Made by a program: the position numbers and the translations under genes. A stretch of 64,000 nt of DNA from an uncultured Mycobacteriaceae bacterium. GTDB taxonomy: Bacteria; Actinomycetota; Actinomycetes; Mycobacteriales; Mycobacteriaceae. Under the pieces are notes generated by a model, which saw nothing but the letters and a program-made list of their open reading frames with translations, was not told the DNA's origin and searched no databases. Shown one piece after another: positions 1 to 64,000 of the stretch (within the stretch, counting starts at the first letter, position 1; each line of letters begins with the position of its first letter). The stretch covers positions 36,640 to 100,639 of the forward strand of contig CADEGF010000001.1 of NCBI GenBank assembly GCA_902826815.1, given 5' to 3'.

Positions 1-192
1 CGCCGAAAACACCAGGTCAAGCCAACCTGTGGATGAACCCGCAACTGTGGACAACTTCCTACGAGGTAAACGGTTGCCGATCAGCTGCCCGGCCGGTTCC
101 GTGTACCGCGACCCCCGACCGCACACCCCTGGTACGTGGGACCGACGTTGCTGCGGTATTTCGAAGGCGTCGTCGGGCACCGGCGAGCGCCG
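1..192. other. Non-coding left edge, no gene recognised
   Basis: No convincing coding region is visible before the tam stop codon. Two short related elements lie at 29-37 (TGTGGATGA) and 46-54 (TGTGGACAA). The second is the exact reverse complement of the DnaA-box consensus TTGTCCACA. Two sites alone do not make an origin, and no dnaA or dnaN is nearby. Confidence 0.4.
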
Positions 193-957
193 CTAACCGA
201 CCTGCGCGACGACGAAGATCCTGCGGAACGGGTAGAACGTCCTGCCGTCGGATCGACGCGGATAGGTTTCGTCAAGGATCGGGATGAGCTGCTGGCGGAA
301 CTGCTGCCAGGCCTCGTCCGACAGCCGATCGATCACCGGCCGCAGCGCGGTGCCGGACATCCACTCGAGCACTGGGTTCTCCCCGGACAGATCCTGGATG
401 TACGTGGTCTCCCATGCGTCCACCCGGCAGCCCGCGTCGGTGAGAAGGCCGGCGTACTCGGCGGCCGAGCTGACCCTGTCGCGTTCAGGAAAGGGCATGT
501 CGCGCAGGCGGTTCGCGAACGGCTCACGATGGGCAACGGTGCGAATCGCCTCGTGCGACGGGGTGTTGAAGCTGCCAGGCATCTGCACCGCGATCCACGA
601 GCCTGCCGCAAGTTGCCCCGCCCATCGCACCAGTAGTTCCCGGTGCTCGGGCACCCATTGCAGGGTTGCGTTACTCACCAGAACGTCCGTGTCGGGCTTC
701 GGTTCCCACGACGCGACGTCGCCGATCCTGGCGTCGACCCCACGCTCCCTTGCGGACGCCACCATTTCCGGTGAGCTGTCCAACGCCTCGATCGCCGCGT
801 CCGGCCAGCGGTCGCCGAGCGTCGCGGTGAGATTGCCTGGCCCGCAACCCAGATCCACAACGCGGCGCGGATTCTCGGCACCGACCCGCGAGGTCAGGTC
901 GAGAAACGGTCTGCCGCGGTGGTCGGCGAAGGTGAGGTAGACGTCCGGGTTCCACAT
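193..957 (-). CDS. tam: Trans-aconitate 2-methyltransferase
   Basis: Class I SAM-dependent methyltransferase of 254 residues, close to the roughly 250-260 usual for Tam. The family methylates trans-aconitate, an inhibitor of aconitase, in the cytoplasm. The protein opens with [18 protein letters not shown], a typical Tam start, and has the SAM-binding motif [10 protein letters not shown] at residues 33-42. I set the start at 957 because homology begins there, although the frame stays open upstream. It is divergent from the glycosyltransferase gene. In M. tuberculosis tam (Rv0294) also sits just past ESX-3 beside the Rv0293c hydrolase, so synteny supports the name. Here the glycosyltransferase is inserted between the two. 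Confidence 0.88.
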
Positions 958-1045
958 GGCACACAGTCTGGCACCCAATTGTTCACAGCTGGTTCGCAGC
1001 GGCGGACCAGCCCGACCGTCAGCAACGCACGGCACGGTGATCGGC

Positions 1046-2884
1046 ATGACTGCCGCTGCCGACAGGCACGCTCGAATCATGCTCGCGGCGCTGCTCGCGG
1101 TCACCGCCGCGCTGTACCTGTGGAATCTGTCGGCAACCGGTTACGGCAACCTCTTCTACGCGGCAGCGGCGGAAGCGGGATCGCAGCGTTGGTCGGCTTG
1201 GTTCTTCGGATCACTGGACGCGAACAACTTCATCACCGTCGACAAACCGCCCGCTGCGTTGTGGGTAACCGGGTTGTCGGTCCGGATCTTCGGGATGAAC
1301 AGCTGGTCGGTGCTGGCGCCCCAGGCGTTGATGGGTGCGGCATCGGTGGCCGTTCTTTACGCCACTGTTCGCCGCTCATTCGACGACGTCCGTACCGGAA
1401 CGATCGCCGGCCTCCTTGCCGGGACCGCGCTGGCATGCACACCCGCGGCGGCGTTGATCTTCCGCTTCAACAACCCCGATGCACTGCTGGTCCTGGTATT
1501 GACGGTGGCAGGCTACTGCCTGATCCGGGGCGTCGAGGCCGCATCGTGGCGCTGGCTTGTGCTGGTCGGAATCGCCATGGGCGGAGCGTTTTTGACGAAG
1601 ATGCTCGAGGGTTTCCTGCCGCTGCCCGCATTCGCGCTGACGTATCTCCTGCTGGCGCCGACGAGTTGGCGCAAGCGACTGCTCCATCTGCTCGGCGCCA
1701 CCGGCGCTCTGGTCGCCGCCGCGGGCTGGTGGGTGCTTGCGGTCCAACTCGTCCCCGTGACCGCGCGGCCCTACATCGGCGGGTCGACCGACAACACCGT
1801 GATGCAACTCGCCGTCGGGTACAACGGCATGACCCGCATCCTCGGCCGCAAGAGGAATCATGTCGCTGACCTCGCGGCACCGACGATCGGGCACGGATGG
1901 TCGCGGATGGGCGGCAGCGCGGGAGTGGGTCGGCTGTTCACCGCGGAGATGGCCAACGAGATCTCCTGGCTGCTGCCCGCCGCGCTTTTGACCATCGTCT
2001 TCGGCGTCTATCTCGTGGTGCGCGGCCGACTGAGCCGAGGCGAGAAGGCGGCGCTGACGATGTTCACGGGCTGGCTGCTGGTCGCCGCGCTGGTGTTCAG
2101 CTACATGAGTGGCATGGTCCACCCGTACTACACCGTGGCGATGGCGCCTGCGGTCGCGGGGCTTGCGGGCCTTGGCGCGGCGTGGGGGTGGCGTGACCGG
2201 GCCGGCTACGACGGCAGGATCGTGCTGTCGGCGATGATCGCCATCACCGCGGTGTGGTCGGCAATGCTTCTGCACCGCAACGCTTTCGGTCCGCCGTGGC
2301 TTCCGTGGACGCTCGCGGCCGTTTCGGTCGTGGCCGCCATTGCGGTGCTGGGTCTCGGGACACGCCGAACGGTGGCTCCCGCCATGATCATCGGCGTGCT
2401 CGCCGCGGTCGGTGGCGCGGCCGCCTTCTCGATCGCCACCGTCGCCACACCCCATCAGGGTTCGATCCCGGCCGCACTGAAGAAGGGCGCCGCCCAGATG
2501 GGCAACTGGACGGGTGACGAGGCGACCAACGCCGCGCTCGCAGACGTGTTGGCCGATACGCACACACAATGGTCGGCGGCGACGAACGGCTCGCAGTCGG
2601 CTGCGGCGCTGGAGGTCTCATCCGGTACGTCGGTGATGGCGATCGGTGGATGGAGCGGCGACCCGGTGCCAACGCTGCAGTCGTTCATCGACGACGTCAA
2701 CGCGGGAAAGATCACCTATTACGTCGAGGCCGGTCGGGGCGGCCTATCCCCGGACAACGGGCACCGCGAGGTCATCTTCGGCCGCACTCACAACGCCGCC
2801 CACACCCGCGAGATCGCCGAATGGGTGGCCAACCACTATCGCGGAACCGTGATCGGCGAATCGACTGTCTATCGACTCACGTAG
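1046..2884 (+). CDS. GT39-family integral membrane glycosyltransferase
   Basis: A 612-residue polytopic membrane protein of the ArnT/PMT-like glycosyltransferase 39 superfamily, often annotated as a YkcB-type mannosyltransferase. Such enzymes move a sugar from a polyprenyl-phosphate donor to an acceptor on the outer face of the membrane. Visible features are an N-terminal membrane segment (about 10-27), an extracytoplasmic loop with acidic residues (Asp58) followed by DKPP at 66-69, about a dozen hydrophobic segments, and a soluble C-terminal domain from about residue 480. Start ATG at 1046; an in-frame GTG at 1037 is possible. Neither has a strong ribosome-binding site. The acceptor is unknown. 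Confidence 0.75.
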
Positions 2885-2909
2885 CCACCCCCGCTGGTTA
2901 CCATCAGGA

Positions 2910-4118
2910 GTGTCCTCTTCCCAGCCGCCCAACGTCGAGCCGGTTGACCCGCCCATTCCCTTGCCCGACGTCGCGGGCGCCGACGCATCCGCACGCGGGC
3001 TTCCGCGGCGCGTCGATCTGACGCTGCGCCAACGGCTGATCGTGGACTCCTCTGCGATCGCCGACCTCGGCCTGCGTACCGCGCTGGCCTCGGTGGTCGG
3101 CGCGGCGATGCTGCCGCAGGTAGCGCTGTCCGCGCTGAACAGGTCGGGGGCCAGGGAGCAGCGCGACGCACTCCGGTTCTACGCCGAACTGGGTGCCAGG
3201 AAGAACCCAGAAGTCGCCTTCCCCACACCGACCGAGGTGCCGCGGATCTCGTCGCGTCCTGCGAATCCCATCGCGGAGTGGATGGCCAACGGCCGCGTGC
3301 ACAACATCCGCTTCAACAGCAGTTTTCGGGCAATCAACCCCGCGATGCGTGACCAGTGCGCGTCCCACGAGCGCAACAACGTCGTGCATGCCCAGCATTG
3401 GCGTCATGACGACGGGCCCCATCCCACGCTGTGTGTGGTCCACGGCTTCATGGGATCTGCCTACCTGTTCAACGGTCTGTTCTTCTCGCTGCCGTGGTTC
3501 TACCGCTCGGGCTACGACATCATGCTGTATACGCTGCCGTTCCATGGCCGGCGCGCCGAAAAGTACTCTCCCTACAGCGGTTACGGTCTGTTCGCCAACG
3601 GCTTCGCCGGTTTCGCCGAAGCGATGGCACAGGCGGTACACGACTTCCGATCCTTGATGGACTATCTGGAGTTCACCGGCGTCGACCGGATCGCATTGAC
3701 AGGGATGTCGCTCGGCGGCTACACGTCTGCGTTGATCGCATGCGCCGACGACCGCATCCAGGCCGTCATCCCAAACGTGCCCGTCGTCATGCCCGACAAG
3801 CTGATCGACGAATGGTGGCCCGCGAACATGCTGGTGTCAGTCGGCGATTTCCTCAGCGATTCAAGCGATGAACTGCAATCGGCCGCAGCGATGTTCCACT
3901 CACCGTTGAACTATCCGGCGCTGGTGCCGAAGGACCGGCGGTTGATCATTGCGGGCCTTGGCGACCGCCTTGCGCCGCCGCAGCAGGCGGAGGCGCTGTG
4001 GGAGCACTGGGACCGCTGCGCGTTCCACTGGTTTCCCGGCAACCACATCCTGCACGTCAGCCAGCCCGACTACCTGCGCAGGATGACGCGCTTCATGCGC
4101 GACTTCATGTTCAACTAG
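2910..4118 (+). CDS. Alpha/beta-hydrolase, Rv0293c-like
   Basis: A 402-residue predicted alpha/beta-hydrolase, the size of M. tuberculosis Rv0293c (about 400 aa), which holds the same place beside eccE3. The oxyanion-hole segment HGFMG starts near residue 178, the nucleophile elbow GMSLGG spans 265-270 with Ser267, an Asp is present in GLGDRLAPP near 350, and a His lies in GNHILH near 379. The first 160 residues do not belong to the fold and are unassigned. No signal peptide is evident. Start is GTG at 2910, with an AGG only a few bases upstream, so the exact start is uncertain. Its stop overlaps that of eccE3 as CTAG. Substrate unknown. Confidence 0.75.
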   Translation: MSSSQPPNVEPVDPPIPLPDVAGADASARGLPRRVDLTLRQRLIVDSSAIADLGLRTALASVVGAAMLPQVALSALNRSGAREQRDALRFYAELGARKNPEVAFPTPTEVPRISSRPANPIAEWMANGRVHNIRFNSSFRAINPAMRDQCASHERNNVVHAQHWRHDDGPHPTLCVVHGFMGSAYLFNGLFFSLPWFYRSGYDIMLYTLPFHGRRAEKYSPYSGYGLFANGFAGFAEAMAQAVHDFRSLMDYLEFTGVDRIALTGMSLGGYTSALIACADDRIQAVIPNVPVVMPDKLIDEWWPANMLVSVGDFLSDSSDELQSAAAMFHSPLNYPALVPKDRRLIIAGLGDRLAPPQQAEALWEHWDRCAFHWFPGNHILHVSQPDYLRRMTRFMRDFMFN

Positions 4119-4963
4119 GGCAGCCGCTCGACCGAAAGCGGATGCAGTGCGTTCAGCGCGACACCGTGGCGTCCCCGCTGCGCGGTCAGGCCGGGCAACG
4201 GCGCCTTTCCCGGCCGCTGCGCGGTGAGCACTGCGCAGGCCGCCGCCACGGTGGGTTGTGCTGCGGTGCCGGACATTTCCAGTGCGGTCCACGTTTCGCC
4301 CGACGCCTGCGTCCGCAGTGCGTACAGCGTCTGGTCCAGCTCGTCACCGACAGGAACGCGATAGGCCGCGAGATAGCCCGCGTCGGTGTGCACACCTCGC
4401 CAGGTTTCTTTTCCTGCCGGTAGCGGCGGCACTTCGGCAGGGTCGACGAGCGCGGTGCTGAAGCCGGCTTCTCCCAAGTGGTCGCGCAGTCGCCGGATCG
4501 CCGTCTCGGCCGTTCCATCGAGCGGGATGTCAGCCGAACGTGCCTGCAGCGCAGCCAGATTGTCCGCCGCGTCGAGTGTCAGCCCGATCCAGGTCGTGCG
4601 CCGAGAACCTGCGTCCCTGCTGGTGACCCGCACCGAATCGGCGCGCAGGCCGTAGCGGTCCAGATATCCGGTGATCACAGCGAGCGGCGGGTGCTGACTG
4701 GCCGATTCCGGTTCCACCCGCAGCAGCACCGTGGTTCGTGAGCCTGCGGCCGAATTGCGACGTCCACGGTTACGGTTTCGTCGCCAGACGCCGAGGCGGC
4801 GCGCCACCAAGGTGGTGAGAAACGCTCCACGCCACCACGCGAACAGGATGACGACCGCGGCCACTGCGATACCGAGCAACCAGCGATCGCGGATCGACGT
4901 CCATGGATACGCCAACGCGGCGGGCACGATGAACAGCAGCGCCAACGTGATTCGAGCCGTCAT
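4115..4963 (-). CDS. eccE3: ESX-3 secretion system protein EccE3
   Basis: Last gene of the ESX-3 operon. EccE is an inner-membrane subunit at the periphery of the EccB-C-D-E core complex. The 282-residue product has two N-terminal membrane segments (about 5-20 and 28-45), a basic stretch, then a soluble domain, which is the EccE layout. It is somewhat shorter than M. tuberculosis EccE3 (about 330 aa). The start was chosen at 4963 because it overlaps the mycP3 stop by four bases (ATGA), the coupling used throughout this operon. Its stop overlaps that of the convergent hydrolase as CTAG. Identity rests on position and topology more than on motifs. Confidence 0.85.
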   Translation of the reverse strand: MTARITLALLFIVPAALAYPWTSIRDRWLLGIAVAAVVILFAWWRGAFLTTLVARRLGVWRRNRNRGRRNSAAGSRTTVLLRVEPESASQHPPLAVITGYLDRYGLRADSVRVTSRDAGSRRTTWIGLTLDAADNLAALQARSADIPLDGTAETAIRRLRDHLGEAGFSTALVDPAEVPPLPAGKETWRGVHTDAGYLAAYRVPVGDELDQTLYALRTQASGETWTALEMSGTAAQPTVAAACAVLTAQRPGKAPLPGLTAQRGRHGVALNALHPLSVERLP

Positions 4964-6309
4964 ACCTGGGTTTCCTTCCTTCGGTGCGCGATGACGGCCG
5001 TGGCCAGCACCACCACCGCGAGCGCCCCGGTCCCCGCGAACGCGATGATGCGCGGCAGTGGGTCCTCCGCCGCGGGCGCAGGCGGGGCCGCGATCTGCTT
5101 GCGCTGCAGCGTCTCCGGATCGACGGGTGGCACCTGCCACGTCATCGCGGCCACCGGGTCGACGCTTCCTGCACCGACCATGTTCGACGGCGACTGCGCG
5201 GCACCCTGCGCCGTCTCGGTGAGCCTGCGTACCACCTGCGTCGCGGTCAGCTCGGGAAACCTGCTGCGCACCAATGCCGCAACGCCGGATACGTATGCCG
5301 CGGCATAACTGGTGCCGTTGATTCCGAACAGCTCCTGCTTGTCGTTGGGAAGCGCATTTGCGATACCGCCGCCTGGAGCGTTACTCACCGATGCGACGTT
5401 CTCACCCGGTGCGGCGATACCCAACCACGGTCCGGCCATCGTGAACTCCGACGGCTGGCCGGTGGCGGTCAGGGAGCCGACCGACAGCACGTACTGCTGC
5501 CACCACGACGGGATGGAGATCGAGGTCACCGTCGACCAGCCGCCGTTGACGGGATTCGATTCGCACGCCACCCCGGTCGCAAGGCCGCCGCGGTTGTTGC
5601 CGGCCGCGGCGATGATCACCGCATCCTTCTGCACGGCCGCGTACTGCAGCGCGGCACCGAGTTCGGTCTGGTCGATGTTCTTGTTGGCCGGTATGCAGGT
5701 GATCGCCGAGATGTTGATGACGCGCGCACCCAGGTCGGCGGCCCGCACGACAGCTCGGGCCAGGTTGCTGACATCGGTTGCCGCACGGCTGACTTCGGGG
5801 TCGCCGCTCGGCGTGCGCGGCGAGAACTTCGCCGACGTCTGTCTGATCGAGATGAGCCTCGCGGCCGGGGCCACCCCGGAGAACCCGTCGCCGCCGGGCT
5901 GGCCCGCGATCAGACCGGCGATCAGCGTGCCATGACCGTCGCAGTCGGTCAGGCCGTCGGTCGACTCGACGAAGTCACCGCCGGGGTCGACGTTGGGAAG
6001 CCGCGGACCAGGCTGCACACCGGTGTCGATGACGGCGACGGTCTGGCCCTCGCCGCGGGAGTGCCGCCACGCATCGGAAAGGTTGAGCGCCAACTGGTTC
6101 GGGTTGACCGCACCAGGATCGGTGCCCGGCAACGCACCCGTCGCCGAACAGGGGCTGCGTTGCGTCATCGGCTGCGCGGGGCCCGCGTTACCGGGCGGCG
6201 GCGGAGCCTGTGGTTCGACCGAGGGCGGGCTGATGGCACCCGCCGCCGGACACGCGATCAGCGCCACCGCCGAAATGGCGGCAAGCGAACAGATTCCGCT
6301 CCGGATCAC
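4960..6309 (-). CDS. mycP3: ESX-3 mycosin, membrane-anchored subtilisin-like protease
   Basis: S8 subtilase (mycosin-3) of 449 residues, essential for a stable ESX-3 complex. An N-terminal signal sequence (about 1-25) is followed by a proline-rich stretch and the protease domain. The catalytic triad is Asp95 in VAVIDTG, His126 in DGHGT and Ser334 in GTSYAAA, with oxyanion Asn238 in AGNN. A single C-terminal membrane helix (about 420-442) and a short positive tail anchor it with the protease in the periplasm. The start is GTG at 6309, overlapping the eccD3 stop by four bases. Length matches M. tuberculosis MycP3 (about 461). Confidence 0.95.
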   Translation of the reverse strand: MIRSGICSLAAISAVALIACPAAGAISPPSVEPQAPPPPGNAGPAQPMTQRSPCSATGALPGTDPGAVNPNQLALNLSDAWRHSRGEGQTVAVIDTGVQPGPRLPNVDPGGDFVESTDGLTDCDGHGTLIAGLIAGQPGGDGFSGVAPAARLISIRQTSAKFSPRTPSGDPEVSRAATDVSNLARAVVRAADLGARVINISAITCIPANKNIDQTELGAALQYAAVQKDAVIIAAAGNNRGGLATGVACESNPVNGGWSTVTSISIPSWWQQYVLSVGSLTATGQPSEFTMAGPWLGIAAPGENVASVSNAPGGGIANALPNDKQELFGINGTSYAAAYVSGVAALVRSRFPELTATQVVRRLTETAQGAAQSPSNMVGAGSVDPVAAMTWQVPPVDPETLQRKQIAAPPAPAAEDPLPRIIAFAGTGALAVVVLATAVIAHRRKETQV

Positions 6310-7727
6310 CGATTCAGCACCAGGTCGAACAGTCCGACGAGGTAGGCCGCCAGCGGGATGACCGAGGCGTCGATGGTCGCGGCTGCGAAGCCGACCAGCC
6401 GTCGCATCGGCAGCGAGTAGTTGTCCGGGTCGGCGACGCCCGGGTTCAGCGCGATCACCACCCACACCACGACGAGCGCCGCGAGCACCGCGAGCGCCCA
6501 CCATGCCGAGGGATACCGGCCCGTCGCGGCGAAGACGATCACGAGCACCACCGTCAGCAGGTAGCCATGGCTCAGCAGCCATGCCTTGCATGCGGCGGTA
6601 TCCCAGAGCCGGGCCCGCAGCGTCGCGCCGGCAGCGGCGGCCACCACCAGGATCCACGCCCACACCCGCGGGGGTTCGGAGGGCAGCCCGACGACCAGCA
6701 GCGAACCGATGATCGACAGCAGCACGCCTGCAGCGATGAAACCTGTTTGATGCGAATCACTGCGCCGCACTCGGCGCGGCAGGTCCTCGAGAACCCGGCG
6801 CGGCTGCGCAGAGGGCGTCGGGTCGCCCGGTGCCGGGATGACCGGAAACGGGAATCGCGCCCAGACCGCGGACAGCTGCGCCGCCTGCACCGTCACCAGG
6901 AGGGCGAAGACGATCAGGCCGCAGCCGATACTGCTGACCGGGAAATGCCACAGCGTGGCGACGCCCGCGGCCAGCAGGACACCGAGCCCCGTCACCACCG
7001 CACCGGTGAAGAACGCGACCGCACGTTCGGTGACGATGCGGCTGATCAGCGCCCACGCCGTGACGCCTGCAGCACCGAGAACGACGTTGGCTGCACCGAA
7101 TTCGCCAGGCACGGCGAGCGCGAACGCGGCGGCGACCGGGACAAGCGCACCGATCGACAGCGCCACCGAGAACTCCGGAAGCCTGACTCGGGTGAGGAGA
7201 GCGGCCAGCACGGCGGCGACCGCCACGACGCTCACCGTCACCAGCCCGATCAGCCCCCCGACAGCGGCATGATGTGCGACCGCGAAGGCGGTGCTCACCA
7301 GCAGCAGGCCGATGACTGCCATCGCCGCGGCGCGACGGATCTGCCCGATTCCCCACGGCCGGTTCCTTGCCGCCGAGAAGATCACCGCGGCGTCGGCGAT
7401 GTCTTCGACGATCGGCGGCGACGAGGGCCCCGCGGGCAGCGGCTGCAACGCCAAGAGGTCGCCGTCGACGACGCCGACCGTGTCCAGTGTGGCGTCGAGG
7501 CTGAACGGTGCGCCGCCGATGGGTGCAAGGCTCAGCCGCGCCGGACCGTCACCGTCCGTGTCATTGTCACCGTCTGTCGGTAGCGCCAAACGCTGTACGG
7601 CGGGAATGATTTCGCGCAGGGGAAGCTCTGCGGGCAGCGCCATTTCGGTCAGCCTGCCGGTGGCGCCGGAATCCGAGGCGGCAAGCACGGCGACTCGGAC
7701 GATGGGTATCACAGTGTTGTTCGACAT
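6306..7727 (-). CDS. eccD3: ESX-3 secretion system membrane channel protein EccD3
   Basis: A 473-residue subunit, the same size as M. tuberculosis EccD3. The first 100 residues form the ubiquitin-like cytoplasmic domain, followed by about eleven hydrophobic transmembrane segments from residue 130 to the C-terminus. EccD dimers form the membrane vestibule of the type VII core complex. The start ATG at 7727 lies inside the espG3 coding region (19-base overlap), and the stop overlaps mycP3, indicating translational coupling within the operon. Confidence 0.95.
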
Positions 7728-8518
7728 TGCTCTCTCTCGTCAAAGTCGCGGGTGAGCTGCAGGTCGGGAAACCAGGAGCCGTCCGGGAGCGCGGCGATCA
7801 ACCGGTCGACGGCGGTCGCGATCGCGAACGGGGTGCCGGGGCTGAAAGTCGACACCCACTCCCCGTCGAAGCCGCGCACGGGGCTCACCAGGATGCGGCC
7901 TTGTTGAGAATCGACGATGCCGACACCGACATCGGTGGTGACATGGTGGCCGTCGCGGCGCTGGCCGGCGACGATCTCCACGTAGCTGCGGCGGTCGGTG
8001 AACACCGACTGCACCACATGGCGCGCGGCTTCCGGGATACCAAGGAAATCGAGGACTTCCGCGACGGGCGCACCGTTGCGAATGCGGTCGTCCGCGCGCG
8101 AACCCACCTGCGCGGGCAGCGAGAACTCCGGGAACCTCGCAGGCGCACGACCCGAAAGTCCCGCGGCCACGATCGGGACGAGCGCATCGGGGTCGCCGAT
8201 GTCCATCTCGGTGAAGGTGACCAGGTGCGCGTTGCGCAGCGCCACCACCGTGTGCTCACCGCGGCGTGCGACCAACCCACGCAACAGGTCGCCTGCCGGG
8301 GTGACGAACCGGAGCTCGAGCCACTGCCTCGGATGGCACACCAACCGAATCCAGGTCGCGACGGCCGGATCGACATCGTCGGCAGCGAACTCTGCCCGGC
8401 GACCGTCGGGCGGGTTGGGCGGGGTTACGGCAAGCACCCAGGGAAAATTCCCCGCGCCGACGAAATCCGCGATGCGCCAGGCCTGCTCGACGGTCAGCTC
8501 GACAGCGTTAGGACGCAT
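7709..8518 (-). CDS. espG3: ESX-3 PE/PPE-specific chaperone EspG3
   Basis: Cytosolic chaperone that binds the helical tip of ESX-3 PE-PPE dimers (here PE5-PPE4) and keeps them soluble for secretion. The N-terminus [19 protein letters not shown] and internal [16 protein letters not shown] are typical of EspG3. The product is 269 residues, against about 290-295 in M. tuberculosis and M. smegmatis. Compared with my memory of those proteins, about 15-20 residues are missing between RRAEF (about residue 43) and VDPAVATW, and the C-terminal tail is short. The start ATG at 8518 abuts the esxH stop; the 3' end overlaps eccD3 by 19 bases. Confidence 0.92.
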
Positions 8519-8806
8519 CTATCCCCACTTGGCGCCTTCGGACTGGTCCCTGGCGTTCATCGACATGGTGTTCTGCTCGTGGGTGGACGCCATTGCGCGG
8601 TACGCACGCACCAGCTCCTCGAGTGCGGTATTCCACTGCGCCTGCCAGGCCTGGTAGGTCATCCCGGTGTCGCCCTGCCACGCGCCTGCCAGCGCGGCCT
8701 GCTCGCTCGCGACGTCCGCGCCGACCGCGTGCAGAGCGGCTGAGTAGCTTGACATTTCGCCCGAGTGCGCCAGCATCGCCGGGTAGTTGTACATGATCTG
8801 CGACAT
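8519..8806 (-). CDS. esxH: ESX-3 WXG100 secreted protein EsxH (TB10.4-like)
   Basis: A 95-residue WXG100 protein starting [14 protein letters not shown], as in TB10.4/EsxH, with the turn motif WQG near residues 43-45 between two helices. EsxH forms a tight heterodimer with EsxG that is secreted through ESX-3 and takes part in iron and zinc acquisition; in pathogens it also targets host ESCRT. There is no signal peptide, as expected for type VII substrates. esxG lies immediately upstream (24-base gap) and the two are surely co-translated. Confidence 0.96.
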
Positions 8807-8830
8807 GGTCGTTGGCCTTTCCGATCTAAC

Positions 8831-9124
8831 TCAGATAGAGGTGTAGGTGCTTGCCGCTGCCGCATCCTGTGCGACGTAGTTGCCCGCGGCGTCGCCGAGG
8901 TTGACCTGCGCGATGTCGAGCAGCGCGTTGACCTTCGCCGACACCTCGACGAACCGGGCGTGTGCGGCCTGGAACGCCGCCGACGACTCGCCCATGTGGA
9001 AGGCCTGCGCGGACGTGGCGGCCTGTTCGGCCTGTGCGATGGTGCTGCGCATCAGCGCGGTCTTCGCACCGAAGGCCGCCTCGGATGCGACCAGTTGGGG
9101 AATATGAGCATCGAGGAGGCTCAT
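8831..9124 (-). CDS. esxG: ESX-3 secreted protein EsxG
   Basis: A 97-residue partner of EsxH, starting [19 protein letters not shown]. The turn between the helices reads HMG instead of WxG, as is usual for EsxG. The C-terminal tail contains YVAQD, which fits the type VII secretion signal YxxxD/E carried by one partner of each dimer. The start ATG overlaps the PPE4 stop by four bases. Confidence 0.96.
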
Positions 9125-10680
9125 GGTTTCTTCCTTTCTTCTCCATCATCGGGTTGTTGTTCATCTGCTTCCCACGTCGTGGGCAGCATCGGGCTGACGG
9201 GTCCACCGCCAAACGAGTCACCTGGCAGGCGGGTCAGCCCTGCGGCGGGCGCATCGGACTTGCTCGTCGTGCCGCTGAAACCCATCGGCCCCGCACCGCG
9301 GTTCGACGCGGACACCCGCGCCTCCTCGGGCGGTGGCGCCGTGTCGGTTCCGGAGTCAAGGTCCATGTACTCGTCGCGGTATCCGCGTTCCTTGACCGCC
9401 GCACCGCGCCGCCTGCGCGCGCGCCTCTTCTCGCGGGCCGCCGCCGCGGCGGCCAACGCCGCAGCTGCGGGGATGTCGGCGGCAGGCGCCTTGGCGACGG
9501 TGCCCTCGCGCAAAGTCGGGGTGAAGCCTTCTCCTGGATAGTCGCCGCGAACCGCATACGCCACGCTCGCCGCGGGTGCGACGGTGGGCGCCGCCGTGGC
9601 AGGGGCGGCAGGGGCGGCAGCGGACGACCCGGCGACACCCGGGCTGACCGCGGTCGGCGCGACACTCGCGACGGGCCACGGCGCGCTTTCGCTGCGGGTG
9701 GCGGCCGGCGCCCCCTGCCCCTCGGGTTCGACCTCGACGGGCGCCTGGGGTTCTTCGGCCTTGCCGAAAATCTCGTTGGCGACACCCAACACGATGCCGA
9801 GCGTCATGCCGAGAAGGGGCCACAACAGCAGCTGAGGATACGTCAGGGAGGCGCCGACCCACGAAACCGCCTGCCACGCAACGGCGAACAGGAAGGGCCC
9901 CCACGTCACCAACGCCTCGGACGGGTTGGTGAGGAAGTCGGTGATCAGCTGGATGCTGTTGCCGATGGGATCTTGGAAGAAGTTCAGGATCGGCTCGAAC
10001 AGGTCGTTGACATAGTCGGTGTACCAGGTGAGTAAGTCGGAGATGATGTTGGACAGATCCAGAGAGGTGCCCGATTCGACGGCCTCCGCCTGTGCGGCCA
10101 TCTGCTGACCCGTCGCGGCGGCGTTACCCGCTTCGCCAACGCCCGGCTGCAGCAGGAACGGTGCGGGCGCCGTGGTCGGTGCCGCTGCGAGCGCCGCGCC
10201 GGACACCGCTTCGTAGGTGCCCATGGCGGTGGCGGCCTGAATCCACATCCTGACGTAGTCGGCTTCGTTGAGCGCAATCGGAATCATGTTGATACCGAGG
10301 AAGTTCGTGGCCGTCAGCACGCCGTGCACGACATGGTTGGCGATCAGCTCGGGCATCGTCGGCGTGGTGGCGAGCGCGGTCGTGTATGCGGCGGCCGCGG
10401 TTTCGTGCTGAGCGGCCGACGCCGCGCTGTTGGCGCTCGCATCGGCCAGCCAGGCCAAGTAGGGAGCATGGGCCGCTACGTATTGTTCGGCGCTCGGTCC
10501 CTGCCACGCCCCGGCCTGAACTTCACCGAGCAGTGCGGTGAGTTCGGCAGCGGCCGAGGCGTATTCGGTGCTCAACGACTGCCAGGCCCCCGCTGCGGCA
10601 AGTAGCGATCCCGGACCGGGGCCACTGCTCAGCAGCGTCGAGTGCACTTCCGGAGGAAGCGCCATCCATGGGCCTGTCAT
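9121..10680 (-). CDS. PPE4: PPE4, ESX-3-associated PPE protein (PPW subfamily)
   Basis: A 519-residue PPE protein close to M. tuberculosis PPE4 (about 513). The conserved N-terminal domain carries the PPE-type motif LPPEVHS and a WQG near residue 59 that pairs with PE and EspG. Hydrophobic segments occupy about 220-300. A long Ala/Pro-rich linker follows, and near the C-terminus GFSGTT and PMLPTTW match the PPE-PPW subfamily signature (GFxGT and PxxPxxW). It is encoded directly downstream of PE5, its expected partner. PE5-PPE4 is linked to iron-mycobactin use in M. tuberculosis. Confidence 0.95.
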
Positions 10681-10682
10681 CG

Positions 10683-10991
10683 TCAGCCGCGCGCGATCAG
10701 ATACGAGGCGGCGGCCGCGGCGTCTCCGGTGACGTAGCTCGCCGCCGATTCACCGACCCCGGCGCCGGACCGGCCCAACTCCTCGACGCCTTGTGCCGCG
10801 ACGGTCGAATGCTGCGCGCCGTACGCGCTCATGCCCACAGCCGTCTGCAGCGACACCGGGTCCGCCGCGGCAGGTATCACCGCCGTGACGAGAGGCGCCG
10901 CCCCCGCATGAGCCGCCGCCAGCCGGGCCGTCAACGCCTCGACGGCCGCGCTGGCCGCCGTCAACCCCTCTGGTATCACTCGTAGAGTCAC
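10683..10991 (-). CDS. PE5: PE5, ESX-3-associated PE protein
   Basis: A 102-residue PE protein, identical in length to M. tuberculosis PE5. It is a compact PE domain with no PGRS extension. The PE dipeptide occurs in IPEGL near residue 7, and the C-terminal YVTGD fits the type VII secretion signal YxxxD/E. The start ATG overlaps the eccC3 stop by four bases and PPE4 follows two bases after its stop, so the PE-PPE pair is co-translated. Confidence 0.95.
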
Positions 10992-13900
10992 CGACCGTAG
11001 TCCTTTCTCTCGCCGTTGGAATGTGCCACCGCGTCCTCACCGAGCGGATTCACGAGCTGCAAATATATCGGTGCGTCGCTGTCCCCCAACAGGATTCCTC
11101 TGCCCACAGGAAGCCTGCTGAAGCGCTGACCGCGGATCTTGCCGCTGTCTTGCGGATTGCCCGAGAGCATCAGCGTGGTTGCCTGCAGCTCGTTGAGCCT
11201 GCGCAACAGCGGCGCGGTCATCACGGCGTGTGCCGACCCGGCGGCCCGCGCCGTGACGATCACCCGCAGTCCCAGATCGCCGGCCTCGGAGAGCAGACCG
11301 ATGAGGCTCGACCACGGACGCTGCCCGACGTAGGGGCCACCCATCGCCGGCGAGTCAGGGATCTGGTCGACATCGTCGACGATCAGATAGTGCGTCTGCC
11401 CCTGGAAGGTCCAGCCGCTCAGCTGCTCTCGGCTCAGCCCTGCGGGCGGCCTGCGCTTCTCGATGATCGACGACAGGCCGAGCATGGCCGGGGTGATCCG
11501 GTCGATGTTGGGGGTGTACTCGTTGTCACCGAACAGCGGCTCGTCGACCAGGTGCAGCCTGCGGTCGATGACGGTGAACGCGACCTGGTCGGCGGTCGCG
11601 TTGTCCCGAATGGTGCGGATGAGGTGCCGCAGCAGGGTCGTCTTGCCGGATCGGTTGTCGCCGAACACCATCAGCAGCGGGTTCTGCGCGAAGTCCAGCG
11701 TGACCGGTGCGAGGTCCTCCTCCCGCTGACCGACGACGATCCTTTCGCGGCCCTGGTACAGCGGGGCGACCGCCTCTGGGCGCAGCTCCGTGGGAAGCAG
11801 TCGCACCGGCGGCGCCGACAAACCCCGGTACCGCGAGTTGAGCTCGCCGATCGCCGTCAGCGGCGGAGTGGCGAACAGGAAGTGCTCGGCGGCCATGGTC
11901 AGGCCACGGCCCGGCTGATCGGCTGGCACGCTCTCCGCGGGTCGCCGCAGGGCGCCGACGACGCGGACATTGCTGTCGTGCGCGTCGTGCAGCTTGAGCT
12001 CGAGCCGCAGCCCGAGACCGTCGCGCATCGCCAGCGGCACCTCGATCCAGTTCGGGGTGGTGACGACGACGTGAATGCCGTAGGAGAGGCCCGCGTTGAC
12101 CAACTCGGACACTTTGGCCAGCAACGGGTTCCTGGTGTTGAACTGATCGGTGTTGTCCCTGCTGAACGCGTACAGGTTGTCGATGACGAGGAAGACCTCG
12201 CCGTAGCCGTCATCGCGGTCGGTGGCCCCGCGGCGCTGGCGTGCGAGCAGCAGCTGTTCCAACTCGCCGAATGTCCGCCTGATCCGTTCGGGCTCGAGCG
12301 GCGATGCCACACTGCCGACGTGCGCGACGTCGGTGAGCTTGGCCAACTGGCCGCCGCCGTAGTCCAGGCAGTAGAAGGTGACGTCGCGAGGCGAATGCAG
12401 CGCTGCCGCCGACAGAATGAAGGTCTGCAGTGCTGTCGACTTGCCGGACTTCGGTCCCCCGTGGATCACCATGTTGCCCGCCGACGAGGTGGCGTCGAAG
12501 ACCAGCGGGTCGCGCCGCATCTCGAAGGGCCTGTCGATTTCGCCTAGCGGCCAACGCCATTGACGGTCGGGAAGGTCCGCGCGGTGTAGCACCTCTTCAA
12601 GGGGCAGCGGCTCGTCGAGCGGCGGCAGCCAGAGCTGCGGCGCCCGCGGCCCGTAGTTGGCCAGCTGGTCGCCGACGGTGGCGATCAGCTTGCGCGGCGG
12701 CAGCTCCTCGATGGCGGTGTCGGCGTCGGTGATCGCCGTCTCTGCCGGCGGCTCCACCCGCGATGCGGTGAACAGCTGGGGACGGGGCACCGCATGCACG
12801 ACGATCGATTTCGCGCGGCGGGGCGGTTCGTAGATGCCGTCGACGTAGGTGCTGCGGAACTTGACCGGTACCGCACCGGGAGCGGGCACCAGGAACCCGA
12901 TGCCCTTGTGTCCGCGGCCCGACTCGATGTGATATGCGTCCTCGACACCGATGATCTGGCGAGAGATGCTGGGACTGGCCACCTTCAGGCCGATGCGGTA
13001 CGACGTGTTCTTGTCGATGTCCTTGATCTTGCCGACATCGAGCGTCTGCGATGCGAACAGGATGTGGATCCGGAACGAGCGGCCCTTGCGGGCGACGTAG
13101 TCGAAGAGCTCCGCGTACTCTGGATGGTCTGCCAGCATCAGCGTGAACTCGTCGGCCACCACGAACAGGGTGGGCATCGGCGGCAGGTCATGTCCGGCCG
13201 CGATAGCGTTCTCGTACTCCGTGACCGAGTTGAACGCGCTGCCCTGTACCCGGCGGCCCGCCTCACGGAGCAGCTGTTCACGACGGGCCACCTCACCGCG
13301 CAAGGTGTCGGCGAACCTGTCGGCAAGCGACTTCTTCTCTGCCATGTTGGAGATGACGGCGACCACCTGCGGGAAGTTGCGGAAGATGTCGGCGCCCGCC
13401 TCGCCCTTGAAGTCGGCGTAGATGACGATGAGTCGGTCGGCGGAGTGAGTCGTCAACAGCGACAACAGGATCGACATCAGTGTCTGGGACTTACCGGAGC
13501 CCGTCATGCCGATCATCAGGCCGTGCGGCCCCATCCCGCCCTCGGCCTCGTCCTTGAGGTCGAAGTAGAGCGGCTCGCCGGTGGCGGTGACACCGATCGG
13601 CACCCTCAGCTCGTCATCGCGGTTGCGCGGCGCCCACAGGGTCGCGATGTCAAGGGCCGACGCGTCGGGGATGCCGAGCAGCGTGGTGAACGTGCCGCCG
13701 CCGGTGCTCGACGAGCGGGTGTGGATCGGGTTGGAATCCCAGCGCGAGAGGCGGCGCGCGATGTGTGCCATATCGGCGACGGCGAGCGTGTCGGCGGCGC
13801 CGATATACGGTTGCCAGCCACCCGCGCCCTGCCAGCGCTGGACCCTTCCGTCACCGATGCGGAGCACGGGTCTTTCGGGGTCCGGATACTGTTCGCGGTG

Positions 13901-14914
13901 CGGCTCTTTCGACGACGTGTGAATCACCGTGACGCCGGAGAGCTGAGGCAGATCGGAGAAGTCGTCGGGATCGGTAGTATTGTCGTCGGGGTCGTCGAGC
14001 ACGATCAGCATGTGCTTGGCGGCATCGAGGCCCGCGAGGAGCTGCCGCAGAGTCCCCTGCGTGGTCGATAAGAGCCTGGCCGGGCCAACTCCATCGGCCT
14101 GACCTGGAACATCGGTGTGCGGCAACCATTTCAGCCAGGTCCAGGCTTCGCTATCCAGATCCGGTGTCGCGACCGCAAGGCCCAGGACCTCGGGATCGTG
14201 CCACGTCACCGCCTGCGCGATCCACGCCCGCAACGCGCCGCTCACCGCGTCGGGCTCACCGGACAGCGTCACCCGTGACAGCTTCGTCAGCTCGATGCCT
14301 GCGGGCGCATCGCGCACTGTGCGCTGGGTGTCCAGCAAGCCGCGAAGTGCGCTGTGCGACACCGGCTCCAGATCGATCTCGTCGGCGCTGTCCTTGACCC
14401 GCAAGGTGGTGTTCAGCGGTGCGTCGTTGAGCCCGGCGCGCAGCACCAGGAAGTCGTCGTCGCGCGGGTCTCGCTCCCACTGCCGACGGGTTCCCGGGAT
14501 GACAGCGAGTGCGTCGGGGGTCGGATGCGACCACTCCAGTGCCGCGCGCTGCTCGCCTGCATGCGCGCGCACGTTGTCCCTCAACACCGACAGGTAGCGC
14601 AGATAGTCGGCGCGTTCGGCGTCGACCTCCTCGGTGCGCATCTTGTTGTCGGAGCCTCGGTACAGCGCGGTGGCCGCCAACAGCAGCACGAACGGGAAGA
14701 ACAGCGTCGTCGGCGAGATGAGGCGCATACCGGTGGCGACGAGCGCCACGATCATGCCGACGATGAGGATCACGATCAGATAGGGCAGCACGCGCCGCAA
14801 CAGCGACGGCGGAATCAGACGCGGCAGTTCGGGTGGCGGCTCGATCGTGATGGTGCCCCTGCGAACCTCGGGGCGCGGCATCCGGCGGTGCGCCTCGAAT
14901 ATCAGCCTGCTCAT
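10988..14914 (-). CDS. eccC3: ESX-3 FtsK/SpoIIIE-type ATPase EccC3
   Basis: Motor ATPase of ESX-3, a single chain of 1308 residues (M. tuberculosis about 1330). Two N-terminal membrane helices (about 42-62 and 66-84) lead to a DUF domain and three FtsK-like ATPase domains. Walker A lysines are Lys475 in GMTGSGKS, Lys825 in GGPKSGKS and Lys1091 in GDNRSGKT. EccC recognises the C-terminal signal of Esx substrates and drives export. Unlike EccCa1/EccCb1 of ESX-1 the protein is not split. Both ends overlap neighbouring genes by four bases. Confidence 0.97.
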
Positions 14915-16419
14915 CGGGTCTCCCCCGCCTGTGCGGCGGCGTCTGGCTGGATCGCGTCGTGTGCGGTCAGCGCATTCTCACGCGACAACGTCGGTCCGGC
15001 GGCATACAGGGACAGCACCGACCACGGGATGGGCAGCGGTGGTGCAGTGAGGCCGAGCGCCTCAACGCCCGTGTCGATTCCGTACCGGACGCCGGTGTCG
15101 CTGATCCAGAACTGCGACCCCGCAATCGGCGATCCTGGCTCCTGGCCGACAGCCTGGACGAGGTATCCACTGCCCGGTGGCAACACCACCCTTGTACCCG
15201 ATCCGACGAGATCGACAGTGTGGGTGGACGATTCGATGGGGAGCGCAGCACCTGAGAGCAGTGTCAGCGCGCTGACATTGGCGCCGTCCGGCTTCGCCCA
15301 TTGCGCGCACGTGACGGGGGCATTCGCGGCGCCGACAAGGGTGACAGGGTCGGCGGGGTAAATGCTCGTGTCGATGACGTTGGCGACGGGGATCTGCGAG
15401 ATCTTATCGGCGCCGAGCCGAGGTGGCTGGTCGAGTCCGAAAGAGTTGGTGTTGCGCAGGATCTCGGCAAGGACGGGCGGCACCGGCTGCAGTCCGTCGG
15501 GCAGCACCGCGTAGTGGCGCATGGTGCTGTCGGTGTCGAAGGAGACCACGACGGCGCCGACGGGCGCGGGGACCGGCAGCGGGAACCGCGGTGGCTCACC
15601 CGCCCCAGGAATCGGCGGGGCGGTGAGGGCGGGCGACTCAGGAACCGTGTTGAACAGACCGGTGACGATCGGCCGCGGAGTTCGAGGTTCCGCGCCGAAG
15701 CCGAGCGCATCGGTGACCGCCCGATCGTTCATGTCCACCGGGCTGCGTCTGCCCTGCCACAACAGCCAAGTCCGGCCGTCGTTCTCGGCGAGTATCGCGG
15801 ACTGCTCCGGCAACGCGACGGCGCGTTCACCACCGCCGCTGAGCCGGCCCGCGATCACCGTCAGACCACTACTCGAACCGGATTGGGCGTCGCATACCGT
15901 CCAGTCGGCGTCACGGGAAGTGTTCTGCACCATACGTTCCGGTGCACCAGGGATACCGAGGAGGTTTCCGCGGCCGAACTTGTCCAGCTCCGGCGACTTC
16001 ACGGTGTTTGGGTTGTCCGGCCTGCCGACGATCAGTCGGGCCGAGGTGAGGTTGAGCACCGGGTGCAGCTCCTCGCCGACCTTGACGTAGAGCGCCGCGG
16101 TCGTCCGGTCGGCAAGCACGGCCTCGTTGCCCGCCGCCCCCGACGGGCGGATCAACGAGAACAGGAAGCAGCCTGCCAGGCCGGTGATCAGGACGAGTGC
16201 TCCGACGAGCACGGCCCGCGTCTGCGTGCGCAGCGGGTCGACCAGCATCCTGGTGTCGTGCAGCGCGACCCCGGATGCGATGCGCCGCATGACGAACCGC
16301 CATCCGGATACCTGATGGCGGGTGACGAACCCGCGCCGATAGGACACCGCGTTCGGGTTCTCGTTGGCCGGGGTGCGGGAGGTGAAGGCCCGGCGGTCCG
16401 GTTCCTGAGATTCCGTCAT
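14911..16419 (-). CDS. eccB3: ESX-3 core complex protein EccB3
   Basis: A 502-residue bitopic membrane protein with a cytoplasmic N-terminus, one transmembrane helix (about 69-91) and a large periplasmic domain of repeats, the EccB topology. EccB subunits form the periplasmic part of the type VII core complex. The N-terminal segment [19 protein letters not shown] is strongly characteristic of the family. M. tuberculosis EccB3 is about 538 aa, so this one is slightly short. The start ATG overlaps eccA3 by four bases and the stop overlaps eccC3. Confidence 0.95.
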
Positions 16420-18224
16420 GCGGGCACCGTCAGACCGAGGCCACGCAGTAGTGGCGTGACGGACTGGCGCACATCGACATCGGTGATCGCCATCAGTTCG
16501 GCATCGCTGAAGTCCTCGGCATCGGAATGATCGAGCCGGTACTCCCGCTCCTCTTCGGAGCGCTCGACGAGGTTGCGAACGAATCGACCGTTGCCTGCGA
16601 TGTCGAGGCCGCGCCGATCCACGCCGTTGGCGTCCGGTGACGATGTCTGTGCGAGGTGGCCGAAGAGCCCTTCCATATCGGCGAGTGCAGCGGGTTCGAA
16701 GACGCTGTCACGTTTCTCGGCCATCCGGTGTGCGATCTCCACCAACTCCTTCGACGAATACGAGGGGAAGTCGATGCTGCGGGTGAAGCGCGACCGCAGA
16801 CCCTCGTTGGTGTCGAGGAACATGTCCAGGTCGGCCCGGTAACCGGCGACGATGACCACGAGCCGGTCGCGGTCGTTCTCCATGCGGGCGAGCAGCGTGT
16901 CGATCGCAACCAGACCGAAGTCGTTCTTCGCACCGGTTGCCACCAGTGCGTACGCCTCATCGAGGAACAACACACCGTCAAGGGCGCTGTCGATCATGGC
17001 GTTGGTCTTCGCCTCGGTCTCACCGATGTGCTGACCGATCAGGTCGGCGCGGTGCACCTCGCGAACGGTTTCCTTTTTCAAAAGACCCAGACCGCAATAG
17101 ATCTTGGCGACAACCCGGGCGATCGTCGTCTTACCCGTCCCAGGCGGACCGGCGAAGACCAGGTGGTTGGTCCGGTTGGCCACTGTCAGCCCGCGCTCCT
17201 GGCGCCGAAGTGCCATCGCCACCGAACTCTTCAGCCGCGCAACCTGATACTTGACCTCGTCGAGGCCGATGAACTCCGCCAGCTCCGCTTCGGCCTCGAC
17301 CAACAGGTGGGCTTTGCGCTCCTTGGCGCCGGGGTCGACGAAGTCCTCTTCACCCGGTTCTGTGGCCGGATCCCACGGGTCGGACCTGGCTTCGATGCGC
17401 GCCGTCGTCGTGGTCACGAACCCGACGCTGGAATCCGACAGGGCCTCTTCGACGTGCCCGTTCTCCGGGTTCGCGGCATAAAGGTCCTGCAGAACGTCGG
17501 CGGCGTCGGTTTCCTCACCCTGGGCCCGCAACGCCAGCGCCTTGCCGAGCGCGCCGTCGACGGTGGCAACCGCGACCGGCCCCTCGGGCTCCTCGAGATA
17601 GGACATGGCAGGCGCGAACATGCCGAGTCGGCCGAGCGCGACGCCCAGCGTCACACGCGCGGCGTGCGCGTAGAGCTCGTCGAGCGTCGGATCGTTGACG
17701 ATGGGCGTGAGTAGCCGAACCACATCGGACCAGCGCTCGGCCCGGTAGTTGAGCGCGACACGCAGCCAACGGGCCGCAAGCCAGGTCGGCCGTCGCTCGA
17801 GCACCTCACCGACCAGCTGATCGGCTTCGGAATACCCACCCTGTCCGGAAAGCGTTGCCGCATAGGCCAGTTGGTAGTCGTCCGCATCGGCCGCGCGGAA
17901 CTGCAGATAGAGCCCGGTGTCATAGTCGAAGCCCAGCACTCTCGGCGCAAGAGCGATCTGGCGGGCCAGGAGTCCGGCGGTGGCAGAGGTCCGCCATACC
18001 GACTCGATGACACGCGGGGAAGCGTCGCCCGCGGCGGCCAACCCCGTCCATGCGTCGCAGTGGCCCGAGGCGATGTGCGTCAGCGCCGTGAAGCCGGTGC
18101 GTGCGGCCGCAAGGTCGGCTGGCCGTTGCCGGTCGTGCACGGACAATCCCAACGCACGGCAGCAGGTCGCGAACCGGGTGACGACATCGCTGTCCACCCG
18201 AGCCGTAAGCACGTCACTCCCCAT
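16416..18224 (-). CDS. eccA3: ESX-3 cytosolic AAA+ ATPase EccA3
   Basis: First gene of the ESX-3 operon. The 602-residue product has an N-terminal TPR-like helical domain (about 1-280) and a CbxX/CfxQ-type AAA+ domain: Walker A GPPGTGKT with Lys365 and Walker B VLFLDEA with Asp422-Glu423. EccA is thought to disassemble EspG from PE-PPE substrates. The start ATG at 18224 has a GGAGA ribosome-binding site about 12 bases upstream. Two IdeR-like boxes lie 18-67 bases upstream of the start, so the whole operon is probably repressed by iron. Confidence 0.95.
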   Translation of the reverse strand: MGSDVLTARVDSDVVTRFATCCRALGLSVHDRQRPADLAAARTGFTALTHIASGHCDAWTGLAAAGDASPRVIESVWRTSATAGLLARQIALAPRVLGFDYDTGLYLQFRAADADDYQLAYAATLSGQGGYSEADQLVGEVLERRPTWLAARWLRVALNYRAERWSDVVRLLTPIVNDPTLDELYAHAARVTLGVALGRLGMFAPAMSYLEEPEGPVAVATVDGALGKALALRAQGEETDAADVLQDLYAANPENGHVEEALSDSSVGFVTTTTARIEARSDPWDPATEPGEEDFVDPGAKERKAHLLVEAEAELAEFIGLDEVKYQVARLKSSVAMALRRQERGLTVANRTNHLVFAGPPGTGKTTIARVVAKIYCGLGLLKKETVREVHRADLIGQHIGETEAKTNAMIDSALDGVLFLDEAYALVATGAKNDFGLVAIDTLLARMENDRDRLVVIVAGYRADLDMFLDTNEGLRSRFTRSIDFPSYSSKELVEIAHRMAEKRDSVFEPAALADMEGLFGHLAQTSSPDANGVDRRGLDIAGNGRFVRNLVERSEEEREYRLDHSDAEDFSDAELMAITDVDVRQSVTPLLRGLGLTVPA

Positions 18225-18241
18225 GCGGGCCCACGTCTCCC

Positions 18242-18260
18242 TAAAGTATGGCTAAGCTAA
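18242..18260. promoter_or_regulatory. IdeR-type iron box 1 upstream of eccA3
   Basis: A 19-base site matching the IdeR consensus TTAGGTTAGSCTAACCTAA at 14 of 19 positions by hand count. The right half (GGCTAAGCTAA) is nearly perfect. It lies 18 bases from the eccA3 start codon and overlaps a possible -10 element read on the minus strand, so Fe-IdeR binding would block transcription. Confidence 0.7.
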
Positions 18261-18272
18261 CTTTTGCTGAAG

Positions 18273-18291
18273 TTAGCATTGCATAAGCTAA
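18273..18291. promoter_or_regulatory. IdeR-type iron box 2 upstream of eccA3
   Basis: TTAGCATTGCATAAGCTAA matches the IdeR consensus at 14 of 19 positions, with both outer half-sites (TTAG and CTAA) intact. The two boxes are 31 bases apart start to start, about three helical turns, which would place two IdeR dimer pairs on the same face of DNA. Confidence 0.7.
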
Positions 18292-18331
18292 CTGTCGAGA
18301 CGCACGTAGACCTCCGGGGCAGTGAGGCAGG

Positions 18332-19225
18332 TCACCCCTTTCTGGCGCTGACCAGGGAGATGCTTGCGAACATGGGTCCGGCCTCTGATTCAGGCGCCGG
18401 CACCGGTCGCGAGATTTGCCGGAAGTGATCCATCAGGTCGACTTCGGTGCCCTGCCATCCGTGGTTCGTGAACCAATCGATTGCCGGGGCGTGCTGCTCG
18501 TTGTAGATCAGCGAGAAGAACTTGGCCTCGTCCTCCGACGTCAGCTCCTGGTCGCGCGCCGCTTGGTAGAGCTCGTCGCGCAGCGGTTTGCCGTCGTCGA
18601 CGGCGACGTGGCTGCCACCGGCTGCCAGGTCGTCGATGCCCGCGAAGAGTTCACCCTGCGCTGCCGCAGGGAGATACACGAGCAATCCCTCGACCAGCCA
18701 GGCCGACGGCCGCGACGGGTCGAATCCGCTCTGCCGAAGAGCGCTAGGCCAGTCGCCACGCAGGTCGACAGCGATCTCGCGGCGCTGCGCCGTTGGCAGT
18801 TCCCCGCTGCGGGTGAGGACGTCGCGTTTGAACTCGAGCACCTGGGGCTGATCGAGCTCGAAGACGATCGTCGCTTCCGGCCAGGCCAACCGGTAGGCGC
18901 GGGAATCCAGTCCCGCCGCCGGAATGACAATCTGCCGAACGCCTGCGTCAGCGGCGCCGTAGAAGTAGTCGTCGAAGTACTTGGTGCGGGCCGCCTGATA
19001 GTTGACGAAGTGCCTGCCGAAGTCCGACATCAGTTTGTTGTCCGGCGATTTCCCGTCGAGCACATCGGCCCATTCGCCGCCGACCGCCCGACAGAACACC
19101 TCCGCGTAGGGATCGACAACCAGCGGCTCTGCCTTGTTGGCCTCCAGCGCCCGTGCAGCCGCGACGAAAAGCGCGGTCGCGCCGACGCTCGTGGTGATGT
19201 CCCAGGTGTCGTCGTGGCTACGCAT
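18332..19225 (-). CDS. SAM-dependent methyltransferase, Rv0281-like (TIGR00027)
   Basis: A 297-residue member of the mycobacterial S-adenosyl-methionine-dependent methyltransferase paralogue family (LCM-like, TIGR00027). Rv0281 of M. tuberculosis (about 302 aa) holds the same place upstream of eccA3. It begins [19 protein letters not shown], typical for this family. [16 protein letters not shown] near the middle is the SAM-binding region, and FELDQP follows. Substrate unknown. The open frame extends far upstream, but family homology begins at 19225. It reads in the same direction as eccA3, yet the IdeR boxes lie between them, so it is probably a separate unit. Confidence 0.88.
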
Positions 19226-19278
19226 ACCTACGGTTGTACCCGCGCGAACTGACAGACCGCCCAGCTGCGACGGGCAGG

Positions 19279-20133
19279 CTAGACGAGCGGGCGACCGGTC
19301 CTGATCCGCCAGTCGAGATCCTTCAGCATCCAGTTGAAGGGGAATTCCTGCAGCACGCGCGGCAGCACGTTGTTCACCGTCCGGATGCGCTTGATCAACC
19401 GGTCGAAGCGGCGCTGCTTGTCGTCGTCCCAGTCCAGCTGCATCTCGTCGCGGAACCGCTGCGGCAGGAAGCCGCCCGTGATCAGCAGGTTGAAGTCGTC
19501 CAGCCTGCGCTGCACCGGCACGGGCAGTTTCACCCCGCGCACCCGTCCCGCCGCGATCGGCCAGAGGAAGTCCCGCACCGCGTCGTCGATATGCGCCTTT
19601 TCGACGGACTCGTCCCAGTAGCGGTCGAACGCCGCCTGGTCCGCAGGCCACTTCTCGCGCGGCACCTGCAGCATGGTCCCTAGCACGATTCCCTCTTCGA
19701 ACAACTGCCTCGAAGCAGCCTCGTCGATCTCACCGACGAAGAGCTTGTAGATGTCGACGACGCCCTTGTACATGCAGGCGCCGACCCACATTTGAAGATC
19801 CGGGTCGAATGCGTTGTACGACACCGGGCTCTCGTCGGTCGAATACACCTGCGCGTGCGCGCCATTGACCGCGCGGCGGAATGCCGCCTGCTGCTCCGGC
19901 GTGCCCTGCGCGGCGACCGCGAGGTAGGTGAACGTGGTCCGCGCCCGCTTGACCGGGTGGCGGTCGATACGACCGCTCTCGACCCGGCTCTCCATCACGC
20001 CGTAGCCGACACCCGGCCGGGCCAGTTGCATGATCACGTTCGCCGCGCCTGCCAGCAGGCCGACGCCCATCATTCCGCCGACGGCCTCTGACCGGGTTTT
20101 CGAGAGGCCGCGCCGATTCTGGAGGATCGCCAT
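19279..20133 (-). CDS. Oxygenase MpaB family / DUF2236 protein, Rv0276-like
   Basis: A 284-residue DUF2236 (MpaB/latex-clearing-like) protein, corresponding to M. tuberculosis Rv0276. Recognisable segments are [31 protein letters not shown] and the helix with NGAHAQVYS, whose His and Arg residues resemble the haem-binding region of the family. Members are proposed haem-dependent oxygenases; no substrate can be given. The start ATG at 20133 was chosen for its AGGTGGG ribosome-binding site. It is divergent from the TetR gene, with a palindrome between them, so it is the likely target of that regulator. Confidence 0.8.
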
Positions 20134-20166
20134 TGATCTGCCCACCTGTCTGACGCTAAATGTGAT

Positions 20167-20176
20167 AACACGTGTT
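20167..20176. promoter_or_regulatory. Palindromic operator candidate, TetR / DUF2236 intergenic
   Basis: The perfect palindrome AACACGTGTT sits in the 81-base divergent intergenic region between the MpaB-like gene and the TetR gene. Size and location suit a TetR dimer site controlling both promoters. Binding is inferred, not shown. Confidence 0.5.
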
Positions 20177-20214
20177 TCCAGATATGCTGCCCGCGCGTCG
20201 GGCACCCTGTCAAG

Positions 20215-20835
20215 GTGGAGAGTGCGCGGCCGTACGGGGGTGTCGAGGCTGCCGACCGCCTTGCCCAGCGTCGCAGGCGTCTGCTGCAGGCAGGACTGGA
20301 CATCCTGGGGTCGGACTCCGACCTGTCGGCGTTGACCGTACGAGGTATCTGCAGGCAGGCGGGGGTGACGCCGCGCTACTTCTACGAGAGCTTCACGGAC
20401 AAGGACGACTTCGTCGCGGCGGTGTACGACTGGGTGATCGCCGATATCGCGGCAAGCACCCAGGCGGCGGTCGCCGCGGCGCGGCCACGGGATCACGCCC
20501 GTGCCGCGATGACGAACATCGTCGCGACGATCGTCGAGGAACCCCGGATCGGCAGGCTGCTCTTCGGCTCCGATCTCGCCTACCCCGTCCTGGCACGCAA
20601 GCGGGTGCAGGCAGGCGAGCTGATGGCCATGCTGACTCGCCAACAGGCGGTCGGCACATTTGCGGTGTCTGAGAACGAGAAGGTGAAGGCGGCGGCCCAT
20701 TTCGTCGTCGGCGGCGTCGTGCAGACCATCGGTGCCTGGCTGTCAGGCGGGGTCGAACTCGAGCCCGAGCAGTTGGTCGACCAGTTGGCCTCGATGATCG
20801 ATCAGCTCGCCGATCCCCGGTTGTACACCGACTAG
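20215..20835 (+). CDS. TetR-family regulator, Rv0275c-like
   Basis: A 206-residue TetR repressor. The DNA-binding domain (about 15-65) contains the helix-turn-helix ALTVRGICRQAGVTPRYFYE. The rest is a helical ligand domain. The start is GTG at 20215. Order and orientation match Rv0275c of M. tuberculosis, and it likely controls the divergent DUF2236 gene and itself. Its stop overlaps that of the convergent glyoxalase-fold gene as CTAG. Confidence 0.88.
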   Translation: MESARPYGGVEAADRLAQRRRRLLQAGLDILGSDSDLSALTVRGICRQAGVTPRYFYESFTDKDDFVAAVYDWVIADIAASTQAAVAAARPRDHARAAMTNIVATIVEEPRIGRLLFGSDLAYPVLARKRVQAGELMAMLTRQQAVGTFAVSENEKVKAAAHFVVGGVVQTIGAWLSGGVELEPEQLVDQLASMIDQLADPRLYTD

Positions 20836-21410
20836 CCCGCAGCCACTGAAGGGCGGCGGTCGGCCGCTGTCTTCGGCTCGGTCTGGGCGTCGGCCTCGGT
20901 GAATTCCTTGACCCAGCAAGCGAACTCCAGGGTGATGCCATCCGGGTCGTTGAAGTAGAAGGACCGCACGTAGACGCCGGGGTGCACGGTCGCCGCCACC
21001 TGAGCCGGGCTCTCGTCGTGGTTGAGTACGGGGCCGACCCGCACCCCTTTGTCCTTCAGCCGCTGCCGGTACTCGTCGAATTTCTCGGCGGGAACGTGAA
21101 ACGCGAGATGGTTCATCGAGCTGACCGAGCTGGTGATCTCGCCGATCCCCGGAATCGCGGCAGGCGACGAAATACCCGGGACGCGATCGGCCGCCTCGGC
21201 GAACCAGAAGAAAGCCACGCAATCGCCGTTGCCCGCATCGAAGAAGAAGTGCTGTCCCATCCCGCCGGGCAGGTCGAGCGATTTGATCAGCGGCATGCCG
21301 AGCACACCCGAATAGAAGTCGACGGTCTTGGCCATATCCGAGCACACCAGCGCCACATGGTTGATGCCGCCGAGTGCGAACTCGGAATTCTGATTGTCGG
21401 GCCTGATCAT
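20832..21410 (-). CDS. VOC (glyoxalase/bleomycin-resistance) family protein, Rv0274-like
   Basis: A 192-residue vicinal-oxygen-chelate fold protein with two beta-alpha-beta-beta-beta modules: INHVALVCSDMAKTVDFYSG near residue 15 and MNHLAFHVPAEKFDEYRQRL near 100. Candidate metal ligands are the His of each NHxAxxV segment and the Glu in GITLEFACWV. It matches Rv0274 (about 193 aa) in size and location. Possible functions include dioxygenase or lyase; none is established. It is divergent from a TetR gene (Rv0273c-like) that probably controls it. Confidence 0.85.
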   Translation of the reverse strand: MIRPDNQNSEFALGGINHVALVCSDMAKTVDFYSGVLGMPLIKSLDLPGGMGQHFFFDAGNGDCVAFFWFAEAADRVPGISSPAAIPGIGEITSSVSSMNHLAFHVPAEKFDEYRQRLKDKGVRVGPVLNHDESPAQVAATVHPGVYVRSFYFNDPDGITLEFACWVKEFTEADAQTEPKTAADRRPSVAAG

Positions 21411-21460
21411 GTCGCGTCCCCTCGAAGCCGACTACGCGAATCTCCTGTCAGAAGAGAGAA

Positions 21461-21482
21461 CTGAATCTAACATCAGGTTCAG
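21461..21482. promoter_or_regulatory. Imperfect palindrome, VOC / TetR divergent promoter
   Basis: A 22-base imperfect palindrome with arms CTGAA and TTCAG and 16 of 22 symmetric positions by hand count. It lies in the 112-base region between the VOC gene and the next TetR gene, a likely autoregulatory TetR operator. Confidence 0.45.
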
Positions 21483-21522
21483 GTGGGAGCAATGATCGCA
21501 GTGTCCTGGGCGGAGGAGAACT

Positions 21523-22155
21523 GTGACGATCAAACCGCGTGAACAGCTGCCGACCGTACGGGGGCGGCAGACGCAGGCGGCGATCGATGCTGCGGCGCGA
21601 GCGGTCATCGCGCGCAAGGGATTTCTCGCCACCACCGTGTCCGACATCGCCGCAGAGGCAGGCAGGTCGGCGGCGTCGTTCTACAACTATTACGACTCCA
21701 AGGAGTCGATGGTGCGCGAGTGGGTGCAGCGGTTCCTCGCTGACGCCAAGGCCAGCGTGCGCGCGGCGGACAAACCCGACCTGACAAACCGCGAGCGGGC
21801 CCACCTGGCAGCCGCCACGTATTGGTACACCTACCGGGACAAGCTGCCGGAGATCATCAGTGTGTCGCAACTGGCCATGGTCAACGAGGACTTCGCGACG
21901 TACTGGACCGACCTCTCCGCGCTCCCGAACTCGCTGATGGCGGACATGGTCGGGCGCGCCCAGCAAGACGGCTACTGCCCGGGCGACGACGCGAAACTCA
22001 CTGCGCTGGCGCTCGTTTCGATGCTCAACCAATTCTGCTACTACCAGTTTTCCGGAGGCGGCAGGGCGGACGCCGTCGACGACGGGGCCTGCATCACCAC
22101 ACTGGCCAACGTCGTCTACCGGACGATCTACCACAAGGAGACCGGACCCACATGA
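21523..22155 (+). CDS. TetR-family regulator, Rv0273c-like
   Basis: A 210-residue TetR protein. The DNA-binding domain (about 12-60) contains ATTVSDIAAEAGRSAASFYN; the C-terminal domain is helical. The start is GTG at 21523 with a strong GGAGGAGA ribosome-binding site just upstream. Its stop overlaps the ATG of the next gene (ATGA), coupling it to the downstream hydrolase, and fadE6 follows. Neighbour order is that of Rv0273c-Rv0272c-fadE6 in M. tuberculosis, suggesting control of a fatty-acid or ester catabolic unit. Confidence 0.88.
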   Translation: MTIKPREQLPTVRGRQTQAAIDAAARAVIARKGFLATTVSDIAAEAGRSAASFYNYYDSKESMVREWVQRFLADAKASVRAADKPDLTNRERAHLAAATYWYTYRDKLPEIISVSQLAMVNEDFATYWTDLSALPNSLMADMVGRAQQDGYCPGDDAKLTALALVSMLNQFCYYQFSGGGRADAVDDGACITTLANVVYRTIYHKETGPT

Positions 22156-23291
22156 CAAGGACACCGTCATCCGGCACACCTGGAGTGACGCGCGAGTTCA
22201 TCGGGTTGGACTCCCCGACCGCGAGACGCGCAGGCTCGGGCGGACACCCCTGCCAGGGGCTGTATCACCGTGGGGTGGGTCGCAAGCCGAAGGTCGCGAT
22301 GATCGCCGTCCACTATCAGATCGACTTCTCCGAGCACTACCTCGCCGACTACATGGCCACCCGCGGCGTCGGCTTTCTCGGCTGGAACACCCGGTTCCGC
22401 GGCTACGAGAGCAGCTTCATGCTCGATCACGCCCTGGTGGACATCGGCGTCGGGGTTCGCTGGTTACGCGAAGTCCAGGGCGTGGAAACCGTTGTGCTGC
22501 TCGGGAATTCCGGGGGCGGATCTTTGATGGCCGCGTATCAGGCACAGGCGGTGGACCCACACGTGACACCACTGGAAGGGATGCGTCCCGCTGCGGGTCT
22601 CGGCGAACTACCCGCCGCCGACGGGTACGTTGCCAGCGCGGCGCACCCGGGAAGGCCCGACGTCCTGACCGCGTGGATGGATGCGTCGGTCACCGACGAA
22701 AATGACCCCGTTGCAACGGATCCCGAGCTCGATCTGTTCGACCCGAAGAACGGTCCGCCCTACAGCGGGGATTTCCTCACCCGGTACCGGTCGGCTCAGG
22801 TCGCGCGCAACAACGCGATCACCGATTGGGCGGAACGCGAACTCAAGCGCGTCCGGGCGGCCGGGTTCTCCGACCGCCCTTTCACGGTGCTGCGCACATG
22901 GGCCGATCCCCGCATGGTCGACCCCACGCTCGAACCCACCAAGCGCCCCGCGAACATGTGCTACGTCGGCGAGCCGGCGAAGGCCAACCGGTCGACACAC
23001 GGAATCGCGGCCGCGTCGACGCTGCGAAGCTGGCTTGGGATGTGGAGCCTGCGGCACGCACAGACGCGCGCCGAGCCGCATCTGGCACGCATCGACTGCC
23101 CGGCCCTTGTCATCAACGCCGAACAGGACACCGGGGTGTTCCCGTCCGACGCCCAGCGCATCTTCGACGCGCTGGCGAGCAAGGACAAGAAACAGCACGC
23201 CATCGACACCGACCACTACTTCACCACCCCCGGCGCCCGCAGCGAGAAGGCCGACACCATCGCGAAGTGGATCGCGAAGCGGTGGCGCTAG
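22152..23291 (+). CDS. Alpha/beta-hydrolase, Rv0272c-like
   Basis: A 379-residue predicted alpha/beta-hydrolase, the size and place of Rv0272c (about 377). The nucleophile region reads VVLLGNSGGGSLMAAY, with Ser in GNSGGG near residue 121. VINAEQDTGVFP near 320 would supply the acid and DTDHYFTTPG near 355 the His. The start ATG overlaps the TetR stop by four bases. Its neighbour fadE6 suggests a role in acyl substrate supply, such as thioester or ester hydrolysis, but that is inference. Confidence 0.8.
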   Translation: MTRTPSSGTPGVTREFIGLDSPTARRAGSGGHPCQGLYHRGVGRKPKVAMIAVHYQIDFSEHYLADYMATRGVGFLGWNTRFRGYESSFMLDHALVDIGVGVRWLREVQGVETVVLLGNSGGGSLMAAYQAQAVDPHVTPLEGMRPAAGLGELPAADGYVASAAHPGRPDVLTAWMDASVTDENDPVATDPELDLFDPKNGPPYSGDFLTRYRSAQVARNNAITDWAERELKRVRAAGFSDRPFTVLRTWADPRMVDPTLEPTKRPANMCYVGEPAKANRSTHGIAAASTLRSWLGMWSLRHAQTRAEPHLARIDCPALVINAEQDTGVFPSDAQRIFDALASKDKKQHAIDTDHYFTTPGARSEKADTIAKWIAKRWR

Positions 23292-23346
23292 GCGCTCCGA
23301 GTAGTCTCGTTCCCAACCCACCGGTTATTAGGGAAGGCAACTCGGC

Positions 23347-25542
23347 ATGCCCATCGCAGTGATCTCTGAGCACAACGACCTGGCCGATTCGGTTCGGTCC
23401 TTCGTGGCGCGGGTGGCGCCATCGGACGTTCTGCACGAGGCCCTCGAGACGCCGATCTCCAATCCGCCGCCGTACTGGAAGGCGGCCGCCGAGCAGGGCC
23501 TGCAGGGCGTGCACCTCTCCGAAGCCGTAGGGGGACAGGGGTTCGGCATCCTCGAACTCGCGATCGTGCTCGCCGAGTTCGGTTACGGAGCGGTGCCAGG
23601 CCCCTTCGTCCCGTCCGCCATCGCCAGCGCGCTGATCGCCGCACACGACCCCGAAGCCGCGCTGCTGACCGACCTGGCCGCCGGCGAGGTGATCGCCGCT
23701 TACGCGATCGACTCCGGATTGACCGCCACCCGACAGGCCGACGGCCTGGTCATCCGCGGCGAGGTGCGGGCCGTCCCCGCGGCTGCGCAGGCCGCGGTGC
23801 TGGTGCTTCCGGTATCGATCGACAGCGGCGAGGAATGGGTCGTCCTCGACGCCGCCCAGTTGGAGATCGAGCCCGTCAAGAGCGTTGACCCCCTGCGGCC
23901 GCTCGCGCATGTCCGCGCCAATGCCGTCGAGGTCGGCGACGAGCGGGTGCTGAGCAACCTCAGCCGCACCCTTGCCCGTGCACTGATGTCGACGCTGCTG
24001 TCAGCAGAAGCCGTCGGGGTGTCACGGTGGGCGACCGACACCGCGACGGCCTACGCCAAGATCCGCGAACAGTTCGGCAGGCCGATCGGCCAGTTCCAGG
24101 CCATCAAGCACAAGTGTGCCGAGATGATCGCCGACACCGAGCGCGCCACCGCGGCGGTGTGGGATGCGGCGCGAGCGATCGACGAGTCTCGCGAAAGCGG
24201 TTCGGAAGACAGCGCTTTCGAGTTCGCAGCTGCGGTGGCGGCGACTCTTGCACCCGTGGCGGCGCAACGCTGCACCCAGGACTGCATTCAGGTGCACGGC
24301 GGGATCGGCTTCACATGGGAGCACGACACCAACATCTACTACCGGCGTGCCCTTGTGCTGGCTGCCTGCTTCGGCCGCGCCGCCGACTACCCGCAGCAGG
24401 TCGTCGACGTCGCCACCACGACCGGGGTGCGCAAGCTCAACATCGATCTGGACCCGGACACCGAGAAACTGCGCGAAGAGATCCGCACCGAGGTCGCCGC
24501 ACTCAAGGCGCTGTCCGGCGGCCCGGAACGCAATACGGCGATCGCTGAGGGTGGCTGGGTGCAACCGCACCTGCCCAAGCCGTGGGGCCGGGCGTCCGAC
24601 CCCGTCGAGCAGATCATCATCGCCCAGGAGTTCTCCAGCGGCCGGGTCAAGCGCCCGCAGATGGGCATCGCGGCGTGGATCATCCCCTCGATCGTGGCGT
24701 TCGGCACCGACGAGCAGCAGCAGAGGTTCCTTCCGCCGACCTTCCGCGGCGAGATGATCTGGTGCCAGCTGTTTTCCGAGCCCGGGGCCGGATCCGACCT
24801 GGCAGGTCTGTCCACCAAGGCCACCAAGGTCGACGGCGGGTGGCGCATTACCGGGCAGAAGATCTGGACCACCGCGGCGCAGTACTCGCAGTGGGGTGCG
24901 CTGCTGGCGCGCACGGATCCGAGTGCGCCGAAACACAACGGCATCACGTACTTCCTGCTCGATATGCGCAGCGAGGGCGTCGAGGTGAAGCCGCTGCGCG
25001 AGCTCACCGGCAACGCGATGTTCAACACGGTCTTCATCGACGATGTCTTCGTCCCCGACGAGTACGTGCTCGGCGAGGTGGACCGCGGCTGGGAGGTCAG
25101 CCGCAACACCCTCACCGCCGAGCGGGTCTCCATCGGCAGCAGCGAGACGCCGGGGATGGCGAGCCTGGACGGGCTTGTGGAGTTCGTCCGTGACGGCCAG
25201 TTCGACCAGATCGCGCAGAACCGGGTCGGGCGGCTGATCGCCGAGGGTCACGCCGCCAAGATCCTGAACATGCGCTCGACGCTGCTGACGCTCGCCGGTG
25301 GCGACGCCATGCCTGCCGCGGCGATCTCGAAGCTGCTCTCCATGCGCACCGGTCAGGGCTACGCGGAGTTCGCGGTGTCGTCGTTCGGTACCGACGGCGC
25401 GATCGGCGACCCGGAATCACCGCAGGGCAAGTGGGCGGAGCATCTGCTGTACAGCCGCGCCACCACCATTTACGGTGGCACGACGGAGGTGCAGCTCAAC
25501 ATCATCGCCGAGCGGTTGCTGGGGCTTCCCCGCGACCCGTAG
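23347..25542 (+). CDS. fadE6: Acyl-CoA dehydrogenase FadE6 (tandem-domain)
   Basis: A 731-residue protein with two acyl-CoA dehydrogenase modules in tandem, exactly the length recalled for M. tuberculosis FadE6 (Rv0271c). The N-terminal module ends with the family segment VHGGIGFTWEHD near residue 318. The C-terminal module carries FAD and substrate segments such as CQLFSEPGAGSDLAGL near 475 and ends with YGGTTEVQLNIIAERLLGL. Such enzymes oxidise acyl-CoA to enoyl-CoA with FAD. The start ATG at 23347 has GGGAAGG upstream. In M. tuberculosis fadD2 is next door; here an accessory block intervenes. Confidence 0.92.
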   Translation: MPIAVISEHNDLADSVRSFVARVAPSDVLHEALETPISNPPPYWKAAAEQGLQGVHLSEAVGGQGFGILELAIVLAEFGYGAVPGPFVPSAIASALIAAHDPEAALLTDLAAGEVIAAYAIDSGLTATRQADGLVIRGEVRAVPAAAQAAVLVLPVSIDSGEEWVVLDAAQLEIEPVKSVDPLRPLAHVRANAVEVGDERVLSNLSRTLARALMSTLLSAEAVGVSRWATDTATAYAKIREQFGRPIGQFQAIKHKCAEMIADTERATAAVWDAARAIDESRESGSEDSAFEFAAAVAATLAPVAAQRCTQDCIQVHGGIGFTWEHDTNIYYRRALVLAACFGRAADYPQQVVDVATTTGVRKLNIDLDPDTEKLREEIRTEVAALKALSGGPERNTAIAEGGWVQPHLPKPWGRASDPVEQIIIAQEFSSGRVKRPQMGIAAWIIPSIVAFGTDEQQQRFLPPTFRGEMIWCQLFSEPGAGSDLAGLSTKATKVDGGWRITGQKIWTTAAQYSQWGALLARTDPSAPKHNGITYFLLDMRSEGVEVKPLRELTGNAMFNTVFIDDVFVPDEYVLGEVDRGWEVSRNTLTAERVSIGSSETPGMASLDGLVEFVRDGQFDQIAQNRVGRLIAEGHAAKILNMRSTLLTLAGGDAMPAAAISKLLSMRTGQGYAEFAVSSFGTDGAIGDPESPQGKWAEHLLYSRATTIYGGTTEVQLNIIAERLLGLPRDP

Positions 25543-25563
25543 AGGGAGTAGAAAGGCCCGCCG

Positions 25564-26502
25564 ACGGCCAGCAAAGACCCAGGCGTCACGCTTCGACAGC
25601 TGCGTTACTTCGCCGTGCTCGGCGAGGAACTCAACTATCGGCGCTCCGCCGAGCGGTTGTTCATCACCCAACCCGCCCTGTCGACCGCGATCAAACAGCT
25701 CGAGCATCAGCTCGGGGTCATGCTGTTCACCCGCAACACCCGTGAAGTCGCACTGACCGAGCTCGCTGCCGCGTGGCTGCCCAAGGTGCGCGACGCGCTG
25801 GCAGGCATCGACTCGGCCGTCGACGACCTCATCGCGATCTCGGCGCACTACCGCCGCATCCGGCTTGGCTACCTGATCGGAACCGGCGCGGACCTGTTGT
25901 TCCGGCTGGTCCGCCACTTCGAGATGGTGCACCCCGAAATCACCGTGGAGCCGCGGGAATTCGACTTCTCCGATCCCACGGCCGGACTCGCCGACGGAAC
26001 CACCGAGGTCGCCATCATCCGGCCACCGGTCGACCTGCCGGAACACCGGATGTTCATCCTCGACTCCGAGAACTGGGTCGCCTGCCTGCCGAGGGATCAC
26101 CGGCTTGCGCAGCGATCGGAGTTGACGATCGCCGAACTGCTCGACGAGCCGATCGTGGTGGCGCCCGCCACCGCAGGCACCTGGCGGGACTACTGGATGG
26201 CGATGGACGCACGCGACGGCACCCCGCCGAAGATCGCCGCCGTCGCCACCACCTACGAGGAGGAGACGACGACCATCGCGCGCGGCCTCGGCATCAGCTT
26301 CACCAGCGAGGCGAGCGCGCGCCTCTACAACAGACAGGGCATCGCCTATGTGCCGATCACGGATCGGCCGCGTAACTACACGGCACTCGCGTGGCATCCG
26401 GCAGGCCTCAGCCGCGAAGCGGCGGAACTGGTGCAGCACGTCCGCGAGGAATGGAGCTTCGGCGAAGGTAAGCCGGTGGAACGGCCCGCGACCTATTACT
26501 GA
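25564..26502 (+). CDS. LysR-family regulator with non-canonical or lost start codon
   Basis: A LysR-type activator: N-terminal winged helix-turn-helix (TLRQLRYFAVLGEE, then RLFITQPALSTAIKQLE) and a substrate-binding domain to the end. The frame opens after a stop at 25549 and has no ATG, GTG or TTG before GTG 25615, which would cut off the first HTH helix. ACG at 25564 lies 7 bases after GAAAGG and would give ASKDPGVTLRQLRYF, the expected family N-terminus; CTG at 25600 is another option. I chose ACG 25564 on homology and spacing. It is upstream of, and probably activates, the permease and (R)-transaminase genes. Confidence 0.7.
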   Translation, partial: TASKDPGVTLRQLRYFAVLGEELNYRRSAERLFITQPALSTAIKQLEHQLGVMLFTRNTREVALTELAAAWLPKVRDALAGIDSAVDDLIAISAHYRRIRLGYLIGTGADLLFRLVRHFEMVHPEITVEPREFDFSDPTAGLADGTTEVAIIRPPVDLPEHRMFILDSENWVACLPRDHRLAQRSELTIAELLDEPIVVAPATAGTWRDYWMAMDARDGTPPKIAAVATTYEEETTTIARGLGISFTSEASARLYNRQGIAYVPITDRPRNYTALAWHPAGLSREAAELVQHVREEWSFGEGKPVERPATYY

Positions 26503-26510
26503 CTCCACTG

Positions 26511-26525
26511 ATAACCACAGTTTAT
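26511..26525. promoter_or_regulatory. AT-rich promoter region with ATAA-N7-TTAT dyad
   Basis: The 107 bases between lysR and the permease gene are strikingly AT-rich for this genome. ATAACCACAGTTTAT is a 15-base interrupted dyad of the T-N11-A kind bound by LysR proteins. It lies about 85 bases upstream of the permease start. Suggestive only. Confidence 0.35.
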
Positions 26526-26609
26526 TAGTAGATCAGTTATTGGAACTTCCGCCTTGCTGGTCAACGCGGTTTCCTATCAGCACCAATACCCCACCTCGCT
26601 GGAGAAACC

Positions 26610-28112
26610 ATGACCGACGTCGCACCCGCAACTGACGCGAAGGTACCGCCCCCGGCCAACGCCGAGGACGCCAAGCTCGCCGAGCTCGGCTACACACAAC
26701 GGCTCGACCGGTCGGTCGGCACACTGGCGTCGTTCGCGATCGGCTTCGCCACGATCAGCGCCACCACCGCCGTGTTCACCGGATTCGGTGCCGGCTATTT
26801 CACCGCAGGCGCGCCGTTCGTGTGGACGCTGCTTCTTGCGGGCGCTGTATTCGCCCTCTGGGCCTTCATCGCCGCCGACCTGACCGCCAAGCTGCCGCTG
26901 GCCGGTTACTCCTACCAGTGGATCAGCCGCATCAACGGGCCGGACCTTGGCTTCTTCACCGGCTTCATCGCCCTGATGGGCTGGGTATGCGGGATGACCG
27001 GCGTCGGGTTCATCCTGTCGGGTTATCTCGGCGGCCTCTTCGGCTGGAGTATGAGCCAGTCCGCGCAGATCCTTCTCGCCATCGGCGTGGTGCTCCTGTG
27101 CGTGCTGATCAACATCTACGGTGTCCGCTTCGCCACCATGGTCAACAACATTGGGGTGAGCCTCGAGTTGGTCATCACGGTGGGGGCAACCGCACTGGTG
27201 GCGATCATTGCGTTCTCGGCACCCGAGAATCATCAGCCGATCTCGGTACTGTTCACCGGCGGTGAGTCGGGTGACAAGAACTCCTACATGCTGGCCTGGC
27301 TGGCCGCGGCGCTCGGGCCGTTCTTCGGATTGATCGGTGTCGAGTCGGGCGCCGACGTGGCCGAGGAGACCAAGAACGCCCGCCACGTCGTGCCCAAGAC
27401 CATGTTCTACGCGCTGGTGACATCCATCGTGATCGAGCTTTTGATGTACATCGTCTACGTTCTGGCGATCAAGGATCCCGCAGCCGTCGAGGCCAACGCC
27501 GCTGCGCCGATCGAGGAGATCATCAACCAGCAGGCAGGTTCGGTGGTGACGAAAATCGTTGTCGCCGTGGCTTTGACCAATATCCTGGCATGCCTGTTGG
27601 CCAACATCCTTGTCGCCACCCGGCTGACGTACTCGATGGCACGCGACAACATGCTGCCGTTCTCGCACGTGTGGCGGCACGTCTCGGCGAAGACGAAGAC
27701 ACCGACCTACGCAGTGCTCGGGCTCGGCTGCCTGTCGACCGTCCTGCTGCTCTCGGCGCTGGTCAACGAAAAGGCGTTCAATTTCATTATCGGCATCGCG
27801 TCGCTGCTGTTCTTCTTCGTCTACATCTTGCAGACGATCGGCCTACTCATCGGCTACCACATGGGCACCATTCCCGAGGGTGAGCCGGGCACCTTCGATC
27901 TCGGCCGCTGGCGGCTTCCGCTCTACGTCACCTCACTCGTGGTGTTCCTCGCCGTCGCAGTCGCGCTGCTCTTCCTGCCGCAGTTCACCAGCAACAAGTG
28001 GGTGTTCCTTGGCGTGCTCGCCGTCGCTGCCGGATGGTGGGCGACCGGTCTGCGGTCGCGGTTGAGCCGCGGCGATGCAGGGGCGGACTACGCAAAAACC
28101 CACCTGAACTGA
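26610..28112 (+). CDS. APC-superfamily amino acid/amine permease
   Basis: A 500-residue permease with about 12 hydrophobic segments between residues 40 and 485. The first (VGTLASFAIGFATISATTAVF) has the helix-1 character of APC transporters, and GVESGADVAEETKNARHVVPK is the conserved loop of amino acid/choline permeases. It would import an amino acid or amine by proton or sodium symport. It lies between lysR and the (R)-transaminase gene (25-base gap), so it probably supplies that enzyme with its amine substrate. Specificity is not readable. Confidence 0.85.
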   Translation: MTDVAPATDAKVPPPANAEDAKLAELGYTQRLDRSVGTLASFAIGFATISATTAVFTGFGAGYFTAGAPFVWTLLLAGAVFALWAFIAADLTAKLPLAGYSYQWISRINGPDLGFFTGFIALMGWVCGMTGVGFILSGYLGGLFGWSMSQSAQILLAIGVVLLCVLINIYGVRFATMVNNIGVSLELVITVGATALVAIIAFSAPENHQPISVLFTGGESGDKNSYMLAWLAAALGPFFGLIGVESGADVAEETKNARHVVPKTMFYALVTSIVIELLMYIVYVLAIKDPAAVEANAAAPIEEIINQQAGSVVTKIVVAVALTNILACLLANILVATRLTYSMARDNMLPFSHVWRHVSAKTKTPTYAVLGLGCLSTVLLLSALVNEKAFNFIIGIASLLFFFVYILQTIGLLIGYHMGTIPEGEPGTFDLGRWRLPLYVTSLVVFLAVAVALLFLPQFTSNKWVFLGVLAVAAGWWATGLRSRLSRGDAGADYAKTHLN

Positions 28113-28137
28113 AACATCGGAAAGGACAAGAATTCTC

Positions 28138-29157
28138 ATGACCATCACTTCGACCCTCGGCACCTCCAACCTCGTCGCCGTCGAGCCTGGCGCAATCCGG
28201 GAAGACACCCCAACCGGCTCGGTGATCCAATACAGCGACTACGAACTCGACACGTCGAGCCCGTTCGCGGGCGGCGTGGCATGGATCGAAGGCGAATACA
28301 TTCCCGCCGAGGACGCCAGGATCTCGATCTTCGACACCGGCTTCGGCCACTCCGACGTCACCTACACGGTGGCGCACGTGTGGCACGGCAACGTGTTTCG
28401 GCTCGATGACCACCTGGACCGGCTGCTCGACGGCGCGCGAAAGCTGCGGCTCGACACCGGCATGTCCAAGGACGAGCTCGCCGAGATCACCAAGCGCTGC
28501 ATCTCGATGTCGCAGCTGCGCGAGTCGTTCGTCAACCTGACCGTGACGCGGGGCTACGGAAAGAAGAAGGGCGAGAAGGACTTATCCAAACTGACCCATC
28601 AGGTCTACATCTACGCGATCCCCTATTTGTGGGCGTTCCCACCGCACGAGCAGATCTTCGGCACCACCGCGATCGTGCCGCGGCATGTGCGCCGGGCCGG
28701 CCGCAACACCGTCGACCCGACGATCAAGAACTACCAGTGGGGCGACCTGACCGCGGCCAGCTTCGAAGCCAAGGACCGCGGTGCGCGCACGGCGATCCTG
28801 ATGGATTCCGACGGCTGCGTCGCCGAGGGACCCGGTTTCAACGTGGTGGTCGTCAAGGACGGCAAGCTCGCATCGCCGTCACGCAACGCGCTGCCCGGCA
28901 TCACCCGCAAGACCGTATTCGAGCTCGCGGACGCGATGGGGATCGAAGCCACGCTGCGCGACGTCACCAGCCATGAGCTCTATGACGCCGACGAGCTGAT
29001 GGCCGTCACGACGGCCGGCGGTGTCACGCCGATCAATACGCTCGACGGCGAGGCGATCGGCAACGGCGAACCCGGTCCGCTGACGGTGAAGATCCGTGAC
29101 CGGTTCTGGGCGTTGATGGACGAGCCGTCTCCGCTGATCGAAGCGATCGAGTACTGA
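28138..29157 (+). CDS. (R)-selective amine transaminase, PLP fold type IV
   Basis: A 339-residue class IV aminotransferase. From memory it is close along its whole length to the characterised (R)-amine:pyruvate transaminase of Mycobacterium vanbaalenii, sharing for example SNLVAVEPGAIREDTP, ISIFDTGFGHSD and THQVYIYAIPYLWAFPP. The Schiff-base lysine is Lys197 in DPTIKNYQWGD. EGPGFNVVVVKDGKL and TTAGGVTPINTLDG contact the PLP phosphate and carboxylate in the family. It transfers an amino group from (R)-amines to pyruvate or a related keto acid in the cytoplasm. GGAAAGGAC precedes the ATG. The preceding permease suggests amine catabolism; the natural substrate is unknown. Confidence 0.85.
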   Translation: MTITSTLGTSNLVAVEPGAIREDTPTGSVIQYSDYELDTSSPFAGGVAWIEGEYIPAEDARISIFDTGFGHSDVTYTVAHVWHGNVFRLDDHLDRLLDGARKLRLDTGMSKDELAEITKRCISMSQLRESFVNLTVTRGYGKKKGEKDLSKLTHQVYIYAIPYLWAFPPHEQIFGTTAIVPRHVRRAGRNTVDPTIKNYQWGDLTAASFEAKDRGARTAILMDSDGCVAEGPGFNVVVVKDGKLASPSRNALPGITRKTVFELADAMGIEATLRDVTSHELYDADELMAVTTAGGVTPINTLDGEAIGNGEPGPLTVKIRDRFWALMDEPSPLIEAIEY

Positions 29158-29187
29158 AGTTTTTCTGCTCCAGCTACGCTCCGACCC

Positions 29188-29871
29188 ATGATGCGTACCG
29201 TGTCGGCGGCAGTGCTGGCTGCGGGACTGTTGGTCGGTCCCACCGTGATTCCTGCGACCGCCCGTGCCGCCGACGTCTGCTCCGACTTCGGCGGCACGGT
29301 CGAGGCGGACGGGTTGTGCAGGCTGCGCGACGAGAAGCCGAACTACACCCTTGTGATGTCGTTCCCCGTCGATTTCCCTGATCAGGCTGCCGTCGACGAC
29401 TTCGTCAGCCAGACCCGCACCGGCTTCCTCAACGAGACGAAGCGGCCCAACTTCGCGAACGTGCCCTACGAATTGGAGATGCAGGGCATGTTGTGGGCTT
29501 CCGACTCGTCGAGGTCGGTGTCGTTGGAGATCTACGAGGATCTCGGCGGCGCGCATCCGAGCACCTGGTACAAGACCTTCAACTACGACACGGCCGATAG
29601 CCGCTCGATCACCTTCGACGACCTGTTCGCGCCGGGCGCCGACCCGCTGACCGAGATCTTCCCGATCGTCCAGAAGAAGCTCGAGGCCGAGATGGGAATG
29701 CCGACACCGGTTTCCGACAGTGACGGAATGGATCCCTCGCACTATCGGAACTTCGTCGTCACACCCACTGACGTGGTGTTCTTCTTCGACAGGGGCGAGT
29801 TGATGGCCGGTGCGGCAGGCGCGCACACCGTGCACGTGCCGCGCAGCGCGATCCCACCGTTGGCTCTCTGA
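29188..29871 (+). CDS. Secreted DUF3298/RsiV-like protein (MPT64-like)
   Basis: A 227-residue exported protein: an N-terminal signal peptide (about 1-27, cleavage likely after ARA) followed by a DUF3298-type domain as in M. tuberculosis MPT64 and TB22.2. FVVTPTDVVFFFDRGELMAGAAG near the C-terminus is the family's ending. The start ATG is doubled (ATGATG at 29188). Such proteins are secreted to the cell wall or medium; some have reported esterase activity. It is unrelated to the transaminase gene upstream apart from orientation. Confidence 0.75.
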   Translation: MMRTVSAAVLAAGLLVGPTVIPATARAADVCSDFGGTVEADGLCRLRDEKPNYTLVMSFPVDFPDQAAVDDFVSQTRTGFLNETKRPNFANVPYELEMQGMLWASDSSRSVSLEIYEDLGGAHPSTWYKTFNYDTADSRSITFDDLFAPGADPLTEIFPIVQKKLEAEMGMPTPVSDSDGMDPSHYRNFVVTPTDVVFFFDRGELMAGAAGAHTVHVPRSAIPPLAL

Positions 29872-29881
29872 TCGGAGTTAT

Positions 29882-29906
29882 CCTCGAAATAGCTGGCCTT
29901 TCGAGG
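29882..29906 (+). other. Hairpin between secreted-protein genes
   Basis: A perfect 8-base inverted repeat, CCTCGAAA and TTTCGAGG, with a 9-base loop, just after the MPT64-like stop and 18 bases before the next start codon. No U-tract follows, so it is either an unusual terminator or a structure in the leader of the small secreted protein. Confidence 0.55.
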
Positions 29907-29923
29907 TTGTTGGTGGTGATGAA

Positions 29924-30199
29924 ATGAAAAGCATCCGGCAACGAATACTTCACGTGTTGATCGGCGGCGCGGCCGCGGCCGCATTCCTCACCTTCACCCC
30001 CGCCCTGATCACTCAGACGGCCCCGCGGGCCTCGGCTCAGCCATGTGTAAACGGCGTCATCCCGTGGAACCCCTACGTGGTGAACTGCAACCTTCCGAAG
30101 CGCCTACCCAGGGTTCGCGGCGCCGCTCCCGACGCGGGGGCGATCATCGCCTGCCGGGACCATCCCGGCTGCCTGGCCTGGTACGTCAACGGTCCCTGA
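29924..30199 (+). CDS. Small secreted protein
   Basis: A 91-residue product with an N-terminal signal peptide (basic MKSIRQR, hydrophobic core to about residue 30, likely cleavage after ASA near 38). The mature part is about 53 residues with four cysteines (PCVNG, VVNCN, IIACRDHPGC), likely two disulfides. I do not recognise the family. The start ATG at 29924 was chosen because the signal peptide begins there and a GGTGGTGATG stretch precedes it. The next gene starts four bases after its stop, so the two are probably co-transcribed. Confidence 0.65.
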   Translation: MKSIRQRILHVLIGGAAAAAFLTFTPALITQTAPRASAQPCVNGVIPWNPYVVNCNLPKRLPRVRGAAPDAGAIIACRDHPGCLAWYVNGP

Positions 30200-30203
30200 G
30201 AAA

Positions 30204-30524
30204 ATGAGCGACGCCAGAGACGTCGAAAAGCGTTGGCGTGACCCGGCAGAGCTGCGACGCGCGGTCGGTTACGGCCTGTGCGTCATCGTGGTGGCCGGCG
30301 TCGCGTTCGCGGTGTTCGCCGTCGTCGACAAGGGGTCGGTCGTGCTGGCCTCCACCGTGCCCGCGATCCTGTTCCTCGGCGGCGTCGGTGCCCTCGTGAA
30401 GGCATACCGTGTCTGGCGCAAACGCGGAACATGGCCGATCTGGCAGGGCGCAGGATGGTTCCTGCTGACCCTCATGCTGGTGTGCCTGTCGATTCCCTGG
30501 TCAGCGGCGATGTATTCGGCTTGA
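30204..30524 (+). CDS. Small membrane protein, three predicted helices
   Basis: A 106-residue hydrophobic protein with predicted helices at about 18-40, 47-66 and 82-103, joined by a basic loop (KAYRVWRKRGTWP). No family is recognised. It begins four bases after the preceding small secreted gene and ends ten bases before the convergent fadD2 stop. A role with the secreted peptide upstream is possible but not supported by any motif. Confidence 0.6.
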   Translation: MSDARDVEKRWRDPAELRRAVGYGLCVIVVAGVAFAVFAVVDKGSVVLASTVPAILFLGGVGALVKAYRVWRKRGTWPIWQGAGWFLLTLMLVCLSIPWSAAMYSA

Positions 30525-30533
30525 TGTGGTGTG

Positions 30534-32225
30534 TTACTCCACTTCGATATCGCGAAGCTCGCGCTTGAGGATCTTGCCCGTCGGGTTGCGCGGCAGTTCG
30601 TCGAGGAAGACGACTTCGCGGGGAACCTTGTAGCGGGCGAGGTTCTCCTTGACGTAGTTCTTGATGGTGTCCTCGTCGATGCTTGCGCCGTCGGTCTTCA
30701 CCACGAACGCGCGCAGCCGGTGGCCCCAGTCCTTGTCCTCGACCCCGAGCGCGGTGGCCTCGATGACCTCGGGATGACCGCTGATGAGGTCCTCGACCTC
30801 GGCGGGGAACACGTTCTCGCCGCCGGACACGATCATCTCGTCGTCGCGGCCGCTGACGTAGAGCAGCTTGTGCTCGTCGAAGTAGCCGACGTCGCCCGAC
30901 GACATCAAGCCGTCGATGATCTGCTTGTGGCCGCCGCCGGTGTAGCCCTCGAACGGGAAGGTATTGCCGACGAAGATCCTGCCGACGCCACCCTGCGGCA
31001 CGTCGTTGCCGTTGTCGTCGAGGATCCTGACCTTCACACCCTTGACGACCGGCCCGACCGTCGCCGGGTTGATCGACAGGTCCTTCGGCCGCGCGATGGT
31101 CGCGAACGCGATCTCCGTCGACCCGTACAGGTTGTAGATCACCGGGCCGAGATCCTTGAGCGCCCGTGTCGCCAGCTCGGCGCCGAGCTGCGACCCGGAT
31201 ACGAACACGATCCGCAGCGACGACAGGTCGGGCTTGGAGTCCATCTTGTCGAACTCGTCGAGGATCCTCGACAGCATCACAGGAACCACGACCATCGCGG
31301 TCACCTTGTTCTTCTCGATATCGGCGAGCACCGTCGCGGGCTTGAACCGTCGCCGCAGCACCAGGGTGGTACCCAGCATCATCGCGATGGTGGCGTGCAG
31401 GAAGCCGAGCGCATGGAACATCGGCGCGGGCAGCGACGTCACTTCGCCTGCCTTGAACGGCACATGAGACAGCACGCCACCGATCGGTGCGAGCGACGGC
31501 GGCGTGCTCCGGTTGGCGCCCTTGGGCGTACCGGTCGTGCCGCTCGTCAGGATGATGATCGACGAGTGCTTGGTCACCTTCGGCGCAGGCTTGTTGCTGC
31601 TGCGCTTGATGAGGTCGGCGAGCGTTTCGTCGGTGCTGCCCGACGGCTCGTCCTTGTCCGGGTTGGCGCCGAGCGCGCGCAGCTTGCCCTGTGGAGGCTC
31701 GGCCTGCGAAACGGCCTTGGTGTACTCGTCGTCGTAGATGATGACCTTGGCGCCTTCGCGCTCGGACACCTCTTTGATCTGCGGCCCGGAGAACTCGCTG
31801 TTGAGCAGGATGATCCGGGCGCCTGCACGGGCCGCACCGTAGACGGAGATCAGGAACCAGCGGTGGTTGCGCGCAAGGATCGCCACCCCGTCGCCGCCCT
31901 TGATGCCCATCGCGAGCAGCCCGTTGGCCACCGAATGCGCGGCGTCGTCGAGTTCTTTGAAGGTGAGCTCACCGTCGTCGTCGACGATCGCCGTCCCGTT
32001 CGGGGTGCGGCGTGCGTTCAGCGCGGGGATCATGCCGAACTCGCCCCAGCGGCGGATGTCCGCGAGGAACGCGACGATGTTCTGCGGCGGTTCCAGCTTC
32101 AGCGCGCCCGCTTCGAACATTTTGCGGGCGTAGTGCAGTTCGGCCGTGCCACGCTCCACATATTTACCTATGGACTGCTGGATTTTGGCCGCTGCCTGGA
32201 AGGGAAGTTCAGCGAGGTTCGGCAT
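30534..32225 (-). CDS. fadD2: Fatty-acid-CoA ligase / acyl-AMP ligase FadD2
   Basis: A 563-residue ANL-superfamily adenylate-forming enzyme, matching M. tuberculosis FadD2 (Rv0270, about 560) in size and in its place next to the Rv0269c polymerase gene. The P-loop is LTSGTTGTPKGA at 226-237, the adenine-binding segment NLYGSTEI follows near 388, and the C-terminal lysine lies in RNPTGKILKREL. It activates fatty acids with ATP to acyl-CoA. The start ATG at 32225 was chosen on family length; the frame is open further upstream. It is divergent from polD2 with a 65-base gap. Confidence 0.9.
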   Translation of the reverse strand: MPNLAELPFQAAAKIQQSIGKYVERGTAELHYARKMFEAGALKLEPPQNIVAFLADIRRWGEFGMIPALNARRTPNGTAIVDDDGELTFKELDDAAHSVANGLLAMGIKGGDGVAILARNHRWFLISVYGAARAGARIILLNSEFSGPQIKEVSEREGAKVIIYDDEYTKAVSQAEPPQGKLRALGANPDKDEPSGSTDETLADLIKRSSNKPAPKVTKHSSIIILTSGTTGTPKGANRSTPPSLAPIGGVLSHVPFKAGEVTSLPAPMFHALGFLHATIAMMLGTTLVLRRRFKPATVLADIEKNKVTAMVVVPVMLSRILDEFDKMDSKPDLSSLRIVFVSGSQLGAELATRALKDLGPVIYNLYGSTEIAFATIARPKDLSINPATVGPVVKGVKVRILDDNGNDVPQGGVGRIFVGNTFPFEGYTGGGHKQIIDGLMSSGDVGYFDEHKLLYVSGRDDEMIVSGGENVFPAEVEDLISGHPEVIEATALGVEDKDWGHRLRAFVVKTDGASIDEDTIKNYVKENLARYKVPREVVFLDELPRNPTGKILKRELRDIEVE

Positions 32226-32290
32226 GGCACCACAATATGTGACGACGGTCGCATCGCGGCAGGAACGTGCTGCGTAACTACCATGGCCAC

Positions 32291-33568
32291 ATGGCCGCAT
32301 CCTCCGCCAAGGCCGAACACGTGGAGGTGGACGGCGAGCAGGTGCCGATCACCCATCCCGACAAGGTCGTCTTTCCCGAGATCGGCGTCACGAAGCTCGA
32401 CCTGATCCGGTACTACCTCGCGGTGGCTCCAGGAGCGCTGCGCGGGGTCGCCGACCGGCCGATGATCCTCAAACGCTTCGTCAAGGGCATCACCGAAGAG
32501 GCCGTCTTCCAGAAGCGGGCGCCCGAGAAGAACCGGCCCGACTACGTCGATGTCGCCGAGCTGAAGTACGCATCGGGGACGTCGGCGAAAGAGGCGGTGC
32601 TGCACGACGCCGCAGGCCTGGTGTGGGCGGTCAACCTCGGATGCGTCGACTTCAACCCGCATCCGGTGCGCGCCGACGATCTCGCCCACCCCGACGAGTT
32701 GCGGGTCGACCTCGATCCGATGCCGGGGGTGGACTGGCGCCAGATCATCCACGTCGCGCTCGTCGCCCGCGAGGTGCTCGAAGACCACGGACTGACGGCA
32801 TGGCCGAAGACGTCGGGTTCCCGCGGCTTCCACATCTATGCGCGCATCGAGCGGCGGTGGCCGTTCAAGTTCGTCAGGCTCGCCGCTCAGGCGGTCGCCC
32901 GTGAGGTCGAGCGGCGGGCGCCGGACCACGCCACCGCGCAATGGTGGAAGGAGGAACGCGGCGAGAGCGTGTTCGTCGACTTCAACCAGAATGCGTTCGA
33001 CCGCACGGTGGCGTCGGCCTACTCGGTGCGGGCCTTGCCCGACGCCAGGGTGTCGACGCCGTTGTTGTGGGACGAGGTCGCCGACTGCCGACCCGAGAAC
33101 TTCACCATCGCAACGGTGCCGCAGCGGTTCGCCGACCACGGCGACCCATGGGAGGGCATGGACGACGCGACCGGCAGCCTCGAGGCGTTGCTCGATCTCG
33201 CCGACCGGCTCGGCCCCGCCGAGACTGCCCCGCGGCGCGCCGCGAAAAAGACCCAGAAGGGCACGGGCGACGGCGGAGGCCGGGTTTCTTCGAAGCCACT
33301 CATCGAGATCGCCAGAACCAAGACCAAGGGCGAGGCGATGGCGGCACTGGCCACCTGGCGTGAGAAAAATGAGGAAGCGGCTAAGAAACTTAAGCCCGCC
33401 GACGTGTTACTCGACGGTATGCGCGGCCCGAGTTCGATCTGGTACCGCGTCCGGATCAACCTTCAACACGTGCCAAAAGACCAACGTCCACCACAGGAAG
33501 CGCTGCTGGCGGACTACAACCCGTGGGAGAACTACTCGGGCGCGCAGTTCCGCCGACCGCAGGGCTGA
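32291..33568 (+). CDS. polD2: LigD-type DNA polymerase/primase domain protein PolD2 (Rv0269c-like)
   Basis: A 425-residue stand-alone archaeo-eukaryotic primase-type polymerase domain, related to the polymerase domain of LigD. Catalytic metal ligands are Asp140 and Asp142 in DLDP and Asp230 in VDFNQNA; SGSRGFHIY follows the second strand. It extends or primes DNA or RNA ends and is thought to assist end-joining or gap repair. A Lys/Arg-rich linker near 325-345 leads to a C-terminal segment with WYRVRINLQHVP. M. tuberculosis Rv0269c (about 397) is the positional counterpart. No ligase or Ku gene is nearby. Confidence 0.88.
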   Translation: MAASSAKAEHVEVDGEQVPITHPDKVVFPEIGVTKLDLIRYYLAVAPGALRGVADRPMILKRFVKGITEEAVFQKRAPEKNRPDYVDVAELKYASGTSAKEAVLHDAAGLVWAVNLGCVDFNPHPVRADDLAHPDELRVDLDPMPGVDWRQIIHVALVAREVLEDHGLTAWPKTSGSRGFHIYARIERRWPFKFVRLAAQAVAREVERRAPDHATAQWWKEERGESVFVDFNQNAFDRTVASAYSVRALPDARVSTPLLWDEVADCRPENFTIATVPQRFADHGDPWEGMDDATGSLEALLDLADRLGPAETAPRRAAKKTQKGTGDGGGRVSSKPLIEIARTKTKGEAMAALATWREKNEEAAKKLKPADVLLDGMRGPSSIWYRVRINLQHVPKDQRPPQEALLADYNPWENYSGAQFRRPQG

Positions 33569-33645
33569 GACCTCGAAAAACGGTTCTTAGCAAAGTATTA
33601 CCGGACGCTCCCCAATGCCTTAGATCAGCGGCCTAGCTTTAAGTC

Positions 33646-34059
33646 ATGTACGGAAACCAAGCGGTCGATTGCAACGGCGCGCAGATGCGCGCGCTGTGTC
33701 GTCAGCTGGCGACCGTGGTGACGGTGACTGGTGAGATCGACGATTCGAACCTCGATCGCATCGGCGCCTACGCACGGCGCTTCGTCCTGACGGAGAAGCC
33801 TTTCGTGTTGGACCTGACCGGCGTGAGTTCCTTCTCGCCGGATGGCATTTCACTGCTCCACACCATCGACGAGAACTGTGATCTCGCCGGTGTCGAATGG
33901 GCAGTCATTGCCAGTCAACCGGTCATTCGCACTCTGCGGCTGTTCGGCGAAGGCGAGACGTTCCCCACCGTGGGCTCGGTCGCCGAAGCGCTTCATGAGT
34001 TCGCCACAAGCATGAGCGAACGCCGCCGCCTGCTTCATCTACTCACCAAGACTGCTTAA
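33646..34059 (+). CDS. STAS-domain protein (anti-sigma antagonist-like)
   Basis: A 137-residue single STAS domain: VVTVTGEIDDSNLDRIGAYA near residue 24, then FVLDLTGVSSFSPDGISLLHTI. In SpoIIAA-type proteins the regulatory Ser sits in DSSG; here the equivalent reads SPDG, with Asp66 before Gly67, so the phospho-acceptor Ser appears to be replaced by Asp. No anti-sigma kinase or sigma factor gene is adjacent. Upstream, 33569-33645 is AT-rich and probably holds its promoter. Confidence 0.8.
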   Translation: MYGNQAVDCNGAQMRALCRQLATVVTVTGEIDDSNLDRIGAYARRFVLTEKPFVLDLTGVSSFSPDGISLLHTIDENCDLAGVEWAVIASQPVIRTLRLFGEGETFPTVGSVAEALHEFATSMSERRRLLHLLTKTA

Positions 34060-34074
34060 AGAAAGGGCGCTCAC

Positions 34075-34152
34075 GTGCTCATCGATCTCCGCTGGTTGTC
34101 TTACCTGCTCCACGGCAGACACACCACCCCCTCACATACTCCTGCGCGCTAG
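34075..34152 (+). CDS. Mini-ORF of 25 codons, possible leader peptide
   Basis: A GTG-initiated frame with AAAGGG 7 bases upstream encodes MLIDLRWLSYLLHGRHTTPS plus five more residues. It starts 15 bases after the STAS stop and ends 12 bases before the TTG start of the membrane protein gene, which has no ribosome-binding site of its own. It could couple translation of that gene or act as a leader peptide. No family is recognised and it may be non-functional. Confidence 0.4.
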   Translation: MLIDLRWLSYLLHGRHTTPSHTPAR

Positions 34153-34164
34153 TCCGCCGCATCG

Positions 34165-34812
34165 TTGCTCGGCGAGCTGATACCGCTCGCGCTCGTTGTC
34201 GCACTCTCACCGGTATCGATAATTCCAGCGGTGTTGCTCGTGCTGCACACCGACAATCCGAAGCCCACCGGGCTGGCCTTCATGGTCGGCTGGCTCATCG
34301 CACTGGCCGTGTCGACCGCTCTCTTTGTGCAAGTACCCAACCTGGTCGACGGACTCGACGAATCCCCACCGTGGGCACCCTGGCTCCGAATCGGGATCGG
34401 CGTGCTGCTCATCGTCGCGTCGGTAGGGCGGTGGGTGACACGCAAGCGGCTGACCAAGCCGCCCGCCTTCCTCGACCGGCTCGGAAAGGTCACGCCGGCA
34501 GGCGCAGCGATCATCGGATTCGGGCTGGTGGTCGCCAATCCCAAGGTGCTCGTCATGAATGCGGCGGCGGGTTTGATCGTCGGCACCACCACAGCCGGTG
34601 CGATGCTGTGGATCGCCGTCGCCTTCTACACCGTGCTTGCCGGTTCGACGGTTACCGCACCGATACTCGCTTACGCCATTGCCGGCGCGCGCGTCGACAG
34701 CCAGCTCGAACGAGTGAAGGACTGGATGCAGCGTGAACATGCCATCGTTACGGCGATCATTCTGCTTGTCGTCGGTGTTCTGTTGACCTACACCGGGATT
34801 CGCGCGCTCTAG
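34165..34812 (+). CDS. GAP/Sap-family membrane protein
   Basis: A 215-residue polytopic protein of the GAP (Sap, lipid-addressing) family, a LysE-like fold found in mycobacteria near surface-lipid genes. About six hydrophobic segments are visible (5-25, 36-54, 72-90, 108-150, 155-172, 195-213), with the family segments LIPLALVVALSPVSIIPAVLL and VANPKVLVMNAAAG. It is proposed to help move glycolipids or small solutes across the membrane. The start is TTG at 34165 with no clear ribosome-binding site. Its stop overlaps that of the convergent MTHFR-like gene as CTAG. Confidence 0.75.
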   Translation: MLGELIPLALVVALSPVSIIPAVLLVLHTDNPKPTGLAFMVGWLIALAVSTALFVQVPNLVDGLDESPPWAPWLRIGIGVLLIVASVGRWVTRKRLTKPPAFLDRLGKVTPAGAAIIGFGLVVANPKVLVMNAAAGLIVGTTTAGAMLWIAVAFYTVLAGSTVTAPILAYAIAGARVDSQLERVKDWMQREHAIVTAIILLVVGVLLTYTGIRAL

Positions 34813-35699
34813 CCCTCGGGTGACCAGTACGCCAGCATCTCCGAGAACGTCTCGAAGGCCGCACCGGATACGCCGTACGTCGCCTCGAAGTGAATGCTCA
34901 GCGGGAACCCGAGGTCGACGACACCGTCGATGACCCGCTTGTAGAGGTCCACCATCAGCGCACGCTTGTCGGCGGGATCGCGGCCGGCCAGCGACCGGAC
35001 GAAGTCCTGCTCATCGGCGACCGCCGCATTGCCTGCATCCTGGATCAGCCAGTCGATCAGCCCGACCCTCGTCTCGACCTTGGGCACGAAGCCGAAGGAC
35101 AGCAGGATCTCCGGTCGATGGTCGGTGTTGCGGGCGAAGTCCTTCAGGAAGCCCACGATCGCGTCGGAGTACAGCAGCTGCGTCAGCCCGAAGTTGGCGC
35201 CCTGACTGCACTTGAAGTCGAATCGACCCTGTTCACCCTCGCGGGTCGGGATCAGGATCACGCCGCGGTTGTGCACGGTCTTGTCGTAGATCGACAGCGC
35301 GTCCGTCGGCGGGACACCCGAACCCTCACCGTCGTTCATGGTGCGGGGCACCCCGACGAAGACAATGCCCTCGAAGCCTGCGCCGCCGAGGGTGGTCAGC
35401 CGCTCACCGAGCGCCGCCTCGTCCATGAACGGGGTGACCTGTGTGCACAGCCCGTGCAGGCCGGGCAGCTCGGGCCGGATGAGCGACCAGTAGTCGAGCA
35501 CGTCGAGCTTCGGCAACATCGGGACGGGCCGGTCGTCGTCCTCGGGGATCATTCCGGGGATCATCACGTGCTTGATCCGGCCCGCGAGGCCCGATTCCGC
35601 GGAGATCCGCGCTACCTTGCGCGCCTCCTCCACCGCGTACTCCTGCCCGCGCTCCACATTGGGAGGCACGAGCTCGAGCGCAATAGTGTTGAGGGTCAC
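34809..35699 (-). CDS. Methylenetetrahydrofolate reductase-like protein
   Basis: A 296-residue TIM-barrel protein with the MTHFR-like opening TLNTIALELVPPNVERGQE (Glu9 in the ELVPPN strand) and later SFGFVPKVETRVGLIDWL. It resembles the non-canonical actinobacterial MTHFR type typified by M. tuberculosis Rv2172c more than E. coli MetF. The expected reaction is reduction of 5,10-methylene-THF to 5-methyl-THF for methionine synthesis. No met genes are adjacent. A start at 35699 gives the family N-terminus. Confidence 0.7.
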   Translation of the reverse strand: MTLNTIALELVPPNVERGQEYAVEEARKVARISAESGLAGRIKHVMIPGMIPEDDDRPVPMLPKLDVLDYWSLIRPELPGLHGLCTQVTPFMDEAALGERLTTLGGAGFEGIVFVGVPRTMNDGEGSGVPPTDALSIYDKTVHNRGVILIPTREGEQGRFDFKCSQGANFGLTQLLYSDAIVGFLKDFARNTDHRPEILLSFGFVPKVETRVGLIDWLIQDAGNAAVADEQDFVRSLAGRDPADKRALMVDLYKRVIDGVVDLGFPLSIHFEATYGVSGAAFETFSEMLAYWSPEG

Positions 35700-35745
35700 A
35701 GCGTTGCTCCTGATCAGGGGGACCGACCCACGATACAGGCGCGCC

Positions 35746-36369
35746 CTAGAGCCCGCGGCGGGCGGAACGGACCGCGGCGACGGTGTCGTCGTCCCCGCTG
35801 AACTCCACTGCTGCGGCGTCGCGGCCGGACAGGAAGAGCAGCAGTTCAGGCGGCGCCCCGGTGATCAGACAACGCGGCCCCTCGCCGATCGACGCCAGCG
35901 TGGTGCCACCGGGCTCCTGCAGGGTCACCGCCGCGGGCGCACGGCCCAGCGACATCCTGATGGCGAAGCGGATCTGGCGTCGCAGCGCGGCCGCCAGGTC
36001 GTCGTCGAGTTGCCGAGCCTGCCAGCCGGGCGCCCCCCGGCGAACGTCTTCGTGGTGGATGAACATCTCGGTGGTGTTGACGAGAGGGTCGAGAAGTTTC
36101 AGCGGCGAGTACAGCGGAGGACCCGAGGCCACCAAGTCGAGCAGCTCGGACCATTCGGTGCGCTCGGTGAGCTCGCGTTGCTTGCGGGCGGTGTAGCCGG
36201 CCAGCTTCGAGATCAGGATGCCCGCGGCCGCGTCGGGCCGCCGTTCGCGGAGGATCAGATGCGCCGCAAGATCGCGGGTGGTCCAGTCACCGCACAGCGT
36301 CGGGGCGTCGGGTCCGGCGGCCCGCATCGTGTCGACCAGTGCCGCGCGTTCCCTGGCTGCTGCTGTCAT
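35746..36369 (-). CDS. TIGR03085-family protein (mycothiol/maleylpyruvate isomerase-like)
   Basis: A 207-residue protein of the actinobacterial TIGR03085 group in the DinB/mycothiol-dependent superfamily. The N-terminal bundle has TLCGDWTTRDLAAHLILRERRP near residue 24, whose His is one of the three metal-binding positions; MFIHHEDVRRG near 103 supplies more. Family members are putative metal-binding, thiol-dependent enzymes with unknown substrates. It lies 19 bases after the class III aminotransferase stop, in the same direction, so the two may share a transcript. Confidence 0.8.
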   Translation of the reverse strand: MTAAARERAALVDTMRAAGPDAPTLCGDWTTRDLAAHLILRERRPDAAAGILISKLAGYTARKQRELTERTEWSELLDLVASGPPLYSPLKLLDPLVNTTEMFIHHEDVRRGAPGWQARQLDDDLAAALRRQIRFAIRMSLGRAPAAVTLQEPGGTTLASIGEGPRCLITGAPPELLLFLSGRDAAAVEFSGDDDTVAAVRSARRGL

Positions 36370-36388
36370 ACCTCGAACATGCCAGAGA

Positions 36389-37753
36389 TCAGCGGGCGGC
36401 TCCGACCATCTGAGCCTTCACTTGCGCCTCGACCGTCTGGACCGTGGCGGCGAACCGTCCGACCAGCTCCTCGAGATCGCCGTCGGTCGCGACGAACGCG
36501 GGCGCGAGGAGGGTCTGGTCTCCTGCGAAGCCGTCGTTGGTCGGCTGGGTCGAATAGAGCAGCAGCAGTCGCCGCAGCGCCTCGTCGTCGATGCGCCGCG
36601 CCACCTGCAATGCAGGGTCGAGCAGCGACGTTCCGTCCGCAGGGTCGACATAGCTGACGCCGAGCAGAAACCCGCGGCCGCGAACCTCCCGCACGAGCTC
36701 GCAACCGTCCAGGGCGGCGCGCAGATCCTCGAGCAGGCGCGGCCCCCGCTCGCGGACGGCATCGACGAGCCCGGTGCTCTTCAGGTGGGCGAGCACGGCC
36801 GATCCGACCGCGCAGGACAACGGCGCCCCATCCCAGGTGTGTCCCGGCTCGAAGGACCGCGACCCGTCGGCCACCGCCTGATAGACGTGCTCGGTCACCA
36901 GCATCGCGCCGACGGGGAAGAAGCCAGCCCCCAAACCCTTTGCCGTGGTGATGATGTCGGGCGTGAGCGGCAGCTGGTCGGCGGCGAACCACGACCCCGT
37001 CCGCCCAAGCCCGGTCACGACCTCGTCGAACCAGACCAGGAAGCCGTGCTCGCGCCTCCGCTCGTCGAGTCCACGCCAAAACGCCTCTGGCGGTGAGTAA
37101 CCCGGAAGAGACGCGGCGCTGACCGGCTCGATCAGGAACGCTGCGACCTGATCTCCCACCTGAGCAAGGATGTCGTCGAGCGCACGCAGCGCCGCCTCAC
37201 CCGAAGGATCGAACAACCATGTGGACGGCGGAATGTGTGGCTGCTGGGAGATGTAGGGCGTATACGGCGCCTGCAGTCCCGGTCTGCCGGTCAGCCCGAA
37301 CGTCGCAATGCTGGCGCCGTGATACGCCTGCGCGGGTGAGATGACGAGATGCCGGTCCGCCTGACCACGCTCGACCTGATAGCTGCGCACCATGCGCAAG
37401 GCCAGCTCGTTGGCCTCGGTCCCGCCGGACACGAAATGAACGCGGGTGAATCCCTGCGGTGCGACGTCGATCAGGTCGCGGGCCAACTTCTCCTGCGCCG
37501 GTGTGGTGGCATGCACGTTGTACAGGAACGAGATCGCCTCGGTCTGATCGACGACCGCCTCGAGAATGCCGGGCACCGCACCGTGGCCAAGGCTCGTCAC
37601 CATCGCGCCACCGGAGACGCCGTCGAGGTAGGCGTTGCCGCCCTCGTCGTAGAGCCACACCCCTTCCCCGCGCGAGATCAGGGGGTAGCTGCGATCCAGC
37701 TCGCGGACGAACACGCTTGTGTCGTCGGCTGTCACGAATGTTCTATCTGGCAT
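36389..37753 (-). CDS. Class III aminotransferase, PLP fold type I
   Basis: A 454-residue omega-aminotransferase-type enzyme. Family segments are FVSGGTEANELALRMVRSY near residue 109, the PLP-stacking Asp in LVWFDEVVTGLGRTG near 243, and the Schiff-base lysine Lys272 in TAKGLGAGFFP. It moves an amino group from an amine or omega-amino acid to a keto acid. It is divergent from the dimethylformamidase-like gene, and two copies of a GGACCT-N5-AGGTCC-type repeat lie between them, placing it under the GntR regulator of this cluster. The exact substrate is unknown. Confidence 0.85.
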   Translation of the reverse strand: MPDRTFVTADDTSVFVRELDRSYPLISRGEGVWLYDEGGNAYLDGVSGGAMVTSLGHGAVPGILEAVVDQTEAISFLYNVHATTPAQEKLARDLIDVAPQGFTRVHFVSGGTEANELALRMVRSYQVERGQADRHLVISPAQAYHGASIATFGLTGRPGLQAPYTPYISQQPHIPPSTWLFDPSGEAALRALDDILAQVGDQVAAFLIEPVSAASLPGYSPPEAFWRGLDERRREHGFLVWFDEVVTGLGRTGSWFAADQLPLTPDIITTAKGLGAGFFPVGAMLVTEHVYQAVADGSRSFEPGHTWDGAPLSCAVGSAVLAHLKSTGLVDAVRERGPRLLEDLRAALDGCELVREVRGRGFLLGVSYVDPADGTSLLDPALQVARRIDDEALRRLLLLYSTQPTNDGFAGDQTLLAPAFVATDGDLEELVGRFAATVQTVEAQVKAQMVGAAR

Positions 37754-37775
37754 GGCGCGCTTTCATTTCCAACAA

Positions 37776-37794
37776 TGGACCTGTCTTAGGTCTT
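37776..37794. promoter_or_regulatory. GntR operator candidate 1
   Basis: GGACCT at 37777-37782 and AGGTCT at 37788-37793 with a 5-base spacer, 23 bases upstream of the aminotransferase start. The architecture is the same as the sites at 37830-37846 and 41134-41150. Confidence 0.65.
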
Positions 37795-37825
37795 TTTTAC
37801 TCGCGCATGTCGCCTCCGTCAAGTA

Positions 37826-37850
37826 TTTTGGACCTGTAACGAGTCCAAAA
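37826..37850. promoter_or_regulatory. GntR operator candidate 2
   Basis: TTTTGGAC and GTCCAAAA form perfect 8-base arms around a 9-base centre; the inner part reads GGACCT-GTAAC-GAGTCC. It ends 10 bases before the start codon of the dimethylformamidase-like gene, so a bound repressor would cover its ribosome-binding region. Confidence 0.7.
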
Positions 37851-37860
37851 GGGAGCTGGG

Positions 37861-39813
37861 ATGTCATTTTGCGTCGACGGGGCCGAGCTGATCGGGTACA
37901 CGGACAGGTGGTCCGCAGCGCCGGGCGACGCTCTGTCACTTCACGTCTCGTCCCCATGCGGGAGCGTCGACGTCGACATCGTCAGGTTGGGCCACGGCGA
38001 CCCCAATCCTGACGGCCCGGGATTCCAGTTCGAACCGGTGGAGTCCACCCTCACCGGCACCTACCCCGCCAGTGCACAGGCGATCACGGCCGGGTCGTAC
38101 GCGGTCCTCGATGCGACCTCTGCGGGCGCGCAGGCGAAACGGCTGTCACTGTGGGTGTGGACGCTGCTGCCTGCCGCCGGGCATCGGCAGACGCTGCTCA
38201 CGCGGGGCGATGTGAGGCTCTATCTGGACGACGACGGTGTGCCCATGATCGCCGTCGGCGACGAGGTTCGCGCTGTCTCAGCGCACCCACTGCCCCGTGC
38301 GCGGTGGCAGCATCTCGAGGTCACACTCGACGGGGAGCCGCCTGCAGGCGCGGTCGTCCTCGGCCGCAACTTCAACGGGCGCATCGAAGAACTCCGCCTC
38401 GACGATCGCAGCTATGACGTGCGCCTGCTCGAACTCGTCAATGGCCCCACGCTCGCCGTCACGGGTCGGCATTGGGACGACGATACGACGGATTTCCGGG
38501 GTGCGCCGGAGCAGTATGCGGCGGTGCATTTCCACGACGACGACCTCGATGATGCCCGCTGGCCCGTAACCGCGACATGGGTTGTCCCGGAGGGATTCTC
38601 GACCGGTATTTATGCCTTCCGGGTCAAGTCGGGAGAGCTCGTCGACCACGTGCCGTTCGTCGTCACGCCGCCGGCCGGATCTGCTACCGCCGAGATCGCG
38701 TTTCTGCTCCCGACTCTCACGTATCTCGCCTATTCGAACGAGCGGCTGATCGACGCGGGGGCCGGGATGGTGCCGAGCTCCGCCGACACTGCGCCTGCCG
38801 AGGCGGACCGCTGGCTCGAGCGACATCCGGAGGCGGGGTCGTCGGTGTACGACCGGCACCCAGACGGCACAGGCGTCTGCCTGGTCTCAATGCGAAGGCC
38901 CATCCCGAATCTGCGACCCGACTTCGTCTGGTGGAACACCGATTCGCCCGAGCGATTCGGCGCCGACCTGTACATCGCCGACTTCCTGGACCGCCGCGGC
39001 GAGGCGTGGGATGCGCTGACCGATCACGACCTGCACGCCGAAGGCGTCGAACTGCTCAGCCGCTACCGGGTCGTGCTGACCGGGACGCATCCCGAATACT
39101 GTTCGCGGGCAATGCTCGTCGCACTCGAGGCGTACTTGAGGAGCGGCGGGCACCTGCTGTACCTAGGCGGCAACGGCTTCTATTGGGTGACGTCGATCGA
39201 CCCGGACCGGCCCTACCTGGCCGAGGTGCGCAGGGGTATCAACGGAACCCGGGCGTGGTCGTCCCGTCCAGGTGAGCTGCGGCATCAGACGACCGGTGAG
39301 CAGGGCGGGTTGTGGCGCTACCGCGGCCGCTCACCCAACGAGCTGGTTGGCGTCGGGTTCGCCGCGCAGGCCGACTCGACCGAGAAGGCTCCTGGCTACC
39401 GGCGCACCGCGGAAAGCCTTCGACCCGAGCACTCGTGGATCTTCGACGGTGTCTCCGACGCGGACGTAATCGGTGACTACGGGCTCTGCCTCGGGGGCGC
39501 CGCAGGCTACGAGATCGACAGGCACGACCCGTCGCTCGGATCACCCGACGACTCCGTCGTGCTGATGACCTCGGCCGGTATGCATCCCGATGTCTACCTT
39601 CGCGTGGTCGAGGACGCGGAGGTGACGATCGCCGACGTCACCGGCTCGAGCAGTCCGGACGTGCGCTCGGATGTCGTGCTGCGGACCTACCCCGGTGGGG
39701 GTGCGGTGTTCAGCGTCGGCTCGTGTTCGTGGGCAGGCAGCCTGTCGCACAACGGATATGACAACGACATCTACCGGCTCACCGACAACGTGCTGTCGGC
39801 GTTCGTGTCCTGA
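37861..39813 (+). CDS. N,N-dimethylformamidase large-subunit-like protein
   Basis: A 650-residue protein of the DMFase large (beta) subunit family. An N-terminal LamG-like beta-sandwich spans about 1-250 (WTLLPAAGHRQTLLTRGDVR). The C-terminal part carries the conserved segments AYSNERLI, TGTHPEYCS (Tyr413) and YLGGNGFYWVTS (Tyr441). Known DMFases bind one iron through two Tyr and one carboxylate and split dimethylformamide into dimethylamine and formate; these tyrosines are candidate ligands. It is shorter than the Paracoccus large subunit (about 760), and no small-subunit gene (about 130 aa) is visible. The physiological substrate is probably another amide. The 3' end overlaps the convergent permease gene by 43 bases. 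Confidence 0.78.
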   Translation: MSFCVDGAELIGYTDRWSAAPGDALSLHVSSPCGSVDVDIVRLGHGDPNPDGPGFQFEPVESTLTGTYPASAQAITAGSYAVLDATSAGAQAKRLSLWVWTLLPAAGHRQTLLTRGDVRLYLDDDGVPMIAVGDEVRAVSAHPLPRARWQHLEVTLDGEPPAGAVVLGRNFNGRIEELRLDDRSYDVRLLELVNGPTLAVTGRHWDDDTTDFRGAPEQYAAVHFHDDDLDDARWPVTATWVVPEGFSTGIYAFRVKSGELVDHVPFVVTPPAGSATAEIAFLLPTLTYLAYSNERLIDAGAGMVPSSADTAPAEADRWLERHPEAGSSVYDRHPDGTGVCLVSMRRPIPNLRPDFVWWNTDSPERFGADLYIADFLDRRGEAWDALTDHDLHAEGVELLSRYRVVLTGTHPEYCSRAMLVALEAYLRSGGHLLYLGGNGFYWVTSIDPDRPYLAEVRRGINGTRAWSSRPGELRHQTTGEQGGLWRYRGRSPNELVGVGFAAQADSTEKAPGYRRTAESLRPEHSWIFDGVSDADVIGDYGLCLGGAAGYEIDRHDPSLGSPDDSVVLMTSAGMHPDVYLRVVEDAEVTIADVTGSSSPDVRSDVVLRTYPGGGAVFSVGSCSWAGSLSHNGYDNDIYRLTDNVLSAFVS

Positions 39814-41123
39814 TCGGAGAGCTCCGGCGGCGGCCTGCGGAATCCGCGGGTCAGCACCGCCAGGTAGATCACACCGAGCGCCAGCCAGACGCAGCCCATC
39901 AGCTGCGCCGTGCTGTCCAGCGCAAACAACAACACGATGTCGATGATCGCCCCGAGCGCGGGCGAGACGATGAAGACGAGCGGATTGAGTTTCTTCTCGT
40001 GCCGGTGCCGGACGAAGTAGGCGATGACGGACAGGTTCACCATCGTGAAGCCCAGGAACGCGCCGAAGTTGATGAACGATGTCGACACCGCGAGCGTCAG
40101 CCAGATCGCCCCGAGGCCGACCACGCCGCACACGAGGATGCCGTTCACCGGTGTCAGGAAGCGATCGGAGAGCTTGGCGAAGAACTTGCGCGGGAATACC
40201 CCATCGCGACCCATCGCATACATGAGGCGAGCCGAGCTGGCCTGCGCCGCTATCCCCGCGGTGAACTGTTGACAGACCAGCGCGGCGAGGAATATCGCAC
40301 CGAAGACGTTGCCGCCGACCGTCTTTGCGATATCGGCCGCGATCGAGTCCGAAAGGTCGCCCCCGGGTGCGAGTATCGAAAGCAGGTACAACGTGACGAT
40401 GAAGACCACGCCACCGATCACGGCGACCAGGATGAGTCCGAGTGGAATGTTCCTTTTCGCGTCCTTGGTCTCCTCGCTCAGCGTGGTGACGGCATCGAAG
40501 CCGAGGAACAGGTAGGCGGCCACCGCCGCACCCGTTGCGATCGGCCCGAGTGAGTTCGCCACGCCGGTGAACGGCTCGAGCGTGAAGAGTGCCTGCGGGC
40601 CGTCGTTGCCCCAGATGTGGCCGATGGACAGCACGATGAAGAACGCCAGCACGAGCACCTCGAACATGACGAACAGGAAGTTCGCCCGGTCGGCGACCTT
40701 GATGCCGAGAACGTTGATGAGCGTGGTGAGCGCGACGAGGGCGATCACCCATACCGCCTTGGGCACGGCGGGGAATTCCGCCGCCAGATACTCGACGCCG
40801 ACGAGCCAGATCACCAGCGGGATGAACAGGTAGTCCAACAGGATCGCCCAGCCGACGAGAAATCCGGTGCGGGGGCCGATCGATTTTCGCGCGTAGGTGT
40901 ATGCGCTCCCGGATGCCGGGTGCAGCCGCGCCATCGTTCCGTAACTCAAGGCCGTGAACAGGATCGCGATCGTGGCGACGACCATCGCCGCGGCGCTTGC
41001 GCCTTGGCTCTGGGTCGCGATGACACCGAATATCCCGATGCCGATCAGTGGCCCCATATAGGCAAGGCCGAAGAGGACTATCGACCGCAGCCCGATCGTC
41101 GGCTGTAGATGCGGAGTTACCAT
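39771..41123 (-). CDS. APC-superfamily amino acid/amine permease
   Basis: A 450-residue permease with about 12 hydrophobic segments. LFGLAYMGPLIGIGIFGVIA is helix 1, and FLGFDAVTTLSEETKDAKRNIP is the conserved APC loop. It is distinct from the other permease at 26.6 kb. The start was chosen at ATG 41123 (MVTPHLQPTIGLRS), because earlier in-frame ATGs fall inside or beyond the operator at 41134-41150. It lies downstream of the GntR gene on the same strand and would import the substrate handled by the amidase-like and aminotransferase enzymes. Confidence 0.85.
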   Translation of the reverse strand: MVTPHLQPTIGLRSIVLFGLAYMGPLIGIGIFGVIATQSQGASAAAMVVATIAILFTALSYGTMARLHPASGSAYTYARKSIGPRTGFLVGWAILLDYLFIPLVIWLVGVEYLAAEFPAVPKAVWVIALVALTTLINVLGIKVADRANFLFVMFEVLVLAFFIVLSIGHIWGNDGPQALFTLEPFTGVANSLGPIATGAAVAAYLFLGFDAVTTLSEETKDAKRNIPLGLILVAVIGGVVFIVTLYLLSILAPGGDLSDSIAADIAKTVGGNVFGAIFLAALVCQQFTAGIAAQASSARLMYAMGRDGVFPRKFFAKLSDRFLTPVNGILVCGVVGLGAIWLTLAVSTSFINFGAFLGFTMVNLSVIAYFVRHRHEKKLNPLVFIVSPALGAIIDIVLLFALDSTAQLMGCVWLALGVIYLAVLTRGFRRPPPELSDQDTNADSTLSVSR

Positions 41124-41133
41124 GCAGGCTATT

Positions 41134-41150
41134 GGACCTCGCATAGGTCC
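41134..41150. promoter_or_regulatory. GntR operator candidate 3
   Basis: A perfect inverted repeat GGACCT-CGCAT-AGGTCC, placed between the GntR stop and the permease start, 10 bases upstream of the chosen ATG. It is the best copy of the motif in this window. A lone half-site, AGGTCC at 41941-41946, overlaps the GntR start region and may serve autoregulation. Confidence 0.72.
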
Positions 41151-41171
41151 ACAAGTCAATAGCGGCGTATC

Positions 41172-41948
41172 CTACCGCCTTGCGAGACTCTTCATCAACG
41201 AGCGAATGCTCTGCTCCGCATGAGCGATGTGGCTTGCCATCAGCTGCCGCGCGGTATCGCTGTCCTTTGCGGTCAATGCATCGAATATCCCCCGGTGTTC
41301 CTCGACGGACAGCTCGTGCCAGACGCGGGTGTCCGGAAGAACCTGCAGCGCGGGATTCAGTTCAAGGCGGATCCGCTCGAGCGCCTCGAGCACGAACTGA
41401 TTGCCGGTGGCTTCCGCGATCGCGAGGTGAAAGGCGGTGTCCCACCGCATGAATTCGGCATCATCGCCGGCCTGCGCGGTGCGCTCGATGATCGCGTCCA
41501 TCTGGTTGAGCTGCGTCCGCCGCAGCTTTGTGGCCGCGAGCGCCGTCGCCTCCGGCTCGAGCAGCCTGCGGTACTCGACCGCCTGCAGAACCCTTTCGGC
41601 ATCGCGGCGCAGCTCCACCACGCGCAGGTCGAGGGCGCGCGAGTCGTCCTCGATCGATTTGACGAAGCTGCCCCCGGACCGACCGCGACGGGTCTCGATG
41701 ACGTGCTCGGCCTCCAGCTGCCCGATAGCGAGCTGCACCGTCACCCGGCCGACACCGAAGATCTTCATCAGGTCTCGTTCGGTGGGCAGCGCGGAACCGG
41801 GAGCAATGATCCCCAAAGCGATCTGACGACGGATCTGTTCGACGACGAAGTCGTGCGCCCGCGGTTGCGCGATCGCCGTGAAGCTCGCAGCAGTACCCAG
41901 CCCGCGGTCCACGGCCTTATTGGTCTTTTGCGCCGTCATAAGGTCCAT
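41172..41948 (-). CDS. GntR-family regulator (FCD/FadR subfamily)
   Basis: A 258-residue repressor. The winged helix-turn-helix (about 32-100) has IIAPGSALPTERDLMKIFGV and RVTVQLAIGQLEAEHVIETR. The all-helical FCD domain (about 105-250) has the metal or acid-binding Asp/His pattern in RWDTAFHLAIAEATGN and SHIAHAEQ. It probably binds the GGACCT-N5-AGGTCC repeats and is released by an intermediate of the cluster. Two ATGs nine bases apart (41948 and 41939) could serve as start. Confidence 0.88.
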   Translation of the reverse strand: MDLMTAQKTNKAVDRGLGTAASFTAIAQPRAHDFVVEQIRRQIALGIIAPGSALPTERDLMKIFGVGRVTVQLAIGQLEAEHVIETRRGRSGGSFVKSIEDDSRALDLRVVELRRDAERVLQAVEYRRLLEPEATALAATKLRRTQLNQMDAIIERTAQAGDDAEFMRWDTAFHLAIAEATGNQFVLEALERIRLELNPALQVLPDTRVWHELSVEEHRGIFDALTAKDSDTARQLMASHIAHAEQSIRSLMKSLARR

Positions 41949-41974
41949 TGAAGCAGGCGAGCCGGGTGAACGGC

Positions 41975-41992
41975 CCTAGACGCTCGTATACC
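41975..41992. promoter_or_regulatory. TetR operator, copy upstream of tetR
   Basis: CCTAGACGCTCGTATACC matches the perfect palindrome at 42594-42611 at 14 of 18 positions and ends 8 bases before the GTG start of the TetR gene, consistent with autorepression. Confidence 0.65.
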
Positions 41993-42000
41993 CTGACCCT

Positions 42001-42552
42001 GTGGCGGCAAGGCGAAGTCCCGCGCAGACTCGCATCCTCGATGCGGCGACCGATCTGTTCGCCGAGCACGGTGTCGGCGCGACGTCCTACGGAATGATCG
42101 CCGATGCGCTGGGCGTCACGAAAGGCGCTGTCTACCACCAGTTCAAGACCAAGGACGAAATCACCATCGCGGTCGCGGAAGTGGAGCTCGCCAAACTGGA
42201 GGATGCGCTGGAGGAGGCCGAGGCGCAGGACTCGCCCGACCGTGGTCGCGAGCTTCTCCTCGAGCGGATCGTCGATCACGCCGTCGAACATCGGCACGCG
42301 GCTACCACCCTGCAGTTCGACCCGGTGCTCGTCCGCCTCCTTTCCGACCACCAGCCGTTCCAGCAGTTCATCGAGCGGTTGTACGGCATGCTCGTCGGCG
42401 GTGACGCAGGCCCCGGCGCGCAGGTGCGACTTGCCGCGCTGACGTGCGTGGTCGGCGGCACCGTCGCACACCCTCTTGTCGCCGACATCGACGACGACAC
42501 CCTTCGCAAACAGTTGGTCGACCTGGTCCGCCAACTCGTGAACCTTTCGTAG
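42001..42552 (+). CDS. TetR-family regulator
   Basis: A 183-residue TetR repressor with GTG start at 42001. The DNA-binding domain (about 8-55) contains ATSYGMIADALGVTKGAVYHQF. The ligand domain is short. Copies of one palindrome lie before this gene and before the next operon, so it very likely controls both. The N-terminus MAARRSPAQTRILDAATDLF is typical. Confidence 0.9.
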   Translation: MAARRSPAQTRILDAATDLFAEHGVGATSYGMIADALGVTKGAVYHQFKTKDEITIAVAEVELAKLEDALEEAEAQDSPDRGRELLLERIVDHAVEHRHAATTLQFDPVLVRLLSDHQPFQQFIERLYGMLVGGDAGPGAQVRLAALTCVVGGTVAHPLVADIDDDTLRKQLVDLVRQLVNLS

Positions 42553-42560
42553 AACCACCC

Positions 42561-42611
42561 TTGACATCGCTATACGATCGTCTATCCTGCTGACCTATAC
42601 GATCGTATAGG
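42561..42611 (+). promoter_or_regulatory. Promoter with two TetR operators for the NTF2-amidohydrolase operon
   Basis: TTGACA at 42561-42566 and TATCCT at 42583-42588, 16 bases apart, form a good sigma-A-like promoter. Between them lies CTATACGATCGTCTATC (from 42570), a degenerate operator. Just downstream is the perfect 18-base palindrome CCTATACGATCGTATAGG (42594-42611), 20 bases before the next start codon. A repressor bound here would block RNA polymerase. Confidence 0.75.
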
Positions 42612-42630
42612 CAACGCCGCTGGAGGCCAC

Positions 42631-43044
42631 ATGTCGTGGTGTGAGGATTTCATCGCCGCTTTCAACACCCATGAAGTCGCACCGATGCTCGCCATCACGT
42701 CACCCGACATCACGTGGGAAGACGTTTCCGGCCACATCGCCTACGAGGGCGCCGACGGGGTGAAGAACATGGTCGAGCTCACGCTGATGGCGATCCCCGA
42801 CGCCACGTTCACCTACCACGGCGGCATGAAGAGCGCTCACGCATACATGGTGGAGTGGACGATGTCGGGAACGGCGTTCGGCATCGAATTCGCCTGTCGC
42901 GGAGCATCTGTCGGGGAGCTCGACGACCAGGACCGGATCGTGCACAACCGGGACTACTGGGACTCGCGGTCGTTCCCGATGATGCCGGGCGGCCCGGAGA
43001 ATCCCGACCTTGCCGACCTCCAGGAGCAGCATCATGGTGCCTGA
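42631..43044 (+). CDS. NTF2-like / SnoaL-like domain protein
   Basis: A 137-residue protein of the NTF2-like (SnoaL) alpha+beta barrel superfamily. It opens MSWCEDFIAAFNTHEVAPML and has DRIVHNRDYWDSRSFPMM near the end, the usual final strands. Members are hydratases, isomerases or dehydratases of small hydrophobic substrates, or ligand carriers. It is the first gene of a TetR-controlled operon, with GGAGG before the ATG. Its end overlaps the amidohydrolase start by 11 bases. Confidence 0.75.
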   Translation: MSWCEDFIAAFNTHEVAPMLAITSPDITWEDVSGHIAYEGADGVKNMVELTLMAIPDATFTYHGGMKSAHAYMVEWTMSGTAFGIEFACRGASVGELDDQDRIVHNRDYWDSRSFPMMPGGPENPDLADLQEQHHGA

Positions 43045-44167
43045 CAAGCTGATCACCGCCGACTGCCACATCTCGCCGCCGCTGTCCATCGTCGACGAAT
43101 TACCCGAGCATTACCGGGAGTACTTCCCCCGGATCGAGAAGGACGAGAACGGCAAGGACGTCCTCAAGCCAGGGCACATGGTGTCGATGTCGATGATGAC
43201 CGGCGGCGACAGCGCCGACACCGACATCACGGCCGACGCGACCGGCGCCGAGGGGAACGTCGTCAGCGAAGCCCACCCCAGCCTGGACGCCGCCGAACAA
43301 CTGGCAGATCTGGAGCGCGACGGTGTCTACGGCGCCGTGCTGATCGGCCGGATCGCCGATATGCCCAACGGTATTCCCGCGGACGCCGACACCGCGTACT
43401 GCAAGGTGGCCAACGATTGGTTGGCCGACCATTGGGGGCCGTACCTCGATCGCGTCGCGCCGGGTATCCACCTGCCGTTCAAAGACATTGCGGCCTCGGT
43501 CGCCGAGCTGGAACGGGCGGCAGGCATGGGTCTGCGGCCCGCCCTGCTGCCCGACGGCATCTTCGAGCGGCCGTACTACATGGCGGAGTGGGAGCCGCTG
43601 TGGGAGGCCGCTGACAGCCTCCGGATCCCGATCACCATGCATGTCGGCGGGCTGCGCCAGCCGTTGATCGGGCCGGGTCTGATGGCGTTCCCCGGCCGCC
43701 AGGACATCGGCTGGTACGTGCAGAGCTGCGGGATGGGCGAGACGCTTGGCTGGATGACCTACAGCGGCGTGTTCGAGCGCTACCCGAACCTGCACGTGAT
43801 CTGCACCGAGGGCTACGCAGGCTGGCTGGCATTCGCCATGCAGTTCTACGACCACCACTTCAGCCAGAGCAGGCTGCACGACCTCGGCATCGACCACATC
43901 ATGGGGCCCGCCAAGATCGACATCCACCCGAGCCATTATCTGAAACGGCAGACGCACGCCACGTTCATGTGGGATCCGCTGGCGATCCGGAACCGCGACC
44001 TCACCGGGCTCGACGCTTTGATGTGGGGCAACGACTATCCGCATCACGAGGGCTCGTTCCCGTTCTCGGCCGACTGGATCTCCAAGCAGTTCGACGGTGT
44101 GCCCGCCGACGAGGTCGACCAGATCTGCCGTGGCAATGCCGCCGAGATCTTCGGCATCAAGGTCTGA
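43034..44167 (+). CDS. Amidohydrolase-2 family metal-dependent hydrolase/decarboxylase
   Basis: A 377-residue TIM-barrel enzyme of the amidohydrolase-2 group (ACMSD-like). Metal ligands are expected in DCHISPP (Asp10, His12), in a mid-chain ITMHVGG and in the late WGNDYPHHEGSFP. This family includes non-oxidative decarboxylases and C-C hydrolases of aromatic or cyclic acids. It is translated in overlap with the NTF2-like gene and followed at once by two SDR genes. Start ATG at 43034; an upstream start at 43010 is less likely because it would deepen the overlap. Confidence 0.8.
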   Translation: MVPDKLITADCHISPPLSIVDELPEHYREYFPRIEKDENGKDVLKPGHMVSMSMMTGGDSADTDITADATGAEGNVVSEAHPSLDAAEQLADLERDGVYGAVLIGRIADMPNGIPADADTAYCKVANDWLADHWGPYLDRVAPGIHLPFKDIAASVAELERAAGMGLRPALLPDGIFERPYYMAEWEPLWEAADSLRIPITMHVGGLRQPLIGPGLMAFPGRQDIGWYVQSCGMGETLGWMTYSGVFERYPNLHVICTEGYAGWLAFAMQFYDHHFSQSRLHDLGIDHIMGPAKIDIHPSHYLKRQTHATFMWDPLAIRNRDLTGLDALMWGNDYPHHEGSFPFSADWISKQFDGVPADEVDQICRGNAAEIFGIKV

Positions 44168-44970
44168 TGTTGGCTGAGATCACCGATCAGTTCCGCCTGG
44201 ACGGAAAGACGGCCCTCGTCACCGGCGCCGGTAAAGGCATCGGCAGAGGCATCGCGTTGACCTATGCCAGGGCGGGAGCCGACGTGGCCCTTGTCGCCCG
44301 CACCATGGACGACCTCGACGCCGTCGCCGACGAGATTCGCGCCGTCGGCCGCAATGCCGTTTCGATACCAGCCGATGTCACCGACATCAAAGGCCTCGGT
44401 GATGTGGTCGAGCGGGCGGCGAACTCGCTCGGTGGCCTCGACGTCCTGGTGAACAACGCGGGCGGCGTCGAGCAGCTCGGCACGTATACCGACATGTCGG
44501 TGGCGATTCTGGAGAGCGCGTTCCGGTTCAACGTCTCCGCGCCGTTCGAACTCGGACGTCATGCGTTGCCGCACATGCTCACCCGTGGCGGCGGCGCGAT
44601 CGTCAACATCGGCTCGATGTCCGGGATGCAGAACGAGCGCGGCTTCCTGCCTTACAGCCTCACCAAGTCGGCGCTCGGAAAATTCACCCAGTTGGCCGCG
44701 ATCGAACTCGCGCCGAGGGTACGGGTGAACGCTATTCTTCCCGGCTGCGTCGAGACCGAGGCGCTACGCGGTTTCATGGACGCCATGCCAGACGTGCGCG
44801 CCGGCCTTCAGGCCAAGACCCCGATGCGCCGAAACGGCACGCCCGACGACATCGCCGCTGCCGCACTGTTCTTCGCATCGCCTGCATCCTCCTGGATCAC
44901 CGGCAAGCTGCTCGAAGTCGACGGTGCGGCCCCGGCGGGCCTGTTCCCCAACGAAGCGCCGGATCTGTGA
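44167..44970 (+). CDS. Short-chain dehydrogenase/reductase
   Basis: A 267-residue classical SDR. The cofactor motif TGAGKGIG is at 19-26, NNAGG near 95, the catalytic Ser in NIGSMSG, and Tyr/Lys in PYSLTKSAL. It oxidises or reduces a hydroxyl/keto group with NAD(P). The start ATG overlaps the amidohydrolase stop by one base (TGATG), and the next SDR overlaps by four, so the four genes form one translationally coupled operon. Confidence 0.88.
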   Translation: MLAEITDQFRLDGKTALVTGAGKGIGRGIALTYARAGADVALVARTMDDLDAVADEIRAVGRNAVSIPADVTDIKGLGDVVERAANSLGGLDVLVNNAGGVEQLGTYTDMSVAILESAFRFNVSAPFELGRHALPHMLTRGGGAIVNIGSMSGMQNERGFLPYSLTKSALGKFTQLAAIELAPRVRVNAILPGCVETEALRGFMDAMPDVRAGLQAKTPMRRNGTPDDIAAAALFFASPASSWITGKLLEVDGAAPAGLFPNEAPDL

Positions 44971-45953
44971 GCGCGGAACTGCGCTTCGACGGCCAGGTTG
45001 TCATCGTCACCGGCGCCGCGGGCGGCATCGGGCGGCCGGAAGCAACCGAACTGGCACGGCGAGGTGCCAGGGTGGTCGTCAACGACCTCGGCGGCAGCCC
45101 ATCGGGCGGCGGATCCGACTCGTCGATGGCCGCGGCCGTCGTCGACGAAATCGTCTCCGCCGGAGGCGAAGCCGTCGCGAGCACCGATGATGTCTCAGCC
45201 GAGGACGGTCCGCGCAGGCTCGTCGAGTGCGCATTGGACACCTGGGGTCGGGTCGACGGCATCGTCCACAACGCGGCAATCCTGCGGGGCGCCCACATCG
45301 AGAACGTCACCGATGCCGACTACGACGACCTGATGACGGTCAACCTGCGCGGCACGTTTCGGACCGTGCGCGCCGTGTACCGGGCGATGAAGGACACCGG
45401 CGGCGGCCAGATCCTGACCGTCACCTCGGCGTCAGGTCTGGCAGGCGCGTTCGGGCAATCGGTCTATGCGGCGACGAAGATGGGCATCGTCGGGCTCACC
45501 CGGTCGATCGCGTGGGAGGGAATGCGCCACGGTATCAAGGCAAATGCCATCGCCCCTGCGGCCTTCGACAGCCGGATGTACGCCGCGATGGACCCCGACG
45601 GCGACGCCGTGCTCACCGGCAGGCCCCCCGAACTCGAGGCGTCGCTGGAGAACGCGGAGTTCGTTGGCTTGTACACGGCAAGCCGGGTGACCCCGTTGGC
45701 GCTGGCGCTTGTGCACCCGAGCTGCCCTGTCACCGCCGAGGTGTACTCCGCGACAGGCGGCTACTACTGCCGGTTCGCGATCAGCCACACCGACGGCGTC
45801 GTCCTCGGCCAGGCACCAACGGTCGACGACGTGGTCAGCCGGTTCGACGAGATCCGCGGGGCAGGAACCGTTCCCAACGAGGTGGACGGTGAGGCGCTGG
45901 TGTGGGGTCTGCAGTCGTTCGCAGGGCGGCTGTCAGGACAACCGACCCACTGA
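44967..45953 (+). CDS. Short-chain dehydrogenase, MFE-2/hydroxyacyl-like
   Basis: A 328-residue SDR with TGAAGGIG at 15-22, NDLGGS after the second strand, HNAAILR in place of the usual NNAG, and Tyr/Lys in VYAATKMG. NDLGG plus NAAILR is the signature of the 3-hydroxyacyl-CoA dehydrogenase branch related to peroxisomal multifunctional enzyme 2. A C-terminal extension of about 60 residues follows. The start is GTG at 44967. The 3' end overlaps the convergent hutH by 21 bases. Confidence 0.85.
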   Translation: MSAELRFDGQVVIVTGAAGGIGRPEATELARRGARVVVNDLGGSPSGGGSDSSMAAAVVDEIVSAGGEAVASTDDVSAEDGPRRLVECALDTWGRVDGIVHNAAILRGAHIENVTDADYDDLMTVNLRGTFRTVRAVYRAMKDTGGGQILTVTSASGLAGAFGQSVYAATKMGIVGLTRSIAWEGMRHGIKANAIAPAAFDSRMYAAMDPDGDAVLTGRPPELEASLENAEFVGLYTASRVTPLALALVHPSCPVTAEVYSATGGYYCRFAISHTDGVVLGQAPTVDDVVSRFDEIRGAGTVPNEVDGEALVWGLQSFAGRLSGQPTH

Positions 45954-47477
45954 GCTCTCCGCGGCGCGTACCAGCGCGCCGGTTTGCGCGAGTTCGACGA
46001 CGGCGCCGATCTCAGGGGACAGATACCGATCCGCGCCAGGACCCTTGGTGTGTTCCCTGACCGCCGCGATGACGGCCGCGGTGCCGGGTCCTGGCGTCAG
46101 CGGTGCCCTCATCTCGATGCCGCGCGCTGCGTTGAGGACCTCGATCGCCAGCACCCGCGTCAGACCGTCGATGCCGCGGCGCAGCTTGCGGGCGGCCGAC
46201 CAGCCCATCGACACGTGGTCCTCCTGCATCGCCGACGACGGGATGGAGTCGACGCTGGCGGGGGCGGCCAGCCGTTTGAGTTCGGACACGATCGCGGCCT
46301 GGGTGTACTGGGTGATCATGTGGCCGCTGTCGACGCCGGGATCGTCTGCGAGGAAAGGGTTGAGCCCGTGGTTGCGGGAGACGTCAAGGAACCGATCGGT
46401 CCGGCGTTCGCTGATGCTGGCCAGATCGGCGACCACGATCGCAAGGAAGTCGAGCACGTAGGCCACCGGCGCGCCGTGGAAGTTGCCGTTCGACTCGACA
46501 CGCCCGTCGAGGGTGATGACGGGATTGTCGATGACGCTTGCCAATTCACGCTCGGCGACCATGCGTGCGTGTGCGGCGGTGTCTCGCGCGGCACCGGCGA
46601 CCTGCGGCGAGCACCGCAGCGAGTAGGCGTCCTGCACCCGTGTGCAGTCGTCCCCGCGGTGGCTGGCCACGATCGGCGACCCCGCCAGCATGCGGGTGAT
46701 GTTCGCGGCGGAAACCGCCTGCCCCGGTTGCGGACGCAGCCGCTGCAGATCGTCGGCGAACACCCGGTCGGTGCCGAGCTGGCCCTCGACGCTCATCGCC
46801 GCCGCGATATCGGCGAGCCGCAGCAGGTTGTCCAGGTCGGTGAGCGCGAGCACCAGGTGACCGAGCATGCCGTCGGTGCCGTTGATCAGCGCCAGGCCCT
46901 CCTTCTCGGCGAAGGTCACCGGCGCGAGCCCGCGCTCGGCGAGTGCCTCACCGGACGGCTTCAGTGTGCCGTCGGGCGTGCGGACCTGGCCTTCGCCCAT
47001 GACCGCCAGCGCGACGTGGGCCAGCGGCGCGAGGTCGCCGGAACAGCCGAGGCTGCCGTACTCGTAGACGACCGGCGTCAGCCCGGCCGACAGGAGGTCG
47101 GCGTAGGCCTGCGCCGTCTCGGTGCGTACGCCGGTGCGGCCAGTGGTGAGCGTGGACAGCCGCAGCAGCATCATCGCGCGGATCACCTCGCGCTCGACCT
47201 CGGCCCCGGTCCCCGCGGCATGTGAGCGAATAAGGCTGCGCTGCAGCTGTGTCCGCATCTCGTGCGGAATGTGGCGGGTGGCCAGTGCGCCGAACCCGGT
47301 GGACACCCCGTACACGGGCGTCGGCTGCTCGGCGAGCGCCTCGATGTGCACCCGGCTCGCCGCGACGGCGTCGAGGGCGTCGGTGGAGACGACCACCTTG
47401 GCATCCTGACGCGCGACTGCGACGACGTCTTCGAAGCTCACCGGCCCAACGCCGACGACGACTTTCGAGTCAAACAT
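45933..47477 (-). CDS. hutH: Histidine ammonia-lyase
   Basis: First step of histidine catabolism, L-histidine to urocanate and ammonia. The 514-residue product matches the usual size. The MIO electrophile comes from residues 145-147, here Cys-Ser-Gly ([12 protein letters not shown]), where most characterised HALs have Ala-Ser-Gly; Cys is allowed at this position in the PROSITE signature as I recall it. Catalytic Tyr56 lies in VYGVSTGFG. The start ATG at 47477 overlaps hutI by eight bases. It is the last gene of the hut operon. Confidence 0.95.
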
Positions 47478-48657
47478 GTCGACTGCTCTCCTTCGTAGGT
47501 ATGCCACCAGTCACCACAGCGTCGATGATCGGTACTCCTGGCCGGTAGGCGAGGTGGATGTAGGAGGGCGCGTCCAGCGTGACGAAGTCCGCGCGCATGC
47601 CCGGCGCGAGGACGCCAACGTCGTCGCGCCGCAGGGCGGCCGCTCCGCCCGCGGTGGCGGCCCTCAACGCCTCCGCGGGCGTCAGGTGCATATCGCGTAC
47701 GGCAAGCGCGATGCAGAACGGCATGCTGGTCGTGTACGACGTACCGGGGTTGCAGTCCGTCGCGAGGGCGATCGCCACGCCTGCCGCCACGAACCGTCTT
47801 CCGTCCGGCCACGGTGCGCGGGTGGAGAATTCGGCGCCGGGAAGCAGGGTGGCGACGGTGGTGCTCGATGCCAACGCCTCGAGGTCGCTGTCCTCGGCGA
47901 ACGTGCAGTGGTCGACCGACGCCGCGCCCAACTCGACTGCGAGCTTGATTCCCTGACCGGCAGCGAGTTGGGAGGCGTGCATGCGCAGGCCGAGGCCGGC
48001 ATCCGCGCCGGCTTGCAGGATCGTCGCGGCCTCGTCCACGTCGAACGCACCGCGGTCGCAGAACACATCGATCCACCTGGCCTTCGGCGCGCAGGCCGCG
48101 AGCATCTCACCGGCCACCAGCCTGACGTAGTCGTCCCGACGGTCCCGGTATTCGGCGGGCACGACGTGCGCGCCGAGGAATGTCGTCTCGTCGGTGACGC
48201 GGCCCGCGATCTCCAGCGCTCGTCGTTCGTCGGCAACGGTCAGGCCGTAGCCACTCTTGGTCTCGAACGTCGTGACACCGCCACGCGACAGCTCGCCCGC
48301 CAACCTGGCGAGGTTGTCCGACAGTTCGCCATCGTCTGCCGCACGGGTCGCCGATACCGTTGTCGCGATGCCGCCGCCGTCGTACGGCGTTCCGCTCATT
48401 CGCGCGGCGAACTCGGCGGATCGGTCGCCCGCGAAGATCAGATGCGCGTGGCTGTCCACGAATCCCGGTATCACGCTTGCCTTTCGACAGTCCACCCGGT
48501 TCTCGGCGGCGGGGGCGCGGCCGGTCGGGCCGACCCAGGCGATGCGGTCACCGTCGACGACCATCGCCGCTCCTTCGACGATGCCGAGGGGCGACCCGTC
48601 ACCCTGAGACGGGTCGTTGGTCACCAGCTCGCCGATGTTGTCGTACAGAACGGTCAT
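47470..48657 (-). CDS. hutI: Imidazolonepropionase
   Basis: Third step of the hut pathway: imidazolone-5-propionate to N-formimino-L-glutamate. The 395-residue amidohydrolase-fold enzyme has metal ligands His70 and His72 in [12 protein letters not shown], a later His in [12 protein letters not shown] and Asp in [20 protein letters not shown] is the substrate-binding segment typical of HutI. The start ATG overlaps the hutF stop by four bases. Confidence 0.95.
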
Positions 48658-49997
48658 CGGCACACCTCGATGGCCTCTGCGAGGGCTTTCCCGATATCGG
48701 GCACGCAGACGTGTCGCCCCTCGCTCACCACGCGCCTTCCGTCGATGATCACGTCGGTCACATCGGCCGCCGACGCCGCGAACACCACGTTCTCCACCGT
48801 GGCACCACCTCCTGCCGTCCGCATCGACCGGGTGTCGACGGCCACCAGGTCGGCGGGAGCGCCGACCCGAAGCGCGCCTGCCTCGGCCCAGCCGAGGGCC
48901 TGCTGCCCGGCGCTGGTCGCCGCATCGAGTAAGGTTGTCGCAGAGATGATCCCGCGTTCGCGGCGGGCCAGCCGCTCGTCGAGTTCGACGGCGCGAGCCT
49001 CCTCGAACAGGTCGATCACCGCGTGGCTGTCGGAGCCGAGGCTGAAGAGTCCCCGACCGGCCAGCAGCGCACTCGCCGGGCCGATTCCGTCGCCGAGATC
49101 GCGCTCGGTGGTCGGGCAGAAGCAGGTGCCCGTCGCCGTCTGGTTCATGTCGGCGATGTCCTGATCGGACAGGTGCGTTGCGTGCACCGCCGTAGTGCGT
49201 GGGCCGAGGACGCCGTTGTCGCGCAGCAGCGCGGTCGGAGTGCGGCCGTGCACCGCGAGGCATTCGTCGACCTCCGCCGTCTGTTCTGAGGAGTGCACGT
49301 GAAGGGGCGCGTCGTGGGCGTCGGCCCACTCGACGACCGCGGCCATTTCCGACGGCGGCACAGCGCGCACGGAATGTATTGCGGCACCGACGATCACGCC
49401 TGCATCGGGCGCGACGTCGGACCTCAGCTGGTCGACCCGGTCGGCCCACTGCGTTGCCGTGCCGTCGCCGAACCGCTGCTGCGGTCCCTTAGCCAGTGGC
49501 GCGCCGTCGATGCCGGCGCGCAGATAGCAGGTGTCCAGCAGGGTCAGGCGCAACCCGGCGTCCGAGGCCGCGGCGATCAGCGCCTTGCCCATCTCGTTGG
49601 GATCCGCATAGGGGCGCCCACCCGCGTCGTGGTGCAGGTAATGGAATTCACCGACCGCGGTGATTCCGGCAAGCGCCATCTCGGCGTACACGGCCGTCGC
49701 GAGCACGCGATAGGAATCAGGAGTCAGTCGTCCTGCGGCCTCGTACATCAGCTTTCGCCAGGTCCAGAAGCTGCCGCGATCCCGCTGCGTCCTCGCCCGC
49801 AGGGCGCGGTGGAAGGCATGCGAGTGAGCGTTCGCCAGTCCCGGGATGACCAGGCCGCCAAGCAGTTCTGACGAATCCGACGGTCGCGCGCCGGTCTCGA
49901 TCGCGGTGATCCGTCCGTCGGCGACGTTGACCAGAACCGAGTCCGAGACGTCGCCGTCCAGCCATGCGTGTTCACACCAGAAGGCCCCGGCGCTCAT
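48654..49997 (-). CDS. hutF: Formimidoylglutamate deiminase
   Basis: A 447-residue amidohydrolase-fold enzyme converting N-formimino-L-glutamate to N-formyl-L-glutamate and ammonia, which marks the five-step hut route. Metal ligands are His58 and His60 in [12 protein letters not shown], a later His in LHVHSSEQ and Asp in SLGSDSHA. It overlaps hutI downstream and the AllC-like gene upstream, each by four bases. Confidence 0.92.
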
Positions 49998-51238
49998 GAC
50001 GACACCCAGTCGGCCATCACGTCTGCCAGCGCCTCGGCGCCGGTGCTGCAGTCGGAGATCTCGGCGTACTCGTCGGGTGAATGTGAGACGCCGGTGGGAT
50101 TGCGCACGAACAGCATCGCCGTCGGCACCTTCGCCGACAGGATTCCGGCATCGTGGCCCGCGGCGGTCGGCAGCACCGGCACGTCGCCGAAGCGCGACAG
50201 CGCCGTCTGCAGTCTCCGGCGTGGCGCGTCGGGGAACGCGACGATCGGCGTGATCGACTCGGCCTCGAAGTCCAACGTGACGTGGCCGTCCCTGGCGTAT
50301 TGTGCGGCCGCGTCCCGGATAGCGTCGACGACGGTCGTCAAGGTCGCCTCGTCGGCTGCGCGTGCGTCCAGCCATGCATCGACGCGGGACGGGATGGCGT
50401 TCGCACCGTTCGGGGTGACCCTGACCTTGCCGAATGTCGCAACGCTGTCGTGACGCGCGGCCTCGATGCGCGCCGCGTGCACCGCAGAAGCGAACGGCAA
50501 CATGGGATCCCGGCGGTCGATGAGCCTAGTGGTTCCCGCGTGGTTGGCTTCACCGCCGAAGGTGAGGTGCCATCTGCCGTGCGGCCAGATCGACGACGCG
50601 ACGGCCACCGGCTGACCCAGATCGACAAGCGCCCTGCCCTGCTCGACATGTAGCTCGACGTAGACGCCGACGCGATCGGCCAGCGTGTCGTCGGCGCCGA
50701 GGTGCTCGGGCCGACGGCCCGCGTCCCGCAGCGCATCGGCGAGCGTGATGCCGTCGTTGTCGCGCAACCGCAGCGCGCGTTCGGGCCTCAGCGCACCGGT
50801 GCTCAGCTGTGATCCGACGCAGGCGACGCCGAACCGCGCGCCCTCTTCATCGGCGAAGGCGACGACGGCGATCGGGACGACTGGATCGACACCGCGCGCG
50901 CGCAGAAGATCCACCGCGTGAAATGCCGAGACCACGCCGAGGGGACCGTCGAAGGCCCCGCCGTCGGGAACGGAGTCCAGATGCGATCCGGTGACGAACG
51001 CGCCCTTCGGGTCTCCGCTCCACCCGGTGGGCATCCACCAGGCCCAGGTATTGCCGTTACGGTCCTCTTCTACGCTCATGCCGCGGCGCTCGGCTTCGCC
51101 AGTGAACCAGTCCCGCAGTGTCAGATCGGCTGTGTTCCAGGCGAATCGGCGGTAGCCACCGGTGGAGGGTTCGCGACCGACGTCGAGAATCGACTCCCAC
51201 AGAGAATTGAATCCAGCGTCGAATTCCTTCGGTTCCAT
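49994..51238 (-). CDS. AllC-like M20-family amidohydrolase in the hutG position
   Basis: A 414-residue zinc amidohydrolase of the allantoate amidohydrolase / N-carbamoyl-amino-acid hydrolase family. Metal ligands are visible in TGSHLDSVPDGGAFDG (His, Asp), FADEEGARFG (Glu) and LHVEQG (His). No allantoin genes are nearby; it sits between hutU and hutF. The pathway needs an N-formylglutamate deformylase (HutG) after HutF, and none is present, so this enzyme is the natural candidate to release formate and glutamate. The start at 51238 leaves two bases to the hutU stop. Confidence 0.8.
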   Translation of the reverse strand: MEPKEFDAGFNSLWESILDVGREPSTGGYRRFAWNTADLTLRDWFTGEAERRGMSVEEDRNGNTWAWWMPTGWSGDPKGAFVTGSHLDSVPDGGAFDGPLGVVSAFHAVDLLRARGVDPVVPIAVVAFADEEGARFGVACVGSQLSTGALRPERALRLRDNDGITLADALRDAGRRPEHLGADDTLADRVGVYVELHVEQGRALVDLGQPVAVASSIWPHGRWHLTFGGEANHAGTTRLIDRRDPMLPFASAVHAARIEAARHDSVATFGKVRVTPNGANAIPSRVDAWLDARAADEATLTTVVDAIRDAAAQYARDGHVTLDFEAESITPIVAFPDAPRRRLQTALSRFGDVPVLPTAAGHDAGILSAKVPTAMLFVRNPTGVSHSPDEYAEISDCSTGAEALADVMADWVSS

Positions 51239-51240
51239 TT

Positions 51241-52929
51241 TCACTGCTCTTGCATGGGGATACGGACGCCGCGCTCGGCGGCCACCGCGGTGGCGTGCTC
51301 GTAGCCCGCGTCGGCGTGGCGGATGACGCCCATGCCGGGGTCGTTGGTCAGCACCCGTTCGAGCTTCTGCGCCGCGAGCTCCGTCCCGTCGGCCACACAC
51401 ACCTGGCCCGCGTGGATCGAGCGGCCCATTCCGACGCCGCCGCCGTGATGGATCGACACCCACGATGCTCCCGACGCCGTGTTCACCAAGGCGTTCAACA
51501 GCGGCCAGTCCGCGATGGCGTCGGAGCCGTCGGCCATGGCCTCGGTCTCCCGGTAGGGCGACGCGACCGAGCCCGAGTCGAGGTGGTCGCGGCCGATGAC
51601 GATCGGGGCCGACAGCTCACCGGATGCCACCATCTCGTTGAATTTCAGCCCGGCCCTGTGCCGTTCGCCGTAGCCGAGCCAGCAGATCCGGGCAGGCAGG
51701 CCCTGGTACGCGACCCGCTCCTCGGCCATGGTGATCCAGCGGCGAAGATGGTCGTTATCTCCGAACAGCTCGAGGATTGCGCGGTCCGTTGCCTCGATGT
51801 CTTTCGGGTCACCGGAGAGCGCCGCCCATCGGAACGGCCCGAGCCCCTCCTCGAACTGGGGTCGGATGTAGGCGGGAACGAAACCGGGGAAGTCGAAGGC
51901 CCTGTCATAGCCGGCCTTTCGCGCCTCGTCGCGAATCGAGTTGCCGTAGTCGAACACCTCGGCGCCCTTGTCCATGAAGCCGACCATCGCGGCCACATGC
52001 TTGGCCATCGATTCCCGCGACTGCTCGGTGAAGTACGCCGGGTCCTTGTCCGCCATCTTCTTCATGTCCTCGAACAGCACACCGGTCGGCAGGTAGGACA
52101 GCGGATCGTGCGCGGATGTCTGGTCGGTGACGATATCGATGGGCGCGTCGCGCTCGAGCAGCTCGGGAAAGACCTCCGCCGCGTTGCCGACGAGGCCGAT
52201 GGACAGCGGTCGCTTGGCGTCTCGCGCCTCGATCGCCAGCGCGAGGGCCTCGTCGATGCTGCTCGCCTTGGTGTCGAGATAGCGGTGCTCGATCCGCCGG
52301 TCGATGCGGCTCTCATCGCAGTCCACGCAGATCGCCACCCCGTCGTTCATGGTGACCGCGAGCGGCTGCGCACCGCCCATGCCGCCGACGCCTGCAGTGA
52401 GAGTGATTGTCCCGGCAAGGGTTCCGTCACTGTGCTCATAGCGGCCAGAGGCCGCGAACTTCTTGGCGACGGCGCCGAACGTCTCATACGTGCCCTGCAG
52501 GATTCCCTGGGTGCCGATGTAGATCCACGAGCCCGCGGTCATCTGGCCGTACATGGTCAGGCCCGCCGCCTCCAGCTCGCGGAACTTCTCCCAGTTCGCC
52601 CAGTCGCCGACGAGGTTGGAGTTGGCGATCAACACGCGAGGCGACCAGACATGCGTCCGGAATACCCCAACCGGCTTGCCGGACTGGACCAGTAGCGTCT
52701 CGTCGTCCTCGAGCCCCTGCAGCGTCGAGACGATCGCGTCGAAGGCCGGCCAGCTGCGCGCGGCCCGCCCGGTGCCGCCGTAGACCACGAGATCCTCGGG
52801 GTGCTCGGCAACCTCTGGATCGAGGTTGTTCATCAGCATGCGCAGCGCCGCTTCCTGCTGCCAGCCCTTGCAAGAGAGAGTGGTCCCGCGCGGAGAGCGG
52901 ACGATGCGCGGTTCAGTCGTCGAAGTCAT
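51241..52929 (-). CDS. hutU: Urocanate hydratase
   Basis: Second step of histidine degradation: urocanate to imidazolonepropionate, with tightly bound NAD+ as electrophile. The 562-residue product has the family signature [16 protein letters not shown], which contains the active-site region Cys, and an NAD-binding stretch [14 protein letters not shown]. It is the first gene of the operon, divergent from the IclR regulator; the 90-base gap carries an AGTCTCG-N4-CGAGACT repeat. Confidence 0.96.
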
Positions 52930-52983
52930 GGGTTCAGCACACCCGATCACCAGTCGGCACAACCAGACCCTTGGACCGAGTAT

Positions 52984-53001
52984 AGTCTCGTATCCGAGAC
53001 T
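52984..53001. promoter_or_regulatory. IclR operator candidate, hut divergent promoter
   Basis: A perfect inverted repeat AGTCTCG-TATC-CGAGACT in the 90-base region between hutU and the IclR gene. It ends 18 bases before the IclR start. A likely binding site for that regulator controlling both directions. Confidence 0.6.
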
Positions 53002-53019
53002 TCTGCAGGAAGGGATGCA

Positions 53020-53808
53020 ATGTCCAGCACCTCACCGGCAGTCGGACGGGCGCTCGACGTGCTGTTGTACCTGGCTGGGCGGTCCGGCCCTGTCGGAGCA
53101 GCGGCGATCGTGCGCGATCTCGGCATACCGCGCTCGTCGGGCTATCACCTGCTCGAGGTGCTCGCCGAGCGCGGTTTCGTGGTGTACGCGCCCGACCAGC
53201 GCGCCTACGGCCTGGGGGTGTCGGCGTTCGAGGTGGGTTCGGCGTACCTGCGGCACGGACCCCTCGAGTTGCGCGCCCGCCCGGTGCTCAAGAAACTCGT
53301 CGCCCAGGTGCACGAGACATCGCATCTGGGGATCCTGCACGGCGCGGAGACGCTGTACCTGCTTCGAGAGCAACCGGCCGCGGTGCACATGGCCGTCACG
53401 CTCACCGGGATCGGTGTCCGGATGCCCGCGCACCTGACCGCGAGCGGCCGCGCGATCCTCGCTCATCTGCCCGCCGCGCAGGTGCGCGGGTTGTTCCCGT
53501 CGACCCGCGCCTTCGTCAACCGGACGGGCGAGGGGCCGACGTCGCTTCCGGAGCTGCGGCGACTGCTGCAGGCCGAGCGCAGGCAGGGCTGGGCCGAAGA
53601 GGTCGGCCTCATCACTCCGGGTTTGGCTTCGGTCGCCGCGTGCGCGTTCGACCACACGGGTCATCCGTGCGCGGCGTTCAGCGTGACACACCGCGTGGAG
53701 GGATCCCGCACGCCCGCAGCCGAATTGGTGCGCGCGGTCCGCTTGGCTGCCCAACAGTTGACGTGGGCGTTGTCCGGCCGACCGCCGGACGGATGGTTCA
53801 CGACCTAG
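53020..53808 (+). CDS. IclR-family regulator of the hut operon
   Basis: A 262-residue IclR protein. The winged helix-turn-helix (about 7-60) contains [22 protein letters not shown]; the GAF-like effector domain runs to about 250. It is divergent from hutU, with a shared inverted repeat between them, so it probably controls histidine utilisation, with histidine or urocanate as likely effector. The start ATG at 53020 has GGAAGGGATG upstream. The stop overlaps the convergent secreted-protein gene as CTAG. Confidence 0.88.
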
Positions 53809-54281
53809 GTTGCCGGGTCGCCGTGGCCCTGCTCGGCGGGCAGCGGTGGCGGCAACGGCGTCGGCGATGTCGGGGTCGCGGGTCCGGCAGCGGCGGCCCC
53901 GGCGCCGTGGAAGTCCACCATCGGCTCCTCGCGCAAGACGTCGTTTCCCTCGCTGACGACGAGGGACTTCGCCGTCACGAGGTACTCGATGCCGTCGCTG
54001 GCGGCGATGTATCCGTTCGTCGACTCCTCAGCGGGCGCGATCAGCTTGGCGCCATCGCTGGTTCGCACACCCCTGTATTCGAACGTGCCGTCGGGTGACT
54101 TGCAGATGGCGATTCGCGATTCCGCCGTGCTGCCGAAGAGCACGGCAGTCGCGGGCGTCTCACACCGCGCCGTCGAGTTCAGATAGCCGGCGTCATCTGT
54201 TTCTGGGGCGGCTCCTGCCGACGGGACCGCGATGACGAACATCGCCGATACCGCGGCCGTCGCCAACGCTGTGCGTATCAC
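53805..54281 (-). CDS. Secreted protein of unknown function
   Basis: A 158-residue protein with an N-terminal signal peptide (about 1-24, cleavage likely after AGA), two cysteines in the mature part (TARCETP and IAICKSPDG) and a Pro/Ala-rich C-terminal tail from about residue 128. I recognise a general resemblance to small exported mycobacterial proteins but no named family. The start is GTG at 54281, where the signal peptide begins. It is followed upstream by a TetR gene in the same direction. Confidence 0.65.
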   Translation of the reverse strand: MIRTALATAAVSAMFVIAVPSAGAAPETDDAGYLNSTARCETPATAVLFGSTAESRIAICKSPDGTFEYRGVRTSDGAKLIAPAEESTNGYIAASDGIEYLVTAKSLVVSEGNDVLREEPMVDFHGAGAAAAGPATPTSPTPLPPPLPAEQGHGDPAT

Positions 54282-54290
54282 GCAATCAGG

Positions 54291-54854
54291 TTAGCTGCTC
54301 GAGACCGCTTTGAGTTCTTCCAGGGATTCCTTGACGAACTTCGGTAGCTCATCTCGCCGACCGTTGTGGATCCACCTGTCGAAGGCGACCTTGAACACGG
54401 CGACGCCCGCCTCGGCGGTCAACGTGGCCGCCGACTGTGAAACACCTCGACGCCGAAGCGCATCGGCCGCCGCCGCCGCGATCGACGCGAGCTTGATCAG
54501 CTCGCGTTCCTGCAACCGAGGATTGGCGGCGATGACGGCCTGCCTGCGTCGGGCATGTCGATGGCGGCTCTCGAAGAAGGGACCGGCGGCCGCCAGCGCG
54601 GCGCCGACGGCGTCGAGCGGGGACGTCCCGTCGGGGGCCGCGACGATCGTGTCGACGAAGAACTGCCGCAGCACATCCTGACCGCCGAACAGCACTTCGC
54701 GCTTGTCGGCGAAGTGCCGGAAGAACGTGCGCTCGGTGAGGCCCGCGCGCTCCGCGATCTCGGCGACCGTCGTCTCGTCGAAGCCGCGCTCGGTGTAGAG
54801 ATCGAGCGCCGCCTCCTCGAGGCGGCCGCGCGCGTTGGGCTCCCACCGGCTCAT
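54291..54854 (-). CDS. TetR-family regulator
   Basis: A 187-residue TetR repressor. The DNA-binding domain (about 10-55) contains ETTVAEIAERAGLTERTFFRHF. Two related operators lie in the 75 bases between it and the divergent epimerase gene. It probably represses the epimerase-LLM operon and itself. Confidence 0.9.
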   Translation of the reverse strand: MSRWEPNARGRLEEAALDLYTERGFDETTVAEIAERAGLTERTFFRHFADKREVLFGGQDVLRQFFVDTIVAAPDGTSPLDAVGAALAAAGPFFESRHRHARRRQAVIAANPRLQERELIKLASIAAAAADALRRRGVSQSAATLTAEAGVAVFKVAFDRWIHNGRRDELPKFVKESLEELKAVSSS

Positions 54855-54871
54855 GTTCGAATCCTACGGGA

Positions 54872-54888
54872 ATGACAGCGACTGTCAT
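54872..54888. promoter_or_regulatory. TetR operator A
   Basis: A perfect inverted repeat ATGACAG-CGA-CTGTCAT, 17 bases upstream of the TetR start. Confidence 0.7.
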
Positions 54889-54901
54889 CGGCGTTATCCT
54901 G

Positions 54902-54918
54902 ATGACAGCAACTGACAT
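54902..54918. promoter_or_regulatory. TetR operator B
   Basis: ATGACAG-CAA-CTGACAT, a near-copy of operator A offset by 30 bases, about three helical turns, ending 11 bases before the epimerase start and abutting its AGGAGG ribosome-binding site. Confidence 0.68.
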
Positions 54919-54929
54919 CAGGAGGAATC

Positions 54930-55817
54930 ATGCGGATCTTCGTCACCGGCGCGTCCGGTTTCATCGGCTCGGCGGTCGTCGCCGAGCTCATCGGAGCGGG
55001 CCATCGGGTCGTCGGCCTTGCCCGGTCGGAAAGCTCGGCGCAGGCGGTGACCGATGCGGGCGCCGAGGCCTGTCGGGGAAGCCTCGGCGACCCCGACAGC
55101 CTGCGCAAGGCAGCCGAAAACTCCGACGGGGCCATCCATCTGGCGTTCAACCACGACTTCGACGACTTCCTGTCCAGTGCGGACCTGGATCGACGGGCGA
55201 TCGAGGTGCTCGGCGAAGCGCTGGCAGGCTCCAACCGGCCGCTGGTCGTCGCCAGTGGGGTGCTGGGACTTCTGCCAGGACAAACCGCGACCGAGGAGCA
55301 CGCCGCCCCGCCGGAACTTCCACGCTTCTCGGAGCAGGCCGCGATGGCGTTCACCGAGCGGGGAGTGCGCTCAGCGGCGCTGCGACTGCCACCGAGCGTC
55401 CACGGCGAAGGTGACCACGGCTTCGTCGCACGCCTGATCGAGGTCGCCCGCGAGAAGGGCGTCGCGGCGTACATCGGCGACGGGTCGAACCGCTGGCCCG
55501 CCGTACACCGCCTCGACGCCGCGCGCGCCTTCCGGCTTGCCGTGGAGTCTGCTGCTGCCGGGGCGATCCTGCACGCGATCGACGACGAGGGCGTGCCGTC
55601 CCGCGCGATCGCCGAAACCATCGGCAAGCACTTGAGCCTTCCCGTCACGTCTGTCGCCCCAGAAGCCGCATACGACCACTTCGGGTGGATCGGTCCGCTC
55701 TTCTCGGTCGACGCCCCGGCCGCGAGCAGTCGAACCCGGGAACTACTCGACTGGCGGCCCACCCAGCCTGGGCTACTCGCCGATCTCGACGCCGGGCACT
55801 ACTTCAAGGAGGCGTGA
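54930..55817 (+). CDS. NAD-dependent epimerase/dehydratase family protein
   Basis: A 295-residue extended-SDR-type protein with the Rossmann motif TGASGFIG at 6-13. It lacks an obvious YxxxK, as in the atypical NmrA/epimerase relatives; SVHGEGDHGFVARL and RWPAVHRLDAARAF are family segments. Substrate unknown. AGGAGG lies just before the ATG. It overlaps the next gene by one base (TGATG) and is under the tandem TetR operators. Confidence 0.8.
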   Translation: MRIFVTGASGFIGSAVVAELIGAGHRVVGLARSESSAQAVTDAGAEACRGSLGDPDSLRKAAENSDGAIHLAFNHDFDDFLSSADLDRRAIEVLGEALAGSNRPLVVASGVLGLLPGQTATEEHAAPPELPRFSEQAAMAFTERGVRSAALRLPPSVHGEGDHGFVARLIEVAREKGVAAYIGDGSNRWPAVHRLDAARAFRLAVESAAAGAILHAIDDEGVPSRAIAETIGKHLSLPVTSVAPEAAYDHFGWIGPLFSVDAPAASSRTRELLDWRPTQPGLLADLDAGHYFKEA

Positions 55818-56746
55818 TGGCAGCGGGAGTGCTGATACCGCCCGACCGCGGCTCGAACAACCTCGTCGACGATGCGCTGGAGAAAGCACGCGCCGCCGTG
55901 GACGCCGGGGTGCGCGAGCTGTGGTTGGGTCAGCAGTTCGATTACGACGCAATAACGTTGGCTGCGGTGCTCGGTACCGCGTTACCGGGTGTCGGAGTGG
56001 GCACATCGGTTGTTCCCGTCAACCCTCGCCACCCGCTCGTGGTTGCGTCGGCGGCGCAGACTGCGCAGGCGGCAACCCACGGGAACTTCCGGCTCGGGCT
56101 GGGTCTCGGCGTGGCATTCGCCGAGGAACTCACCTACGGGTTGTCGACGGCACGCCCGGTGGCGCGGCTACGTGAATACCTGACGGTGCTGCGCTCGATC
56201 CGCGACGAGCGCACCGTCGACTTTCACGGCGCGGAGCTCACCGCCGTCGACCCGAAGGTGTTGCCGGTCGCACTCACCGGCGCGGCACCGTTTCCCATCT
56301 ACGTCGCGGCGATGGGACCCCAGATGCTTCGGGTGGCAGGCGAACTCGCCGACGGCACGCTGCCTGCAGGCACGGGTCCGCGCACGATCGAGAGCGTCAT
56401 CGTGCCGACGATCGCCGCCGCAGCCGCCGACTCGGGCCGCCCACAGCCGCACGTGATTCCGTGCGTCAGCGTGGCGATCACCGATGACCCCGACGCCGTG
56501 CGAGCCGCGGCCGCACCGGGTATGGCTGTCTACGATTCGAACCCGTCGAATCAGAAGCAGTACGCGCGGGAGGGCGTCTCGTCAGGCATCGAACTTGCCC
56601 TCATCGGGTCCGCCGATTGGGTCACCCGGTCGCTACGCACCTACCTCGACGCCGGCGCGACGGATCTGGTGCTGCTACCTCTGCAAACTGGCGCCGACGA
56701 TCTTCGGCGTGTCTACGACGTCGCCACTGCGCTGGACACCGACTGA
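55817..56746 (+). CDS. LLM-class F420-dependent oxidoreductase
   Basis: A 309-residue luciferase-like TIM-barrel oxidoreductase of a mycobacterial F420-dependent group. Recognisable segments are RELWLGQQFDYDAIT, GTSVVPVNPRHPLVVA, FRLGLGLGV and PIYVAAMGPQMLRVAGELADG. Such enzymes transfer hydride between F420 and varied small molecules. It is coupled to the epimerase gene. The end overlaps the convergent aldehyde dehydrogenase by 34 bases. Confidence 0.85.
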   Translation: MAAGVLIPPDRGSNNLVDDALEKARAAVDAGVRELWLGQQFDYDAITLAAVLGTALPGVGVGTSVVPVNPRHPLVVASAAQTAQAATHGNFRLGLGLGVAFAEELTYGLSTARPVARLREYLTVLRSIRDERTVDFHGAELTAVDPKVLPVALTGAAPFPIYVAAMGPQMLRVAGELADGTLPAGTGPRTIESVIVPTIAAAAADSGRPQPHVIPCVSVAITDDPDAVRAAAAPGMAVYDSNPSNQKQYAREGVSSGIELALIGSADWVTRSLRTYLDAGATDLVLLPLQTGADDLRRVYDVATALDTD

Positions 56747-58167
56747 CTGACCAGGTAGCTCTCCAACCCTTCGCGTCCGAGCTCACGGCCGTACCCGCTC
56801 TGCTTGACGCCGCCGAACGGCGCGGCGGGATCCATGATGTAGCCCTGGTTGACACCGAACGTTCCCGACCGGACCCGGGCCGCGGTACCGAACCCGCGAT
56901 CGATATCGGCGGTGAAAACCGAACCGGCCAAACCATATTCGGAGTCATTCGCGATGCGCACCGCATCGTCTTCGGTGTCGTAGGGGATGACAGTGAGCAC
57001 CGGGCCGAAGATCTCCTCGCGCGCGATCCGCATATCGTTGGTGGCATTGCTGAACAGGGTCGGGCTGACGTACCAGCCGGCGTCCAGCCCGTCCGGCATC
57101 TCGGTGCCGCCGACGACGAGCCGCGCGCCCTCGCGTTCGCCTTCCTCGATGTAGCCGCGTACCCGTGTCTGCTGACGTTCGGCCACCAGCGGACCCAGCT
57201 GGATCTCGGGATCGCTCGGGTCACCCACTGACATCCCCTGCATGCCTGCGGCGAGCGCGTCGACGAACTCGTCCTGTCGGTTGGCGGGCACCAGGATTCG
57301 GCTCAGCGCATTGCACACCTGACCGCTGTTGGCCAGGCTCGCCGCCTGGATCGCCTGCGCGACGAGGGCGGGATCGGCGTCGTCGAGAACGATGGCCGCC
57401 GACTTTCCGCCCAGCTCCAGGCTGACCTGCTTCAACCCCTCGGCGCACGCGATCGCGACCTGGCGCCCCGCCGCGGTCGACCCGGTGAACGAAACCTTGT
57501 CGACACCAGGATGTTTGACGAGGGCCTCGCCGACCTCGCGGTCGCCGGGCACCACGTTGAAGACACCCGGGGGCAGACCGGCCTGCTCCACCAGGTCGGC
57601 AAGGAACTGTGCGTCGAGGACCGACTCTGGCGAGGGCTTCAGCACGACACAGCAGCCGGCCAGCAGTGCGGGCACGACCTTGCACACCGTCAGGAACTGC
57701 GGCATGTTCCACGGCACCACGGCCGCCACCACACCGACAGGCCGCTTGTTGACGCGAATATCGTTGCCGTACAGGCCCGGGCGAACCTCGTTCCAGTCGT
57801 ACTTCGCGGCGAGGTCACCGAACGCGGCGAACATCATCAGCGGTATCCGTACCTGCGCGCGTTTAGCGAACGAGATGGGTGCGCCGATCTCCGCGGTGAT
57901 CAGCTCAGCCATCGCGTTTCGGTTGTCTTTGTACAGGTCCGCCAGCCTGCTCAGCGCTTCGATGCGCGCGGACGGCTGCATGCGCGGCCATGGCCCGTCG
58001 TCGAATGCCGTCCTTGCCGCGCGGACCGCCCTGTCCACATCCGCGGGACCGGCCATGGCCACGGAGCCGATCGGCTTCTGGCTGTGCGGCGAGATCACGT
58101 CGATCGCGCTACCGGCCTGCGGCGCCGACCACTGTCCGTCGATGAAGAGCTTGTCGCGGTTGTACAT
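56713..58167 (-). CDS. NAD(P)-dependent aldehyde dehydrogenase
   Basis: A 484-residue aldehyde dehydrogenase. Catalytic Cys285 lies in NSGQVCNAL, general base Glu251 in LELGGKS, oxyanion Asn154 in VPWNMP, and the cofactor glycine in FTGST. It oxidises an aldehyde to an acid. The start ATG at 58167 was chosen because family homology begins there. It follows the remains of an SDR gene by 16 bases, an alcohol-aldehyde-acid pairing in intact form. The upstream palindrome at 58485-58498 probably controls it. Confidence 0.9.
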   Translation of the reverse strand: MYNRDKLFIDGQWSAPQAGSAIDVISPHSQKPIGSVAMAGPADVDRAVRAARTAFDDGPWPRMQPSARIEALSRLADLYKDNRNAMAELITAEIGAPISFAKRAQVRIPLMMFAAFGDLAAKYDWNEVRPGLYGNDIRVNKRPVGVVAAVVPWNMPQFLTVCKVVPALLAGCCVVLKPSPESVLDAQFLADLVEQAGLPPGVFNVVPGDREVGEALVKHPGVDKVSFTGSTAAGRQVAIACAEGLKQVSLELGGKSAAIVLDDADPALVAQAIQAASLANSGQVCNALSRILVPANRQDEFVDALAAGMQGMSVGDPSDPEIQLGPLVAERQQTRVRGYIEEGEREGARLVVGGTEMPDGLDAGWYVSPTLFSNATNDMRIAREEIFGPVLTVIPYDTEDDAVRIANDSEYGLAGSVFTADIDRGFGTAARVRSGTFGVNQGYIMDPAAPFGGVKQSGYGRELGREGLESYLVSQSVSSAVATS

Positions 58168-58183
58168 CTTCTTTCGGTCTCCC

Positions 58184-58470
58184 TTAGGTTCTTCTGCCGC
58201 CGTTGACGCCGAGGATCGCGATGTATCCCACTTGGGCCATATTCCAGCGCAAGCGATTTGGTGAGCCCGTTGACCGCGGACTTCGCGGCTACATACGCCG
58301 TCATGAACTGCTGGCCCGAGTGTGTGCTTGACGAGGAGATGTTCACGATCCGTCCCCAGCCGTTGTCCACCATGTCCGGCAGCACCGCACCGATGGTGTG
58401 AAACACTCCGTTGAGGTTGACGTCGACGACCCTTGACCCCACCTGTCACCAAAGCGGTCCTCATGGGCAC
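58184..58470 (-). pseudogene. Short-chain dehydrogenase remnant with two internal deletions
   Basis: Three pieces of one SDR (FabG-like) remain in order. The N-terminus MRTALVTGG starts near 58464. A middle block VVDVNLNGVFHT through WGRIVNISSSST, AYVAAKSAVNGL and KSLALEYGP is in another frame (up to about 58430). A C-terminus YIAILGVNGGRRT with stop TAA at 58184-58186 is in a third. A normal SDR of about 250 residues would have some 80-90 residues between the first two pieces and about 80 between the last two. The catalytic Ser and YxxxK survive; the cofactor loop and substrate region are gone. It is certainly non-functional as an SDR. Confidence 0.85.
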
Positions 58471-58484
58471 GCCTAAGATCTAAC

Positions 58485-58498
58485 TGGGCGATCGCCCA
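58485..58498. promoter_or_regulatory. Operator palindrome TGGGCGATCGCCCA, copy 1
   Basis: A perfect 14-base palindrome in the divergent region between the SDR remnant/aldehyde dehydrogenase and the LLM oxidoreductase. A nearly identical copy lies at 59503-59516. The type of site suggests a TetR-family regulator encoded outside this window. Confidence 0.65.
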
Positions 58499-58531
58499 AT
58501 GTCAAGTACGTGCTATTGCTAGGGTCGGCGA

Positions 58532-59494
58532 ATGAGCAGACCGTTCCGGTTCGCCGTCCAGGCGACCAACGCATCGGATGCCCGACAATGGCGTGATACC
58601 GCGCGTAAGACCCAGGATCTCGGCTACTCCACACTCTTCCTCGCCGATCACTACCTCGGCCCTGGGCCCGCGCAACGCGCCGCCCGCACCCCGAGACAGG
58701 ACCTCGCCCCGATCGCGGCGATGGCCACGGCCGCGGCGGTCACCGAGACACTGCGTGTCGGATGTCGAGTTTTCTGCATCGACTATCACGTGCCCGCGGT
58801 GCTCGCGAAGGAGGCCGCCACCCTTGACCTGCTGTCAGACGGCCGTCTCGAACTCGGGATCGGAGCGGGATGGAGCGGGGGCGAATACGAAGCGATGGGC
58901 CTGACATTCGATCGTCCCGGTCGCAGAATCGCCAAGCTGGAGGAAGTGATTGCGCTGATCAAGGCGCATTGGCGCGGCGAAGAACTGGACGTGCGCGGCG
59001 ACTTCGTCCGTGTCAGGGGCTACGCGGGCCGACCACGCCCTGTGCAGCAACCCCACCCGCCGATCATGATCGGCGGGGGCAGCCAACGGGTGCTCACCCT
59101 GGCAGGCCGGGAAGCCGACATCGTCAGCATCTCGAATGTCCCGTTCGAGGCGAGCAACGACGCGGGCCTCGACCCACGGGCCGAGGCGCTTCGCCGAACC
59201 GGGTATGTGCGCGCCGCCGCGGCGGATCGATTCGACGACCTCGACATCGAGAGCTCGCCGTATTTCGCCGAGATCACCGGCGACCCCGGCGCCGCGCTGG
59301 ACAACCTCGCCTCGAAAACCGGTATCGCCGTTGAGATCCTGCGGGATCATCCGAACGTGCTGATCGGCACCACCGATGGGGTGGTCGACGTGCTGCACGA
59401 GCGCCGCGATGAGCTGGGCATCAACTACGTCTCCGTCCAGCAGCGCCAGCTCGAAGCGTTCGCGCCTGTTGTCTCCCGGCTGCGCGGGTTGTAG
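58532..59494 (+). CDS. LLM-class F420-dependent oxidoreductase
   Basis: A 320-residue luciferase-like oxidoreductase (TIGR03621-like). Typical segments: FRFAVQATNASDARQWRDTA, LGYSTLFLADHYLGPGP, LELGIGAGWSGGEYEAMGL and PIMIGGGSQRVLTLAGREAD. It probably uses F420 or FMN. It starts the plus-strand catabolic gene group directly downstream of the palindrome, although a second palindrome follows it, so it may be a separate transcript from the hydrolase operon. Confidence 0.85.
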   Translation: MSRPFRFAVQATNASDARQWRDTARKTQDLGYSTLFLADHYLGPGPAQRAARTPRQDLAPIAAMATAAAVTETLRVGCRVFCIDYHVPAVLAKEAATLDLLSDGRLELGIGAGWSGGEYEAMGLTFDRPGRRIAKLEEVIALIKAHWRGEELDVRGDFVRVRGYAGRPRPVQQPHPPIMIGGGSQRVLTLAGREADIVSISNVPFEASNDAGLDPRAEALRRTGYVRAAAADRFDDLDIESSPYFAEITGDPGAALDNLASKTGIAVEILRDHPNVLIGTTDGVVDVLHERRDELGINYVSVQQRQLEAFAPVVSRLRGL

Positions 59495-59502
59495 CCTCTG
59501 TC

Positions 59503-59516
59503 TGAGCGATCGCCCA
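59503..59516. promoter_or_regulatory. Operator palindrome TGAGCGATCGCCCA, copy 2
   Basis: Differs at one position from the perfect copy at 58485-58498. It lies 19 bases before the start of the 6-oxocamphor-hydrolase-like gene and thus controls that operon. Confidence 0.65.
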
Positions 59517-59535
59517 AACAGGAACGAGATGCCAC

Positions 59536-60420
59536 ATGGCAAAGCGGACACGGTTCACCGAGTACCAGAATCAGTACGCGAACTACCGGTTCGAACTCAC
59601 CGACGACGGCATCCTTTTCATGCAGTGCCACACCGACGGCGACAGCCTGGTCTGGAGCTGGCAGGCGCACGACGAGATGGCCGACGCCTTCGCCGACATC
59701 GCGGGCGACCGCGAGATCAAGGTGCTGATCCACACCGGCACCGGCGAGAACTACAACGCCAACTGGGGTCGGCTGCCAACCGGAGAACCGCCCGAACAAC
59801 CCATATACCAGGCGATGCCCGACATCCGTGGGTTGCACAAGCTCGACGAGAAGGCCTGGTATGCAAGGCATCTCATCTTCAACGTGCTCGACGTGGACGT
59901 CCCGATGATCAGCGCGGTCAACGGGCCATGCAATATGCACTCCGAGGTACCGGTCATGGGCGATATCGTGCTGGCCTCCGAGGACGCCTACTTCCAGGAC
60001 GCGTCACACTTTCCGCGCGGGCAGGTGCCCGGCGACGGACAGCACGTGATCTGGAGTGTGCTGGCCGGGCACAACCGCGCGCGCTACTTCCTGCTGACGG
60101 GCCAGAAGGTCAGCGCCAAAGAGGCCAAGGAGTGGGGCGTCGTCAACGAGGTGCTGCCGAAGGACCAACTGCTGGACCGGGCCTGGGAGCATGCCCGCGA
60201 ACTGGTCAAGCGCCCTCCGTTGACGCTGCGCTACACGCGACAGCTCTTCACCAACCCGCTCAAGCGCGCGTTCATCAACGAGCTGGGCCACGGGCTCGGT
60301 CGCGAGACGTATGCGCAGCGGGCGTTTTTCCCGTTCGGCGGCGAGATGGCACCGCTCGACCGGGCATGGGACCAGCAGCCCTGGTCCGAAAGCCACACAG
60401 GCGAAGGAGCGCAGCAGTGA
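59536..60420 (+). CDS. 6-oxocamphor hydrolase-like beta-diketone (retro-Claisen) hydrolase
   Basis: A 294-residue crotonase-fold enzyme. It resembles 6-oxocamphor hydrolase (CamK, Rhodococcus) more than enoyl-CoA hydratases: VPVMGDIVLASEDAYFQD, HFPRGQVPGDG and RARYFLLTGQKV. Its catalytic positions align: His158 and Asp167 (nine apart, as His145 and Asp154 in OCH), His135 (His122), and Trp40 and His45. OCH hydrolyses the C-C bond of cyclic beta-diketones without CoA. The next gene encodes a Rieske oxygenase, overlapping by four bases (GTGA). The substrate is presumably a cyclic 1,3-diketone made upstream. Confidence 0.82.
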   Translation: MAKRTRFTEYQNQYANYRFELTDDGILFMQCHTDGDSLVWSWQAHDEMADAFADIAGDREIKVLIHTGTGENYNANWGRLPTGEPPEQPIYQAMPDIRGLHKLDEKAWYARHLIFNVLDVDVPMISAVNGPCNMHSEVPVMGDIVLASEDAYFQDASHFPRGQVPGDGQHVIWSVLAGHNRARYFLLTGQKVSAKEAKEWGVVNEVLPKDQLLDRAWEHARELVKRPPLTLRYTRQLFTNPLKRAFINELGHGLGRETYAQRAFFPFGGEMAPLDRAWDQQPWSESHTGEGAQQ

Positions 60421-61718
60421 CCAGCATTCAGCAGAAGCTCGCCACGGGGCGCGGCAAGTTCACCCCTGACTACCCCGATCTTGGCACCGGCCCGGTCAAC
60501 TACGAGGACTCGATCTCCGAGGAGTTCTTCGCCGCGGAGCGAAAGGCGGTGTTCGAGCGCAGCTGGCTGTGCGTCGGCCGGATGGACCGCCTGCCGCGCA
60601 AGGGCTCCTACTTCACCAGGGAGCTGCCGGGCAGGCTCGCCTCGATCGTGATCACCCGCGACCTCGACGACAACGTCTACGCCTTCCACAACATCTGCGC
60701 ACACCGCGGCAACAAGGTGGTCTGGCAGGAGCACCCGGCAGAGGAGTCCGCAGGCAGCTGCCGCGCATTCTCCTGCAAGTACCACGGCTGGCGCTACGGG
60801 CTCAACGGTGTGGTCAACCACATCACCAACGAGGAGGAGTTCTTCGACCTCGACAAGAGCAAGCTGCGCATGCCGCCGGTGAGCTGCGAAGTGTGGGCGG
60901 GCTTTATCTTCGTCAACCTCGCCGAGGATGCCGAACCGCTGCGGGCCTTCCTCGGTGAGGGACTGCTTGGCATGGAGACCTACCCGTTCCACCTGATGAC
61001 GCAGCACTATGGGTTTTCCACGCAGATCAAGGGCAACTGGAAACTGGCGGTCGACTCGGTCTGCGAGTGGTACCACCCGCCCTACGTGCACGGCCGGTTC
61101 ATCGATCCGGACGTGTCCAAGGCCGAGAAGATGGTGCCGCCGGTCGACGCCTACCACTACGACCTGTTCGAGCCGCACATGCTGACCTCGGTGCCAGGGC
61201 CGCCGATCCTGCCGCCGCGCGAACCGGGCAGGGCCGGCGAGGCAAGGCAGGACCAGCGGTGGGTGTACAAGCTGTTTCGCGCCGGCCTGTTCGGACCGGA
61301 CGATGTGCCCGATATCGGTCCGCTGCCAAGCTTTCTCAACCGCGGCGAGATCGCATCGTGGGGTAATGATCAGTTCTGGGTCTTCCCCAACATTTCGATC
61401 CAGATCTGGGCGCGCAACTACTACATCACCTACACGTACTGGCCGCAGACCGTCGACACCCATATCTATGAGATCGACCTGTACTTCGTGCCGCCCGCCA
61501 ACGCTCACGAGCGGCTGGCGCAGGAGGTGGTGGTGGACAGCACCATCGAATTCGCGATGCAGGACGTCAACACGATCGAGGCCACCCATTCGGCGCTGAA
61601 GACCCGCGCGCAGAACACCTTCCACCTCAGCGACCAGGAGCTGCTCATCCGGCAGTTCCACCATGTGATCCGCGATACCGTGGCGGCTCACCAGTCGGGT
61701 GAGGAGCAGTCGTCATGA
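60417..61718 (+). CDS. Rieske non-haem iron oxygenase, alpha subunit
   Basis: A 433-residue ring-hydroxylating oxygenase-type protein. The Rieske cluster ligands are Cys94/His96 in CAHRGNK and Cys120/His123 in CKYHGW. The mononuclear iron site has His220 and His225 (YHPPYVHG) preceded by Asp213 and Glu217, with a late Asp in MQDVNTIEAT. It activates O2 for hydroxylation or demethylation. No ferredoxin or reductase gene is in the visible operon. The start is GTG at 60417, overlapping the hydrolase stop. Confidence 0.9.
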   Translation: MTSIQQKLATGRGKFTPDYPDLGTGPVNYEDSISEEFFAAERKAVFERSWLCVGRMDRLPRKGSYFTRELPGRLASIVITRDLDDNVYAFHNICAHRGNKVVWQEHPAEESAGSCRAFSCKYHGWRYGLNGVVNHITNEEEFFDLDKSKLRMPPVSCEVWAGFIFVNLAEDAEPLRAFLGEGLLGMETYPFHLMTQHYGFSTQIKGNWKLAVDSVCEWYHPPYVHGRFIDPDVSKAEKMVPPVDAYHYDLFEPHMLTSVPGPPILPPREPGRAGEARQDQRWVYKLFRAGLFGPDDVPDIGPLPSFLNRGEIASWGNDQFWVFPNISIQIWARNYYITYTYWPQTVDTHIYEIDLYFVPPANAHERLAQEVVVDSTIEFAMQDVNTIEATHSALKTRAQNTFHLSDQELLIRQFHHVIRDTVAAHQSGEEQSS

Positions 61719-62050
61719 CCGAGCGTCAACTGCCGGAAGGCTTCTCCGAGCTCGAGCGGTGGGTCGACGACTGGGCGCTTGCTACCAGGGCACAGCGCTA
61801 TGCCGCACGGTTGGACCGGCCGTATCCCGAACTGGTGGCGTTCTACGACGGCATCGCGCCGCACGCCGAACGTGCCATCGCCCATCTGGACGGCCTGGAC
61901 ATCGACAACCTCACTCCGGATGCCACTCGGCTGATGCATCTCCTCTACTCGATGATCCTGGTGTCGTACGCGGTGAACATCTTCAAGCAGAACCGCATCC
62001 CGGACTCGGGTGCCGCGTTCTTCGAGATGGTCGTCGAACCGGCACTGTGA
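61715..62050 (+). CDS. Small protein of unknown function in the Rieske operon
   Basis: A 111-residue, mostly helical, soluble protein (MTERQLPEGFSELERWVDDW; later RLMHLLYSMILVSYAVNIF). No family recognised. It overlaps the Rieske gene and the CoA-transferase gene by four bases each, so it is fully embedded in the operon and likely needed there, for example as a small oxygenase subunit or chaperone. It lacks Cys/His motifs for a ferredoxin. Confidence 0.65.
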   Translation: MTERQLPEGFSELERWVDDWALATRAQRYAARLDRPYPELVAFYDGIAPHAERAIAHLDGLDIDNLTPDATRLMHLLYSMILVSYAVNIFKQNRIPDSGAAFFEMVVEPAL

Positions 62051-63243
62051 ACACACTCCCGCTGGCAGGACTCCGCGTGGTGGACGCCGCGACGCTCGCG
62101 GCGGGTCCGCTGGTGGCGACCGCCCTCGCCGAGTTCGACGCGGAGGTGATCAAGGTCGAGCAGCCGCTCACCGGTGACCCGCTTCGCACCTGGGGGCCGC
62201 GTCGCGACGGCGTCGGCCTGGTCTGGAAGAGCGTGAGCCGCAACAAGAAATGCATCACGCTCGATATGCGCACCACAGAGGGGCAGGGTCTGCTGCACCG
62301 GCTCCTCGCAGTCAGCGACGTGTTCGTCGTCAACACCCGATTGAGCACGCTGGCCCGATGGCAGCTGGACTACGAATCGGTTCACGAACGGCATCCGCGG
62401 TTGGTGATGCTGCATGTCACCGGATACGGACACGGCGGCCCCGCTTCCGACCGCCCGGGATTCGGCACGCTCGCCGAGGCGATGAGTGGGTTCGCCGCCG
62501 TCACCGGTGAACCGGACGGCCCGCCGACGCTTCCGCCGTTCATGCTGGCCGACGGCGTTGCGGCGCTGGCCGCCACATACGCGGTCATGATGGCGCTCTA
62601 CCACCGCGACACACGCGGTGCGGACGGTCAACTCGTGGATGTCAGCCTCGTCGAACCGCTTGCGCGGCTGGTGGAACAGGCCACGCTCGCCTATGACCAG
62701 CTCGGTGTCGTCCAATCCCGCACCGGAAACAGGGTCGACGCAAGCGCGCCGCGGAACACCTACCGCACCACCGACGACAACTGGATCGCGGTTTCCAGCG
62801 CGGCATCCAGCACCGCACGAGCGGTCTACCGGGCAATCGAAAGACCCGACCTGGCAGCGCTTCCCGAATACGTCGACCCGGTACCGCGCCAGGCGCGCTC
62901 CGAGGAGATCGATGCACTGGTCGCCGAGTGGGTGGCCAGGCACTCGTTCGACGAGACCATGAAGGTGTTCCTCGCCGAGGGGGTGGCCGCCGCCCCGGTG
63001 TACGACGCGGGCGCGCTGCTCGCCGACGAACACTTCCGGGCGCGCGGCACATTCGTGGCCGTCGAGGACGAGCAACTCGGCAGCGTCACGGTACAGTCGC
63101 CGGTTGCAGTTCTCAGCGAAACACCGGGCGCCATCGATCATTTGGGACGCGAACTCGGCGCCGACAATGACGACGTGTACGGCGGTCTTCTTGGTTTCGA
63201 CGCGGGCGGTATCGACGCCCTGCGCGCGGCGGGGACGATATGA
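62047..63243 (+). CDS. CaiB/BaiF-type class III CoA-transferase
   Basis: A 398-residue family III CoA-transferase. The opening PLAGLRVVDAATLAAGPLVA is typical, and Asp169 in MLADGVAALAATYA falls on the catalytic Asp of formyl-CoA transferase. It would move CoA from a donor such as succinyl-CoA to the acid released by the retro-Claisen hydrolase. The start is GTG at 62047; the end overlaps the lyase gene by four bases (ATGA). Confidence 0.88.
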   Translation: MNTLPLAGLRVVDAATLAAGPLVATALAEFDAEVIKVEQPLTGDPLRTWGPRRDGVGLVWKSVSRNKKCITLDMRTTEGQGLLHRLLAVSDVFVVNTRLSTLARWQLDYESVHERHPRLVMLHVTGYGHGGPASDRPGFGTLAEAMSGFAAVTGEPDGPPTLPPFMLADGVAALAATYAVMMALYHRDTRGADGQLVDVSLVEPLARLVEQATLAYDQLGVVQSRTGNRVDASAPRNTYRTTDDNWIAVSSAASSTARAVYRAIERPDLAALPEYVDPVPRQARSEEIDALVAEWVARHSFDETMKVFLAEGVAAAPVYDAGALLADEHFRARGTFVAVEDEQLGSVTVQSPVAVLSETPGAIDHLGRELGADNDDVYGGLLGFDAGGIDALRAAGTI

Positions 63244-64000
63244 CCGGGCCGCGGCCGCGCCGATCCGAGCTGGCGACGCCCGCCAGCAGCGAGCACATGT
63301 GCGAGGTCGCCGCGCGGGCGGGCGCCGACCTCGTGTTCCTCGATCTGGAGGACGCGTGCGCACCGTCGGCGAAGGAGTCGGCGCGCAGCACGGCGGTGAA
63401 CGCGCTCACCGGCCTCGACTGGGGACGCACGCTGCGGGCTGTCCGCATCAATGGCCTCGAAACACCGTGGTGCCACGACGACCTCGTCGAGATCGTGAGC
63501 GGTGCAGGCAATGCACTGGACGTCATCATCGTCCCGAAGGTGCGGTCAGCGCGCGACGTGTGGTGGGTCGATGTCCTGCTCACCCAGCTCGAGACGAAAC
63601 TGGGGCGCAGGCGTCCGATCGCGCTGGAAGCGCTCATCGAAGAAGCCGAGGGGCTGGTGAACGTCGTCGAGATATCCCGGGCGAGCCCGCGGCTGGAGGC
63701 ACTGATCTTCGGCGCCGGCGATCTGTCGGCCTCGCTGCACGCCCGCGTCGACGGCAACTTCCAGCCCGCGGGCGACTATCCGGGCGATTACTGGCACCAC
63801 GTGCGCGTGGCTGTGCTTGCGGCTGCGCGCGCTGCGGGCATCGACGCGGTCGACGCGCCCTACCCCGGCTATCAGGATCTCGACGGCTACCGGCGCGCCG
63901 CGACGCACGCCAGTCTCCTTGGCTACGACGGTAAGTGGGCCATCCATCCCGCGCAGGTGCCGGTGGCCAACGAGGTGTTCACCCCGACGGCTGCGGAGAT
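63240..64000 (+). CDS. CitE-like HpcH/HpaI aldolase/lyase, cut by the window end
   Basis: The first 253 residues of a CitE-family TIM barrel (citrate lyase beta / malyl-CoA lyase-like). FLDLEDACAPSAKE near residue 34, AVRINGLETPW near 67, Mg-binding Glu130 in ALEALIEEAEG and Asp161 in FGAGDLSASL are all present. Near the end GYDGKWAIHPAQV is the usual late motif, so the protein is almost complete. It probably splits a hydroxyacyl-CoA into two acyl pieces, after the CoA-transferase step. Confidence 0.85.
   Translation, partial: MTGPRPRRSELATPASSEHMCEVAARAGADLVFLDLEDACAPSAKESARSTAVNALTGLDWGRTLRAVRINGLETPWCHDDLVEIVSGAGNALDVIIVPKVRSARDVWWVDVLLTQLETKLGRRRPIALEALIEEAEGLVNVVEISRASPRLEALIFGAGDLSASLHARVDGNFQPAGDYPGDYWHHVRVAVLAAARAAGIDAVDAPYPGYQDLDGYRRAATHASLLGYDGKWAIHPAQVPVANEVFTPTAAE

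Follow-up and report, generated by a model that had tools for sequence, protein, structure and literature searches.

At the end of the window, that is, the whole 64,000-nucleotide stretch of DNA analysed here, which lies on contig C1 of the 6.87-Mb genome of an uncultured Mycobacteriaceae bacterium that its relatives mark as a Mycobacterium, a run of closely packed genes raises two questions: what its products do together, and whether the set is found beyond this genome. An earlier note had described five overlapping genes, and the sequence bears this out, with a 4-bp overlap at all four junctions. In order, the five encode a hydrolase resembling 6-oxocamphor hydrolase (OCH), a Rieske oxygenase, a protein of 111 amino acids, a class III CoA-transferase and a CitE-like lyase (Table 1); their Pfam matches are ECH_1, Ring_hydroxyl_A plus Rieske, none for the 111-aa protein, CoA_transf_3 and HpcH_HpaI. 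This core stands, but the unit extends further than had been proposed, since an LLM-class oxidoreductase gene upstream and a TetR-type gene downstream are also part of it. The LLM gene stops 41 bp short of the hydrolase gene and is counted as a member because a homologue (at least 55% identity) lies beside the hydrolase gene in 37 of the 42 related loci described below. Its product scores 273 bits against NCBIfam TIGR03621 (cut-off 213), matches Pfam Bac_luciferase and, going by the family name, would be F420-dependent. The CitE-like gene runs 139 bases past the end of the window; this last part was taken from locus L009, where the TetR open reading frame (ORF) is followed by a mycofactocin-type SDR gene on the opposite strand. 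The answer favoured here, with a probability of roughly 0.6, is that these genes make up a catabolic operon, conserved among actinobacteria, that acts on an alicyclic and probably terpenoid-like compound. No described pathway with this gene set had been known to the earlier note, and no description of the set was found in open-licence papers, so that the second ground for refutation given in the note, a known pathway with the same genes, did not arise in that literature.

Table 1. Genes of the operon and its flanks (window positions unless a locus is named)
Feature	Position	Strand	Remarks
Divergent ALDH	56713..58167	-	ORF extends to 58470; homology 56728-58167
SDR remnant, divergent	58224..58436	-	71 of 250 residues
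LLM-class oxidoreductase, TIGR03621	58532..59494	+	likely operon gene 1
OCH-like / beta-diketone hydrolase-like C-C hydrolase (putative)	59536..60420	+	ATG start
Rieske non-haem iron oxygenase alpha subunit	60417..61718	+	GTG start
111-aa helical protein, no assigned family	61715..62050	+	ATG start; companion of this Rieske type
Class III CoA-transferase	62047..63243	+	GTG start
CitE / malyl-CoA-lyase-like lyase	63240..64139	+	ATG start; in window to 64000
TetR-type regulator gene	L009:8575-9678		after CitE

In a phmmer search with the hydrolase, 6-oxocamphor hydrolase from Rhodococcus (1o8u) ranks first (2e-66) and the Anabaena beta-diketone hydrolase ABDH (2j5g) next (2.2e-58), while the best chain annotated as a hydratase is far weaker (1.4e-18). 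A tree of 96 rows, which is a quick one made without bootstrap and with several long branches flagged, places the protein with OCH and ABDH inside a clade of 81 rows (SH-aLRT 98) and, within it, in a subclade of 46 rows of its own (SH-aLRT 99). The five residues named in the earlier note, W40, H45, H135, H158 and D167, are present, E257 completes the set, and all six are identical to those of 1o8u; ABDH has the H, H, D, E set in common but carries F where the hydrolase has W40. The weight that the earlier note gave to the His and Asp residues as a diagnostic does not hold up as well as their presence, because H45, H158 and D167 are also found in the EchA15-type chains 3qk8 and 3q1t and in 1wz8 and thus do not discriminate. 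These three chains have G in the column of H135 and retain a GG stretch absent from the hydrolase; judged from this alignment, His135, which we take to be the His at position 122 in OCH numbering, is the residue separating the hydrolase from the hydratase-like chains. The AGGD-type CoA-site stretch of hydratases is replaced by ENYNANW, and the best NCBIfam score, 98 bits, does not reach the cut-off of the curated hydratase family (354). PMC3584854 gives D153, H144, E243 and H43 as the catalytic residues of ABDH and argues for a likeness between ABDH and 3q1t, annotated as an enoyl-CoA hydratase, so that having the His/Asp/Glu residues proves nothing by itself. A placement of the hydrolase among CoA-dependent hydratases, which the earlier note had named as a result that would refute its proposal, was not seen: the hydrolase groups with OCH and ABDH and apart from them. 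On its best matches, residues, tree position, NCBIfam score and missing AGGD-type stretch, identity as a CoA-dependent enoyl-CoA hydratase was rejected, and the protein is by sequence a member of the OCH/ABDH clade (CoA-independent type). True OCH is only a cousin, being in a separate subclade, and the hydrolase has an insert of its own near residues 78-105; therefore 6-oxocamphor need not be the substrate. The two systems also differ in gene content, as an F420-type LLM gene, a Rieske gene with its small protein, a CoA-transferase gene and a CitE-like gene stand here in one operon with the hydrolase gene.

The Rieske gene matches PF00355 and PF00848. Its product has the CxH...CxxH motif at residues 94-123 and H220/H225, and the carboxylate of the 2-His-1-carboxylate iron site is presumably within the stretch QDVNTIE that starts at residue 382; by these motifs for the cluster site and the iron site, it is a Rieske non-haem iron oxygenase. 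Its nearest solved and curated relatives, carnitine monooxygenase CntA (7e-27) and glycine betaine monooxygenase GbcA, are distant: the score against the GbcA family is about 97 bits, far below the cut-off of 670. They differ further in that the Rieske gene is followed here by the gene for the 111-aa helical partner, and no SnoaL-type beta subunit gene stands beside the alpha subunit gene, the 111-aa protein having no such Pfam match. This small protein has no match in Pfam, NCBIfam, PHROGs or among PDB sequences, and AlphaFold predicts an all-helical fold from 33 sequences (mean pLDDT 88.4); alignment A2 excludes loci L127, L128/L097, L129 and L099, whose small proteins read as fused, shifted or fragmentary. 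A profile search with it in 346 genomes of the phylum returned 23 matches in eight genomes, all 23 directly behind a Rieske gene. For 22 of them, from seven genomes, there are exactly 22 Rieske partners, each sharing the strand of its small-protein gene and lying upstream of it by 0-103 bases, and the remaining match, in genome G270, likewise has a Rieske gene (45%) before it. The converse, that every Rieske oxygenase of this type has a small protein, is bounded by the scoring of at most five Rieske candidates per genome, a bound that does not touch the count from the small-protein side. This genome holds five such Rieske/small-protein pairs, and at two of them (contigs C26 and C68) a TauD-type gene is directly next. 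The simplest reading of the gene order is that the 111-aa protein is most likely a dedicated partner or subunit of the Rieske oxygenase.

The earlier note had advised looking for the gene set in other genomes, and it proved to be conserved. The 42 loci compared have a hydrolase at least 60% identical over 200 residues, and were taken from the 61 loci of one pattern-based contig scan of named genomes, which is not a census; they come from Mycobacterium/Mycolicibacterium, Streptomyces, Prauserella, Amycolatopsis, Parafrankia, Rhodococcus, Nocardia and Actinomadura and from three metagenome-assembled genome loci. In counts that are lower bounds, as several loci end at contig ends, a Rieske gene was found in 35 loci, the small-protein gene in 36, an SDR gene (at least 55%) in 33, an ALDH gene (at least 55%) in 21, a P450 gene in 20, a TetR gene in 19 and a mycofactocin-coupled SDR gene in 12. 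Hydrolase, Rieske and small-protein genes occur together in 34 of the 42, on one strand and in the same order in every case, and this makes the arrangement more than chance. The hydrolase/Rieske junction is a 4-bp overlap in all 15 mycobacterial loci among these 34, while outside the mycobacteria the gap is about 75-155 bases or the size of a CoA-transferase gene, and a CoA-transferase-like gene (c11) indeed fills it in seven loci. At the same cut-offs, LLM, Rieske, small-protein, CitE, SDR, ALDH and P450 genes were found in none, and a CoA-transferase gene in one, of 13 control loci with a hydrolase at 35-52%, a set from which L168 was left out and a weak control given the distant phyla, some short contigs and fixed identity cut-offs that are lenient to the favoured reading; LLM and P450 relatives (31-32% each) do lie near some of the control hydrolases. 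Seven of 396 genomes sampled across the phylum have the hydrolase at E<=1e-35, two of them at more than 80% identity, this genome included, and one more (G622) has two hydrolases at 51-52%. In a sample of 248 genomes of the genus, 71 have a hydrolase at <=1e-20, and 15, again with this genome, have a full-length one at 83% identity or above. The cluster is thus patchily distributed among many soil actinobacteria.

The CoA-transferase (CoA_transf_3, 4e-105) has formyl-CoA transferase and succinate-hydroxymethylglutarate CoA-transferase among its relatives in the PDB. The CitE-like protein (HpcH_HpaI, 4e-39) falls by sequence in the CitE/malyl-CoA lyase family, its nearest solved relative being malyl-CoA lyase 4l9y (2e-71). 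A lyase of this kind with an adjoining class III CoA-transferase recalls the malyl-CoA and beta-methylmalyl-CoA lyases and RipC of the itaconate pathway, from which the two proteins of the window differ in scoring below every curated NCBIfam cut-off. Both genes are present in the window, in genomes G145 and G124 and in loci L117, L118, L119 and L121, and both are missing in the M. triplex and M. colombiense type loci; in other loci the CoA-transferase is placed elsewhere or is a distant paralogue. Over the 42 loci, a CoA-transferase was found in 19 at 35% identity or more (in 10 at 60% or more) and a CitE-like gene in 17. The order of oxygenase, hydrolase, CoA-transferase and lyase, which the earlier note had seen as a chemically sensible sequence of four steps, is therefore not a fixed design, and the last two enzymes are dispensable in many genomes.

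The relatives carry additional genes for SDR, ALDH, P450, mycofactocin-coupled SDR and TauD proteins. Mycobacterial operons are flanked by divergent SDR and ALDH genes, and 12 of the 16 loci examined have a P450 gene and 10 a mycofactocin-coupled SDR gene (TIGR03971); over all 42 loci, P450 is absent from the 9-kb flanks in 22 and the mycofactocin SDR in 30, a point against the pathway proposed below. Outside Mycobacterium, a TauD-family gene (c6) often follows the small-protein gene (11 of 30 loci). In Nocardia vinacea 23 bp separate the end of a P450 gene from the hydrolase gene, and the P450 has CYP150A6 as best solved relative (2e-191). Camphor is degraded after 6-hydroxylation by a P450, an SDR and OCH, and a Rhodococcus plasmid carries P450, SDR, OCH-like (40%) and AMP-binding genes within about 8 kb. 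In many loci the hydrolase gene has genes for a P450 and an SDR in its vicinity, which may recall the camphor route, and the nearby P450 and mycofactocin-coupled SDR genes would suit a path of P450, dehydrogenase and diketone hydrolase. CYP150A5, which is related to the N. vinacea P450, converts beta-ionone to 4-hydroxy-beta-ionone according to PMC6237146, and the TIGR03971 SDRs include a carveol dehydrogenase (PMC5264612). In this genome a mycofactocin-SDR gene (75%) and a P450 gene (81%) form a pair that opens contig C4, a different contig from that of the window.

From gene content, overlaps, conservation, the hydrolase clade and the family assignments, all observed directly, we infer every reaction and the order of steps as follows. 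Hydroxylation of the ring would fall to a P450, to the Rieske oxygenase, most likely working together with the 111-aa protein, or to both, and an SDR, mycofactocin-coupled in many relatives, would oxidize the alcohol to a ketone, so that a cyclic 1,3-diketone results. Adding water, the OCH-like enzyme would cut the ring by a retro-Claisen reaction to give a keto acid. This product would be trimmed by ALDH, SDRs, the F420-type LLM enzyme and, in loci that have one, a TauD-type dioxygenase. The class III CoA-transferase could then attach CoA to a hydroxy- or dicarboxylic acid, which the CitE-like lyase would split into an acyl-CoA and an oxo-acid. A stronger version, to which we give somewhat less than even odds, is that a free cyclic 1,3-diketone is cut by a distinct OCH subclade in an undescribed ring-cleavage pathway, combined with a new Rieske architecture in which a dedicated small all-helical subunit, always encoded directly behind the alpha subunit, replaces the usual beta subunit.

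The same genes could be read otherwise. The operon might serve a steroid-like CoA-thioester pathway for alicyclic acids, with the OCH-like enzyme hydrolysing a cyclic beta-ketoacyl-CoA; the CoA-transferase and CitE-like lyase inside the operon would suit it, as would L148, L149 and L155, where an OCH-like gene (68-77%) stands directly behind genes for an acyl-CoA dehydrogenase and an enoyl-CoA hydratase, and the sharing of several catalytic residues with the annotated hydratase 3q1t (PMC3584854). We consider it unlikely, since the hydrolase lies in the OCH/ABDH clade, has His135 and lacks the hydratase AGGD-type stretch, and since ABDH is called CoA-independent in the title of a paper cited in PMC3584854. 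Less probable still is that the unit makes, modifies or detoxifies a metabolite and has no part in using a carbon source. Tailoring, too, could employ two or three oxygenases and several SDRs, and no transporter was recognised in the cluster, but the CoA-transferase, the CitE-like lyase, the ALDH and the PaaX-type (L154) and TetR regulators suit catabolism, and no polyketide, peptide or terpene synthase is among the annotated genes, which cover part of the neighbourhoods.

The remaining alternative concerns this genome, in which the operon could be the decaying remains of a pathway still at work in other organisms. The ALDH of the window is 76% identical over 482 residues to the ALDH flanking orthologous operons, and the SDR remnant is 83% identical to the flanking SDR over residues 106-176 only. 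As this partner SDR is a remnant and no operon-type TauD was found in the genome, the best candidates being paralogues of 42-45% elsewhere, the pathway may be incomplete here. Parts have also been lost in relatives: besides the M. triplex and M. colombiense types, most of the Rieske gene is gone in L127 and L128, and M. alsense (L168) lacks most of the stretch that begins with the hydrolase gene and ends with the CoA-transferase gene. Decay nevertheless appears a rather improbable account of the operon itself, for the reading frames of all six genes, LLM through CitE, are open and their family motifs preserved, and SDRs and P450s at other loci of the genome could substitute.

If the catabolic reading is right, it gives a first handle on a conserved pathway whose hydrolase is 70-94% identical across many actinobacterial genera, and the OCH family, useful in stereoselective diketone cleavage, gains a natural pathway beyond camphor. 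The large Rieske group of mycobacteria and their relatives would have a partner protein missed by annotation, and this small-protein family merits separate study. OCH-like genes adjoin LLM and P450 genes in contigs of SAR202 and other Chloroflexota as well, which makes the same question testable for the breakdown of marine alicyclic matter.

Among the genomes compared, Rieske genes of the operon type and genes of the 111-aa protein family occur one-to-one, with the protein gene behind the Rieske gene. The source genome carries further copies of this family on its contigs C15 (one), C26 (two), and C68 (one); at two of these copies, one on C26 and the one on C68, the next gene is of the TauD type.

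Location of features in the window and in locus L009, which extends past the window end
Feature	Location	Position or property
111-aa protein, predicted helical	window 61715-62050	directly behind Rieske gene
Partner SDR remnant	window 58224-58436	between divergent ALDH and LLM genes
TetR-type ORF	L009:8575-9678	3′ of CitE
Histidine-breakdown genes	window 48657-52962	
Type VII secretion genes	window 8519-14914	

In slow-growing mycobacteria, the operon has been lost piece by piece (loci L127, L128, and L168); the Rieske gene is shortened in L127 and L128, and the CitE tail alone remains in L168, with TetR adjoining. The reading of the TetR-type ORF in L009 continues into a tail rich in lysine and glycine; a fusion, or readings that overlap, may account for this tail.

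OCH-like hydrolases (~50%) are also present on Chloroflexota contigs L156-L167, one of which has SAR202 in its title, and LLM and P450 genes lie shortly after the hydrolase gene in L160 and L163. Locus L134 is titled Rhodococcus sp. JCM 9791, but a taxonomy lookup places it in Cyanobacteriota, and this record is probably mixed or mislabelled.

Elsewhere in the window, the histidine-breakdown group comprises hutU (urocanate hydratase), hutF (formimidoylglutamate deiminase), and an allantoate-amidohydrolase-like gene, and the type VII secretion genes encode a WXG100 protein and EccC with EccCa and EccCb domains.
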